A DNA stretch of 64,000 nt, from assembly GCA_030867875.1 (NCBI GenBank), contig JAOWCC010000064.1, positions 36,168,802 through 36,232,801 on the forward strand. Direction: 5' to 3'. This document shows positions 1 to 64,000 of this stretch, in pieces. The DNA comes from Actinernus sp. WN-2022 (lineage: Eukaryota; Cnidaria; Anthozoa; Actiniaria; Actinernidae). Position 1 is the stretch's first letter; each line of letters starts with the position of its first letter. The translations under genes and the position numbers were made by a program. Under the pieces are notes generated by a model. The model saw only the letters and a program-made list of their open reading frames with translations, had not been told where the DNA came from and searched no databases.

Positions 1-374
1 TCAAATCGATAAATATTCTACTATTCAACTATTCACTTGACGTAGAATCGATGTTAATAATAAAAATGTTTGACCATATATACACTTTCAATATTTTCAA
101 TATTGGGCAAGGATGAATCCTTCAAAGTGTTTATCAGGTCAAACCTTTTTTATCACTAATATCGATTGTTCATCAAGTGAACAGTTGACTACAGAGGTTT
201 ATATTAATAATACATTCAAGCCGGTGACGTAAAACATGGAATCGTTTATTATACAAAAATATACCGGTACAGATAAATGACCTTTTGTAAACATCTGTTA
301 TAGTTGAAGGTTATATTTATAATATATTCAAGCCTGTGACGTAAAACCGGTCTTCATTTATTGTACAAAAACAA
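1..374. repeat. Degenerate inverted and direct repeats at left edge
   Basis: Arms 27-75 and 137-187 are about 80% complementary, forming a foldback. A further diverged direct repeat pairs about 199-290 with about 310-400 (both contain tgacgtaaaac and agataaatgacct). The arm sequence resembles the foldback at 52431-52876. Upstream MYO7A intron is assumed here; no exon is visible. Confidence 0.6.
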
Positions 375-760
375 ACTGGTAGAGATAAATGACCTGCTGT
401 AGAACATACTGGTAGAGATAAATGACCTGCTGTACAACATACTGGTAGAGATAAATGACCTGCTGTACAACATACTGGTAGAGATAAATGACCTGCTGAC
501 TACAACATACTGGTAGAGATAAATGACCTGCTGTACAACATACTGGTAGAGATAAATGACCTGCTGTACAACATACTGGTAGAGATAAATGACCTGCTGT
601 ACAACATACTGGTAGAGATAAATGACCTGCTGTACAACATACTGGTAGAGATAAATGACCTGCTGTACAACATACTGGTAGAGATAAATGACCTGCTGTA
701 CAACATACTGGTAGAGATAAATGACCTGCTGTACAACATACTGGTAGAGATAAATGACCT
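375..760. repeat. 33-bp minisatellite, about 12 copies
   Basis: The unit is 33 bp (contains ctggtagagataaatgacct, then gctgtacaacata), almost perfect across copies, with one 36-bp copy near 490-525. Its unit length is a multiple of three, so long open frames appear on the minus strand; they are repeat translations, not genes. Confidence 0.95.
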
Positions 761-1040
761 TTTATAAACATCTATGTTATATCTGAAGGTTATATCAGTG
801 ATTTTACCAAATATTTTGTCTAAATCAGAAAACGGTTTCATTCACAAGGAAAAAGAAATGAAAGTAAATTACCTAATTTACGGTTACAAGATTTCGATTC
901 ACTTTCGAATGTAAGAAACTAATAAAGTAAGTAGGCCTTCTAGGAGTTAAAGTGCATATGAAGCGAAATTAAGTTGATCTAATGTTAAAATGCTTTCGAA
1001 ATGAGGAATAATAGTATTTTCCGTTTGTCAACATCTCATC

Positions 1041-2010
1041 TCGTTTCAGAGATATTCAGGTTTTTGTAATATGCAAATGAGATGACCTGTGACGTCATAT
1101 TGTTTGCACAGCCTGGAGACAAATCACAAAAAGAAGAATATCTCTGCAGATATGGAATAAAAATTACTGAAACTTTGCACATGTATGACACTATGGAAAG
1201 TACACATCACTGTGGAAATTATGGTGTTGCCATTGAAACCCTCATGGCCCCACGCACCTTTCACCTTGAATATAAAATTCCAATAATAATAATAATGTCT
1301 TTATTCACCTAATAAAATATATATGAGATGTTACAATATTTAAGAATAGAAATCTCAAAAATTTAATGCACATAGCTCACAATTAAGGACATACTAATTT
1401 ATACTTAAAGATTAGCCTATTAATAAAGCTATTTTTGAAACGCTCGGTGTTTACTTTCGGCATGAAACAACTTTTTGACCTTAGACGAATCCTTAAACCT
1501 AGGTAGAAGTGTAAAAAGTAGGTGTGTCGAGTTATTGCTGATCTTATGAAATAGTTTTCTATCAGCTTTCTCCAAAAGTTGGTGAATAAGATATAAATTA
1601 GACGTATACCGCCTCTTGTAGCATCTCTTGAGAAAACATTGCACAGTTGATAAGTCCGCTTGTTACAAAAAATAATTTGCTTAAACTACTCACATACAAT
1701 GCCTACATTGTTCCAAATCTTATTTTGGACTCACACCAAAAAAATTGTGTTTGACAAAGGAGAAATTAGGGAAGATTGTGTTATTTGTAGTGGAAGCCTG
1801 GGGCCAGAGTGTTTCCATGGCAACATAATAATTTGCACAATGATGTGTATTTTCCATAGTACCACATATGTGCAAAGTTTCAATATTTTTTTCCAATATT
1901 TGTAGAGATATTCTTCATTTGTGATTTGTCTCCAAGGCTGTGCAAACAATATGACGTCATAGGTCATCTCATTTGAATATTACAAAAACCTGAATAGCTC
2001 TGAAACGTTT
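1041..2010. mobile_element. Foldback element with about 215-bp inverted arms
   Basis: Left arm 1041-1256 and right arm 1795-2010 are reverse complements at roughly 85%, sharing aggtttttgtaatat, gatgacct and gacgtcatattgtttgcac. A LINE remnant sits in the loop. No transposase is seen, so it is non-autonomous. Confidence 0.8.
1280..1645 (-). mobile_element. LINE C-terminal remnant
   Basis: The minus-strand frame ADRKLFHKISNNSTHLLFTL then LP resembles the C-terminal tail found after the reverse transcriptase in some anthozoan non-LTR elements (from memory). On the minus strand the end is AT-rich with (ATT)n at 1283-1300. Only a short 3' remnant is left. Confidence 0.5.
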
Positions 2011-2289
2011 TCGAGTTAAATGTACAATCATACTGCATGATTCAATTTAGCTCGCAAGGCGTCAACTTCACTGACCAAATGCCAAAGTAAATTATTCTTT
2101 GCAAAGTTCTCTACTTAGTTGGATATTAAAGTCCTGTTTTCATTCATTGTCTATTTGATATTTACCGTAAAATGATTTAATTCATGCGAAGTACTTGACT
2201 TCTTTATTAAATTGTCATTGACAACTGACAGTGCACTCAGTTTGATTATAAAAAGGGTTAGAGACTTTATGTTTGTGCTTTATCGGCAA

Positions 2290-2530
2290 ATATAGTCAAG
2301 ACATGCACTTGCTGACTGTACTTATTTTTCACGCTCGAGGTCTTGAAAAACTGCGTATACTCGAGCGGAACACGAGTGCATTTAACAGCTTTTCAAGACC
2401 TGGAAAGTGCATTATTTTGTTATATAAAATTCGATCTATAAGAAAGAAATGCTCGAGCGTGCATTATAAGAAAATCAAGCACGCCGAGCAGCCAACGAAA
2501 TCACGCGTTCTTAGGATGCTCACGTAATTT
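2290..2530. mobile_element. Short copy of the repeat at 49735-51235
   Basis: Shares agcttttcaagacct and gaaagtgcatta with 49720-49750 and then aaagaaatgctcgagcgtgc through ttaggatgctcacgtaat with 51146-51230. The two ends are joined here with the 1.4-kb middle missing, which suggests an internally deleted copy. Confidence 0.65.
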
Positions 2531-2609
2531 ATATGATAAAAAACGACTTTGCAAATGTATTTAACTCTAGTAATCGGGGACACGAATTCCTCGGTGGAAT
2601 TGGAATTTA

Positions 2610-2705
2610 GGTTGGTTTATGAGGAGGAAAAGCTAGTGCGAGATACCCACAAACTCAACTCACATGCAGAGGTGAGTGCTTAACACTGCACCACTCCAAC
2701 TCTCT
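2610..2705 (-). mobile_element. Degenerate tRNA-derived SINE
   Basis: Resembles the better-preserved copy at 28319-28485: aaactcaactcacatgc followed by a shortened gaggtgagtgcttaac and ctgcaccac. The B-box part is deleted. It ends about 140 bp before exon 1. Confidence 0.6.
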
Positions 2706-2844
2706 TACTTTCAGCGTTGTACAGTGTAATACCATCCCCCATACATGGAACTTATCTCGCAGTTGTTCTCTTATCATTGCGAGACTATAGTTGGGGAGAA
2801 CATTGCACAGCGTTCCGGCGCCTTTAACGTGATGTTTGCCGCAG

Positions 2845-3030
2845 GTTCCGTACGACCAGCTGAAGCAAGCATTCACTAGCCGATCCACGTTCGCCAGGGG
2901 AGAGATGATCTTCTCGCCTGTCGCAACAGACAAGGCCCTGGATATTAGGGACGCGTTTGTCAAGGGAATCTACGGAAGGGTATTCATCTGGATCGTGAAC
3001 AAGATCAACAAAACCATCTTTAGACCACTT
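2845..3030 (+). CDS. MYO7A: MYO7A exon 1 of window: motor domain, upper 50K region
   Basis: Sixty-two codons, phase 0 to 0, between a gccgcag acceptor and gtgagt donor. Reads [10 protein letters not shown] through [20 protein letters not shown], the helix found just before switch II in class VII myosins. Being phase 0 and internal to the motor, it must have upstream coding exons (P-loop, switch I) left of the window; none is seen in 1-2844. Confidence 0.95.
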
Positions 3031-6000
3031 GTGAGTCGGTAGTTTCTAGGCAAACGACTAGTTAAATTAAGCATTAGGTCTGGTTGTGACATTTGAGTGT
3101 TTTCTTTTCTTCGGAAAACAGTAGTGGTCGCATGGGAAATATGGGCCAATTCTCTTTGGGTGACTTTAAGGATCTGAGTTGGCTACTGAACAACAATATT
3201 TGTTCTCAAATGCTTGTGTAATACGGATACCTAAATCTAATGATGTGTTTGTTTCCTGTAAATTGTACACTAGATGTCAGTTATGGACAGCTTGGTTCTC
3301 ATGACATGGTTGCACCTATTGTTACACAGCAAAAGAGCTACAGGAACAACCATGTATATGACGTCATAAGATCCAAGATGGCGGCACCCGTGGAATTCAA
3401 ATGCGATTTATGTACAGAAAAACACAGCTTTAGATTTAGGTATCCATAACAAACATTTGCAAGCCAACATTGTTTTTCAATGGAGGTTCTCTTTAGAGAC
3501 GATGGCACAAGTCTTGCAACATCAATCTTTAAAAATACAACAACTGCACATGAAACCTTGTAGTCGCGCACATTTCGGCTATTGCCAGTAAATCACAGTC
3601 TAACTTTACATTATATTAAGCAGAGATAATGAACTTCAGAAAGTAAATCACTCTAAATTTCGCCGGCATCAACAGGGCTTTGCCTAAATCCTATTTTGAT
3701 GTATTTTTCGAAAACTTGGGCGTGACTAGTAATAAAAGACAAAGACAAATGACAGAAACAATAAACCTGCCATAACGTTTCTGTTGTGAAGTGATTCTGT
3801 TCTAAACTGAGCCAAGGGATGGCCTATTACCGGCCTGGCTGGAAATGAAACTAATAAATATTGAATTTATCAAATTGATTTGTCCCACAACAGGAGGATC
3901 CCTGTGCCGACCGAACATCCATAGCAGTGTTGGATATTTTTGGCTTCGAGAACTTCAATACCAACAGGTATAATAGTATAACTCCAGGCTGGTGTACACG
4001 TGTAAAGCAAGCGCAAGCGCAATGAAATGAAAACGTTTTCAGGCGCTTGCTTCACGAATTCACACTTCCTGGATTAATAAATATGAGATGAGTGCAAACA
4101 CAATCAAATTAGCGTTTTATCAACAGGAAACCTTGCCTCCACGGCTCAATTTTAACCAAGTTGAGACTCGTCCGCCATCTTGGAAACGCATTTCATTTTT
4201 TAATATCTCTTGCGCTTGCGTTTGACATGTGCATCGATTGCGCTTGAATTAGATGTGTGAACATGAATTGCGTTTGACGTGTGAACATCGATTGCGCTTG
4301 CATTAGACGTGTGAACATAAATTGCGCTTGCGTTTGACGTGTGAACATCGATTGCGCTTGCATTAGACGTGTGAACATCGATTGCGCTTGCGTTTGACGT
4401 GAACATTGATTGCGTTTGACGTGTGAACATCAATTGCGCTTGTGTTTAGCGTGTGAATATCTCTTGCGCTTGCATTTGTCATTTGAGAGCACTAAAGAAA
4501 TGTCAAAATCATGCACCTTCGGCTTGTGCTTTCAACATTTCTCTCGAGTTGTCCCTGTCGTTATATCGTAGCTATGTTATGAGATAAGGCTTATGTATTT
4601 GTTAAATAACAGGTGAGGGTATAATATCAACCATACCTAATATCTACCATACCTCAAGTTGGATATTAACTCACGTTAGATCAGACTTTCATAATTTGAA
4701 AGCAAACTATTTTTTTTTTTCACCCAGTAGAACTAGTTTGAGGGATGCACGAATGACATGCACAGTGTTACGTAAAACAACATGATGTTTTGTGTTCATA
4801 AAGTGTAACTGAAAATGTACAGGAAAGTTATTTCTTACTCTTTCGAGGCTACAAAATCTGGTCTGCTCATCAAGCTACGGGTACCTCTTTTAACTGTGCG
4901 ACATTTATGTAATTCTATGTCTTTGCTTTTATTCCTCAGTTTTGAACAACTGTGCATCAACTATGCCAACGAGAACTTGCAACAGTTCTTTGTGAAACAC
5001 ATATTCAAACTGGAGCAGGTGCGAGTAATGTACATAAATATGATACCGTGGGTAAACGAACACAGTTACGATAGAGCAGATTTCGTATAAGTGGGACAAA
5101 CTACAGCACTGACTACAGCACGGTTACCGTACGGCATACCGAAACATTGAAATGGTTTTCCATTGTTTTTGTCCTGCTGATCCAATCAAATCACAGAGTT
5201 ACAGTTAAGCACGGTTACGAACAACCGTAGTTTGTTCCACTGATACGAAATCTGTTCTAGTTTTACTGTTGTATGTCCTGCACGATTTGCGTCATCGCAT
5301 GGTTAAAATTTGTTTTGGTTCCACCGCGAAGCGCTAACCGAGTAACAACAACGAACTAAAAATAGTCAAGCGGCAGAGCCTAGAAGACGAGGAAAATTGT
5401 GAGTGAAAAGTGATTATAGGGCGCTATCACGCGTCGATCTTGTGCTAGGGGTAACGCAATCGATCTCGTGCGAGGGGTCACGCAATTGATCTCGTGCGAG
5501 CGGTCACGCAATCTATCGTATGTCCTTATTTCCAATGGTAATCAATCAATCAATCAATCAATAACCTTTATTTTAACACGATAATTATTAAAGCTTACAG
5601 CTTGTGGGGTCGTGTATAACTAAATATATATACAATGATTATAAGATTATAATAATATAAAAACATCTAACGGACAAATTAAATAACTACTATCTAAATT
5701 TATTTACAATAATTAAAAGAAATAATGCTTTAAAGTTAAAATATGAATTATGTATATAAATATTCCCCTAGTCTAAATTTAGTAGTCTGCACTGAATTAG
5801 TAGAGAAGTTAAAATCTTTAAAAGTATCCATCTTTACTACTTTGTTTGATAGTGCCTTGGTGCATGAAGTAACAATGCTAGTGTTCTTTGATATTAATGC
5901 GTTCCACAATGTTGAGCCTCTATAGGCAATGGAGTGTTTCATGTAACGTGTATTGAAACGTGGCGTAATAAGTTGGTCAGTAGCACGGAAAGAATATTTT

Positions 6001-9000
6001 GGTTGGCGCTTTTCAATTATGCCTGACATAACTGTAGGTAACCTATTTAGGTAGGCTTTGTGAATTAATTTAACAATAGCTAACTTATAGTTATCGAATA
6101 GCGTTGACCATTTAGCGTGATTTAGTACGTCTTTAGAAGGCATATCCCTTGGTAAGTTGAATATTATTCGTGCAGCCCTACAGTGTAATCTTTCAAGAGA
6201 GTTAAAATTATCTATACAATTACACCCTCCCCAGGCTACTAGCCCGTACGTAACGGATGGCAGAAAAACTTTACAATAAAACGATTGGAGAATGTCTGTT
6301 GATAAAAATCTTGATCGCTTCAAAAGATCTAACTTCCCTGCAAAGTTCTTTTTGAGTTGGAGCGTGTGAGCTGTCCAGCTAAGTTTGTTATCTATAGTCA
6401 TCCCTAGTAGGCGCGTCTGTGAAACCCACTTAATGACCGAGCTTCCTACGTACACAGGAGCCATAGGGCCCATACAGCTACTTCTACTTAACAACATGGC
6501 TTCACATTTCTTAGGGTGTGGTGTAAGGTTATTTTTAATACACCATTCATAGAGTTCCTTTAACGCGAGGTTGAGTTCTTCAATGACCTCGTCCGCTGAT
6601 TTACCGGAACAAAATATTGTAGTGTCGTCAGCGTACATGTAGACAGACCCCGATTTCACTGATGTTGGAAGGTCATTTGTATAGAGAACAAATAGTGTTG
6701 GGCCTAATACTGAACTCTGGGGTATACCAAATGTAACTGGAAGCTTCGCCGATTCTGTTCCGTTAACGTTTGTGTATTGGTTCCTGTCTTTCAAATAGTT
6801 CTTCAGCCACGCAAACAGGGGACCGTTGATGCCAAAATTGTCCTTAAGTTTAGTTTCTAGAATTGGGTCAGAATACGAGAAACTGAGCAGTCGTCGTAAA
6901 ACACTTTCCTTATCTGTATTTCCTCGAATGAATGAGAGAGATAATCTTTCAGTTTTACCTGCAAGTCGTGGTTAAATCTATACAGAAAGTGCTCTGTTTC
7001 ATAAGACATAGATATTGCTTTATTTGGACCTTGCAAAATAAAGAACTACCCCCTAAACGAAGGCAAGCAGAATCTCTGAATAACTTTCGACGATTGCTCA
7101 ACTTACATTTTAATCATTAATTAACAATACGGCATTCGTGGAAAGCAGGCTTAATTAGTTGATTCTGAATGGTTGTAGTTTAATGGTTTAGTTTAATATT
7201 ATATAGGTTATATATTATTCCCCCTTTTTAATAGTGTTTTATTATCCTATTGTAAAGACCTGATGGATTTTTACCGTGTATAAATAAAAAAAATACATCG
7301 ACTTTTATCCAAATAAATTATAATAAGTAAACATGAAAAGTAACACTCTAAATACTCTACTAACCCCCTGACCACCAATATTGCAAGGATTTAGATAAGG
7401 TTATTATACAGTGGGATACATTGTAATTCGTCTCTCTTGGTCTTGACGACAAAGAGGCTGGACTGATAATGACTGCCTTATATGCCCCTTATTTATAGGA
7501 GGAATACGATAAAGAGGTCATCAGATGGCAGCACATCGCCTTTGTGGACAATCAGCGCATACTCAACCTGCTAGCACAGAAACCAATGAACATCGTGGCG
7601 ATCGTTAACGAAGAAAGCAGATTCCCCAAGGTTCGTACTTATGTTTGGTTTTGTCTGAGGTGTGATCGAATAATCAGCTGTGGTATCCCTTGTGACCACT
7701 TTTCTATGAAGTGAAAGCTAGCTGGAGTGGCGAAACAAAAAAACAAACATATCAACATTAGCGTTGAACACAGCAGCCTCTTCTGCTGAGAAAAACTGTG
7801 CCGAATAAGCCAAGAAGGAGGCCGTATTTCAGCCTCGTAAGTGAGGTAGTGCAAATACGAGACTCGGTCACCAACCGATTTATACCGGTTTATTTAAGAA
7901 ACACTTGGTAAAAATGGGGATTTTGGAGTAATGGCCAATCAGCTTTTTCCGCGCGCTCACTGGACGTTTCCTTGAACTGAAAACTCTAAGATGAAAGAAT
8001 GCAATCTTTGATCGGACCTGTAAGCGAAATAAATTAAGTTTTTCGTCGAATGTAGTATAATAAAGAATTCAGGCAAAAAAAAATTGACGAGTAGAAATTT
8101 CCATCGTATGGTAACTGTTGATCCAGAACGCTGTTCTTTTGGAACGTTTTGGAGATCGATGTACCGCTGAGGTTTCTTCGAACATTTCACGTCAATACAA
8201 TGGTTCGCTTTTGAGTTACACATTTTTAAATTTTGTGACAGCCCATACATTTGGCCAGCCAGTTTAAAATTTTAAGTTTGATAAACATTTCAAAAGTGAT
8301 AGCTAAATTGGTTTGAATAGAAAGCGAATCATAACTTTGTCGGCTGCATGCCTACTAAAGCTGTACACCAAAATGTTGGTCATTTAAACTATTCTTGCCT
8401 GCTCTATACACAATATCTAAAATATTTTACTAATATTGTATTTCCTGAAGGTAAGTTTGTTTGACGTCTGTGAAAACACACTATTACACAAACTTTCGTA
8501 TAATAATCTCTTATTATTATCAAAATACGCGGCCAAATATAGGCACGTGTATCGGGCTGCAAACGACCTCTGGTGCAACCCTGTATCTCATACGGTCTTA
8601 CTATCCATTTAGGCCAATCAGATTTTTGCGCTGACGCGGGAAGCCATTCAAGTGCAAATCCCGCCAACGAGTAATCAGTTTGAAGCACTCACGGAACCTC
8701 ACTTAAAGCAATACGCAAAAAAATGAAAAGATATCTGTGAAAATGGCAAACTTTAAAGATGAAAAAATGCCAGAATTCATTTGGTCTCGTATTTTGATAA
8801 TAATACTAACGAAATAACTTTTGTCAGGTTATTTTTGTAGCTCTTGTAGTACTTCTCGCTACGCTCGGGCTGCAAATGGTACTACGCGGGAACCCTGTGG
8901 TACTACGCGGGCTAAAAAAAACAACATGCCCACCGAAAGAAATGAATCCCTGCATCACAAGAAATATCACACTAAAATTAGTAAGTTTACCGTGTTTGAG

Positions 9001-12000
9001 AAGGTTTGGATAAATACGAACAGCACATCAAACTTTCAAAAATAGCACAAACAAGAGAGAGTGCCGGTGTGGATTTGGAGGATGCTGTTCCTCAAAGCCA
9101 TACATTCTCTCTTTATATTTTCCGGGTTTCGGAAACATTGCCACATTTTTATTATCAAATCAATCTTCCTCAACTCGGTAAACCGGGGTTCATTTCTTAA
9201 TCAAAATTTTTTTTTACACTCGGTCCCAGTGCGGCTCCCTCAACTCCGAAACGATTCAATGGATCTGGTTACGAGATAGAGATTAGTTGAATTAACCTCT
9301 ATCCTTAAATGGGAAACACGCTTGAAATAATGATAATCATTATTCTTATGACATTCTTAAAACCAGTCAAGGATAACGATAAACATTTGTCACATTCGGA
9401 ACGGCGATAGACCGGCTTAGTAGTCATGCACTACACTGCAGTACACGCAAAGGGTTACGAGTTCGAGCCCGAGCAGGCCAGGAGCGCTGAACAAAAATTA
9501 TCGTTTACCTTCTCTTCTTGTTTACCTGTGAACTCTAGGTGAGTGAGAACCCGTCGTTTACTCGTGAACTCGTCCGATGGTTAGGGTTAGGTTTGTGGTT
9601 CGGGTTAGGATTTGTCTTAGAATAAACAGTAGTAGTTTTCAAGCGTGTTTTCCATTTGAGGATAAGTCGTTAATACAACGGGGAAACTGCATTGATCAAT
9701 GATATGATTCCGTAACTTGTAACATCAACAGGGAACGGACGCGACAATGTTACAGAAACTGCAGTCAAATCACAAGAACAACGAGCTGTACATCCCACCG
9801 AGAAACACCACGGACATGACGTTTGGAATCCAGCATTTTGCTGGCACTGTGTTCTACAATTCTAAAGGTCAGCGGTGTTGATATTGAAGACGAATTATAG
9901 TCTTACCAGCTGATTCTTCCCCTGCGCTTCCGGTCTCAATTAGCTAATCAGCGCCATCTCTGTCACATTGCCAGCAGTTCAATTTATCGGTTTGATTCTC
10001 CACAGATTTCAAACTGGAGAAGAAGCGTATTCAGAGAATATCGTCGAAAAAGGGAGAAATTGTTAATGTTTACTTTTTGGAATGAGAAAATGACTGAGTT
10101 AACTCTAAGAGTCTAGATCTACGGCCGACTTTGACAAATCATGCTTTGCGCGCTCCGTGGCGGACTCGGCTTGGACGTGATGGACTGCATTACAGTCTGC
10201 TTACACTTCACAAGTTTAGTAAAACAATGTTTTAATATTAGTGTCACTTTTTTGTCCAAGTGTAAATGGTAACCGGACCGGAGACACTTAGACAACTAGA
10301 ACCAATCAGATTGCAGATCGAAAACAAAACACTCCAACTTACGGTTATTTGAGCCAATCAGTGTAGAGTATAAAACAATAGCATTTCGACTTGCTCGGGC
10401 TTCGATCTTGTAAAAGGTACATTTCGTGGACTTGTTCTGAAATCAAAGTCTTTTGAAAAGCGCGTGGATGTGCTAGTATTTGTAAGTTGGGATGTTTTAT
10501 TTTCGTTTTGCAATGTGTTTAGTTCTCGTTGTCTAAGTACCCCCGGTTTCAGTAGTCGCACTGTAAGTTCATTTTTATATAGCCTGCTTGCAGGCGGTGG
10601 AGGGTGTTTTTTCGCGCAGCAAACGGATCATCGAAGCGGCCGCCATATTGGCCGAGCGTGATTGAGACCTGGGATCGAATGACAAATGGAGGGGGGAGGG
10701 GGAGAAGCAGAAAGGAAAGACCGCCTGCACGAAAACCCCTGGTTTCTGAGTACAAAAGTTAGATCCCGTCTACCAGCGGACGGGGTATATGATTGGCTGA
10801 AATGGTGTCAATCAAAGCTTATCGCGGCAAGTGTTGAAAGCAAGAACAGAAAGGAATAAGTGTAGCCTGCGAAGCGGCGTAACTAGAATAAGTGTTGTGT
10901 ACTGAGCTTGCAGTTGATAAAATATGGCGAGTAATACAAAAAGCTTTGTCTTTTTTTGAAGACTAAGGTAAAGTACCCTGGTTCCAGAGGTTTTCTAGAG
11001 AGAACAGCCACGGAGAAAGAGCCGCGAAGGCGGCGATCGGCGAAGGTTTGTTGTCGAGTTCTCTTGTCGCAAGTTCCTAAACATCATACTCTTTCCAAAG
11101 CGCCAGAAGGTCTTTACATAGAAGTAGGCTCTGTATATAGCTTCCTCCTGCTCCGTTTTCAAAGTTATCTCCTTCGCCTTTACCCTGGTTCCAGAGGTTT
11201 TCTAGAGAGAACACAGCTGCTCGCTTAATTCTTTCTCCGTGGCTGGTGCAGGTGGAAGCTAAACAGAGCCTAGGCTCCTACATGTAGGTATAGATGTCAT
11301 AGATCTGGCTGTGCTTTCGACAGGCTTTGGAAAGAGTATGATATTTACGGTAAAGAGAACTCGACAACGACCCGTGATTTAATTCGCCACTGAAAAGTAT
11401 TATTGTCGGCCAAATTGCAGAGATGCAATCCGGCTATTGACTTCACGGCCGTTCAACTAGGAAATATTCAGAAATCCGCCTCAATACATTTATGCAACGG
11501 TCGTCCATTTCTTTCGGCAAACATTCACTAAGATGGACTTCGATTTCTCAGAGAAAGAGCTTCTTGTTTCTACTCTCTCGTTAGGGTTGACGATCACAAC
11601 ATTTACCTGGACAAACAAACTACGAGTGCAAAGTACACACGAGTTCTTCAATATCGAGTTCTGAGAAAACATTGTCTCCATCGGAGTTTTCTTTGAAGTT
11701 TAGATAATTTTTCGATCCTGTATTTGTCCTCTGAACCTTTTTTTTTATGCGAGCTTAATTGTTTTTAAGGAAGGAAGCAGCCTGGTTCGCCAGACTGCTG
11801 CTGTGGTGCTGGACTGCTCTCTATCTATGACTTTTTGTAATGTTGGTATGTAATCGGAGGATTTGCAAACTCCTTGACTTTGAGAGACTGATGGAGCGAA
11901 CGCAACAAGCTAAAACCGAACTGACTACATATATATTCTTCCTATATTCTAAAGTGGTACTGTCGTAGTCCTTTCCATGTAGAACTTTGAACAAAAATAG

Positions 12001-15000
12001 CTGGTTTTATTAAAATTTCCGTATCTGAGAACCAATTGCCAATTTTACCAACATTTTGCATTGCATTTGACAGCGAGCGAAGTTTGTTTTGATTGCACGC
12101 TTCATAAACCAAATAAAAATTGGCAGGCTGTCACACGTCGACTCCTATTGGTCAATTAAGAATGGGTTACAAGTTAACGGAAGTCATGTGCGTGGTGGGT
12201 GGATACTCAGAAACCAGGGGTTTTCGTATAGGCGGTCTTTCCTTTCTGCTTCTTCCCCACACCCTCCCCCCTCCATTTGTCATTCGATCCCAGGTCTCAA
12301 TCACGCTCGGCCAATATGGCGGCCGCTTCGATGATCCGTTTGCTGCGCGAAAAAACACCCTCCACCGCCTGCAAGCAGGCTAATTTTTATATGAAGACAT
12401 TGCTGTAGTGGAGACCAGTCAAACTAAACATTGCGTGCATGTTCAAGGTAAACAATGCATTAGCTTGGAGTACTTGGTTAACGTGTAGCATCAGTGTTTG
12501 ATCTGAAGTCAAGATTCGGCCCAATACCCATTCTCTACATATGAAGATCATATAGGGTACACCTGTGTGTTCTTTCCCACTGTGCTTCCTATGCAAGTGA
12601 ATGAGTAATCATTTAAAAAATGAACCATTCACGGCACGACAACTGACCATCGGTGCAGTTTTTAACGTACTTTTTGCCAATCCCGCGATAGCGCGCTCTA
12701 TGTTCTCTCACAACAGTGTAGAACACTGTGAACCCTCACCTATACCGATCCATGTTTGAGCCGTTCTTTCTACAGTTACATCTTCCAGGCACATTACATG
12801 TTTTCTTCTCTGCGCAGGTTTTCTTGAAAAGAACAGAGACACGTTCAGTGCCGATCTAGTGGATCTCGTTGGGAGCAGCAAGTCGAAGTTTCTTTTGGAG
12901 ATTTTTGCAAGGGAGCGCTCCATGGTAAGTAACACTGACTACGGTGTCAAAATCGCAGTATTTCATTATCAATAAATTGGTTCTTGCTCTTCAAGGCAGT
13001 TTTTCCTGCTAAATGTTCCAAACTTATTTATTATGCTTTACGGTCTTGACTTATTGTGTTCACCCTTCCACGGGATTTATTGTAAAGTTTGTTTACTTCC
13101 TATTACCATCCCATTCCCCTTCATCCAGTGTTGATTTTTACCCTCATCAATTTGAGTTTCGTTATTACGACACTTATTAAGGGCCGGGTCTGTCGACATA
13201 TGCTTAGTGCCCCTCTTAACGTCCACTGAACGTTTAGGGGGAGGGTGTCTAGGCGTGGACGTTAGCGTGGGGCATTAAGTTAAAGTGCATATGAGGTGAA
13301 CTTTTTTACTTTTCAATATGTAAATAAAATGTATGTAAACTTCTGTAAATGTATGTAAAATTCTCCAAAACAAAAATGTAGTTGTGAGTTTGGTGCGTAA
13401 AAACGGTTTTCCTTTCATCAAAACATGGTCCGGAGACTGGGGTCTAGTTTATTGTGAAATTCCATCTAGTAACGTCACGTTGGTTGTAAAGATTTGTTTA
13501 GGCTTGCTAATTTCTACTCTCGGACGATTTGCAAAGGAGACAATATATCAAGCGATCAGAGCGATTCAGAAATGAATCTTAGAATCGATTTCATTCTTTC
13601 CGCCATCTTGTTTTGGTTGAGATACAACCAATGTGACGTCATTTTGGTCGCGCGATTTGAAGACCATTTTCAAACTTTGGAAACATGTCTTTAAATCGCT
13701 TCCTATGCACTTTAAGACCAATACTGTTCTTGGAACGAGATTGTTGCAAAAACAATGGCGACCATGGCTTCTTAAGTCGAAGAAATTACAGAACCAACCA
13801 AACATGCGACCAGGTAACGAGAAAACAATCGATCGATACATGTCATACATTGTCATTTTCGACTGACCTCTCGGTACTTTAATTCATAATTCGTATCATA
13901 AGGACAACAAAATATGTGGATGTTAAGGGGAAGGGGAGGGAGGGAAGGGAGGGAGGGAAGGGAAGGGAGGAGGGAGGGTAAGGAGTGCAAGGAGGGGGTG
14001 AGATCGTCCTTCCTTAACCTCCATTGGACGTTAAGCAAGGCACTAAGAATATGTCGACGGTCCCTAAACGGATTTTTTTTCTACATTTAAAACAATGTTA
14101 CCATTATTGATGTCTGTTTCCGCAGGGTGAAGAGACACGCAAACGGTCCCCCTCGCTTGGAGCCCAGTTCAAGAAGTCTTTAGATCTGCTAATGAAAACA
14201 CTGGGTGCCTGTCACCCATTCTTTGTTCGCTGTGTCAAGCCCAACGACTACAAGAGACCATTGGTATGTACAGTGTATGCCTTCAACAGAGGGGTTAGCG
14301 ATTGAGTGTCGTGAAGACCAAGACGAAAGTAATAATTACAGAGCCAATCATGGAAGCAAGTAAAAACGCAATAAGCCAATCACGAACAAGTAAAAACGCA
14401 ATGAGCCAATCACGAACAAGTAAAAACGCAATGAGCCAATCACGAACAAGTAAAAACGCAATGAGCCAATCACGAACAAGTAAAAACGCAATGAGCCAAT
14501 CACGAACAAGTAAAAACGCAATGAGCCAATCACGAACAAGTAAAAACGCAATGAGCCAATCACGAACAAGTAAAAACGCAATGAGCCAATCACGAACAAG
14601 TAAAAACGCAATGAGCCAATCACGAACAAGTAAAAACGCAATGAGCCAATCACGAACAAGTAAAAACGCAATGAGCCAATCACGAACAAGTAAAAACGCA
14701 ATGAGCCAATACGAACAAGTAAAAACGCAATAAGCCAATCACGAACAAGTAAAAACGCAATAAGCCAATCACGAACAAGTAAAAACGCAATAAGCCAATC
14801 ACGAACAAGTAAAAACGCAATGAGCCAATCACGAACAAGTAAAAACGCAATGAGCCAATCACGAACAAGTAAAAACGCAATAAGCCAATCACGAACAAGT
14901 AAAAACGCAATGAGCCAATCACGAACAAGTAAAAACCCAATGAGCCAATCACGAACAAGTAAAAACCCAATGAGCCAATCACGAAATCGAAAACCGCTCA

Positions 15001-18000
15001 AAGATTAAATATAATCAAAGTTAACTGCAGGCACATGGCTGTCCAGCGGTTGCTTTAGTTGCGCATGCTTGGCTATAACCATCCCTTAAAGCATTATTGA
15101 TGGGAGTTCAATAGTCTGAACTTGTATTACCCGTATTGTTTGCGTCCTTTTAGAAATTTCAAGGAGAAAAATGATTTGAATGATGAAAAAGGTAAATAAA
15201 CAAAGTACTGTCAAATTGAGACAAATGGCGGAAAAAGCAGGCTTAGTTACTGGCCAGGTATATCAGATAACAGATTCCTGTCAATGGGAAAACAGGATAA
15301 TAAAAAAACAATCTTTATGGCAATGAGACATCAAACCTGTACAGCAAACGCTTTTCGCAATAACTTAGGGCTTTTATTTCAACTCGTCCCTTCTATACCT
15401 TCACGTTGTCCACATTCCTTTCTTCAAAATGTGGCTCGCTAGTTTCTGATGCGCCCGCACAATCGTCAAAAAGAGTTATTGACCAATCTTGTTTCAAGAG
15501 CCCGCGTTCCTTTCGGCGTCACGTGGGTAGGTACTTCATATATCGTTAAATAAGCACTAATATAACGTATACAAACCAAGAATATAAGATATTAGTGCTT
15601 GGGACATTTCATTTCACGATATACTTCATATATCGTTAAATAAGCACTAATATAACGTATACAAACCAAGAATATAAGATATTAGTGCTTGGGACATTTC
15701 ATTTAACGATATATGAAGTACCACATGTAGCGTCACGTGATGGTCACCGCTGGCCGAAGAATGTGCGGGCTGTAGGAACAAGATTTGGCCGATATTGACA
15801 CGAGAAAGGGAAAAAGAAAAAAATGAATAGAGACTAATTAGAAGAAGTCATGTTGTTTGGTTTGTTTTAGATGTTCGACAGAGTGCTGTGCATTCGTCAG
15901 CTTCGATACTCTGGTATGATGGAAACCATAAGGTGAGGTTTAGTGGTGTGACGAGGTTTGTTTAATAGTGATATCATGTTGTGTTGTATTTAAATGAGCT
16001 GTGTCATGCCGCTGCCTATGTGGCGACAAAGTTGGCTTCGAAAACCTAGGTTACTCCAGCTCCCCTGCACTCTCTTTCATTGTCTTTCCTTTGTAATGTA
16101 TGTATATGGTAATTTAAAAGATAATTTTTCTTTTAGCTTTGTAAAATTCTAAATAGTGGTGCAAATAAAGAGTATTATAGTTAAAGTCTCCTTCCCCAGT
16201 GCTCGATTGAAATGATACGCAATATTTTCCTTGAAAATTACGTCTATACACAGTTTGTTGATTATTTTGCATATTTGATTTGATTTAACCCTTTCACTTC
16301 CGGGCATATTTGGAATCAGTTGGCAAAGTCAACCCTCCCCCTCAGTCCAAGTGTGGCTAGTCCTGGTCAGTTGCATACTGCTGACGTTTTAAGCCAAGGG
16401 CTCGAGCATTCCCCAGAATGCCATTCAGGAGGATTCTATGGTGATAGCGATGGCTTGTGGCAGTTTCTCTCCTAGGGTTTTGAATAAAAACCACTAATTT
16501 TGGTCAAATTTAGCCACTGGAAGAGAGCCAGAGGACATCATAAACTCTGAAGGCTGAAACTACTTGGCTTGCTTTTAGTAAGCTTTGTGAGGGGTTTTCA
16601 TTTGGTTGGTCTCTTGTGTTTCTGCTTTGACACCACAAAATTTATGAATGAAAACTCTGGTGATCGTTTGTCCCTGTCAAACCTACTGGGGACGAAAGTG
16701 CTTCTTGTGGTCACCACAAGAGTGGAATAGGGGGGAACCCTTGTGAAGAAAATGCAGCATAAGAATGGCATGGTTCACTGTCGCTTGGTGTGTTTTATGC
16801 AAACAAACGTGCTGGTTGGAGAGATTAAACAAGGTACTGTAACAACGCGTGCTTTTGTGTTTGAGAACGGGAACGGGAAGGGCTTTTTGAGCCGACTTTC
16901 AGCGCATCGAATTAGTTAAAATCTAAGAAACGAAAAAAGTGTGAAAAACAATTGCGTTTTTCGCTAAAGTTTGGAGTCAACTGATCGCTATTATAGCTCT
17001 GGTTTTAAGTCATTCATCCTGTGAAATAATATCTCAACATCTTATTTCCTGCCTAGATTTCCTATGTCTAGATTTGATGCAGTATTTTGTTCAGTTACTG
17101 TGCATGCTTCATTTTTGCTGCGAAAACACGTTTCAGGGGCGGAGCTATATTTCGCGCCTTTGACAATCTGTTTATGAGTACACTCAAATTGTAAATACAG
17201 TAGGTCCCCGCTATCTCGAACTCGCAAGGGAAACAAAAACTAGTGACAAAATAAAACAAATGGATATGACTTGACACGTCAACATACAATGCGTGAAGAA
17301 TTGACACTTTGTGATTGGGCAAATCTTAGTACGTCATAAACCACGCATCCGGTTGAAAATCAACCGGTAAATTTGGCGCGCTGCAAGTGACACAGCCCCT
17401 TTAATTAATCTAGATTAATAATTAGGGATGGGCATATCAATTAACCTGACTAATAAGGTGCTCATTATTTATTTAGAGGCGTTACATGTATTTTAGGTTT
17501 TTCTATTATGCTGTAATGGCTTACCGTGGCTTTGTATTTTGTCTCGGCTTAGCTTATTTTTAAGGTTTTTTTTTGCAAAGAAACTCAACTCGAGCAATGA
17601 AATTCAACTCAAAATTAATTAAATGCAGTCGGTAAATGATGAAATGAAACGAAAGGAACTCTTAAACTGTCAACACAATTACCATAAATATCCACTAATA
17701 ACTTCACTATAGTTACCGTGTCCATAGATGGCATCACTTGGTCAAGAATTTCGAACAGATTTTAAAGGTGCATTGGTCAACCTCCATGTAATCAACTTTC
17801 TCATTCTCAGATTAGCAGAGTATGCTTTCCAGGTATTACTGGAGAATATGTGAAACAATTTTGATGAAGGATGGCAAAGATTCGAGTGGATTAAAAATAC
17901 TGCTTTTAAGAGAAATTTAGAGCAACTGTGTTATAACGAAACTTGATTGACGGATTACTCAAATATTATTTAGGATTATTGTTATTATTATTGTAAGAAA

Positions 18001-21000
18001 GGTTCATCGTCTATTCCTGTATTTTCCTCCTTTAGTCTTGTTTCATCACTTCTGTTTGTTATTGACCAATCAGATTTTAGCATGACAAACACTGCTAAGA
18101 ATATTTGTTTTGACTAGGCAATAGTGTTTTTAAAATATGTTTGACTCAAAAAAGATTTTGAAAAAACAAGTGTTATGAATTACCTCTATGCCAATGTTAC
18201 AAACCGCTTGAGATGAAGGTTTTTCATTTATTTATTGCAGTTCTAATGAATAACCTTAGATAAAATCTATCTGCCAGGAAAGTGAAAGTATTGCTTTCAA
18301 TATTTTAAGGTTTCAGACCTCTTGGCTTATGGTCTGTGCGGTTTCCCATCTTGAAAGCTTTTGTTTTAAGTTTAATTCATTTCAAATGTTTATCCCTTGA
18401 GTAGTTGTCAAAGTTTGAATTTTAAATACTGATATGTTTAGACATCAAAAGTTCTAGCCCTTTCTCCAGTTTAACACACGATGTTTTGCTACAGATTTTT
18501 TTTACTGCAAGTATTTAACACCCGGCACAATTCCAGGCCTTGTTTGACTCGGAAATGTTTACATATAAAAAGTCTAAGCACTTCCGGTTTAACGCTGTTA
18601 ACCGCTAACCTTTATAAAATATGTAAAGTGTTCGCGCTTTTCTGTTTTAAAGCTCACAATTCATGTGCTGTTGTAAAGTGGACCTTTGCTTTTTTGTCTC
18701 AGAATTCGAAAGGCGGGCTACCCGATTCGCCACACTTTCAAAGAATTCATTAACCGCTACTATGTGCTCTCGCCTGGTAAAGTACCCAGCGATGCAGACT
18801 TCGATGGTCTCAAACAAGCCACTAACATGATTGCTAAGAACACTCTGGGCCCAACGGACTGGCAGATGGGCAAGACAAAGATATTTCTCAAGGTACTGTT
18901 CTGTGCACTTGGCATTTCAGTTTGATGTTTGGTATTTCTTCGATCTTTGGGCGCTTTAAAAAGGTTTAAAGGAACAAGCCATCACTTGTACATGCTCGTG
19001 GGAAATCTATTGTTTAGTTCTAGATGGGCGTGCATGCCGCCCCCTGTGTAACGTACTTTGTTTGCGTATTATAATTGCAACCTTAGAAATAACTGCCGTC
19101 CCCAGTGGCTACCGAGTTTGTTTTAATTTTCATCCTCTTTCTTAAAGAAAGGCTAATGTTTCTTGTGTGAGTATTCACCAGGTTGTCTTCACAGCTGTTG
19201 CACCGCCGGGTTTCTTGTAAAAAAAAAAACATTTACATAGTCTGAGGAAAATAAAGTGTAGCCTTCTTTAAATGCACTTCCAGCGTCATAAACAAATCGG
19301 CGATCCAACGGGTCTCGGTTGTTTTGCATTATTATTATTCAACAACGACAACCTTTGAGATGTCGGCACTCATTATTGCGAACTATTTTCGTTCAGCCAA
19401 AGCATCTCAGTTTCACGTGCCGCCTCTGTGTTTTTTTTTTAATAGTGAAACATTTTTTTCTTGAACCAGGAATTTTATCGCTGACTCAATGACTGCGGCG
19501 GGATCGGATTATGGCAAACCACCGTCATAGTTGCCCACAGTGAGAGTGGAGTTAGGAAAACGTTTATTTTCTTTTAGGTCAGGGAATTCTTGATTGGTTC
19601 AGGGAAATATTTTTTTACTAAAGCCACTAGTAAAAGTCAAAAGCTTTGTGCACGAGATCCTCACTTATCGTAGAAAGCAGGGGTGCTTATACATTTACAT
19701 CATTACGATCTTGTTGGGAATCTAAAAATATAATAAGAAGGGAAATACAACAAAAGTAAACATAAAACTGGTACGCGCTTCCACCGGAAAGATCGAAAAG
19801 AGCGGGAAATGAGGATTATCCCAATCGGTAGTCCACGTTTTCCAAAACTTTCCGAACGAAACGACGCGTACCATGATGTGTTTTCCGACGCGAATTTCTG
19901 TTTTTTTTTTCGGTGTAAATGATGAATACCCCCAGGCTATGAAGTGCTCGAAACTAAACCCAGTCTGGTTAAGTAGGTAAAAATAATTTGACAGGGCATA
20001 AACTCATGCCGCCATGAAAACAACTTCTGCTTTTGTTGCAAGCTAGGCAGGGTACACTAAAGTCTTAGGATAGACATAATTTTATATATTATGGAAGGAA
20101 GAAGAAAACGTAGATAGACCCTTCTGTTATCTGTTTATGTAAGGGTTGCCTGTCTGGAGCGAGGGGTTATGGGATATATTCACCGAGTGTTTCGCGCGAG
20201 GGCTCAGCCCGAGGTGAATAAATCCCATACCACGAGCGGAAAACCGGTAACATGCTTATTTTTAACTCGTGGATTCGCGCAAGCGCAGGAACGAGCTATC
20301 GGTATGATTGGGCGAATCATGTCACTCTCTCGCTCACTCACTAAGATGAACGCATCTTTTCAAACCATGTGGGAGATGTTCTTGTTTCCAATAGACCAGT
20401 TTCATGATAATAGACAGTTGTGCAAATCGTTTGTTTATTTGGCGGGCTGGTATTCACAATGGCGAGGTTTTCTCATTGTACGCAATAACACTATTTCATT
20501 TCATCAATCAATAGGTAGCATTGTTTGCCTGTGAACAGTAATTTTATGTAACAATGTACTAAGGATTCTCATTGTTTTTTTATCGTTTTTATTTCGACCA
20601 ACGTAGCTTGTAGTGTAGTGGATAGGACAGTGAACTAGAAACCAAGAGAGTAAAGAGGTCGTGATACATGCCGGTTTTTTTTTTCAATCTTCTCCGTACG
20701 CAAAGAGTCAGTAGTTCTAAGTACCTGGAAAAGTGTGAGGGAATAAATATTAAAATGCAACGGGGGAAATATATATCCCCCGTAAAGAACAAAGAAAACC
20801 GCGCCATGTGAAAAATAAGATATTTTCACCTCACTTGTATGCTGTATCATTTTAGCACAACTTCTTCCATTGATTTTATTTTACTGCGACATTTAAGAAA
20901 TGAAACAGATCTTCCGTGTTTGCACAGCTTATGCAAACCGAGGTAAGTTTGGCAGTATTCGAGAGCAGAACAAACACGAGATCGCAGGTCGAGTGTTTGT

Positions 21001-24000
21001 ACCTGCTCGAGAATTCTCCCAAACTTACCGAGGTCAGTTTACATGAGCGTGTGCAAACACGGAAAATCTGTTTCATTTCTTTTCTAAAATAATTATTTTG
21101 ATAAAAGTCTTACGGTGTGATGTCATTTCCATGTTTGCTAATAAAAACATGGCTTTCAGTCAATCAGAACGCGCGTACTATCTATTGTAATATTATAACT
21201 AAAAATAGATTACATAACGTTATGCAAATACGAAGGAGCCGAACACAAGCCTCTTGCGAATGTTTCCACAACTGCTTGAGTGTGTACGTAACGTTATGTG
21301 AATACAGAAAATGTTTTCTGTCTTTTTATCAGAAACGTTTTAAGAAAATTTCGATATCGCTTCTCTGACGTCATGCTCGTGTTTATTGCGTGGCCTCGTA
21401 CCAACATGGGTAACAGCCAATCAAAGCGTCCGTACTATTGAATATATTTTATAAAGCCTTGTACAAACATGGGTGGCAGCCAATCAGAGCGTCTGTACTA
21501 TTGAATCTATTTTATAAAACCTCGTACAAACATGGGTGGCTGCCTTCTCGCTGTAATTACATTTGTATCATGCAACCATGATCCCACGCGGCAACTGAAA
21601 GGCGACTGGATTCGAGTCCCGTGTAGGCCGGGATTTGTTTTCTTATAATCGAAATTAGTTCACCAAATTTTGGGAAATTGTGTTGGATACGAACCATGTA
21701 ACGAGGTTACTAGTTCTTCTACCGATGAAATTAATAATTATCATCATTTACGCCCTTCTGAAATTAGTGAAGACTTATTGAAATTGAAGCATTATCTACT
21801 GGGGCTCTGCTTAATAGTCTTGACTATGTATACTTTAGAATTTTTAATAGCTGTACGACTACCACACTTCCATCAACTTCAACTGGAATGTGCCAAGTTT
21901 TTGCAGTTGTACTGGCAGTAAAAGTTTTTGAAAATTTGTAACTTGTAACTGCATACTACTTCGCAAATAGAATTATGAGGGTCGTTTGTTTTTATTGCGA
22001 AATGAAGTTTTTTTGTTTTTAAATAAAAACATGTTATTTGCACATTCATTAAAATTAGCAATGTAAAATGAAGGCTTCATGAACTTGTTTTAGCTTCAAA
22101 ACATATCTCTCTAACTAGCGAACTAGTAAACGTTTACTCTGCCGTAATACACTTAAATGACAATAGAATTAACGTTAATGGATAGTTATAGTGAATGGAA
22201 CTTGCATGTATGAAGAACCTTAATATCCTTTTATGGAAATAAAAAAGAGCTTAGAGGAAAACAAAATGCAAATAACGAATTTATACTCGTATTGTTTTGC
22301 TCGGAACACACGTAGAGAACTCCCTCCCAGAGGGTTGTTGTCAACGAGCAGAGATAGACTAACGAAAAATTGGTTGTCTTTCCGAAAATAATTCTCGTTT
22401 ACGTTTGTTTCACAGAGAAAAAGAACGACCGATGTGTTATTCGTGTTAGTGACAACTGTGAAGTTTCAGGCATTTTTCTGTCTTTTTTGTGCTGTCTTAT
22501 TTGTTGTTTCATTAATTTTTGAACTTGTTTCCACCTGTTGGTAGTTTTCGAAAACCAGCTGTCGATATACTAGTTGGTTATGCAGTCAAAGATGACGAGT
22601 CTATCGAACAGTTAAAAGTATAACTCTTAAAATTTCCACCGCTTTTGGTCAAGACAGGATTTTAGATTGTCTCAGCCGTTCTATATACAGAGTTAGTACA
22701 AACAATCTCGATTCGAAATTCTTGCAAGAAACGTGTGCAGCAGAGTTGCAAAGAAGGTTAGACATTTTTGGGTCGCACATTTCGTGCCGGCGTCAAACGC
22801 TTTTTGTTTGTTGCAAAAAAATATCCGGACGTTAAATGTTTAGTCTTTTTGTTGTGTAGCGTCGGTCACCGTTAACTCGAGTATCAGGCTCTACGTGGCT
22901 GTGTTTTTTTTGCTTGGGAGTCCAGAGAACTGGATTGTATTTATCAACTTGAAGTTGACAAACCGGGTATTCCTAACCGCCGTGGGATGTGACAAGTAGC
23001 TGGTGTTTCTAGCGTTAAACTTTCGTAAGAGCCGCAGAAAATGAGTAAGACTGGTGACAGCAGCAGGTTCGAAATAACTATTCCACTTGTTATACGAGAC
23101 AAGTGTTAAGTGTCTTCTCAAGGCCCTAAGTATAATGCGTAGTCCACACGAGCAAGTTTTCCTTGACAAGTTTTCCTTGACAAGTTGTCTAGTTCAATAA
23201 CTGGCACGCCAGTTTTTCAACAAGGAGACTTGTCAAGGCAAAACTTGTCATTTTTCGTCGTCTACAGGAGCAAATATAACTTGTCAAGGGAAAACTTGTC
23301 AAGGAAAACTTGCTCGTGTGGACTACGCTTAAGTGAAAAACACCAGTATTTATTATTAATAACTCCTAGCTGATCTCTCGTTCTCCTCCAGGATTCTCAA
23401 GATCACCAGCTAGAGGAGACTCGCGACCAGCTACTGACCAAGAGAGCAATTCTCATTCAGAAGGTGGTGAGAGGATTCTTAGCCAGGAAGAGGTTCGTTC
23501 GACAGAGGAAGGGTGCTATTGTGATACAGAAAGTTTGGCGAGGACACGACCAGAGGAAGCGATACTGCAAGGTACTGATGAATCAGAGTTAGCTTTCACG
23601 CTTTTCATCCCCGCACGATTTTTCTTTTTCGTGATTTTACTTAACGTACTGGTGCTTTACACAAGCATCAGTTGTGACACTCATGTTAAACTTCAGTTAT
23701 GATTAAAATTATCTTAAGTTGACACTTTGACGATCAGTTGGTAATTCGGTTTTCCTACTATTCGATCATTCCTGGGTATCCCAGTAGTCAATCGTTTACA
23801 ACTCCATAGCAATTGAAGACCAAACTCAAGACTGCTTTTCGCCGGTCGCTTGCTATAATTAGTGTTAATCATGGATTAAATGTTAACCGAGGATTCTGGT
23901 TCTCGATAAAAGGTGTATTTCTGTAAAGAGGTACTACTTCAAACAATAAGTTTTTAATCCCAAATCAGCAGTTCACGAGTTCCCAAATCGAACTGAAAGG

Positions 24001-27000
24001 TTACCCTTAATCCAGTTTTAGCTTAATCGGGCTTTGAGGAACTTGGCCCACAACTACATGGAGGTATTAATTTCACCCAAGAAGCTAAGGTTTTTTGCAT
24101 TATACAATTTGTGATAGCCATTTTGGAATGGGGTTTATGACAAGGTAGAACGAGCTTGCATAAATCAGATTAAAATTACTAATACAAAACAAAACCTTTA
24201 AAACTTGAGCGATTTTTCTCTTTCTCCACTTCGGATCTAGCTAAAGCATTATTAGAACATTATAGTATATATTGTATTTTTCCAAAGCTTAAGCCATATC
24301 TACGACCATTTTACAAAGGCTTGTAAGATTAACGGATTTTACGAATGAGCATATTATAGATGAGTGAACATCAGAAACACAGTCAGAAAGAAACTTGTTC
24401 ACCAAAACACGGAAATATGCTTTTTAAATGGGCTGTGTCACATTGAAAGGCCTTTATATTTTAGTACGCAGTTTTTCCAGCAATTTTCATTTGAACTGAC
24501 GAACCTCGCACACAACTGTGGGATGGTTAAAATTAAAGCAAATATGCAAAAACGACTAACAAACAGTGTACAAACATAGTCTTCAGGGAAAATATTGCGT
24601 ATCATTTTAATCAAGCATTGAGGGAGGGGACTTTACCTGTTTGTAGCCAATTAACAGCCACCAATCCAACATGACTCCACGCATGTGCACCACCACGACA
24701 TAGCCCCTTTAACATAGATGCATTTATTAATTTCAGATCCGCAATGGCTACGCTCGGCTCCAGGCCACCTACAGGACGCGTGTTATCTCGACCAAGTACC
24801 AGACCCTTCGCAACCGTGTCCGAATATTCCAGTCCTACTGTCGCGGTCACCTGGCGCGCCGAGAGTACAAGATGCGCATGCGTAGTATTGTCAAGATTCA
24901 GTCTGGCATTCGAATGGTACTAGCGAAGAGAACTGCTCAAGAACTTAGGAACGATGTACGTATATTTCGATCATGTGCCGTGCTAGAATAATGTGCACAC
25001 AGATATTGTTATTCAAGGAATTTCCTAATTGTACCGTGATACTACTACAGATACCAGTACTAGTGTAATTGTTTTCCTTTCTCTAGCTTATATGTTTTTG
25101 GTAGTAGTAGGAGTTTTATTCAAATACGCTTCTTTCGATATAGAGCGAATATAGAGCATGCCCGTAGCCTTACCGTAAACGTACTGTAACTGTGCCGTAC
25201 CGTAACTCTGTAATTTGATTGGATCAGAAGGACAAAAACAGTAGGGAGACCATTTCAATGTCACGGCATGCCGTAGAGTAACCAGCCGTGCCGTAAGTCA
25301 TTGCCGTAACTATCCCACTCGTACGAACTGATTCACTCTATGCATCACTTGTCACGCACAACGGTTTCAATATGAGGCTCTGAGACTGATTCAAAAGTGA
25401 AGCATAATTATACCGAAAGAAGCCTATTGCCTTCAATCAGAAAGTTTGCTATTAAAGTGCCTATGAAGTGAAATCATCAACCCCATTTTTATTTTATTTC
25501 ATTAAATATCTAGAAAGAGAATTAGACAAAAAACGCACCGTATTTTGTATTATTTACGAAGAAAAATATAGAAGTGCAAACCACTTGACGTCACGCATGT
25601 AATTAGCATGTAATTAGCATGTAATTAGCATGTAATTAGCGTGTCATTAACGGTATAAAATTTGTCGCACGATTTTGACAATTATGCCTGACTTCAAAAC
25701 GATGAAGAATTTATTTTTAATTGCACAAATTGACTAAGAGAAATCTAAAATTTAATAAAATCAAATAAAAACGAGGTCGATTTTTTCACTTCATAGCCGG
25801 CACTTTAAGCATATACTGTTAAATAATCGAATATAGCATTAAGTTCAAGCCCTCCCAAATTTTCCAAGTACCCTCAACCTCCTTTTCCTTCTGTCCAACA
25901 GAAAAGAAAACGCCAAGAAGCCGAGAAATTAAGGCAACTAGAAGAGGAACGATTGCGTAAGGCCATGGCTGCTGACGCTGCCATAAAGGAGGCAGAGAGA
26001 TTACACAGGGTGAGAAGACTGGGAAGGACACGCTCATTTAAGAGACACTACATCCTTATCTTATCATATGCAATTTTTGGGCAAGATTATTTAGTTTTTC
26101 ATCGGCCTCATGTACAAAAATATTTCCCTTTTGCAAACTACGAGCATTTGAAATCACATTAAGATTGTGTAGAATAATAATTGTTTTGGTTATCAAACTT
26201 CAACTGAGTTGAATAAATTCACGGTGAATTTAAATTAACCATAAAACGGTAAGAGCGGGAATGGCTTTTTGCAGGAATGTAACCACGTGGTTGTACGGAT
26301 AGCAAAAAAAATGGGACATTTATTTAAAGATCGGTAGTGTTATTAGCAAAACCTGTTTGTAAATACAAGTCCACCTCCAATCGATTGTCGATCTGTATAA
26401 ACAGTATTTAGTAGTTTGTTTACCATGGGATCACGAGCTCAATTCATTGGTTATTGATATATCAAGTGATATATCAGTACGTTTTCTTCAAAAGGCATAT
26501 CTGTTGGGTAATTCGGGATATAACAAACGTCCATCAAACGGGAAATTGTGTATTATGGTAGTTATGTATTTTTACGAGTCAGTGTTTTCAAGCCTGAAAG
26601 CCTAAAACCAGTTATACCTTTTGAGTTAAGCTTTATTATTTTGTGTCCATTTTAGGAGCGCATGGCGAAAATAGAAAGAGAAGAGATTGAGGAACACGAA
26701 AAGAAAAAGCGAGAAGCAGAAAGAAAAAAACGAGAGATAGTGGAGGCCGAGGAGAGGGCAAAAAAACGACGAGAGGAGGAAGTCGACGACGAGAAGATGG
26801 TGAGAAATGGGGAGGGAGGGGGGTGGGGGAGCCGAAGAAAGAATACTAGCGAGTTATCCCTCCCCCGCTTTGTAATCTTTTTTTTCCGATATATTGATTA
26901 CCGCCATATTTCCGTCGTTGGATCGTTTCACATTTCGTTCTCTTGCTAATATGCATTGGACTGCAGATCAGATGTCGGAAGGTCTGTAGAAGTGATTTTG

Positions 27001-30000
27001 TCTTGGTTATGCCATCTAAAAGATAGTTTTTAATTTTTCATCCCGAAAAAATCGAGTCCACCACAAGTTTTCTAAATCGGATTGTGGGCTTCCTGGGCAG
27101 GTGAAGAAAAGAGAAGAGGGAGATTGGAGCCTCCCTCCCCTTTCTTTCCCCAATCCCCCTCTTCTTCACTTTTGCCACAGGAAGCCCAAAATAGAGATGC
27201 CTGCGGAGGAGGCTAGAGTCTACCCAAGCAAATCTTATAAATCAGTCAGTTTTCTTTTTTCCGATTATCTGAAATGGATATTACTCGGAAAGAACCGGTA
27301 AAAGATTCTGCTTGTAATACCTAAGCACTGCGTACTTCTGTTATGAAATCACTTGTCCATTTCTATAAGATTTTTCAGACGTGCAATACCAATTGTCGCG
27401 TGATATATTTATATTAAACTGAGTAGAGCCTTGGAGAAAGGCTGATTACGTTATCGAGCCATCACTTTTTAACCAATGAAATTAATTTCCGGTTTTCGGA
27501 GAATGTTGGCCGGATTTTACATCAAAGCTTTTCTCATCTCTGTGAAGAAAATTTAAGACCAAAGTATGGTGCTTGTATTTCATCCATGTTCTACGACTGA
27601 CGACGAGTTCTGATGCTCCAGCCTGTAATTCTCTCGCGCGAAACTTTTGAGTTAAATTATGTTGCCGTGGGAATTGTTTTGTTAAAGTGGTTCTGCAAGC
27701 TGACAAGGAATGTGCAGAAATTCGCAGCATTCAAGCGCCACAGCTTTGATACTAATCACTACAAGCCGAGAAACTTGCTGTGTTCTTATCAGCTCCAGTG
27801 GACTGACGGCTACGATGACGGTGAAGATCTTTTAATTGGGAAATTGAGAAGCAAGACTTCAAGACAAAGTTTTTGTGCAGGCGACTAATATTTGGGAAGA
27901 ACTATAAAGCGCCTTCCAATGCTTTTATGAAATCCATTTCATTCGTTATTACAAGAGCTATTTTAGATATATCGTTGTTCGCTAGTGTTTGTTAAAAGTA
28001 AGCTCGCGCGGAGCTGGCTTTTTCGCATCCGGTTTTGAGTCTTGTTTTTTAACCAATCAGCACAACGTCCAGAATCTGGACGTTTGACAAGTCCTTGAAT
28101 AGTTTTGTGTCAGGTCCTACTCTTTTCTTCCCCTCCCCCCATTCTCCCCTCCCCCCATTCTCCCCTCCCCCCTCCCCACTGGGACTGATACTCAGGTTAT
28201 ACGTTAAGAATTCAACAAAGAGGTCGAAGAGAGTTTTTCTAACGAGACCTGAAACAACCATATGGGCTGATCAAAGCCAGGGCCCGGCTAAATCACAGAT
28301 CGAATTGGAATATAGCGTGTTGGTTTTTGTGGAGGGAGGAAAACCGGAGGACCCGGAGAAAAACCCTCGGAGCAAGGGCGAGATACGAACAAACTCAACT
28401 CACATGCGTTGCCGCGTCCGGGGATCGAACCTGGGCCACAGAGGTGAGAGGCGAAGCGCTTAACTACTGCGCCACCCCGGCTCCCTATCTTGTTGACACG
28501 TGTACATGTACACGTACCTGTTTTGTTCCATGCATGTGATACTGTTTTACTTAATTTCAGATATCCTGATAACCTCGGGTTTAAATGAAATTTCAGAGAT
28601 GCTATTGTCACGCTACTGTAGTACAAACAGGGCAGCATGCAGCTGCAGTGTAATAACCAGTAGTAATATATCATATTCAAGTAGCTATCGTTCTTTGTAG
28701 CGCTTCCCTTCTCATTGCTCAGCAATTCTCATTCCAGTCGAGTTTAACCTTACGATCCCAATGGCATGCCTCTTCATTAAATAGTCACTGGAGATTTGAA
28801 GGGACTTCTAAGTATGTTGGGCTTAAGTTACGATGCATGCAGTAACGAAACTAGTCGCTGAGATCGTTGCTACTACGAACGGAATCTAAGCCGCTGAATC
28901 AACGAGTTCTCTTTCCTCCAAGGAGAATGCAGCTTAATCAGTTAAACTAGTCTTGAAAGGCCGAAAATGGGACATGTTTACAGAAAGAGAAGGCAACGCC
29001 GCGCACAGGCCTCTGCCTACCCTTGGGACGTGAAATGTAACATATCCGGTGATGATGGCGATAGTCACGAGAATCGAACTTTCCTGGCTATCAGAGTCGA
29101 TAGCGAAGTTCCAGTGGAGTTTACGAGATCGAAACAGCATTTCGATGAATTGAGAAACCGACTGAAATTACGAGATGAAGGGAATCGTTGTGTTATCAAA
29201 GAGAACCCGTGTTATTATGAGATGGTCGCTTGGGTAAGAATGGAACCGGATACTGAGACAATGGTTTGTTGTGGTGTGATAATGTTACGGATTTCATATG
29301 TTTAAGCCATTTTCTCATTTATACTTCTCGATGTTTTAGTCCGTGGCTGATAAAAGCTTAAATGTGTTTGTTCATTATGTTTGTCAATATGAAAACATTC
29401 GTCACGTTAATAAGTCATTTATGACTTCAAGGAACATGACACGACAACAATGTTTTTTTTTACTTTCTGAAAAACATAACTGGCGTGAAGGGTTGACTAG
29501 GTCTCCTAGATGGAATCAGTCACCCATCCTTCTCTTGGATATACATGTGTAATTAGTGATAAACATTAAGGGTTGACTAGGTCTCCTAGATTGAATCAGT
29601 CACCCATCCTTCTCTTGGATATACATGTGTAATTAGTGATAAACATTAAGGGTTGACTAGGTCTCCTAGATTGAATCAGTCACCCATCCTTCTCTTGGAT
29701 ATACATGTGTAATTAGTGATAAACATTAAGGGTTGACTAGGTCTCCTAGATTGAATCAGTCACCCATCCTTCTCTTGGATATACATGTGTAATTAGTGAT
29801 AAACATTAAGGGTTGACTAGGTCTCCTAGATTGAATCAGTCACCCATCCTTCTCTTGGATATACATGTGTAATTAGTGATAAACATTAAGGGTTGACTAG
29901 GTCTCCTAGATTGAATCAGTCACCCATCCTTCTCTTGGATATACATGTGTAATTAGTGATAAACATTAAGGGTTGACTAGGTCTCCTAGATTGAATCAGT

Positions 30001-33000
30001 CACCCATCCTTCTCTTGGATATACATGTGTAATTAGTGATAAACATTAAGGGTTGACTAGGTCTCCTAGATTGAATCAGTCACCCATCCTTCTCTTGGAT
30101 ATACATGTGTAATTAGTGATAAACATTAAGGGTTGACTAGGTCTCCTAGATTGAATCAGTCACCCATCCTTCTCTTGGATATACATGTGTAATTAGTGAT
30201 AAACATTAAGGGTTGACTAGGTCTCCTAGATTGAATCAGTCACCCATCCTTCTCTTGGATATACATGTGTAATTAGTGATATACATGTGTAATTAGTGAT
30301 ATACATGTGTAATTAGTGATATACATGTGTAATTAGTGATATACATGTGTAATTAGTGATATACATGTGTAATTAGTGATATACATGTGTAATTAGTGAT
30401 ATACATGTGTAATTAGTGATATACATGTGTAATTAGTGATATACATGTGTAATTAGTGATATACATGTGTAATTAGTGATATACATGTGTAATTAGTGAT
30501 ATACATGTGTAATTAGTGATAAACATTAAATTTAGGGTGAAAGGGGTTTACCAAGAAAAGTGTCTTATCAGTTGCCGTCTATTCCATTTGAGCTTATTAA
30601 TTTGGAAGGTTAATCTGTGGAGGGAAACTAATGCTACCGCATAAATGATTATATCTATAAACTAGAAATTGTGTTCAGTTTTAGAGCACTGTGGAGAATT
30701 GCTGCTGAGTTATACGTATTTGAAATGTAGAAAATACATGAAAGCGAGGCTGGGAAGGCTTCGTTTTTTTCTGATACAAATGGCTGTGAAATTTCTCAAG
30801 ATTACTAATGTCGACATGCTTTTTCATATGGCAATGTTCATGTTTTCTGTACATATGGATAAACTTTTGAAACAGGAATACACAGTTATGAATAAGATCT
30901 ATTCTAATATCACAAGATCACTAGTAACTCGTTCACATGACAATGTTCATGCTTTCTGTACATGTGGATAAACTATTGAAACATTAATACACAGTTATGA
31001 ATAAGGTATATAGACCACCTCACTTTCAGATTACCCCTTACAACTTATATTTCAGTCTATCCCATCACCCTCAGTTCTCCTTGTATTTCTACTTTTCCTT
31101 GTTCTTTTACGTTTCCTTCTCTATCACCATCTCAGCCTCTCACCTCCCCTACCCAGTCCATTCCACCTTACCCCATTCCTCTCCGTGATGAACCTGCAGT
31201 AAATCTTCATTTCATCTTAGGTTGACGAGATGTTTGGATTTCTGCCTGAAGAGAAGACTGCGTCAGCCCCACTTGCCCCTTCTGCGTTCAGGGTAAGATG
31301 AACCTAAGTTTCCAATGTTTCTAAACTCTGTACCGCCTCGGGCGTCAACTCTACAGATTTGTAATCATTATTAACCTTATTCATAAAAGTATCAAAGCGA
31401 GGCTAGTTATGCCAGCTTGTCACAGGAAGAGAACAATCTACAGTCGATGGTGGAAAATAATGCTAATTTTTATAACACAAAAGAACACAACAGTGCGGTA
31501 CGACAGGCCTGCTTCACACTACCGAACAAGCAACATACGCAGACGTACAGTAATCACATATGCGAGAAGAACAAGTATTGGTAATGATCAATACCGCATT
31601 ACTGGGTCTCCGTATGTTGCGAGGCTAGTTATGCCAGCTTGTCACAGGAAGAGAACAATCTACAGTCGATGGTGGAAAATAATGCTAATTTTTATAACAC
31701 AAAAGAACACAACAGTGCGGTACGACAGGCCTGCTTCACACTACCGAACAAGCAACATACGCAGACGTACAGTAATCACATATGCGAGAAGAACAAGTAT
31801 TGGTAATGATCAATACCGCATTACTGGGTCTCCGTATGTTGCTTGTGCTCATGCTTATCTTGCCAGTGTGAACCAGGCTTAAGACATACTGACCGGCTTC
31901 AATATTGCGATCTGCCTCGAACTGCCTCGTTCTGGTACCTTATTACCAGACTTCTCGGGCGGGCATGAGGTATCAATAAGTTGAACATTTCCTTACTTCT
32001 TAGGATTTAGAGCATCAACAAGAACCCGCGATCTCTACTGACGAAGAAGTCGTTACCATGACAGCAACAGAGGTGAGTGTTATCCCTCAGTTTACAAAGG
32101 CACAAAAACATTTCATCAGGGTTATCACACCAACATAGAAGAAACAAAGATAGCAGATGAACACAACAGAGTTCCAAGGCCTTTAGTATTCTCTAGTTAC
32201 ACATTATTATGGTATATTTTAAACTAAAATTGACTCAGACTCTGTTCCAGACAGGACAGCGAAGAAGCCATCTTTCGGGTGATAAGAGACCATTTTATGT
32301 GGAATCTTCGTATAGGTGGTGTCGAGCCAGGAAAAAGTGAACTGTGGCAACTGTATTCACGTTAATTCGATTCATTAGAAAACTGCTGACAAGTGACAAT
32401 GCGGAAACAAAAAAAGTATTAGCAGTGGTCTCGTCATCTACTAAATAGACTGCTGAATAGCCAGGGCGCATGCGTGAACTGACGCGAAATTGCCGTAAAC
32501 ACTATCTTGTGCGGGCGCACTTCACTGTGTGCACCCTAAAACAATTGAATTTATCAGTGAAGTCCAATAGGTACCGACCTTAAAAACAGTCCGTCTGATC
32601 TTGTGTCGGTGTTTAGAGTAAATTATTTTATTCCAGTGTTCAAAACTTAAACTACACTGTTCTTAGTTTCTGAACGAAATGGTGTGAGTATTTGAAGCTG
32701 AAACTTGCTAGAAATCTCTCATTCTTCGCAGAAACCATGAAGTTCAATTTCCGCCATTTTTATACCCGCTGCTGTCGTCCTTAGTGGCCCACGTTATTCA
32801 GCTCTGTGCTGGATATGTTTATCTTGGAAACGACAGGTCTACAAAATGCTGCGCATCTACAGCGGTAGAAATCGCGGGAGCAGCTCTATATGCTTCTAAA
32901 TGGCAACCTCGTTCCCAGGGGTCTTTACGCGCCTAATCCAAGACGACGCCATCATGGATTAGGCGCGTAAAGATCCCTGGGAACGAGGTTGCCTAAATGG

Positions 33001-36000
33001 TTTCTGCTTAAAAACTCGACACATCGCAAAAAGGACCGTGGGTTAAGGGGGAAATCGCAAGAGTTAAGAGTTGTATTAGTTTAGTCGTCAAGCCAATTAA
33101 ATTTGGAACTGGTTCGTGATAATCACTTAAAGTGCAACTAACCCATTTTCAATTTTTATACATATGAATCTTGGAAAGGTTTTGAGTACTTCTGCGAAGA
33201 ATATTTTGGCTTTCAGAGAATACTCTATGTTCTATGCTTGTTTAAAATGGTGAAATTTTGACCTTTCCTGACCCATGACCGCGTAAGAAAAAGCCTGGGT
33301 CGGTTCTTGATCTTACGTCATCCAACTCATTCGACTTTGCAATAATTTGAATAAATATTTAGCATTTACTCTAAAATAACTGTTTTCTTTACTAACAACT
33401 CGCAGACTGTGTATATTCTCTATATATCGATGTTGTTGTGATGGAAAGGCGCCATGGAGAATAATGCATTAATGAGGTGACGTAAGATCAAGAATCGACC
33501 CAGGCTTTTTCTTGCGCGGTCATGGGTCAGGAAAGGTCAAATTTTCACCATTTCAAACAAGCATAGAACATAGAGTATTCTCTGTAAGCCAAAAATTTCT
33601 TCGCAGAAGTACTCAAAACCTTTAAAAGATTCATATGTATAAAAATTGCAAAAGGGGTTAGTTGCACTTTAACAATCGAAGCTCGTACTTTTCCAAATTT
33701 CGAGTTAAAATTCAACCAAAATGATATGCGCGCGCATGATTTCACGCATGCGCATGCGCTTTCCAGACCTGTCCTTGTAAACCATCATCAGTCGCACAGT
33801 ACAATTAGAATGTGTTTGGATCTTACTCTGTATTTCACCCCGTTTTTATCTCCTATCTTTGCAGCCACGAGAAGACGTCTCAGAATTCAAGTTTTCCAAG
33901 TTCGCTGCAACATACTTCCAAGGCGGCGCTACATCTACGTACATAAGGAGACCGCTGAAACAATCCCTACTGCCGCTGAACTCCGAAGCAGACAGCATGG
34001 TAGGAGCTGTGTGCTCGTCACAGGAACAGCTCGCAATAGTTGCCCAAAAATATTGTTTTATTTTGTGGGTTTTGTAATTTTATATTGACGCCATATTTTT
34101 TTCTGTCATTTATTAGGCTTCTCTTGCAGTATGGATTACCATTCTTCGTTTCATGGGTGATTTACCAGAGCCAAAGTACATCACGTCCAACGTGGAAAAT
34201 AAGGTGGGATATGTTAATACATCTGCTGTGTCGTGTGTGCAAACAAAAAGAAAAACGTTTCGAGACTATTGTTAACAAACCCAAATAATACAAATGACCC
34301 AACTAATCCAACAATCCAAGTATTACAGAGTTTATGTGTGTCGAATAATAAACAGTTATTCACCGAAGTGGAGGTGTATAGTGGGAGGACGGCGCTCTCC
34401 TCTCCCACACTTTATCGGCTGCATGTCGTCTCACCTTCGCCAATCTTCTGACGGCTCATTTTTTTACTCGATTTCGCAATCGTACTTTTATGTTGACTAA
34501 CATCCACTTTGTCTGTTTTTTACTTGTGTCTGTTGTTTAGTTTTCGTCTGTATTTTTATTTTTGGTAGGGGGAGAAGGTTAAGGTAGTCCACTGAGTCTA
34601 ATGATAACGTAGTAATATGAGCTTCATTCTTCTCTTTATTTTCTTGATGGAACAGGACAATACCTCCGTCATGAGCAAGATCTATGACACGTTCGGGAGA
34701 AAGTTTGGCAAGAAAGGGCTTGAAGGTGTTCAGGATTTAACGGTAAATCTACCAAGATTTAAGCAGAACTGGTCGTAATTCATTTTGATAAATGTACTAA
34801 AATGTAAATTATATAACAGGACAACCAGTGATTGGTGTATGGGATCAGAGTCTCGTCGAATCAAGCTCATGTTTAGCAATCAATGTACAACTTTCATTGC
34901 AGCATGTTGCCATCTTTAAATACTGTAAATGATTTAAGATAAGTTTGAAAAGGACGGTGGTTTAGGTGATATCTGGCAACCCGTTTTTACGTCAGTTAGG
35001 TGTTGTAGGTGTTCTATCTAATTGTCCGTTAGCATACAATCCGAAATGCCGTTTGTGTTACGTGGCATAATATGTGCCAGGTTTGTAGATCATAACCACA
35101 GGCTTACCAACCAACAGGTTTGTACCTCAACATTGGTTTTGGGTTCCCTGTGGCTAAGAATTGAAAGATTACCGAGGAACTTTGATATGGAGTTAGATTT
35201 TCACTCCTGGAATGAAAATTTAGCGATACTGTGCTCTAAATATACTCAAGAAATAAAGCTTAGTAGTTATTTGAGTGTTGTATGGTTTAATCTCTACCCG
35301 AAATTCTCTTTTGCTAAACTTGCTAAAAAGAATCCTTTCTCGTAAAAAAAACACCATGCAACACTCAAATAACTACTAATCATTATTTCTTGAGTATATT
35401 TAGAGCACAGTATCGCGAAATTTCATTCCAGGAGTGAAAATCTAACTCCATATCAAAGGTTCTCGGTAATCTTTCAATTCGTAGCCACAGGGAACCCAAA
35501 TCCAATTTTGAGGTACAAACCTGGAAGATGGTAAGCCTGTGGTGAAATAATAAACACTTAACCCTTTAAGCCCCAAGGGCTTTTAACTGATTTTTGGCTC
35601 ATTCTAGACTGCAACAAACCCTCCCCCCTAAGAAAACTGTAGTCACTGTTACCATGGAATTTTGATCTGACCAACAATACTGGGGGCTCAAAGTTTTTTG
35701 TCGGCCATTTTGGATACGTTGACGTCGCATTGCTATGGAGCTGGAGGGAAGTTTGTTTGGGGGAAAACAGAATTTAAGGCTTTTTAAAGCCTTTTTTTTT
35801 CATTTTTAGAGTGCTGGAGGACATCATTAAGTCTGATGAGAGCTTGAATCAGTACTTTCTCGAAGAACCGAGTCTGTGCCTGCTATTGTGATAGAGAAAG
35901 AGCCTCATTTTCCACTCGTGAATGGGCCAGGACGTCTTCTGTCACTTTAGCGTGAGCTTTATAAATGGAGGTCTGGAGCCACCTATCATAGCTTCTTTGG

Positions 36001-39000
36001 AATATTGGACAACATTTACTTGCCATTGATTCCAATATGAAGGTATTAGGTCGAAATGGCTTTAGACTTCTTCTATATTTTGAAGAATGAAGATGGGGGA
36101 AGGGCCATGCCGCTGTTTGGTAGGATTTCCCGGCATGCTTTGCGGTCATTATGGATGAATTTAGCTTGCTGTGAAGTGCTTGTGGACAGAATGGCTTGGT
36201 GCTGGGCAAGTTTAGGTGTTGGGAGACAGAAAGTGAGGTTAGTGCAAACATGAAACTCTAAATTTTATGTGAAATATGCATTTTTGTGAGAAAATTTAGA
36301 ATCTGAGGGGAAATATTTTTTTCTGTAACTGTCATTTTAGTCCCTTTTTCTGAAGTGAAATAATGTCAACTATAGTTAACTTATGCAAAGTAAGGGGGAT
36401 TTAGATGAAATTATTCATTTTTAATATGCCTAATGCAGTTCAATTGGATCATTGGTCTATACATTAAGGTGTGTGGGAATCTCAGGGCATTGCTCTTTGA
36501 ACTTAGTCAGATTTATACCCTCAAAGCAAGTAACCAGTAATAGTGCCATATGGCACTCTTGGGGTTTAAAGGGTTAATGCCTCGTCCCGAGGGAAACCTG
36601 TCACGCTCTGCCCACGTGCGCAACAATGCATGACGTCATAGGTTTCAACATTTTCATCAACGTCATAGTTTTCAAAATTGTTATCAACGTCATAGTTTTC
36701 AAAGTTTTTATTGACGTCATAGTTTTCAAAAATGTTGCCCGCTCATCTATAACAGGTAACAGTTTGTTTGTCACTGTCAAGTGTAAATCAACCAACGTGT
36801 GTTATATCTGGAAAAATTACAGCAATATAATAATTTTAGTTGTCATAAACGTTTCCTGGACAATTGCAGTACTTTTTATATTCTTTTTTTAATATTAAGT
36901 GTTATTAGTTGCCAAGAGTTGCTAGTCTCTAGTGTTCTTGTGGACATTATTCTATATGTAACCATGTAAACTTCTGAAAGTACTTTCTTGATGAAAGTTT
37001 TTGTACATTTAAGTGTGGATTTTGCCGTTAATCTGTGTAAGTTGTCTCTGTGTTATTATAAAATATAGTCCCCTTGTTGACCGAGTGCGATGTACGTTGT
37101 ACCATAGGTTATGGGCCGAGTATTTCTTTCCCTTTTTTATGGCCCAAGCGCCAAGAGGATCCATAACTTATGGGTACAGACCGAGCAAACGAGGTTAATA
37201 GATGGTTTGCACTCAATCCCCAGAGATTCAAATGACAAAGGGCATGGCGGCCATGTTGGTGTACAGAACAAAAGAAGCTAATGAGGAATCTATTGTTAAC
37301 TGTACACCAACATGGCGGCTATGACGTCACGTGCAAAGGTTCCATAAGATGTTTATTATATGGCTTCATTTTCTTTGAGACGGGAAGGACGGCAGGTCCG
37401 TATGGGAAGTTATGGACGGCAGGTCCGTATGGCAAGTTATGGACCGCAGGTCCGTATGGCAAGTTATGGACGGCAGGTCCGTATGGCAAGTTATGGACGG
37501 CAGGTCCGTATGGCAAGTTATGGACGGCAGGTCCGTATGGCAAGTTATGGACGGCAGGTCCGTATGGCAAGTTATGGACGGCAGGTCCGTATGGCAAGTT
37601 ATGGACCGCAAATTGACCAATCATAGCTCGCAAGATTACTTTGTAGCTATATAATAAATATAATTACAATATTTCTTGTTCTCTACTTCATCAGAGTTCA
37701 ACAACAACTGCGCGGGAGAAGGAAAGAGAGAGAGAAAAGGAGACACTTCGTAAGCGAATCGTGTCCTTGACTCTAAAGAGAAAGTCCAAGATTACCAAGG
37801 TAGGCGTTTTTTATGCTAACCTCTGACCGTAATACCGTATACGGTTATGGAACAGCAAGCTGCCCTTTTTCCAATCAAAGTACGGTACGGTCGAAGAACG
37901 GTTGCGGTCAGTTTTACGTTAAGTCGTAACTTGGCGCGGAATGAGTGGCATGTGTTCACCTCCAGGCTATTTTGCACAGTGATGCGATCTCGGAAGTGCG
38001 CTGGAAAATTGAAATCTGGGTGAAATTTACAGAAGAATGGGCCAAAACAGGAGAATATTACATGTGTTTCTGTGACCTTGTGTTGGCCCCTAACACAGTA
38101 GATGATGTGTTTATTTATAGTGGCGAAGTTCTGGTATGCGATTACGTAGAGTTATAGAAACACGAGTGGGAGTTTGGGAAAACGAGAAATGGCAGTGGGA
38201 ACACGAGCCCGAAGGGCGAGTGTTTCCACAGCTATTTCGAGTTCTTCCAAACTTCCACAAGTGTTTCTATAACACTATAGAAACAAGGAGAACATGTTTT
38301 CTATTTCCTTTATAAAATAACCCACAGAAAATAAGTACTAGCGCGCTCAACTTTCTATGTTTCTATAGAGTTATAGAAACACGGCTTTCAGCCAATCAGA
38401 GCGCGCGTACTATCGAATCTATTTTATAAATACTAATGCAGGATATTCCGAGTTTGAGTAGCCAATCGGAGCTTGCGAAAAGCGCTATTCTCTTGTGTGG
38501 TATATACTAAACTTAGCATTTTTTAAGCCACATTATTACAATACTGAAGTCCTACAACTCTGTATTCAGGATGTAACAGCCAAGTTAAAAGAAGCAGAAG
38601 AAAGCGGAACTCTGAGCAGTGGGTACGGCCCTCTCTCGGCACAGGACCGCCCTACATCCAATTTAGAAAAGCTCCACTTCATCATAGGTCACGGGATACT
38701 ACGGCGTGAGCTACGTGACGAGATCTACTGCCAGATCTGCAAGCAGTTGAGCCAGAACCCGTCCAAGACGAGTCACGCAAGGGGCTGGATCCTGTTGTCG
38801 CTTTGCCTTGGATGCTTCGCTCCGTCTGAAAGGGTAAGTGAATTGATCCTTTAGCGATGTTGAAATATGCGGGGCATACGTAGTTGTACATAGACTTGCC
38901 ACCTCTTATATGTAATAGCTCTAACGACCAAGCGAGCAAACAAAGTTGAAATATGAGCCTATGCGCGCGCCAAAATCAAAATTAGAATGTCTGAGTTACA

Positions 39001-42000
39001 CAGTATGGTGGTATATTAGGATTACTTTGAAATGAAACATAACTGCATTACCTTTATTCTCTCCATCAACAAAAGACAAACCTGCAAATGAACTGTTCAG
39101 CTAACTAACAAGAAGACAAACAAACGAGCTTGCGCGCAAACAAACTATGGAACTTACAGACAGACAGACACACAGATACAGAACAAGCAAACGAACAAAC
39201 GAGCGAACCAACAAACAAACAAAAAGGTAAACAAACAAACTAGTAATCGGTGCCAGCACGCAGACAAACGGATGAACTCAGGGACAGACACGCAAACGAA
39301 AAAAACAAAACAAGAAGAAGTTTATTTTGTTCTAATAATTTTCAAAAATAATAAATAGTAATAATAATGATATCCAGATTTAGTACAAAGAGGCTCAGAA
39401 TAACTAGAAAGGTAAACTAAGCTGAGTCACCAAAAATAGATTACATGCAGACAGAACTACAGAATTACTACGAAAGATGTTTAAAGATGCATTTCACGAA
39501 ACAGACAAAAGCAAGCAGAAATCAGCCGATTTCAATGCCTTGTGTATGTTTGTTTCAGTTCGTGAAGTACTTGAAGTGTTTTATTAGTGAAGGTCCCCCG
39601 GGGTACGCACCTTACTGTGAAGAGAGGCTGAGAAGAACTCAACAGAATGGCTGTCGACACCAGCCCCCAAGCTGGCTAGAGCTGCAGGTACGCATCAACA
39701 CAACCTCGAGGTTGAAAAAATGATAATCACTCATTTTCAAATCACTTCAAAATAATGATAATCATTATTCTTAAAACCAGTCAAAGCCACAATCTGAACG
39801 GCGGTAGACGCGCTTAGTATAGTGGTCATGACGCCAGCACTACCGAGCATTGTGCGCAAACGGCCACGAGTTCGAGACCCAGTTGGACCGCTCTTCAGTC
39901 CTGTTTACCTGTGAACCCTAGCTCTAGGTGAGTGAGAACCCGTCGTTTATCCGTGAACTCATCCGATGGTTAGGGTTAGGTTTGTGGTTTGTGGTTAATG
40001 ATTATCATTATTTTAAAGCGAGTTGACAAATAAAGATAATCATTGTTTTAACCTCGAGAACGTGTTGTACACATGAATCAATCTCATCTCATCCTAGTCC
40101 AGTCCTTGTGCAGTCCCATCCTATCTTTCGGCCGTTCCATAGATTGGATCGGTCGCGGGAAAGAGAGGCCAGCAGATGTTGCATGCGCATGCGTAGAGTG
40201 CCACTACGATCAAATTTTCAGATCGTGATATTTTTGCGTATTTGTAAAGTACAGTTGCTATATGTTTTTCTATCCACACCGTTTTTTGATATGACAATGG
40301 GAAGTATTATTTTGGGGGGTCCGAATCCTGAGTTTTTATGTCCGCCATTACTCGAACCCGTTCCCGCTGTGACAGAGCTACGACAGAGCTAATTTCCAGC
40401 GGACGTGACGTCATTTTCTCAACACAGCAACATGCGGGGTAGGCCTAGACATAAATATCACTTAAAATCGTCTAAATATCTATCCAGAAATTCCCCCCCC
40501 AAAAAATCTAAATATCTCGAAAAAAGTTCTAAATATCTCGAAATAGTTTCTAAATGTCTTGTTGTATTTCTTATAAATATCACAAATTTGACTAATTTGG
40601 ACTCGATAAGAACAAAAGTTTCATAGCTAATAGCATTAGTGCAGCCTCCACATAGTCCTCTGTTGCTGGTCTCCAAACATCGTTACGAGTAATGAAAAAA
40701 CTCTTTCGGCTGCTGCAGATGATGGCTGTACGAGTACCATTTTATTTACGGCTGATGACCGAGAAAATATGCATAAAACTTATAAGAAAATTCTAAATAT
40801 CCCAAAATATCATTTATTCTAAGTATCTGGAATTTTCATCGACACTCTTTATTGTATTGCGGCTATTAGCATTGCTATTGTTGGCGCAATTTCCTTTGAT
40901 CCTAATTGTCCCAGTACATGTTTCCTCAGTGGTAAGCATACACTCAACACTACATAAACCGTTTCCCCACCCACAGTTCCCTCTTTTGCTCTGACGAAGG
41001 GCTAGCGCTCGAAACGTCAGCTGCTACTCGCTACCAACGGCGGTTAGCATACCTTAATGGCCTTTTAGGTCATTACACCAGTGTTTATCTTCCCCGCCGA
41101 CGCAGAGCAACACTAGTTTTTACAGGAACTAGTAACCCATAGTTTTTTTCATATCTGAAACATTTTCGATATTTTCCCTGTTTGTAATTTTATTTTGGTA
41201 CAACAGCTTGCAGATTTTTTTTCTCAAATTGCGCCACTCCCTCAAAGATTAAACAGTTAGCCCCGTAAATTCCAATTCAAGAAACCACTGTGTAACACTA
41301 GAAAAACTGCACATCTTCCATGGGCCGGGGGCAAGTTTCTTGGAAAATAATTGGAATTTCCATAGTTTTGCACACTTCCAACGAAACTCTAATTTCCGGC
41401 TCTCCCTTCATAAATTCGAATAAACGCTCTGCAGTAAGTTCCCTGTCCGTATGACAAAGTAATCAATTGTTATGTCGTGGTATTTGTTGTACAGGCTACG
41501 AAGTCCAAGAAGCCTCTCATGCTTCCCATCACGTTCATGGATGGTACAACTAAGACTCTACTCGCCGACTCGGCTACAACAGCCAGGGAACTGTGTACTC
41601 AACTGGCTGACAAGATCTCACTGATGGACCAGTTTGGCTTCTCTCTATACATCGCTCTGTTTGATAAGGTATAAGTTATGATGATGAAGTAACAGGATTG
41701 TAAGACTCCAGTCAGAAACGTGTCTATGCCCCCTCCCCCTCCTACCTCTCCCTTACCCCTACCCCAAAAAACTGATATTGTAAAAAGGAGAGCAAACGCA
41801 CTGGCCTATTAAGCAGTGTTGTGTTGTTGTTGCTAGGTGCCTATTGACCAGTGTTGTTGTTGTTGTTGCTAGGTGCCTATTGACCAGTGTTGTTGTTGTT
41901 GTTGCTAGGTGCCTATTGACCAGTGTTATTGTTGTTGTTGCTAGATGCCTATTGACCAGTGTTGTTGTTGTTGCTGCTAGGTGCCTGTTGACCATTGTTG

Positions 42001-45000
42001 TTGCTAGGTGCCTTTTGACCAGTGTTGTTGTTGTTGTTGCTAGATGCCTATTGACCAGTGTTGTTGTTGCTGCTAGGTGCCTATTGACCAGTGTTGTTAT
42101 TGTTGTAGTTGTTGCTAGGTGCCTATTGACCAGTGTTATTGTTGCTAGATGCCTATTGACCGGTGTTGTTGTTGTTGCTAGGTGCCTATTGACCAGTGTT
42201 GTTGTTGTTGTTGCTAGGTGCCTATTGTCCAGTGTTGTTGTTGTTGTTGCTAGGTGCCTATTGACCAGTGTTATTGTTGTTGTTGCTAGATGCCTATTGA
42301 CCAGTGTTGTTGTTGTTGTTGCTAGGTACCTATTGACCAGTGTTGTTATTGTTGTAGTTGTTGCTAGGTGCCTATTGACCAGTGTTATTGTTGTTGTTGC
42401 TAGGTGCCTTTTGACCAGTGTTGTTGTTGTTGTTGCTAGATGCCTATTGACCAGTGTTGTTGTTGCTGCTAGGTGCCTATTGACCAGTGTTGTTATTGTT
42501 GTAGTTGTTGCTAGGTGCCTATTGACCAGTGTTATTGTTGCTAGATGCCTATTGACCGGTGTTGTTGTTGTTGCTAGGTGCCTATTGACCAGTGTTGTTG
42601 TTGTTGTTGCTAGGTGCCTATTGTCCAGTGTTGTTGTTGTTGTTGCTAGGTGCCTATTGACCAGTGTTATTGTTGTTGTTGCTAGATGCCTATTGACCAG
42701 TGTTGTTGTTGTTGTTGCTAGGTACCTATTGACCAGTGTTGTTGTTGCTGCTAGGTGCCTATTGACCAGTGTTGTTATTGTTGTAGTTGTTGCTAGGTGC
42801 CTATTGACCAGTGTTGTTGTTGCTAGATGCCTATTGACCGGTGTTGTTGTTGTTGTTAGGTGCCTATTGACCAGTGTTGTTGTTGTTAGGTGCTTATTGA
42901 CCAGTGTTGTTGTTGCTAGGTGCCTATTGACCGGTATTGTTGTTGTTGTTGCTAGATGCCTATTGACCAGTGTTGTTGTTGTTGCTAGGTGCCTAATGAC
43001 CAGTGTTGTTGTTGTTGCTGCTAGGTGCCTGTTGACCATTGTTGTTGCTAGGTGCCTTTTGACCAGTGTTGTTGTTGTTGTTGCTAGGTGCCTATTGACC
43101 AGTGTTGTTGTTGCTGCTAGGTGCCTATTGACCAGTGTTGTTATTGTTGTAGTTGTTGCTAGGTGCCTATTGACCGGTGTTGTTGTTGTTGCTAGGTGCC
43201 TATTGACCAATGTTGTTGTTGCTAGGTGCCTATTGACCGGTGTTGTTGTTGTTGCTAGATGCCTTATTGACCAGTGTTGTTGTTGTTGCTAGGCGCCTAT
43301 TGACCAGTGTTGTTGTTGTTAGGTGCCTAATGACCAGTGTTGTTGTCGTTGTTAGGTGCCTAATGACCAGTGTTGTTGTTGCTAGGTGCCTATTAAGCAG
43401 TGTTGTTGTTGTTAGGTGCCTATTAAGCAGTGTTGTTGTTGTTAGGTGCCTATTGACCAGTGTTGTTGTTGTTATTGTTAGGTGTCGAGTCTCGGCAGCG
43501 GCAGTGACCACGTGATGGATGCTATCTCTCAGTGTGAGCAGTACGCTAAGGAACAGGGAGCCCAGGAGAGAAACGCGCCATGGAGACTGTTCTTCCGTAA
43601 GGAGATCTTCTCCCCGTGGCACGACCCTGTCATTGACAAGATAGGCACTAACCTCATCTACCAACAGGTCGTGCGAGGAATCAAGTTTGGCGAATACAGA
43701 TGTGATCGGGTACGTTTCTCTTGGTGTTTTTAGAGGTTACTTTGATTGCGCAAAACTACAAAGCGGCTAAATACAGTAATTGCTCACTCCATTACGTCCG
43801 TATTTTAGGGTTAGGTTAGGGGTAGACGTTTAGCAACGTAGTGACCTTGATATTAGAGACGAGGAGTTACCAATTCAAGTACGTAGCCGCTTGTTAAAAC
43901 TGTACTAAGGAGCTATGTTATACTGATGCGTCTCAGCAGTATATATCTAGAATGTAAAACAGTTCATATCGCGAGATCAGTCGAGAAAGAGGACTACAAG
44001 CGCGCTCAAAATAATGATAACCCCCCTTTTCTTTGGCTGCGTGGCCTTGCGCGCGTAGCCCTGTGTCTCGACTGATTTTCGCGATATGAAAGGAACTGTC
44101 AGTCTAGTATCCATCCATCCATATTAGTTTGCACACTGACACACAATCTCCATTTTTTTTATATTAACTATGTACTTCAATTTAGCTTTTTATCTACCAT
44201 TATTGTATTTATACCGATATAGTGTGAATATACTTGAACTTGAACTCACACTTAGTAACTTCACAAGAGGAGATGTGCCAACAATACTCGATACTACTCG
44301 AGCTGTGACCGGGAAAAGGGGGCTTTTACTCGACGTTGTAATTTAGTGTAGTACTGTGTTTAACGTCACATCCCTTTACCAGGATGAAGACCTAGCTGAC
44401 ATCGCAGCTAAGCAGTATTATGTGGAGTACGGCAGGGATATGGTCTCTGACCGCCTGATGAACCTACTGACGTCATACCTCCCTGAGGCACTGCTGCAGA
44501 CTGGACGAGGAGCCTATGAACAGTGGCAAGCTACGATAATGACCGCACACAAGAGGGTGAGTAGGCAGACTGATCTACACTAATGGGGTTCCTACATAGA
44601 CTTCGTGACTTAGAACAGATTTAGTGGGAAAGCGATAGAGGGTTTGCACCATCACGTGACGGAAGTTATGTAATGTGTTCAATCATGTGCACAATTAATA
44701 ATAATAATTATACTTTATTAATCACTCCAAAAACGGCTTTTCAGTAATTAATTACAAATATAAAAATACTTAAAATACGAATATATATGTATATATATAA
44801 ATATTAAATTGTCCTAATAATAATGATATAATATAAATATACGAATATAAAGATATGCCTAAGTACACCAACATTCCTCTAGGAGCATACTCTTAAAATC
44901 AACCTTAAAATTCTTGATATTATCGATACCCCTAATGCTGTCCGGCAGCTCGTTCCGTAGTCTTATTGCCCTGAATAGAAACGAACGAAATTAAATCTCA

Positions 45001-48000
45001 AAGGAATGAAATGATACTGTTTCTGCCATCCAACATTGGCTTCCGCTACGTGACGGTGCAAACCCATGTAGCCGTTCCCAAACCGTAATGTGACTTTTCT
45101 ATAACTCTGTAATTTCATTGGATCAGATCTGGAAGGACAAATACAATAGGGAAACCATTTCAATGTCACGGCATGCCGTACTGTAACACTGTAATTTGGT
45201 TGGATTAGAAGGACAAAAACAATAGGGAAACCATTTCAATGTAACGGCATGCCGTACTGTAACACTGTAATTTGATTGGATTAGAAGGACAAATACAATA
45301 GGGAAACCATTTCAATGTCACGGCATGCCGTACTGTAACACTGTAATTTGATTGGATTAGAAGGACCAATACAATAGGGAAACCATGTCGAGGGGAGGGT
45401 ACGTATTAAACATTTTCAGCGAGAAAGAATAGGCCTTTTGCAGGAAACAGTCACGTGCTGATATAATACTTTATTAGCAAATGAATTGAGCTCGTGATCC
45501 CCATGGGAAAGGCGTTGCCATGGATGCTGGGTGGCAAGCTATCTTTAAAAACGCTGTTTTAGAAAGATCGACAATCGATTGGAGGTGGAAAATAGCATCA
45601 GTTACAAACAGGTTTTGCTAATAACACTCCCGATCTCGTACAAGTGCCTTTAAATAATTATCTGAATTAAGATTTTTGCCACCCGATACAACCACGTGAT
45701 AGCATTCCTGCAAAAGGCCCACTAGGCAGCATCACTTATTCTAATACGGCTCTCGCTCATAGAACCCTTAACAAAGTTGAAATCTAAAAATGATGATAAT
45801 ACAAATCTTTATTTCACGGAAGTAACATCTTTACCTTTCAGTAATGCCCTGTATATAACGTAGAATACCGGTTTGACGGTAAACTCATGACGGAGCTCGG
45901 CAAAACACATTCGCAACTCGTAAAATATCAGTGGGAAAACCTGTAAAAACATCAAATAAGAGGTATTGAACAATGGACTGCGAGCTAAATTATATAGCCT
46001 TCAAATCTGACTGTAAGAGTGTTTTTCTTCAGGGTTATTTCACACTACAGGCAACCGATGCTCAGGTTGTCAAGGAAGATGTCGTGAATTACGCACGCTA
46101 CAAATGGCCGCTCCTCTTCTCGCGCTTCTACGAAGCCTACCAGTTCTCTGGACCCAGTCTCCCCAAGAATGACGTCATCATCGCGGTCAACTGGACCGGC
46201 GTGTACGTAGTGGACGACCAGGAGCACGTGCTCCTCGACCTCCAGTTCCCGGATGTAACTGGCGTGACAAGTAATAAGTAAGTTTGAGCATTAAGAAACA
46301 GCTTGAAAGAAAATGAGGTTAAGTCATGCTACGGCTAAGATCAATTGCACTGAATGGCAAGGAATGTAAAAAGGTGTTAATTTCCTATTCTTCTTTCTCG
46401 TAATTTCATTGGTTTCAATAGCAAACCATCGAAATAATACAGTTTCATTCAATATTTTTTAAAGTTTTAATTTATTTTTGATCAAACTAACTATGGTTTA
46501 ATTTCATCTCAAATTTGCGATTGAAATATCTTTTGTTTTCTTCCTTTCCGATTGGCTGGGTGTGGCTTCTTTGAGTGGTACAATTATGGAATACCCCGCA
46601 TTTCGAAAGATCACTTTAAAACTGTTCCAAAACTGTGCAAAATTCTCCATTATAGTGCAGGTGTATGTAGTGTCGTTCTTTGAATGACTTTTGGTCGAAG
46701 ATTTGTATGAAAATTTGAGAAAATGAATTATTAATGATACAAGTTGCGGGGTATTCTATAATTATTCACCCAATTAACAAGCATATAAATCATATATGCT
46801 GTATATGCTGAATAATCCTGATAATATAGGCAATATTCGTATTTTCAGGGACGAGCACTCGATGAACGCTCATGCAGTAATTCTTTTCTAATGCTGAATA
46901 GTGCTGAATAGCTTTTAGCAAATTTCCGCATGAGCCTCCATTGAGCTCGTCTGTGAGACTACGAATAATGTATATTGTTGCTGTAATATTACCAGGACGA
47001 ACAGACTTGAAGGGTCCAGTTTTACTATCACTACCGTCAAAGGTGACGAATACACCTTCACCTCCGCCAACTCCGAAGACATTCGCGAGCTTGTCCAGTT
47101 CTTCCTCGATGGGCTGCGTAAGAGATCTAAGTACGTAGTGGCGCTAATGGACTACCAAAGCCCAGGTGACTTATCTTATGCTTGAACAATACGCCTTATT
47201 ATCACGTGACCCGTACGGCCCCCCGCGCGCTTTCCTTTCAAAACCATTTACCAAAGTCACGTGACGAGAGCCGAAGTGAGCGAGCCGGAAAAAGCCGTCG
47301 GCCGTGCTCGATTTTGTGATTGTTGTTTTGCAAACTAAGTGGTCATATGATAAAACCTCATTGACTGAGTTAGGTCGGGCCGGACGGGAAAATATCTGAC
47401 TCTTGATCATTTGGTACGTGCGCTCGGTCCATATGTCATCACCTCGAACCAACTATATACCCGTCTGGCCCCAGTCCCACTCGGTCAATACGTACCTATT
47501 AATCACTAAACCATAAAATACCGCGCTTTACGCGCGACATAAAAGTAATATTTCACATGTATAATATATACAAAATGTTACGGCTGTGACGTCACACCTT
47601 CATCTCGCGCGTAGAAACCCGATCATTTATAGCTTGGTGGATAATAAACAGAATCTTACATCATGGCAGTTTGGAGATAAGGAGAAGTCTACTTTTGAAG
47701 AACGAACGTATGCAGATAAAATATCAAGAGGCTAAAAAAATATTAGGAATAGTAATGCAGGGACTTTAATGTAAAATATATATATATTTTTTGTTATAGC
47801 AGGCTGAGTATTACAGCTTAAAGCTGGTGGGGGCCTACTTTTACTCCTCACACACTCCCCACTACATTAACTGTTTTGGACACAGCGGCCTACACGAGGA
47901 ATCAAGAAATAAGGACACGAAGTAGCACATTTCTAGGGTGTGAGACAATAAATAGGGGCCTTCAAGTGCAAGTAGCGCCATAAAACAACATGGATTATAC

Positions 48001-51000
48001 TTCATATGTCTAAATTAGTTTTCTTTGAGAGACAGGAGCAGCAATTACACTCGTTCTCAATAACACGTGCAGGTTCGAAACGAAACTCCTGACTTCGAAG
48101 TCGTTTCTGGTGGATGTCAATCAAACGGTTTCCATGGAGTTTGAAGTGAACCGTTCGGATAACTACCATTTTGTAAACATAATAATAATAATAATAATAA
48201 TAATATTTTGACAGGAAAGCTCCACTCACAATTTGTGATTTTCAGGGAGGTCCTGTATTAAAAATATATATTTCACTAATATATGGAAAGCAGGAAAGTT
48301 AAATGGTTGAAATAAAATAGAAATAGAACAAGGATTATTATGAAATTAAGTTATGTGCCAGTAAGATTTAAAAATTGATAATGTAGTTGATTGTATAACT
48401 TCAGAGTCTAAAGAGTTTGGCAAAGTCTTTCCCAAAGTCGCTATCATGCTTAGAGCCAAGGGTTTGCAAAATAGGGAAATCACATAAACTTTATGTGTGA
48501 GCGAGCGGTTTGTGTATAAGATCAAAATAGGGAAATCGCATAAACTTTATGTGTGAGCGAGCGGTTTGTGTATAAAATCAAAATAGGGAAATCACATAAA
48601 CTTTGTGTGAGCGAGCGGTTTGTGTATAAGATCAAAATAGGGAAATCGCATAAACTTTATGTGTGAGCGAGCAGTTTGTGTATAAGATCAAAATAGGGAA
48701 ATCGCATAAATTTTATGTGTGAGCGAGCGAGCGGTTTATGTATAAGATCAAAATAGGGAAATCGCATAAACTTTATGTGTGAGGGAGCGGTTTGAGTATA
48801 AGATCAAAATAGGGAAATCGCATAAACTTTGTGTGTGAGCGAGCGGTTTGTGTATAAGAAATCTGATTGTTTATATAGCTTTCAAAGGTCTTGGAAAAAT
48901 AATTATAGTTATTTTTATTCATCCAGTTGCAGATATGCTCCTTATAAGAGGTTTTATCGAGCAATACCCTCGAGCTCCAGGCATGGATACAACATTCGAC
49001 AGGGGAAATATTTTTTTGAAACTCTCAGGACATGGATTATCGGCAATGCTCTCCACTCTCGACTGACATTTCGGTGAGGAATTCAAGCAAAAAACAATCG
49101 TTTTTCGGCTTAGTATCCGCCATTTCTCTACCTATGTCGCCTAAAATTACTTACGATTTCGTTGACCTCCTACACTATTTATGTTTCCTCCACATCTGGG
49201 AGTTGTATGGCGACGTTTTCGTAGTATTGAGATTCTGTTTCATCTCCTTCAGCAAATTTAAAACATCCCTCGTATGCTATCGAAGCATGCAGACCAGTGT
49301 TGCCATAGAAATATAGTTGAATGACATCCACCAAATTGACGTTTTCCTTTGGAAATTCAATTTCGAACCTGCACGTGTTATTGAGAACGAGTGTAAACTA
49401 GAATAAACGCTACCCGAATTGCGGGATTGATTCATCTTGTGATGTCACAATGGAAACCTACGGATTTTATTGAAGTAGTTTTCTCTAGGGAGGGAGTTGA
49501 TTAAACTTATGACGTCACAGGATCCATGAAAAGTAACCAAAATTAGGGATTAAATGCCAGAAATGTTACAAAGTTACAAGATTAATACCTTTTTGTGAAA
49601 AAAACAAGCACAATAGTACAATATATATTTTTAGTTTTTTGACATGAAACTTGCACTGTAAGCAACCAGGACGACGACGGCGACGGAGTTTCACATTATG
49701 TTTTTGCAGGGAATGGTAGCAGCTTTTCAAGACCTCGAAAGTGCATTATTACTCGGGCTGCCTGTGGCAGCGCCGAGTCTTAAAATGCAAGTGGTTATTA
49801 TTATTTTTTTTAATCAGTGTCAAACTGCTTCTGCGCATGCGTTAAAGGTCAAATTCTAACCAATCAGATTGCACTGTGCTGGTCACGCAAACAAAGGTTA
49901 GATTTCCTCAGGCGCGCTCAGATAAGAAAATTCAAAGCTCAGACTAGGCGAGACAAGGAGATATCAATTTCCAATAGTCATTGTCAGAAATCTATTCCAT
50001 CGTGGGCAATGATGCAATACAACCTAAATTTGGGTCAGGTCCATGTTTTACGACAGAATAACCAGAGTCTTTCTACTGGATTCGGAGAGCTCGAGACATT
50101 ATACAAGTCTGCTAATATGGGGAAAACTGAAACAAAACATGAACTTTGACGGCAGAAACCCTCATATTTGAGCCAAGCGGAATATTTACATGATCCGCTA
50201 AGATTTTTACAAATCTAATTAGTTAAGCAGATGTACGCAGTGTATGCCAACTGAAATGCTGTGCTCGTTTTGTGGTTACGGCTCAGTGGGGCAACTATAC
50301 GAACAAGAAGCATGAACTGCCAGCAAAGAGAGAGGAATTGATCGGAGACGTTAAATTACGTTCCTGTGAAGAGGATCAACATTCAAGTTTTGTAGCTTGA
50401 GACTGTCTTCTGCCGTGACTCGTGAGAGAAATTGGAAAAGATCTAGCTGTTTCATTCAGACACTGGCAAATTTATTGAAAGCTACGGGCTTACTTTATGA
50501 GATTATTATTCATTGTGGAATGAAAGGAAACAGGTTAGCTGAAAGTTAAGTTCGAGGTAGGCTTCGACTTTCATTCCGATTCAGTGCATATGTGCACGAA
50601 GGTGTCAGTTACGTAAGTACTGTAAGTAAACTCCTTTTGATTTGAATAAATTTCCTCTCAGTTTGTCTGTTAATGTACTTTTCCTTCTAATTATCGCTTT
50701 ATTTAACATCTGATTTAGAGTATGCGTACCTCAGAATAAAGTATTTGAAAGGTCAACTGAATTCTTGTGTCGATAGGCGCAAATGTTTTTTGTGAAACAG
50801 TCTGTGTATATGAGAAGCGGCTTAATAGAAGAGCTTTCTCATTTATAGGAATTACAATTTTTTTTCTTGCTATGAAATTTATGTTTCATTTCACATTACA
50901 CTTGAATGTGCCAGTATTCTGTTGTTCGAATCCTGCGTTATCATAGTCATGCCATAAAAGCGATTAATAGACCAGTCTGTTTTTTCGACGTTCTCACTGG

Positions 51001-54000
51001 CGAATTAAAGCACGACTTGATACTAGTATTTCATCTTCAATCTCATGTGGCCCGAGTGAAAGCCCAGATGGGCTCTTGTTTTGTTATAGGACATAGGAGA
51101 ACCATCTTCTATTTGTTTCATAATATAAAATTATATCTACGCGGAAAGAAATGCTCGAGCGTGCATTATAAGAAAATGAAGCACGCTGAGCAGCCAATGA
51201 AATCGCGGATTCTTAGGATGCTCACGTAATTAATATCATAATTAAAGATAATTTGATTAATTCTCTTTTCAGGCGAAGGCTCGTCGTTCCTGAGCTTCAA
51301 GAAGGGAGACCTTATCATTCTAGAAAACGACACAGGGGAGACCGTGTTGAACTCGGGCTGGTGTGCTGGTCTGTGTGAACGGACTGGCAAGAAGGGAGAC
51401 TTCCCAGCAGAGTGTGTGTACGTGCTACCAACCACCACGAAACCAGGCCCAGAGAGTTTGGTGAGGACTCTATATTATTGCCGCATACAACACAGAATGA
51501 CAGATCTGAACAGCGTGACGCGCGGGGACTAAGTACGACAGCAGCTTAAACAAAAATGGCGGAAACACTTTGCGAGTACCTTCATTCGAAGAATAAGAGT
51601 ATTAAAAACTTTCATTAAAATCTCTAATTTATCGAAACATGTTAAAATTCTGGATACACCTTGAACAGCTCCCAGAAAATAGTATTGCAAAACAAGGTCT
51701 TCAGATTTCGAAAGACTTGGCATCCTCCAACGAAAATAGTTTCATATCTTCGATAAATGTATTTGAGTCAGGGAATAAAAAAACCATACAGGATATTGAC
51801 ATAAATAAACCAAACAAATGGTTATCCGCTATGAAACAAAATATAGACAATCAATCACAGTTACATCAATTACATCTCATAAATTCAAATAGAAAACTAG
51901 TATTTTATTCAATGTTCAAACATGATACGAAGGCTTCTACTTACATAGAGCTGATAAAAAAATCAGATCACCGAAGAATGACTGCAAAACTTAGATCGGG
52001 AAATCATAATTTAAGGATAGAAACAGGCAGACACTCTTTGCCCAAAATACCCGAAGCTTCAAGGGTATGTGAAATGTGTGTCACAAATGAAGTAGAAAAC
52101 GAAATACATTTCACATTTCATTGCAGCTTATATAATAACATTAGAAAAGTATTCTTCAACGACATTTGTAATAAATACAAACATTTTACAAACTTAAATA
52201 TCAAAGACAAAACTTTATTTCTCTTTAATAACATAGACCCATTTGTATGTAAGAAATTGGCTCACTATATTTTTGTAGCCTTTGAAATAAGAAATCATTG
52301 TAATATTAGAAATTGTTCTCAAAGTTAGTTTAGCTTCTTTTAGTTATGTTGTTTATGTTTTAGACAATACCATTTATGTATATGGGAATGCTAATAAAGT
52401 TTGTATTTGTTTTATGGCAAACTTCGAATGCCTATCAGCCCGATGTGTTACCATTAAAGCGGTCGATTCTACATCAAGTAAATAGGAGAATAGTAAAATG
52501 TTTCTAGATTTGAGTGTTGCATCTATAAGTTATAGTGGTTTCTATTTCCAATATGCTAATTATGTGGTCACAGGAGGCCAACGAAAGGTAATGTCTTTCT
52601 CCTCGTGATCGAAACTATTTCTGATTTATACAAAATATTTGCTAAAATCACTGATAAGGCCCACCTATAACATGGATGTGTACAAAAGTTATTTATCTCT
52701 GCCAGCACGTTTTTGTATAATAAAAGAATCCGCCTGTGACATCACATAATTAGGATATAGGAAATAGAAACCTCTATAACTCATAGGCAACACTCAAATC
52801 AAGAAATATTTGAATATTCACCTATTCACTTGATGAAGAATCGATTTTAATGATAACAAATTTGGGCTGATAGGATGGCAAAGAGTCGAGTGGATATGAA
52901 AATACTGCTTTTAAGAGAAATTCAGAGCAACTTGAAATCGGTTCACTGTAACCAGAAATCAAGTTTCTAGAATAAGCTTTTGTAATCCACTTTAATCTTT
53001 GCCGTGCTCTATCAAAAAATAAACTTTGCTTCAGAGTGCCCCTTTAACTCGTCGTGTGTGATCCACAATGGATTTTAAATTCAGCTTGAGACGTTATGTT
53101 TTAACCAATTTGATGAAGTAGATCTTACAGAAACTAATCTTCATTAACTTTTTTGTAGATTGCTTTCAGTGACCAGACTCTAGAAAGCTCTGAAAAGATC
53201 ATCGCAACTACGAAAACAGCCATCTACCCAGAAGAACAGGAGACGTACGACAAGCCTTACACACTAGAGGCTTACTCTGTTGATCACTTTATGCCACCTC
53301 AGAAAAGAACGCTTAGCAAGACACTGCAGTCACAGGTTAAGAGAAAAGAGAAGAACATCCCGTGGGCGTTCAGTAAGGTACATGTGAGTTAATATGAGCG
53401 CTCTGATTGGCTGTGAATCCTGGTGTCTGATTGGCTCGCACATGTAATGAATTTACATATTTATATTTCATACAAATAAGTCATGCGATTATTTTGTAAA
53501 GGAAGAAGCCATTCGAGTTCGTGCTTCGATGTCGTGCTTCCATGTCGTGCTTTCATGTCGTGCTTCCATGGCTATCGTCTTCCAAACGTTATGATGATAC
53601 GAAAACTTGTTTAAATTTCTATTTCTAAAGTATTGCGCGTATATGTGCCTGTTTAGTGTATGCTGAGATTTTGTATCGCGTGTTTCAAGAATGTTTTGAT
53701 TGTTGTGTATGTTGTGAAATCCTCGGTCAAACGGTTTCAACATTGATTCGACATTCCGAGAACAAACGGTTTCAGCATCTATTGACTTCTATTGTTCTCG
53801 GAAATGTTTTCTGGCCATGTCAAAGGGTCTCCGATGTTGAACCGATGTTGAAACCGATGTTGAAATCGATGTTGAAACCGATGTTGAAACCGATGCTGAA
53901 ACCGATGTTGAAACCGATGTTGAAACCGATGTTGAAACTGATGTTGAAACTGATGTTGTACCGATGTTGTACCGATGTTGTACCGATGTTGTACCGATGT

Positions 54001-57000
54001 TGTACCGATGTTGAACCCGTCAAGCAGTATGTTCATATTTTGTAGGATCCAGTGAAGCAACCGCTGCTGAAGAGATTAGCAGGTCAAGAGGAGCTGGCAC
54101 AGAAAGCCATCCAGATATTCTTGGATATCCTTTCATGCGAAGTGATTATTGCCTGGATAAAATACATCTGCTTTTGCTGAAGGCTAACTAATTTAGTCGC
54201 GCTTATTGTCTACTGCTTCACAGCTTTCACACACCTTATATATTTCGAGTGGGAACCCATCGTGACCATTAGCTTCAATGCTGACGAGGCCAAGAGAGAC
54301 AGAAACAACTGTCCGTGGCTGCTAATTGCTCAGGCAATAGGCCTTTACTGGAAACAGTCACGTGCTGATATAACACTTCAATAACCAATGAATTGCGCTC
54401 GTGATCCCATGGGAAAGGCTTTACTGGATGGCACACAAACTTCGAAACGCTGTTTTAGAAAGATCGACAATCGATTGGAGGTGGAAAATGGCATTTACAA
54501 CAGGTTTTGCTAATAACACAAGCGATTTCGTACAAGTGCCTTTAAATAAATGAAGTAAAAAAAGTACGTGACTTTATATTTAAGTGTCAATGTATTTAGC
54601 TTTGCAGCTAATTGGGGACACTAGTCCTACGATTTTACGTCCTTATCCGAGAAGACGTGAATGTCTAACCGTTTACTGTATTATGTAAAGGCAGTGCCTT
54701 CTACTCAGTTATTTTATGATCCTGAGTGTTGGCCAGGCCGGGTATTTGAACCCGTGACCTCCCGCTCGACAGAGCGGCGCTGAACCACTCACCTAACCGG
54801 GAGGCGGTAAGTCATTGTTTTGCCCTCCAATACAACCACGTGATAGCCTAACTGCAAAAGCCCATTGTTCTTACTTTTCGTCAAAAAAGTTTTAACTCCC
54901 TGTTGTCGACATGACCTTTGCCCCTACCGCCTTTACCATACCCAGTATACGTAGTAGGTGCCCTTAACTGTTGACCACCTATCATGAAGTACATGGGTGA
55001 TTACCCTTCTAAACGAGCGAGACAGGCCACGGACCTGACAGATGGCATACTGGAACCTGCCCTACTACACGTGAGTCGCCAAGCTTTACAGCTTTTTTCA
55101 CCTTGCCCATCTTGTTCACATACGTTTTGAAGTTTATAATTTTGGGGCACTATTTTACACCTATTTATAGTACTAAGGTGCCGGTCATTAATTATGGGAG
55201 GGGTTGGTGGGTGAGAAAAGAGGAGCGGCCTGCTTTTTTGCCTTCACCAACTGCCCACCTCCCATTATTAATGACCGGTCTCTAAGTCGAAAATAAGAAA
55301 ATGAATCAAATGATGTATATCTCAGTTTCTTAGTTTAAAGGAGCTCATTCAACCAAGATGCATTGCGGGCTCAAATTTTTCGAACCGCCATTTTCGGGGC
55401 CCCCGATAATGGCTCTGGAGAGCTTCTTGAAACAAATCCTATTCCATCGGTCTCACAGGGGCATACCAGTTGATTACTTATAGGGGAAAATGTTCCTTAT
55501 TTATTAGCTTTTGTGTTCAGGGGAAATTCTGGAGTCGCCTTTGGTCAGTGAAATTATTACTAGAGCCTGTACTGGAGTTAGCTGACTGTTTGATCGTAAT
55601 TCCTACAGTTTATCCAAACCAGGGCCTTTCTACATTGGCTTGATCAGCCCGCAGACCTAAATAACAAGAAATCTAAAGGTCAGAAGAGCTGAGCCTTTTG
55701 CTTATCATTATCGGACACCAACATTTAAAGCAAATTGCCTTGACTGAAGACTCGAGTACGCGGTACACGCGCGGTACATGCAAGATTGAAGATTCAGTAC
55801 AAATCTCGCAGTTTCTCTCTTAGTCTTATAGTCTTGGTTTTCGCTCGGGGACAACGCTGAGACAATTAAAGTAAGTAAAAGTGAAATGTTGTGTTGATAT
55901 CTGCATGAGCGGCTGTAAAGTGGAAACCTATTTTATAAATGTTTCTTTGCTGATGAATAAACTTCAAGTTCAATCAAGTGCCGCTGGGCGCTCAGAAAAA
56001 CTGATTGATCGAATTGTTTTACCCAGCATATCCATTGTACGATTAACGGAAGTCAAGGGGCTTTTAAAGTGACACAAACTGGCTGAAATTCAGGCTAACA
56101 AACAATAACATTATACGGATTTGATTCCTCAAATTTGATTTCAAATTTGCATAATTATTGCATTGGCCGTGCGTTCTCCATACCACATTTCGACTCGACC
56201 TTGAACACAAATAGAATGTGGCAAACAGTACTTCAACATTTCAAACCAGCATTTTGGCAGGGACAACCTAGCTCCTTTCTTTCGACTACACGTTCGTGCA
56301 CGCACAAGCCTAGAAAGGAAAGAACTCTAAATGTATAACGCTATCATAGAATTGATTAATTTCCTTTCCACACGATCTGCATCGCTGGAACTTGGTCCAG
56401 AAGTTGGACAAGTTGGTTCGCTAGATCGAGCATGAGATCGATTGCTAGCATCACGTCAAGGATTTTTTATCGGAGAACCGTAGTAATTCCGCTCATTCTA
56501 TTATATTTCTTCAAGTATAAAGGCAACCGATCTCGGCCATTCAGTTCAACTCGTAAACTCTATTTATAAAAAGCCCGATATCACATTTTCTGATTGGCAG
56601 CTGTCCGATTTCAAGTAGTTTCCCCATATGAAAACAATAACAGTGACTCGCAATGCATCTTGGTTGAATGAGCTCCTTTAATGAGTTGGGAGTTTCAGTG
56701 GGATATGCAGTGGACATGCGCGAGTCGAGATAAATAATACGTGTTTCTCGCGCGTTTCTTAGAGAAAGTGAAGCGGTTGGTAAAAATCTTCCTCTCAAAT
56801 CCCTGCAATTTGTAGCGAAAGAAACTCAAAGAGGAGATATTGGTAGTTGGCAAATGTTAGTTTCTGAATTGTTTATCTCGACTCGCGCATGTGCAGTGCA
56901 TGTTCCGCTAGAACCCCGAACTCGCTTATTGTGTCGGTTACCATGGGAACTCGTTTATTGAGCATGAGAAGTATGTGTGCTCTATCGACATTTTTTGTAA

Positions 57001-60000
57001 AATAAAGAAGCTTCACTACGTGAATATTTCAGCTCCAAATACCAACAGTGATCTAAATGTTTGTACGTCGATAACGCGGTAGTGTTGACAAAACCGGTTT
57101 TATTTTAATTTCCCAGGAACCTCTGCGTGACGAAGTTTACTGCCAGTTGATTAAACAAATCACGGACAACAGACTTCCGTAAGTACAAAGGAAGCACAGT
57201 GAAGGCTTTCATATCATCACTGACTATATCTCTACACTTAACAGCTCTGAAGTACTTTATTTATTATCAGTCGACTCATTTTATACCCAGTTTTGATTTG
57301 TTGAGAGCATTGACGTCATATATAAAAACTACCTACGACAACTGTTCTGCACATGCGTAGTACCTAGCCTACAGATGGCGTGCGCATGCTCAGTACAGAG
57401 CGCTTATTAACAAGAAGTGTAAAAGGCCCACACGCTCCATTAAAAAGTGGTGTTACCTGTTCCCTTTAGGTCCAGTTCAGAACGAGGCTGGGAACTGCTG
57501 TGGTTGTGTACTGGAGTGTTTGCTTGCAGGTAACGTAGTGTCTCTAAACAAACTTCAAAACCAAGTTCTTACAAGAATCAATATCCTTTCAAATCAACGT
57601 GTTTGCGTTTGTTTGTATGGCTACTGATATTAACTATATTGTGTTCCTTTTGTAAATAATGTTCGGTAGCTCGATGCTGCTTCGGGAGGTGAACCAAGTA
57701 TTCAGGTCGTGGATTAACCGGCAGCCTTTGGGGCACGATTGCCTGGCGAGACTGCAAAAAACCATTAGAGTTGGTCAGCGGAAATACCCACCACATATCG
57801 TAGAGGTCGAAGCCATTCAGGTATGTATGCCGTGCAAGCTATGCTGTAAGTTTAGTTTCAGTTCCTTTAAAACCTCTTTCTTGCATGTGTTAAGTACATT
57901 TGCCTCATAGATCAACGTTAAAAATCTGGGAGTATTTGGTGTATATTGTTTGTGTGCAATTTCTAAATTTTCTCCAATTTCTCTCTCCTTTAGCACAAGA
58001 CAACACAGATCTTCCACAAAGTGTATTTCCCGGATGACAGTGATCAGGTTCGAGATTACTCGCTACCAGTTTTACCCTCAAAAATATTATATATCTTGAT
58101 AATAAAAATGTTATGAAGACCGAGAGGCTAATATCTTGCGAGTACAATATTTATTGAATCATACCTTAGTTCCCGTTCATTCTATGTAAATGTTGATGGA
58201 AGTAAGTCAAGTGAACGTAGTTTGTCTTGTGGTGTGCCCCAGGGGTCGGTATTGGGCCCACTGCTCTATTTACTCTATACTGCGCCTGTGGGGGATATCT
58301 TGAGGTCTCACAATCTACTCTACCATCTCTATGCAGACGACACTCAATTGTACATTACATTTGATGCAGATTCAGAAATAGATGCATGCGCGGCAAGGTT
58401 AAAGGTGGAAAGATGTGTAAGGGACATCGATGACTGGATGGTTAACAACCGGCTACGATTGAATGATGACAAGACTGAGCTTATTGTTTTGAGCTCCCGG
58501 TTTAAACCACGACCAAGTATTACATCTGTTGAAGTGGGTGATGATACGATCAGACACCGGTCTACTGTTCGTAACCTGGGCGTTATACTTGATGAGTCCA
58601 TGTCCCACGGAGATCATGTCAGTAGCATATGTAAATCTGGACACTATCACCTTAGGAATATAGGGAAAATTAGGAAATACCTCGATGAAAAATCAACTGA
58701 AACTCTTATACATGCGTTCGTTACTGCAAAACTAGATTATTGTAATTCACTTCTTCATGGACTCACTAAGCATCAATTAGATAGAATGCAGTCAGTATTA
58801 AATACAGCTGCTCGCATCGTTACACTTACACGTAAATATGATCACATAACCCCAGTTCTAATTAGATTGCACTGGCTGCCAGTCTCACAGCGCATAATTT
58901 TTAAGGTTTTACTATTAGTTTATAAGGCCCTTAATGGCCTATCGCCACAATATATTACAGAACTACTCAAATATCGCCCTAATGTTCGCACGCTGCGCTC
59001 TACTGACCAGAAATTATTAGTCATTCCTAAGTCACGCACAGTCTCATATGGTGACAGAGCTTTTTCTGTAGTGGGTCCAAAAGTCTGGAATACATTACCG
59101 TTATCAATCCGCCTCTCACCAAATGTAGATATTTTTAAAAAGTCACTAAAGACACATCTTTTTAAACTAGCCTATAATTGATGTACAATATTTTAATTTG
59201 ATTTGATTTTAATTTCTTACGTCATTGTCCATAGGGAAAATTTTTAGGTTGATTATTTTTAAAAATATTGTAAATAGGTTATTTCATTTTAGTTTTAATT
59301 ATTCAATTCTTTATATAATATTCAATGTAAAGCGCCATGAAAAAATAGTTGATATGGCGCTATATAAATAAACTTATTATTATTATTATTATTGAAAATA
59401 TCCATTGCCAGTTTTGATAATAACAATACTGAAATGACTTGTTAAATCCAACTTTAGTGCGAAGCTAATTTCACCGAAATTGTGACGTCGTGACTACGAA
59501 ATGACGTCACAGCTTAGTGCTGATCACTGAAACTCTAACGTCAGACTCAGTGCAAGTCTATCGTATGACGAACTCTTGGCCAGTCGGAAACTATATTGTT
59601 ATTTAAATATATATTTAAACGGCAGTTTATTGTGATGTTTTCTACAGGCGTTTGAAGTCGACTCTGGGACGAAAGCTAAGGAGTTCTGTGCTATTATTGC
59701 CCAGAGACTTGGGCTCAAGTCTTCAGAGGGATTCAGCCTGTTTGTCAAGATCACAGACAAGGGTACGCTGAAATAGCAAACCATCAGCACGAAGTCTTGG
59801 CTTGTACCTTGTTCAAGCAAGGCCATGCTAAAGTGTATTGATGTTAGCCATAAATGGTTTATTATAGCATATTTATACTTGGGCCGCGTTTTTCGAAGCA
59901 AGGGTAACTTAATCCCTATCCCTAGGATAGCGCCAAATCTGTAATTGTAATCTGTAACGTTTAACCTCGGGTTGGCGATTTAATCCTGTGGTAGCGCTTA

Positions 60001-61069
60001 TACCCTTGTTTCGAACAACCGGGCATTGGAGTTTAGAGTTATTAGTCCTTTAGCGTATAAAGTCTCAAGTATAGATAAAAAAACATGATCTGACATCTTT
60101 CCTGCAAGACATTTCATGGCAGAACATAAAAGAAACCTTGTAGCTGGAAAACGGCAATCCTCGTGCCTTCACGAATATAACAACAATATATTTAACGTTT
60201 TCCTTTTATAAAAAGAAGTATTGGAAGACAAGACCAACGGCTTTTGCGTTTTTGCCCTAGGGTGCGACCGGTATGGATCCGACGACGAGTAGAGGTCGTA
60301 GATATCTCATACCTTTCCTATAATCTGTTTGGAACATGTTTTCCACTGATGGCATTTTCTCCACTATAGGCAGTGATGTTTTATGACGGGGTTATTGTTA
60401 TTTTGTAGTGATCAGCGTACCAGAGGGAGACTTCTTCTTTGACTTTGTGAGGCACCTGACGGAATGGCTAAAGAAAGCAAGGCCTGCTAAAGATGGTGAG
60501 TTCAATTCAGTTGCTGCAGTTTCATTGAACGTTTGTCATAAACACATTAAATGTATCTAGCAACAACAACTCAAACATTTTACTTGGGTACAAGTTTTGA
60601 TTCTTGCAGCTAGTACACGAGGCAAGACGAGCGTCTAGATGTTTTACTGTAAATGTAAACAAATCTCTAAAATCTCATGCAGAGAGCTAATTTTACACTC
60701 CAAAATGCTGAAGTACGGGGAGCCGCTGGGGAGCTTGCCGCCACCCAGACACCCACCTTTATAAGCCGGCATTGCTTCGTCTGTCATGTAACCCTAGTCG
60801 AGGCCCTGATGACACGAGACAACACAACGCGCGAATCCTTGAGCAACCGAAAGTGCATACATTGGCGTGAGAAAGTCAACCTACTTTGTGTCGTGTTCAG
60901 CTCACAACAGATGTGTAGTGAAAGGTTAACGAGTAGCGTTTAACAGCCACCTCTCTACACAGGTCAGCTCCCTAACCTCACGTATCAAGTATTCTTCATG
61001 AAGAAGTTGTGGTCTAATACAGTTGTTGGTCGGGACCAAGCTGCTGACTGCATTTTCCATTACCATCAG
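2845..61069 (+). CDS. MYO7A: Unconventional myosin VIIA gene (partial, 37 exons in window)
   Basis: Spliced gene; the span includes introns, and exons are listed separately. The 37 exons total 4,908 nt (1,636 codons), all phases agree and no stop occurs. Domain order in window residues: motor C-terminal half 1-368 (switch II DIFGFEN at about 78), five IQ motifs about 385-495, charged helix 502-585, linker 586-632, MyTH4-1 about 633-880, FERM-1 about 900-1225, SH3 about 1232-1294, MyTH4-2 about 1300-1515, FERM-2 start 1516-1636. Family knowledge: myosin VIIA is an actin-based motor of stereocilia and other actin protrusions, with a cargo-binding MyTH4-FERM tail. About 370 N-terminal and 190 C-terminal residues expected from the roughly 2,200-residue family length are outside the window. 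Myosin VIIB is the closest alternative; the 1,636 residues align without large gaps to remembered VIIA. A cnidarian gene may be pre-duplication and equally related to VIIA and VIIB. Confidence 0.95.
3894..3967 (+). CDS. MYO7A: MYO7A exon 2: switch II
   Basis: Seventy-four nt, phase 0 to 2, acceptor ccacaacag, donor gtataa. Encodes [20 protein letters not shown], which contains the universal myosin switch II motif DIFGFE that senses the gamma-phosphate of ATP. Confidence 0.95.
4206..4478. repeat. 30-bp minisatellite, about 9 copies
   Basis: Units alternate gcttgcgtttgacgtgtgaa and gcttgcattagacgtgtgaa with catcgattgc. Several copies are shortened. It lies in the intron between exons 2 and 3. 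Confidence 0.9.
4940..5018 (+). CDS. MYO7A: MYO7A exon 3: relay helix
   Basis: Seventy-nine nt, phase 2 to 0. Encodes [20 protein letters not shown] and HIFKLEQ, the relay-helix region that follows switch II in all myosins. Acceptor ttcctcag, donor gtgcga (weak). Confidence 0.95.
5071..5260. mobile_element. MITE with inverted ends
   Basis: Ends gcagatttcgtataagtg and its complement near 5234-5253 form terminal arms of about 30 bp. The interior (tggttttccattgtttttgt, gatccaatcaaatcac) is the reverse complement of sequence at 25170-25310 and 45100-45390, so this is an interspersed family. Confidence 0.75.
5430..5515. repeat. Three 31-bp direct repeats
   Basis: Three diverged copies of cgatctcgtgcgaggggtca plus cgcaat lie between exon 3 and the LINE. 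Confidence 0.75.
5545..6970 (-). mobile_element. 5'-truncated LINE, reverse transcriptase C-terminal half
   Basis: One minus-strand open frame of at least 348 codons (from 6794; it stays open to about 6960) holds reverse transcriptase motifs: a variant [14 protein letters not shown] (the usual PQGS glycine is S) and the catalytic YADDT, then the thumb and the downstream C-terminal region. The low-coordinate end (element 3' end) shows (TTGA)n tetranucleotides next to AT-rich tail, typical of LINEs with simple-repeat tails. The endonuclease and RT N-terminus are missing, as with 5' truncation during target-primed insertion. It lies antisense in the intron between exons 3 and 4. Confidence 0.92.
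6971..7498. other. Intronic, nothing recognised
   Basis: AT-rich intron between the LINE and exon 4. No repeat or gene seen. Confidence 0.6.
7499..7630 (+). CDS. MYO7A: MYO7A exon 4: motor, lower 50K
   Basis: Forty-four codons, phase 0 to 0. Starts [20 protein letters not shown] and ends NEESRFPK, matching the class VII W-Q-H-I-x-F-V-D-N-Q block and the D/N-E-E-S-x-F-P-K block. The intron before it carries a reverse-oriented LINE. Confidence 0.94.
7631..9293. other. Intronic, nothing firmly recognised
   Basis: AT-rich intron after exon 4. Short ggtactacgcggg direct repeats at 8875-8912; frames here are short and without domain signs. Confidence 0.55.
9294..9668 (+). mobile_element. tRNA-like SINE sequence inside inverted ends
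   Basis: The centre has an RNA polymerase III A-box-like and B-box-like pair (gcttagtagtcatgc; gagttcgagccc near 9461), as in tRNA-derived SINEs. The ends, ggaaacacgcttgaaa at about 9312 and ttcaagcgtgttttcc near 9638, are inverted. A related copy lies at 39735-40050. Confidence 0.7.
9732..9867 (+). CDS. MYO7A: MYO7A exon 5: motor, lower 50K
   Basis: One hundred thirty-six nt, phase 0 to 1. Reads [20 protein letters not shown] and on to [16 protein letters not shown], the standard F-x-I-x-H-F-A-G-x-V-x-Y block. Donor gtcagc is GT-type but atypical at +3 to +5. Confidence 0.94.
10581..12381. mobile_element. 1.8-kb foldback element with about 175-bp arms
   Basis: Left arm 10581-10752 and right arm 12203-12381 are near-perfect reverse complements (agcctgcttgcaggcggtgg at the outer end). 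Inside, ccctggttccagaggttttc occurs at about 10977 and 11183, and part of the interior is again inverted. No transposase is recognised. It lies between exons 5 and 6. Confidence 0.85.
12818..12924 (+). CDS. MYO7A: MYO7A exon 6: motor, strut region
   Basis: One hundred seven nt, phase 1 to 0. Reads [20 protein letters not shown] then [23 protein letters not shown] is the conserved myosin block before loop 2. Acceptor tctgcgcag, donor gtaagt. Confidence 0.95.
12925..13919. other. Intronic, mostly unrecognised
   Basis: ttaaagtgcatatgag at 13280 resembles the left end of the 25456/33131 TTAA elements and sequence at 951, suggesting an element start, but no right end was found. Short overlapping frames at 13384-13880 look random. 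Confidence 0.5.
13920..14000. repeat. Purine tract (GGGA)n
   Basis: An almost pure G/A run of about 75 bp lies between exons 6 and 7. Such tracts can form triplex DNA; no further signal is visible. Confidence 0.9.
14126..14263 (+). CDS. MYO7A: MYO7A exon 7: loop 2 and actin-binding helix-loop-helix
   Basis: Forty-six codons, phase 0 to 0. Begins [20 protein letters not shown] and ends [17 protein letters not shown], the F-V-R-C-x-K-P-N block near the SH1 helix. Loop 2 is short, as usual in class VII. The following intron opens with a 30-bp minisatellite 78 bp downstream. Confidence 0.95.
14341..14985. repeat. 30-bp minisatellite, about 21 copies
   Basis: The unit is gagccaatcacgaacaagta plus aaaacgcaat, nearly identical in all copies, with ataagccaat and aaaacccaat variants at the ends. 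Open frames on both strands come from the 30-bp period. The unit contains CCAAT (minus ATTGG) but no promoter context. It starts 78 bp after exon 7. Confidence 0.96.
15532..15720. mobile_element. Tandem duplication of a 90-bp palindromic MITE
   Basis: Two copies (15532-15621, 15622-15720), each with inverted ends: cttcatatatcgttaaat at the left and atttaacgatatatgaag at the right; inner inverted pair aagcactaat and attagtgctt. The first copy's right end is changed (cacgat). Confidence 0.88.
15871..15932 (+). CDS. MYO7A: MYO7A exon 8: SH2/SH1 helices
   Basis: Sixty-two nt, phase 0 to 2. Encodes [20 protein letters not shown] followed by R, the conserved Q-L-R-Y-S-G-x-x-E-T-I block at the SH1/SH2 helices. 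Confidence 0.95.
15933..18702. other. 2.8-kb intron, mostly unrecognised
   Basis: A stretch at 17860-17960 (gatggcaaagattcgagtgg, atactgcttttaagagaaat) recurs at 52872-52935. The rest is AT-rich with no gene or clear repeat. Confidence 0.55.
18703..18892 (+). CDS. MYO7A: MYO7A exon 9: converter and end of motor
   Basis: One hundred ninety nt, phase 2 to 0. Starts [20 protein letters not shown] and ends [14 protein letters not shown]-x-x-G-Y-P-x-R opens the converter and G-x-T-K-x-F-L closes the motor head. The intron after it is about 4.5 kb, the largest in the window. Confidence 0.95.
18893..20889. other. Intronic, nothing firmly recognised
   Basis: Poly-T runs and short frames (one of 121 codons at 20169-20534) without domain signs or splice support. 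Confidence 0.5.
20890..21082. mobile_element. Foldback MITE
   Basis: Ends gaaatgaaacagatcttccg and its complement near 21060-21080 flank cgtgtttgcaca and tgtgcaaacacg, with an internal aaacttaccgagg pair. Related designs lie at 21115-21320 and 38145-38430. Confidence 0.8.
21400..21545. repeat. Diverged 63-bp tandem repeat
   Basis: About 2.3 copies of a unit with acaaacatgggtggcagcca and ctattgaatctattttataa, preceded by a related stretch at 21140. Confidence 0.8.
21546..23135. other. Intronic, nothing firmly recognised
   Basis: A B-box-like gattcgagtccc at 21610 hints at a tRNA-derived remnant, but no A box is clear. Otherwise AT-rich. Confidence 0.5.
23136..23328. mobile_element. 193-bp MITE
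   Basis: Ends gcgtagtccacacgagcaag and cttgctcgtgtggactacgc are perfect inverted repeats. The interior holds several ttgacaagt copies. It ends 64 bp before exon 10, so it sits in the branch-point region of that intron. Confidence 0.9.
23392..23571 (+). CDS. MYO7A: MYO7A exon 10: IQ motifs 1 and 2
   Basis: Sixty codons, phase 0 to 0. After [19 protein letters not shown] come IQ1 ([14 protein letters not shown]) and IQ2 ([14 protein letters not shown]). IQ motifs bind calmodulin or light chains and form the lever arm. Confidence 0.94.
23572..24736. other. Intronic, nothing recognised
   Basis: AT-rich intron between exons 10 and 11; no repeat or gene seen. Confidence 0.6.
24737..24955 (+). CDS. 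MYO7A: MYO7A exon 11: IQ motifs 3 to 5
   Basis: Seventy-three codons, phase 0 to 0. IQ3 is divergent ([14 protein letters not shown]), IQ4 reads [14 protein letters not shown] and IQ5 [12 protein letters not shown]. Five IQ motifs in total matches the myosin VIIA lever arm. Donor gtacgt. Confidence 0.94.
25155..25335. mobile_element. Copy of the 5071/45060 MITE family
   Basis: Contains ctgtaatttgattggatcag, accatttcaatgtcacggca and atgccgt, matching 45100-45390 on the same strand and 5095-5230 on the other. Confidence 0.75.
25456..25804. mobile_element. TTAA-flanked MITE, 349 bp
   Basis: Flanked by TTAA at 25452-25455 and 25805-25808. Inverted ends begin agtgcc, followed by ctatgaagtgaaa on the left and its complement tttcacttcatag on the right. 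A catgtaattag unit is repeated four times inside (about 25594-25640). Confidence 0.85.
25902..26009 (+). CDS. MYO7A: MYO7A exon 12: charged helix, part 1
   Basis: Thirty-six codons, phase 0 to 0, [20 protein letters not shown] onward. Rich in E, K, R with alternating i/i+4 charges, as in the single alpha-helix stretch after the IQ motifs of class VII, X and VI myosins. Acceptor tccaacag, donor gtgaga. Confidence 0.9.
26265..26490. mobile_element. Reverse copy of the 45428 MITE, one end lost
   Basis: Holds ctttttgcaggaatg, ccacctccaatcgattgtcg and ccatgggatcacgagctcaa, the reverse complement of parts of 45430-45720. The outer end after about 26490 does not match. Confidence 0.75.
26656..26799 (+). 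CDS. MYO7A: MYO7A exon 13: charged helix, part 2
   Basis: Forty-eight codons, phase 0 to 0, [20 protein letters not shown] onward to DDEKM. Nearly all residues are E, K, R or A, which fits a stable single helix rather than a strong coiled coil (few hydrophobic heptad positions). The donor gtgaga is followed by a G-rich run. Confidence 0.9.
27086..27187. repeat. Purine/pyrimidine hairpin, about 100 bp
   Basis: gggcttcctg at the left and caggaagccc at the right; the interior is a purine-rich arm (gaagaaaagagaagaggg) and a pyrimidine-rich arm (ccccctcttcttcac). It may be a small MITE. Confidence 0.75.
27188..28318. other. Intronic, C-rich tract only
   Basis: A pyrimidine/C-rich tract (28128-28180, repeated cattctcccctcccccc) is the only distinct signal; the remainder is unrecognised intron. 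Confidence 0.55.
28319..28485 (-). mobile_element. tRNA-derived SINE
   Basis: Reverse complement begins gggagccggggtggcgcagt (A box-like TGGCGCAGTAGT) and has B box GGTTCGATCCC about 50 nt on, then a tail including gcaacgcatgtgagttgagt. The 5' head is at the high coordinate. It lies between exons 13 and 14. Confidence 0.88.
28967..29305 (+). CDS. Possible first exon of an unknown nested gene, or element fragment
   Basis: ATG at 28967 opens a 112-codon frame. A strong donor gtaaga at 29234 would end an 89-codon phase-0 exon whose product starts [18 protein letters not shown] (basic) and has an acidic middle (residues 29-35) and the block [13 protein letters not shown] (44-56). Past the donor the frame is low-quality sequence. 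The block DSxVPxEFxRxK recurs on the minus strand at 62695-62733 inside a TTAA-flanked element, so this may be a transposon-derived piece. I do not recognise the family; no second exon was identified before the satellite at 29491. Confidence 0.35.
   Translation: MGHVYRKRRQRRAQASAYPWDVKCNISGDDGDSHENRTFLAIRVDSEVPVEFTRSKQHFDELRNRLKLRDEGNRCVIKENPCYYEMVAWVRMEPDTETMVCCGVIMLRISYV
29491..30290. repeat. 80-bp satellite, ten copies
   Basis: Ten units start every 80 bp from 29491 (ggttgactaggtctcctaga at each start), essentially identical apart from one base in the first (tggaatcag). The unit contains the small palindrome ctaggtctcctag. The last unit runs into the 20-bp array. Lies between exons 13 and 14. 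Confidence 0.97.
30261..30520. repeat. 20-bp satellite, thirteen copies, derived from the 80-bp unit
   Basis: Thirteen identical copies of atacatgtgtaattagtgat. The 20-mer is one part (positions 51-70) of the 80-bp unit, expanded in the last copy only; aaacatta follows, closing the parent unit. Confidence 0.97.
30820..31015. repeat. Imperfect direct duplication
   Basis: Two copies about 118 bp apart share ggcaatgttcatgttttctg/gacaatgttcatgctttctg, atggataaac and acacagttatgaataag. Short and noncoding. Confidence 0.7.
31221..31292 (+). CDS. MYO7A: MYO7A exon 14: linker before MyTH4-1
   Basis: Twenty-four codons, phase 0 to 0. [12 protein letters not shown] matches the short conserved V-D-x-M-F-G-F-L block of class VII myosins; the rest is low complexity (A, P, S). 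Acceptor ttcatcttag, donor gtaaga. Confidence 0.92.
31397..31840. repeat. Perfect 222-bp tandem duplication
   Basis: 31397-31618 is repeated exactly as 31619-31840 as far as I can compare. The unit (74 codons long) leaves the + frame open, giving a 157-codon artefact. The right flank tgtgaaccaggctt and internal cctgcttcacac look like inverted MITE ends, so the unit is probably part of a duplicated element. Confidence 0.9.
32004..32072 (+). CDS. MYO7A: MYO7A exon 15: acidic linker
   Basis: Twenty-three codons, phase 0 to 0: [20 protein letters not shown] and ATE. The sequence is poorly conserved, but acidic character, splice sites (cttcttag, gtgagt), phase and position fit the acidic linker before MyTH4-1. 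Confidence 0.8.
32073..32901. other. Intronic, nothing recognised
   Basis: Intron after exon 15 up to the hairpin. No gene or repeat identified. Confidence 0.55.
32902..32993. repeat. Hairpin with 39-bp arms and 14-bp loop
   Basis: Left arm 32902-32940 and right arm 32955-32993 are complementary with one mismatch (gggg versus ggga context), outer sequence ggcaacctcgttcccaggg. Suits a small MITE or a precursor-like RNA hairpin. Lies between exons 15 and 16. Confidence 0.93.
33131..33668. mobile_element. TTAA-flanked foldback element, 538 bp
   Basis: TTAA at 33127-33130 and 33669-33672. Inverted arms of about 190 bp (left 33131-33317, right 33478-33668) start agtgcaactaaccc. The loop holds tatattctctatatatcgat. 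It ends about 200 bp before exon 16. Confidence 0.9.
33865..33999 (+). CDS. MYO7A: MYO7A exon 16: MyTH4-1 start
   Basis: Forty-five codons, phase 0 to 0. Contains [20 protein letters not shown] and [11 protein letters not shown], the opening of the first MyTH4 domain of class VII myosins. Acceptor tctttgcag; donor gtagga is weak at +5. Confidence 0.95.
34117..34203 (+). CDS. MYO7A: MYO7A exon 17: MyTH4-1
   Basis: Twenty-nine codons, phase 0 to 0. [20 protein letters not shown] is the hallmark MyTH4 block (I-L-x-x-M-G-D-x-P). The second MyTH4 repeat has the equivalent block at exon 30. Confidence 0.95.
34656..34742 (+). CDS. MYO7A: MYO7A exon 18: MyTH4-1
   Basis: Twenty-nine codons, phase 0 to 0. 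[17 protein letters not shown] aligns with the class VII V-M-T-K-I-Y-E-T-L-G-K-K block. Acceptor gatggaacag, donor gtaaat. Confidence 0.92.
35096..35543. repeat. Long palindrome, arms about 193 bp
   Basis: Left arm 35096-35288 pairs with 35348-35543 at over 90% (accacaggcttacc outer, gagtgttg inner), with a loop of about 59 bp. Directly adjoins the TTAA-flanked element at 35562. Lies between exons 18 and 19. Confidence 0.9.
35562..36573. mobile_element. TTAA-flanked DNA element, 1.0 kb
   Basis: TTAA at 35558-35561 and 36574-36577. Inverted ends ccctttaagccccaag and its near complement cttggggtttaaaggg. TTAA target and CCCTTT ends are those of piggyBac-type elements (family knowledge). A minus-strand 122-codon frame (35883-36251) is not recognised; no DDD transposase found. 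Confidence 0.8.
36633..36741. repeat. 27-bp tandem repeat, four copies
   Basis: Four diverged copies of acgtcatagttttcaaaatt plus gttatca. The first and last retain tgacgtcat, which resembles a cAMP response element by chance of the repeat. Confidence 0.85.
37380..37612. repeat. 27-bp minisatellite, about 8.5 copies
   Basis: Unit ggacggcaggtccgtatggc plus aagttat, nearly identical; two copies have ggaccgc. Multiple frames on both strands are open. Lies in the intron before exon 19, ending 83 bp upstream of it. Confidence 0.96.
37695..37799 (+). CDS. MYO7A: MYO7A exon 19: basic insert in MyTH4-1
   Basis: Thirty-five codons, phase 0 to 0. A K/R/E-rich start is followed by [14 protein letters not shown], matching the V-x-L-T-L-K-x-K-S-K block of myosin VIIA. 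A 27-bp minisatellite ends about 80 bp upstream in the intron. Confidence 0.9.
38145..38430. mobile_element. MITE cluster related to 20890-21320
   Basis: Contains inverted gagttatagaaacacg and cgtgtttctataac-like ends, then cagccaatcagagcgcgcgt and actatcgaatctattttata as found at 21150-21200 and 21480-21520. Confidence 0.7.
38570..38833 (+). CDS. MYO7A: MYO7A exon 20: MyTH4-1 core
   Basis: Eighty-eight codons, phase 0 to 0. Includes [37 protein letters not shown] and [19 protein letters not shown], the most conserved MyTH4 core. Acceptor ctgtattcag, donor gtaagt. Confidence 0.96.
39110..39245. repeat. (CAAA)n/(CAGA)n simple repeat
   Basis: A low-complexity stretch of caaa, cgaa and caga units lies between exons 20 and 21. 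Confidence 0.85.
39559..39687 (+). CDS. MYO7A: MYO7A exon 21: MyTH4-1 end to FERM-1
   Basis: Forty-three codons, phase 0 to 0. [20 protein letters not shown] and PPSWLELQ match the end of MyTH4-1 and the bridge into the FERM F1 lobe. Confidence 0.95.
39735..40050 (+). mobile_element. Second copy of the 9294-9668 tRNA-like repeat
   Basis: Shares aataatgataatcattattc, the A/B box-like region (cgcttagtatagtggtcatg; gagttcgagaccc) and gtgagtgagaacccgtcgtt. Begins about 50 bp after exon 21. Confidence 0.75.
40051..40959. other. Intronic, short aaatatct repeats
   Basis: tctaaatatct units recur loosely at 40468-40560 and 40790-40830; nothing else recognised between exons 21 and 22. Confidence 0.55.
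40960..41115 (+). mobile_element. Penelope/LTR-like end fragment with hammerhead-like core
   Basis: Contains ctgacga (40991-40997), a possible small stem (gggc/gctc) and gaaac (41011-41015), the order of the hammerhead ribozyme core. Such sequences recur in Penelope-like element ends in invertebrates (family knowledge, from memory). An extra A before the stem and no clear stem III weaken it. Confidence 0.4.
41495..41668 (+). CDS. MYO7A: MYO7A exon 22: FERM-1, F1 lobe
   Basis: Fifty-eight codons, phase 0 to 0. [20 protein letters not shown] onward to [12 protein letters not shown], a ubiquitin-like F1 lobe closely matching myosin VIIA. The donor gtataa lies about 150 bp before the TTG-rich minisatellite. 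Confidence 0.96.
41818..43480. repeat. TTG-rich minisatellite, about 50 copies, with splice-acceptor-like units
   Basis: Units of 24 to 42 bp read gtgcctattgaccagtgttg, more TTG triplets, then ctag. Length varies by multiples of 3 through the number of TTG. A block order is repeated about 396 bp apart (42061 and 42457), showing higher-order duplication. Each unit ends in a T-rich run plus TAG/GTG, like a 3' splice site. Frames of over 480 codons on both strands are repeat translations. Fills almost the whole intron between exons 22 and 23. Confidence 0.97.
43482..43709 (+). CDS. MYO7A: MYO7A exon 23: FERM-1, F1/F2
   Basis: Seventy-six codons, phase 0 to 0. [35 protein letters not shown] and [18 protein letters not shown] are near identical to the family. 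Its acceptor (gttattgttag) is the final, altered unit of the 1.66-kb minisatellite that fills the intron. Confidence 0.96.
43951..44100. mobile_element. 150-bp MITE
   Basis: Inverted ends: cagttcatatcgcgagatca then gtcgaga at the left, tctcgactgat then cgcgatatgaaaggaactg at the right. Confidence 0.8.
44383..44556 (+). CDS. MYO7A: MYO7A exon 24: FERM-1, F2 lobe
   Basis: Fifty-eight codons, phase 0 to 0. [20 protein letters not shown] and the helices up to IMTAHKR match the acyl-CoA-binding-like F2 lobe. Acceptor ctttaccag, donor gtgagt. Confidence 0.95.
44690..44990 (-). mobile_element. LINE 3'-end fragment
   Basis: On the minus strand 44980-44865 reads [20 protein letters not shown] then FKSMLL, the closing block of many LINE ORF2 proteins, followed by an AT-rich tail with (ATT)n at 44697-44712. 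Inserted 130 bp after exon 24. Confidence 0.8.
45060..45390. repeat. Tandem copies (about four) of the 5071/25155 MITE interior
   Basis: A unit of about 75 bp with ctgtaatttgattggattag, aaggacaaatacaataggga and aaccatttcaatg is repeated, separated by cggcatgccgtactgtaac. Diverged first copy. Confidence 0.88.
45428..45722. mobile_element. MITE with gcaggaa inverted ends
   Basis: Ends aggccttttgcaggaa and ttcctgcaaaaggccc, then cacgtg on both sides. Interior aagatcgacaatcgattgga is shared with 26265-26490 and 54334-54864. Lies between exons 24 and 25. Confidence 0.9.
46033..46277 (+). CDS. MYO7A: MYO7A exon 25: FERM-1, F2/F3
   Basis: Two hundred forty-five nt, phase 0 to 2. [40 protein letters not shown] and [20 protein letters not shown] match the PH-like F3 lobe. 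The AA before the donor gtaagt completes a K codon with the next exon. Confidence 0.95.
46550..46778. mobile_element. MITE with gaataccccgca ends
   Basis: attggctgggtg then ggaataccccgca on the left; tgcggggtattct then attcacccaatt on the right. About 230 bp between exons 25 and 26. Confidence 0.78.
46996..47165 (+). CDS. MYO7A: MYO7A exon 26: FERM-1 end
   Basis: One hundred seventy nt, phase 2 to 1. [20 protein letters not shown] and [20 protein letters not shown] close the F3 lobe and run straight into the SH3 linker. Donor gtgact is weak at +5. Confidence 0.94.
47166..48034. other. Intronic, nothing firmly recognised
   Basis: After exon 26: cacgtgac occurs at 47205 and 47257, and the rest is AT-rich. 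No gene seen. Confidence 0.5.
48040..49400. mobile_element. 1.36-kb foldback element
   Basis: Arms 48035-48120 and 49320-49405 are inverted: actcgttctcaataacacgt and gcaggttcgaa on the left; ttcgaacctgcacgtgttat on the right; gtggatgtca inner. The interior holds a 56-bp minisatellite. No coding sequence recognised. Confidence 0.75.
48465..48862. repeat. 56-bp minisatellite, about seven copies
   Basis: Unit caaaatagggaaatcgcata, aactttatgtgtgagcgagc, ggtttgtgtataagat. Small indels (gtgtgag, gagcgagcgagc). It lies within the 48040-49400 foldback. Confidence 0.95.
49720..51235. mobile_element. Long copy of the 2290-2530 repeat
   Basis: Left end agcttttcaagacctcgaaa and right end aaagaaatgctcgagcgtgc...ggatgctcacgtaatt both match 2290-2530. 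A 110-codon + frame at 49817-50149 is unrecognised. It stops 38 bp before exon 27, close to that intron's branch point. Confidence 0.6.
51273..51460 (+). CDS. MYO7A: MYO7A exon 27: SH3 domain
   Basis: One hundred eighty-eight nt, phase 1 to 0. [40 protein letters not shown] and VYVLPTT show the SH3 order of F-x-x-G-D-x-I, a G-W strand and a G-x-F/x-V-Y-x-x-P end. This single SH3 between the FERM-1 and MyTH4-2 is typical of myosin VII. Confidence 0.95.
51590..52420 (+). mobile_element. LINE ORF2 C-terminal fragment with zinc-binding-like motif
   Basis: A 229-codon frame (51639-52328) has [20 protein letters not shown] followed by CEMC, then HFTFHC, the C-x2-C...H-x4-C-type tail after the reverse transcriptase in several LINE clades (from memory). 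RT itself is missing (5' truncated). 3' end taataaag at 52391. Lies between exons 27 and 28. Confidence 0.8.
52431..52876. mobile_element. 446-bp foldback element
   Basis: tatcagccc at the left and gggctgata at the right; arms of about 130 bp (left 52433-52565, right 52745-52876) pair through tacatcaagtaaatagg/cctattcacttgatgaag and gagtgttgc/gcaacactc. The element at 1-190 is a relative. Confidence 0.85.
53159..53377 (+). CDS. MYO7A: MYO7A exon 28: MyTH4-2 N-terminal extension
   Basis: Seventy-three codons, phase 0 to 0. [20 protein letters not shown] and the IPWAFSK end align with the A-K-P-Y-T-L-E-E-F-S block. Donor gtacat at 53378 gives the length expected from the family; a stronger gtgagt 6 nt downstream would add V-H (see findings). 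Confidence 0.92.
53505..53585. repeat. 13-bp tandem repeat
   Basis: Four to five copies of tcgtgcttccatg follow exon 28 by about 130 bp. Confidence 0.85.
53829..54022. repeat. 12-bp minisatellite, about 16 copies
   Basis: Copies of ccgatgttgaaa change to ccgatgttgta towards the right end. It ends 23 bp before exon 29, so it lies where the branch point and pyrimidine tract of the upstream intron must be. Confidence 0.95.
54046..54124 (+). CDS. MYO7A: MYO7A exon 29: MyTH4-2, before the AT-AC intron
   Basis: Seventy-nine nt, phase 0 to 1. [20 protein letters not shown] and AIQIFL align with the P-L-K-Q-A-L-L block. The exon ends TTC TTG G directly before atatcctttc, a U12-type donor; no GT donor nearby keeps the frame and the family residues. 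Confidence 0.92.
54334..54864. mobile_element. MITE copy split by a SINE
   Basis: Both MITE halves match 45428-45722: aggcctttactggaaacagt and agatcgacaatcgattggag on the left, acaaccacgtgatagc and tgcaaaagccc on the right. The SINE (54555-54806) sits between. All inside the AT-AC intron. Confidence 0.88.
54555..54806 (-). mobile_element. tRNA-derived SINE inside MITE
   Basis: On the minus strand the head has A box-like taggtgagtgg and B box-like gggttcaaat; the body is shared with 62325-62568 (cttatccgagaagacgtgaa, ctaaccgtttactgtattat). Confidence 0.85.
54979..55070 (+). CDS. MYO7A: MYO7A exon 30: MyTH4-2, after the AT-AC intron
   Basis: Ninety-two nt, phase 1 to 0. The join G+CT gives A, then [20 protein letters not shown] and [10 protein letters not shown]. 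The combined block [17 protein letters not shown] has exactly the spacing of the family ([15 protein letters not shown]). Donor gtgagt. Confidence 0.92.
55182..55281. mobile_element. 100-bp hairpin MITE
   Basis: ccggtcattaattatgggag at the left and cccattattaatgaccgg at the right, then inner ggttggtg/caccaact. Lies 110 bp after exon 30. Confidence 0.85.
55339..56677. mobile_element. TTAA-flanked DNA element, 1.34 kb
   Basis: TTAA at 55335-55338 and 56678-56681. Inverted ends aggagctcattcaaccaaga and tcttggttgaatgagctcct (perfect), extending through tgcattgcg. No transposase recognised; short frames inside look random. Lies between exons 30 and 31. Confidence 0.88.
57117..57178 (+). CDS. MYO7A: MYO7A exon 31: MyTH4-2
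   Basis: Sixty-two nt, phase 0 to 2. [20 protein letters not shown] matches the L-R-D-E-x-Y-x-Q-x-x-K-Q-x-T-D-N MyTH4 core. Acceptor aatttcccag, donor gtaagt. Confidence 0.95.
57470..57529 (+). CDS. MYO7A: MYO7A exon 32: MyTH4-2
   Basis: Sixty nt, phase 2 to 2. [19 protein letters not shown] matches [12 protein letters not shown]. This is the shortest exon of the second MyTH4. Confidence 0.94.
57670..57820 (+). CDS. MYO7A: MYO7A exon 33: MyTH4-2 end to FERM-2
   Basis: One hundred fifty-one nt, phase 2 to 0. The [15 protein letters not shown] block and [20 protein letters not shown] with EVEAIQ match the family. The acceptor is gttcggtag with a poor pyrimidine tract. Confidence 0.94.
57994..58047 (+). 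CDS. MYO7A: MYO7A exon 34: FERM-2, F1 lobe
   Basis: Eighteen codons, phase 0 to 0: [18 protein letters not shown], close to the [15 protein letters not shown] block of myosin VIIA. Donor gttcga is weak. A LINE fragment is inserted about 100 bp downstream in the intron. Confidence 0.95.
58145..59395 (+). mobile_element. 5'-truncated LINE, reverse transcriptase palm to C-terminus
   Basis: The frame is open from about 58145 and reads [32 protein letters not shown], then catalytic YADDT (about 58335), and ends at 59181 after HLFKLAYN. Domain order and the 3' end fit a CR1/L2-like non-LTR element. The 3' UTR has a hairpin (agcgccat ... atggcgct, 59331-59361) and an (ATT)n tail. The endonuclease and N-terminal RT are missing. 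Same strand as MYO7A, between exons 34 and 35. Confidence 0.92.
59648..59762 (+). CDS. MYO7A: MYO7A exon 35: FERM-2, F1 lobe
   Basis: One hundred fifteen nt, phase 0 to 1. [20 protein letters not shown] and [16 protein letters not shown] align with the family F1 lobe. Donor gtacgc. Confidence 0.94.
59881..60025. mobile_element. 145-bp hairpin MITE
   Basis: gggccgcgtttttcgaagca and agggtaa on the left, acccttgtttcgaacaaccg on the right form inverted arms. Confidence 0.75.
60409..60495 (+). CDS. MYO7A: MYO7A exon 36: FERM-2
   Basis: Eighty-seven nt, phase 1 to 1. [20 protein letters not shown] followed by [10 protein letters not shown] matches the family. Acceptor attttgtag, donor gtgagt. Confidence 0.95.
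60963..61069 (+). CDS. MYO7A: MYO7A exon 37: FERM-2, last exon in window
   Basis: One hundred seven nt, phase 1 to 0. [20 protein letters not shown] and DCIFHYHQ match the start of the F2 lobe. The next family block (E-L-x-K-Y-L-R-G-Y) was looked for on + up to 64000 and not found, so the gene goes on outside the window after an intron of at least 2.9 kb. Confidence 0.94.
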
Positions 61070-61562
61070 GTATATTATTTTACAAGTAGATGTTATTCTG
61101 CTGTGCTTCTGTCCTCTTATAGACGCACAGATGACATCACAACGTGACGAGGACAAAGAAGTGCGCCACGAGACGCAGTCGAGTGACGTCATCTGTAATC
61201 TATAAGGCGACAAACCCACGGAAAAATGACATTTAAGGGTGCGTTTACCAATTTCGTCGCTAAGCAGCGACGTTGCTATGAAGGGTCGGCGCGCGCGCGC
61301 GCTCATGCAATGGCGGGGAAAACTCACTTCCGGTTTAGTGAAAAAGCAACGCGCGCGCTTTGCAATGCTCCACTCCTTCAGTAGTTTTGTTTACATTTCG
61401 TACAAGTTACAATGAAGTTGTTTTTGCTACTTGAACCCGGTTTTTTTTTACTTTCCATGCTTCAAGTTTACTTAATATAATGCCGAAAAAGAGCGAGAAA
61501 CCCGAGAAAACCATTCTAGCTGCGGAGGGTCGCTGGACGAGGGAAAATTCCGATGTCAGTAC

Positions 61563-61937
61563 GTGAAATTCGGGTGTCAAGTGCAACCTAATTTTCGTTC
61601 GGATTTCGACAAAGAAAGTTTGGAAAGTGCTCGGAAAGAGCTTGTTGATAACGAGGGGAGTCAGAATGTACTTACAAGTGAGCAGCTACACGTGAGAGGA
61701 GTCTTCGAAGAGTTTGGTTTTGAGCCACTTTCACAAGAAAGTAGCGAAGAAAAATACAGTACCAACGAAAGAGAAATCAACTCCATTTTTACGGCGGCTC
61801 GTCACGATACTAGGGACTTGACTGGAAGTAATCGGTTAATAATGACCAAAACGTTTTCATATATTCGGATACCAGAGTGTTCTGATACCCTGGACACTAT
61901 TTCTAACTATAAAGAAGCAAAGACCGACACAACGTAG
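61563..61937 (+). CDS. Unrecognised frame inside the 2-kb TTAA element
   Basis: A 124-codon frame, E/S/T-rich (about residues 20-90), no recognised domain. An upstream MPKK frame at 61481-61562 ends just before it in another register, so a frameshift or a lost intron could join them. It could be the remnant of an element accessory protein. Not part of MYO7A. Confidence 0.3.
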   Translation: MKFGCQVQPNFRSDFDKESLESARKELVDNEGSQNVLTSEQLHVRGVFEEFGFEPLSQESSEEKYSTNEREINSIFTAARHDTRDLTGSNRLIMTKTFSYIRIPECSDTLDTISNYKEAKTDTT

Positions 61938-62324
61938 AACGTAGATTGTCGTTCACGGTTGCTTGCTTGAACAATTCGTCAACTATTTCTAAGGCCGGAA
62001 ATGCCTGTGAAAAATGCGAAAGTTAAACATAAATACGGAAACGAACGATGGCAAGTTCATATTAACTTGCGACCATTCCTTTAGGGCGAACAAAGCCTAA
62101 GGCCTACCTGCCGAATTTTGTAATTATTTCTTTATTGATCAATGGAGAATATTATAAGGATTACGAACATGTGCGAATGATATTACACATTATAGCAAGA
62201 TATTCCTCTAGAATTGACATATTTAGCAGTGTTTTTGATTGCTATAGGATAGAAAACTGAGTCAGATTTTGATGTAAGCTTACCGTAAGTTGAATCGGGT
62301 GGTTTCTCCTCGACGCGACGTAAA

Positions 62325-62472
62325 GTATAAAAGTGAGTGACTTTATTTTAGTGTCAATGTATTATAATTTAGCTTTGCAGCTAATTTTAGTCCTACGATT
62401 TTTATACGTCCTTATCCGAGAAGACGTGAAGGTCTAACCGTTTACTGTATTATGTAAAGGCAACACCTTCTG

Positions 62473-62506
<34 letters not shown>

Positions 62507-62568
62507 CCGGGGTTTGAACCTGCAACCTCCCCCTCGACAGACCGGCGCTTATTACAACCGGAAGGCGG
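62325..62568 (-). mobile_element. tRNA-derived SINE, second copy
   Basis: Same family as 54555-54806. Minus-strand B box-like ggttcaaacc near 62516; the A box region is partly deleted (attacaaccgg). Inserted in the TTAA element. Confidence 0.82.
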
Positions 62569-63390
62569 TTAGACATGTGACTGATTATGGTGCAAATCGA
62601 CTTCTTTGCGTGAATAAACCACTGGAATTAGATATCTGATAATGGAGCTCTGTTTCAATTTCACTGATTTCATTTTCTTGTCCAATGCCTTTAGCTTTGC
62701 CCTCGCAAATTCCATCGGTACACGAGAATCCATGTATGTAAAGATAATTGCTTTGTAACCACCCAAACGTGCCCGCGCCCCGTGGACCGCCCCGTGGGCC
62801 CTGGTAACAATATTATACTTCCGGTTTCACAAAAAATTAAACTGAGTTCGTGAAACAACGAAAAGTCAATCCTTTTTCACATAAAAATTGTCCTGAAGTC
62901 GCATTGCACAGAGCCAAGCATGGGTTTAGCGAAAAAAATTAAAACACGGAAGTTATTACCATCTTACTGTTAAAATTCACGGGAAAAAATTCTAAAACGA
63001 TCAATTTTCGGTATATCGTAAAACGCATGCTACACCTTTTGTGCCTAATCCAGACCAATGATATATGAAAATATGAAAGCACTATCCCAAAGCAATCATG
63101 AGTTGATTGAATTTTTCTGCCTTGATGACGTAATAATGACGTCATACAATGACGTCATCAAAATAAAAAGGTCCGGCTCCCAGGAGTTCCTGAGTGATTT
63201 ATTAATTATTTTACTCAAATTTTTGGCGTTTTATGGCGTTTTAAATTCTACTTAGTAACGGCCCAAAACAATTGGTAAACGCACCCTTAATATAGTATTT
63301 GTTTTATACATGCAATAATTAACGAACTAGAGTGCGCGGTGACCTTGTGACGTCATCTGTACATCAGTACTCTAATAGATCATAGCTATC

Positions 63391-63623
63391 AGTAGTATAG
63401 TCGGAGTCAGTTAAATACCACTTTTTCTTGTACAACAAAACTCAAAAGGTTGTGAATGTTATGGACGCCTTGTTTTCTTGCACAAGGGGCGTCATAAAGT
63501 GAATTCAGAAATCCACTTCATAACGCCCCTTGTGCAAGAAAAAAGGCGTCCATAACATTCACAACCTTTTGAGTTTTGTTGCACAAGAAAAAGTTGTATT
63601 TAACTGACTCCGACTATACTACT
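63391..63623. repeat. 233-bp palindrome, arms over 100 bp
   Basis: Left arm 63391-63501 and right arm 63514-63623 are over 95% complementary (agtagtatagtcggagtcag outer; cacaaggggcgt inner), with a loop of about 12 bp. It lies in the last intron. Confidence 0.93.
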
Positions 63624-63803
63624 ATGGGGTAACTAAGGGTCATTCAAAGTGTCACTAGACATTCTTGTACGTAAAATCCAACTTGATAATCCTATTAGAG
63701 ATATAATTACATATAGTTATATCGCCGCAACATCCTTACACATAAAATCCAAATTCTAGTACCTGTTAAAGCTATCCTAACACATAGTTATATCGAAGGG
63801 AGA

Positions 63804-64000
63804 ATGGTGAGACCACGTAGTGAACCACTTCCACGGAGTCTAGCTCGAGAGGCAGGTGCTATTCTAGAGGAGAGAGATGGAATGCTCGAGGGAGTGGAGA
63901 TAGGTCGCCGTACTATCCGATGGCGCTTCTTCCAAGGTGTGGCAGGAGACTTGACTCCTAGGATCATGGAAAAGTTAGTTGCAAAGGTAACCACCAGCTT
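63804..64000 (+). CDS. Unassigned open frame at right edge
   Basis: From ATG 63804 the frame stays open to the window edge: MVRPRSEPLPRSLAREAGAI, then LEERDGMLEGVEIGRR. A gtaacc at about 63987 could be a donor. It does not match the missing FERM-2 blocks. It could be a new gene, an element fragment, or chance; the opposite strand is open too. Confidence 0.2.
   Translation, partial: MVRPRSEPLPRSLAREAGAILEERDGMLEGVEIGRRTIRWRFFQGVAGDLTPRIMEKLVAKVTTS

What the first reader, a model, noticed from the sequence alone, without database searches (positions are those of the whole stretch)
54125..54978. U12-type AT-AC intron within MyTH4-2 of myosin VIIA
The donor atatcctttc, branch-like cccttaac and terminal AC fit the minor spliceosome class closely, with an 11-nt branch-to-acceptor distance. 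Joining 54124 to 54979 gives [19 protein letters not shown], matching family spacing exactly; no GT-AG choice does. AT-AC introns are very rare, so this one in a hearing-related motor gene is worth tracing for conservation or loss across animals.
Basis: partly seen in the sequence, partly recalled or inferred. Interest (0 to 1): 0.8.

Follow-up and report, generated by a model that had tools for sequence, protein, structure and literature searches.

The report
Ancient AT-AC intron in myosin VIIA
An anthozoan myosin VIIA gene carries a rare AT-AC intron of the minor-spliceosome class, and telltale errors in published protein models suggest the same intron sits at the same place in fish, turtles, birds and primates, including people, where the gene is needed for hearing.

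Summary
At 54125-54978 the donor is ATATCCTTT (9 of 9 to the U12 consensus). CCCTTAACT (8 of 9) has its second A 11 nt from the last intron base, and the intron ends in AC. Of 61 length-keeping joins, only 54124/54979 has AT-AC, GT-AG or GC-AG ends and an open peptide. The joined peptide aligns without gaps to solved human myosin VIIa and VIIb. Of 27 introns placed in this gene, the other 26 are GT-AG and none has a U12 donor.

New here: the intron is probably ancient. Of 355 myosin VII proteins fetched, 88 read on past the exon as D-I-L/P/H/R/F or D-M-L at exactly this codon. That is what a GT-AG-only gene model yields if the intron starts G|ATATCC. They come from fishes, turtles, birds, sirenians and primates, including one human model. 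Two of the three searches used scar-bearing queries, so 88/355 is not a rate.

It is a new member of a known kind. RNA from this species, the genome's minor snRNAs and vertebrate intron DNA could not be examined; the genome tool did not complete.

The parts
54125..54978 (+). U12-type AT-AC intron, 854 nt, phase 1, in the second MyTH4 domain of myosin VIIA
   Evidence: Only length-keeping join with AT-AC, GT-AG or GC-AG ends and an open peptide; best of 18 joins when length varies
54125..54133 (+). 5' splice site ATATCCTTT
   Evidence: 0 mismatches to RTATCCTTT; the 26 other placed introns have 3-7
54961..54969 (+). Branch site CCCTTAACT, likely branch A at 54967
   Evidence: 1 mismatch to TCCTTAACT, 11 nt from the last intron base
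54977..54978 (+). 3' splice site AC
   Evidence: an alternative AC at 54974-54975 would add one Pro and lies 8 nt from the branch A
54046..54124 (+). Upstream coding exon ([26 protein letters not shown] + G)
   Evidence: Preceded by a GT-AG intron 53378-54045; matches human myosin VIIa
54979..55070 (+). Downstream coding exon ([13 protein letters not shown]...EPALLH)
   Evidence: Followed by a GT-AG intron 55071-57116; matches human myosin VIIa
54336..54863 (.). Two dispersed repeats in the intron: A (54336-54549 and 54818-54863) split by B (54560-54815)
   Evidence: A is 83-85% like 45428-45719, B 81% like 62329-62576; cutting B raises the alignment score of A from 270 to 314
2659..61069 (+). 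Myosin VIIA gene, from the middle of the motor to the last FERM region; start and last exons outside the window or not found
   Evidence: tblastn with a recalled human guide; best database hits named myosin-VIIa; MyTH4 6.6e-30

Best explanation
This is a working U12-type (minor spliceosome) AT-AC intron in the second MyTH4 domain of an anthozoan myosin VIIA gene. By established knowledge of the pathway, U11 snRNP pairs with ATATCCTTT and U12 snRNP with CCCTTAAC; U4atac/U6atac/U5 then complete the complex, and the exons join at 54124/54979, restoring the codon G|CT (Ala). Shown here: the sequence signals, the join that keeps the protein, and the same joined peptide in relatives' proteins. Inferred: which spliceosome removes it, which A is the branch point, and that the intron has kept its AT-AC class since the common ancestor of cnidarians and vertebrates.
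For: Donor 9/9, branch 8/9, distance 11 nt; PMC3584512 (passages) gives 11-13 nt as the optimum and names donor and branch site as the defining features. Single suitable join of 61 and best of 18. Gapless to human myosin VIIa and VIIb. All 11 coral or coral-like hits (8 named, 3 unlabelled) have FL[AS][12 protein letters not shown], two of them as 2193-aa frames on contigs of only 9.2-9.3 kb, so almost surely spliced RNA. 88 of 355 fetched proteins carry the read-through expected of a G|ATATCC donor at this codon, and the best GT-AG join on this very window gives the same form. Cnidarians are among the first groups in which U12 introns were reported (PMC2846911, passages).
Against: No RNA from this species. 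Minor snRNAs could not be sought (genome search did not complete, 16 calls). The branch motif alone is not decisive: one GT-AG intron (7631-9731) also has an 8-of-9 match. Pyrimidines before the acceptor (12 of 20) do not set it apart from ordinary introns. The relatives' proteins show the join, not the intron class. The Nematostella model is also broken elsewhere, in its motor part (seen), so its break here is weak evidence.
Confidence: 0.93

Rival explanations
1. An ordinary U2-type GT-AG intron: the true junction is 54142-54989 (GTGATT...GAAG) or another nearby pair, and the protein differs slightly here.
For: Such joins are open; the best scores 148 against 168.
Against: It adds FLDILSCE and drops AIMK from a strongly conserved helix. 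All 11 coral-like proteins and the solved human proteins have the other spacing. The 9/9 donor with a branch site at the right distance would be coincidence.
Confidence: 0.03
2. A U12-type intron, but using the AC three bases upstream (54974-54975), wholly or in part, adding one Pro.
For: AC is present and the frame stays open (score 157).
Against: It lies 8 nt from the branch A, short of the 11-13 nt optimum (PMC3584512), and the extra Pro is in none of the 262 normal proteins.
Confidence: 0.03
3. An AT-AC intron removed by the major spliceosome, since AT-AC ends do not by themselves define the U12 class.
For: PMC3584512 (passages) states that AT-AC termini are not exclusive to U12-type introns.
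Against: Donor and branch site are close to the full U12 consensus, unlike the 26 GT-AG introns of the same gene.
Confidence: 0.01
4. Against deep conservation only: the D-I-L type forms in vertebrate models are unrelated annotation noise and say nothing about the intron's first bases.
For: No vertebrate DNA was read. Searches used scar-bearing queries, so the forms are enriched by design. One of the five other broken records (P0327) does not suit an intron ending in C. D-M-L, the second commonest form (33), has no obvious splice-site logic and fits ATAT only.
Against: The first two residues are fixed (D, then I or M) while what follows varies between species and models (Y, P, LILG, YWLTQT, PLQ, SLGPRAPIM, H, R), as read-through of a fixed intron start would give. 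A GT start after the exon's G would give Gly. Two gorilla records differ in a 700-aa tail only here, by FIDIPVLK against FIAVLK.
Confidence: 0.07

Closest known systems
U12-type (minor) AT-AC introns of animals
   Same: Donor, branch site, branch-to-acceptor distance, AT-AC ends, phase 1
   Different: Nothing in the signals; the body is swollen by two nested repeats. No link of MYO7A to minor introns turned up in the paper searches made
Intron 38 of human MYO7A (exon number and c.5326/5327 recalled)
   Same: Same codon (join Ala = residue 1776 by two counts) and, by recall, same phase; a human model and ape models read FIDIPVLK, as an intron starting ATATCC would give
   Different: Its DNA was not read here; whether minor-intron databases list it was not checked
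U12 introns converted to U2-type at the same position (PMC7367187, PMC10639083, passages)
   Same: Would also leave introns at one position in distant animals
   Different: No conversion is seen in the models examined: the read-through points to AT, not GT

Membership tests
U12-type AT-AC intron | 5' splice site RTATCCTT(T) | tested here: met
   ATATCCTTT, 0 mismatches
U12-type AT-AC intron | Branch site TCCTTAAC | tested here: met
   CCCTTAAC(T), 1 mismatch
U12-type AT-AC intron | Branch to 3' splice site 11-13 nt (optimum) | tested here: met
   11 nt from the second A to the last intron base
U12-type AT-AC intron | AT...AC ends at the join that keeps the protein | tested here: met
U12-type AT-AC intron | No distinct polypyrimidine tract | tested here: inconclusive
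   12 pyrimidines of 20; two GT-AG introns of the gene have fewer and five the same
U12-type AT-AC intron | Minor spliceosome present in the host genome | not testable with these tools
   The genome search did not answer in 16 tries (first 4, last 73)
U12-type AT-AC intron | Spliced in RNA by the U12 spliceosome | not testable with these tools
   No RNA reads of this species; only joined proteins of relatives
Myosin VIIA | Motor, IQ, MyTH4, FERM, SH3, MyTH4, FERM order with myosin VII as nearest relatives | tested here: met
   Exon order by similarity to a recalled human guide; best hits named myosin-VIIa; MyTH4 and RA_2 by Pfam in the 313-aa tail piece; the other domains were not run through Pfam

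The most novel reading that the evidence does not exclude
MYO7A has kept one AT-AC minor intron at the same codon and phase since before cnidarians and vertebrates split, the human gene included. Correct production of this hearing and vision motor therefore depends on the minor spliceosome. Some human alleles near this acceptor (recalled: c.5327-11A>G and c.5327-14T>G) would then be U12 branch-site changes that GT-AG-trained tools misjudge, and many public MYO7A gene models are wrong here.
Probability: 0.6. Interest if true: 0.6.

Novelty: new member of a known kind. Interest (0 to 1): 0.4.

Why it matters
It adds a clear and probably very old minor intron in a gene whose human form underlies Usher syndrome 1B (recalled). 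If the human intron is AT-AC, splice predictors and clinical rules built on GT-AG will misread variants there, and minor-spliceosome disorders would be expected to touch MYO7A. It also shows a cheap way to trace AT-AC introns without DNA: look for the fixed read-through peptide that GT-AG-only gene models leave at the donor.

Tried and rejected
Rejected: a GT-AG junction here; the donor 8-mer as evidence by itself (not enriched).

Led nowhere: tRNA and Rfam scans of the window (0 matches each). Ten paper searches in all. MYO7A with 'minor intron', with 'AT-AC', with 'c.5326+' and with 'c.5327-', and 'myosin VII' with 'minor spliceosome', each gave 0 papers. MYO7A with 'U12-type' gave 1, an unrelated review. 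MYO7A with '5327' anywhere gave 106 papers, 20 listed; in the 3 I opened the number stood only in identifiers of the reference list. MYO7A with 'exon 38' and 'splice' gave 4, none opened. Minor-intron database tables were not readable and may list the human intron.

Left open in the gene model: everything before 7499, and the junctions between 34188 and 38640 and between 51467 and 53237. Three exon pairs gave no join in the automatic step; two of these junctions (38834-39558, 43710-44382) were set by hand. For two of the 26 GT-AG introns (24956-25901, 26800-33864) the protein score alone slightly preferred an AT-AC join without a U12 donor (220 to 217, 155 to 148); the same happened at the open junction after 51467.

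Full report
What is there. The window holds, on the + strand, most of a myosin VIIA gene. Exons run in order from the middle of the motor (about 2.7 kb) to the last FERM region (61.1 kb). The organism is most likely an anthozoan. Over MyTH4-1 to SH3 the product is 90% identical (450/502) to a Nematostella vectensis model (P0012) and 83-84% to the stony-coral proteins compared. Over 313 aa of the following tail it is 87% to Pocillopora, Stylophora and Oculina, 84% to Montipora, 82% to Acropora, and 79% to the Nematostella model, which is broken there. A sea anemone or another hexacoral is likely; the species was not identified.

The intron. Between the exons at 54046-54124 and 54979-55070 lies ATATCCTTTC...GCCCTTAACTGTTGACCAC. 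The donor matches the U12 consensus at 9 of 9 bases. The branch-like CCCTTAACT matches at 8 of 9, with its second A 11 nt from the last intron base. PMC3584512 (passages seen) gives 11-13 nt as the optimum, says that donor and branch site rather than the termini define the class, and says either A may be the branch point. The intron is phase 1. PMC7367187 (passages seen) reports a bias against phase 0 in U12 introns.

Why this join. Keeping the protein length fixed, 61 joins were listed. Three have a terminal pair on my list, and only the reported one is AT-AC, GT-AG or GC-AG with an open peptide; it gives [19 protein letters not shown]. Allowing other lengths, 18 joins were open. The reported one scores highest (168), then the AC three bases upstream (157), then the best GT-AG (148, [12 protein letters not shown]). 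The joined peptide aligns gaplessly to human myosin VIIa (5mv9_A) and VIIb. In the same gene 27 introns were placed: 26 GT-AG, 1 AT-AC. The 26 have 3-7 mismatches to the U12 donor. Not counted: everything before 7499 and two unresolved stretches.

Results against, or that weaken it. One GT-AG intron (7631-9731) also has an 8-of-9 branch-like match. Pyrimidines before the AC are not distinctive. For two of the 26 GT-AG introns the protein score alone slightly preferred an AT-AC join with no U12 donor, and two junctions were set by hand.

Proteins of relatives. All 11 coral or coral-like hits (P0002-P0011 and P0013; 8 named, 3 unlabelled) have the contiguous FL[AS][12 protein letters not shown]. 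P0003 and P0004 are 2193-aa frames on contigs of 9.3 and 9.2 kb. The gene here spans more than 58 kb, so these are almost surely spliced transcripts. They show the joined exons, not the intron class.

Deep conservation from annotation scars. A gene predictor that allows only GT-AG must read through an ATATCC donor. On this window, where the DNA is visible, the best GT-AG join gives [12 protein letters not shown], using the AAG|TAC acceptor just inside the next exon. The same pattern appears in public proteins. 355 distinct proteins were fetched: the best 120 of 2939, 1686 and 1695 hits, with overlaps. 262 are normal at the junction. 88 carry D-I-L (44), D-M-L (33), D-I-F (3), D-I-P (3), D-I-R (3) or D-I-H (2) right after the exon's F-x. 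5 are otherwise broken. Searches used queries that carry the scar, so this is not a rate, whose query was normal, 2 of 120 were broken (P0001 with D-I-L, P0012).

Reading the scars. D must be GAY, so with the exon's G the intron starts A[T/C]; I or M adds AT; P, H and R are codons with C first, L is too unless TTR, and F suits ATATCTTT. A GT start would give Gly. What follows differs between species and models, as junk from different intron interiors would. Species among the 88, by the listings, include Chinese sturgeon, pike, piranha (myo7aa and myo7ab), Astyanax, Tetraodon, Takifugu, brown trout, three Oncorhynchus species, arowana, alligator gar, Erpetoichthys, painted turtle, olive ridley, many birds, dugong, a manatee, two lemur genera, pig-tailed macaque, Colobus, gorilla, bonobo and a human model ('isoform CRA_e', P0296). 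Two gorilla records (P0295, P0264) differ in the 700-aa tail only here, FIDIPVLK against FIAVLK, which equals a 6-nt extension ATATCC. In the other 12 pairs compared, some of them between species, the tail differs elsewhere too (7-166 positions).

The other five. The Nematostella model P0012 loses the exon before the join and restarts at YMGDYPSKR. It also looks broken in its motor part (seen), so it counts for little. Three cercopithecine records (P0338, P0340, P0342) read SPPVLK, which would suit an intron ending in C; a bonobo record (P0327, SPAVLK) would not (inference).

Human position. The join Ala is residue 1776 of the recalled 2215-aa sequence. It is residue 88 of the 527-residue chain 5mv9_A, which also gives 1776 if the chain ends at the C-terminus. 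From memory, human exon 38 ends at c.5326, the first base of codon 1776, the same phase. Also from memory, c.5327-11A>G and c.5327-14T>G are reported variants; they would fall in the TTAA of a U12 branch site. The searches made did not find these in the paper library.

The intron's body. About 516 of 854 nt are two dispersed repeats, one inserted in the other: repeat A like 45428-45719, repeat B like 62329-62576. Donor, branch and acceptor are untouched.

Verdict. A real U12-type AT-AC intron, very probably functional, and most likely an ancient one shared with vertebrates. It is a new member of a known kind. Its class in human MYO7A may already be tabulated in minor-intron databases, which could not be read. 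No paper text in the library linked MYO7A or myosin VII with minor introns in the searches made.

Noticed in passing
54336-54863 in the AT-AC intron; copies at 45428-45719 and 62329-62576: A repeat of about 290 nt split by a second repeat of about 255 nt, so most of the intron's length is nested insertion; a further weaker copy of the first lies inverted at 26330-26482.
   Followed up: partly
58132-59178: Reverse transcriptase reading frame (RVT_1, 2.3e-15) inside the GT-AG intron 58048-59647, a retrotransposon remnant on the gene's own strand.
   Followed up: partly
41804-43484: A 36-nt minisatellite of about 49 copies fills most of intron 41669-43481 and ends at its acceptor, each unit carrying a TTGCTAG/TTGTTAG that looks like a 3' splice site.
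   Followed up: no
53831-54019: A 12-nt minisatellite (CCGATGTTGAAA, about 16 copies) lies just before the exon upstream of the AT-AC intron.
   Followed up: no
63440-63600: An inverted repeat seen by eye (cttgcacaaggggcgtcataaagtg ... cacttcataacgccccttgtgcaag).
   Followed up: no
51606-52325: An open frame of 240 aa in the unresolved stretch after the SH3 exon; no Pfam match.
   Followed up: partly
P0012 (Nematostella vectensis model): Besides the break at this intron, the model has an unrelated-looking stretch before [10 protein letters not shown] in the motor.
   Followed up: no
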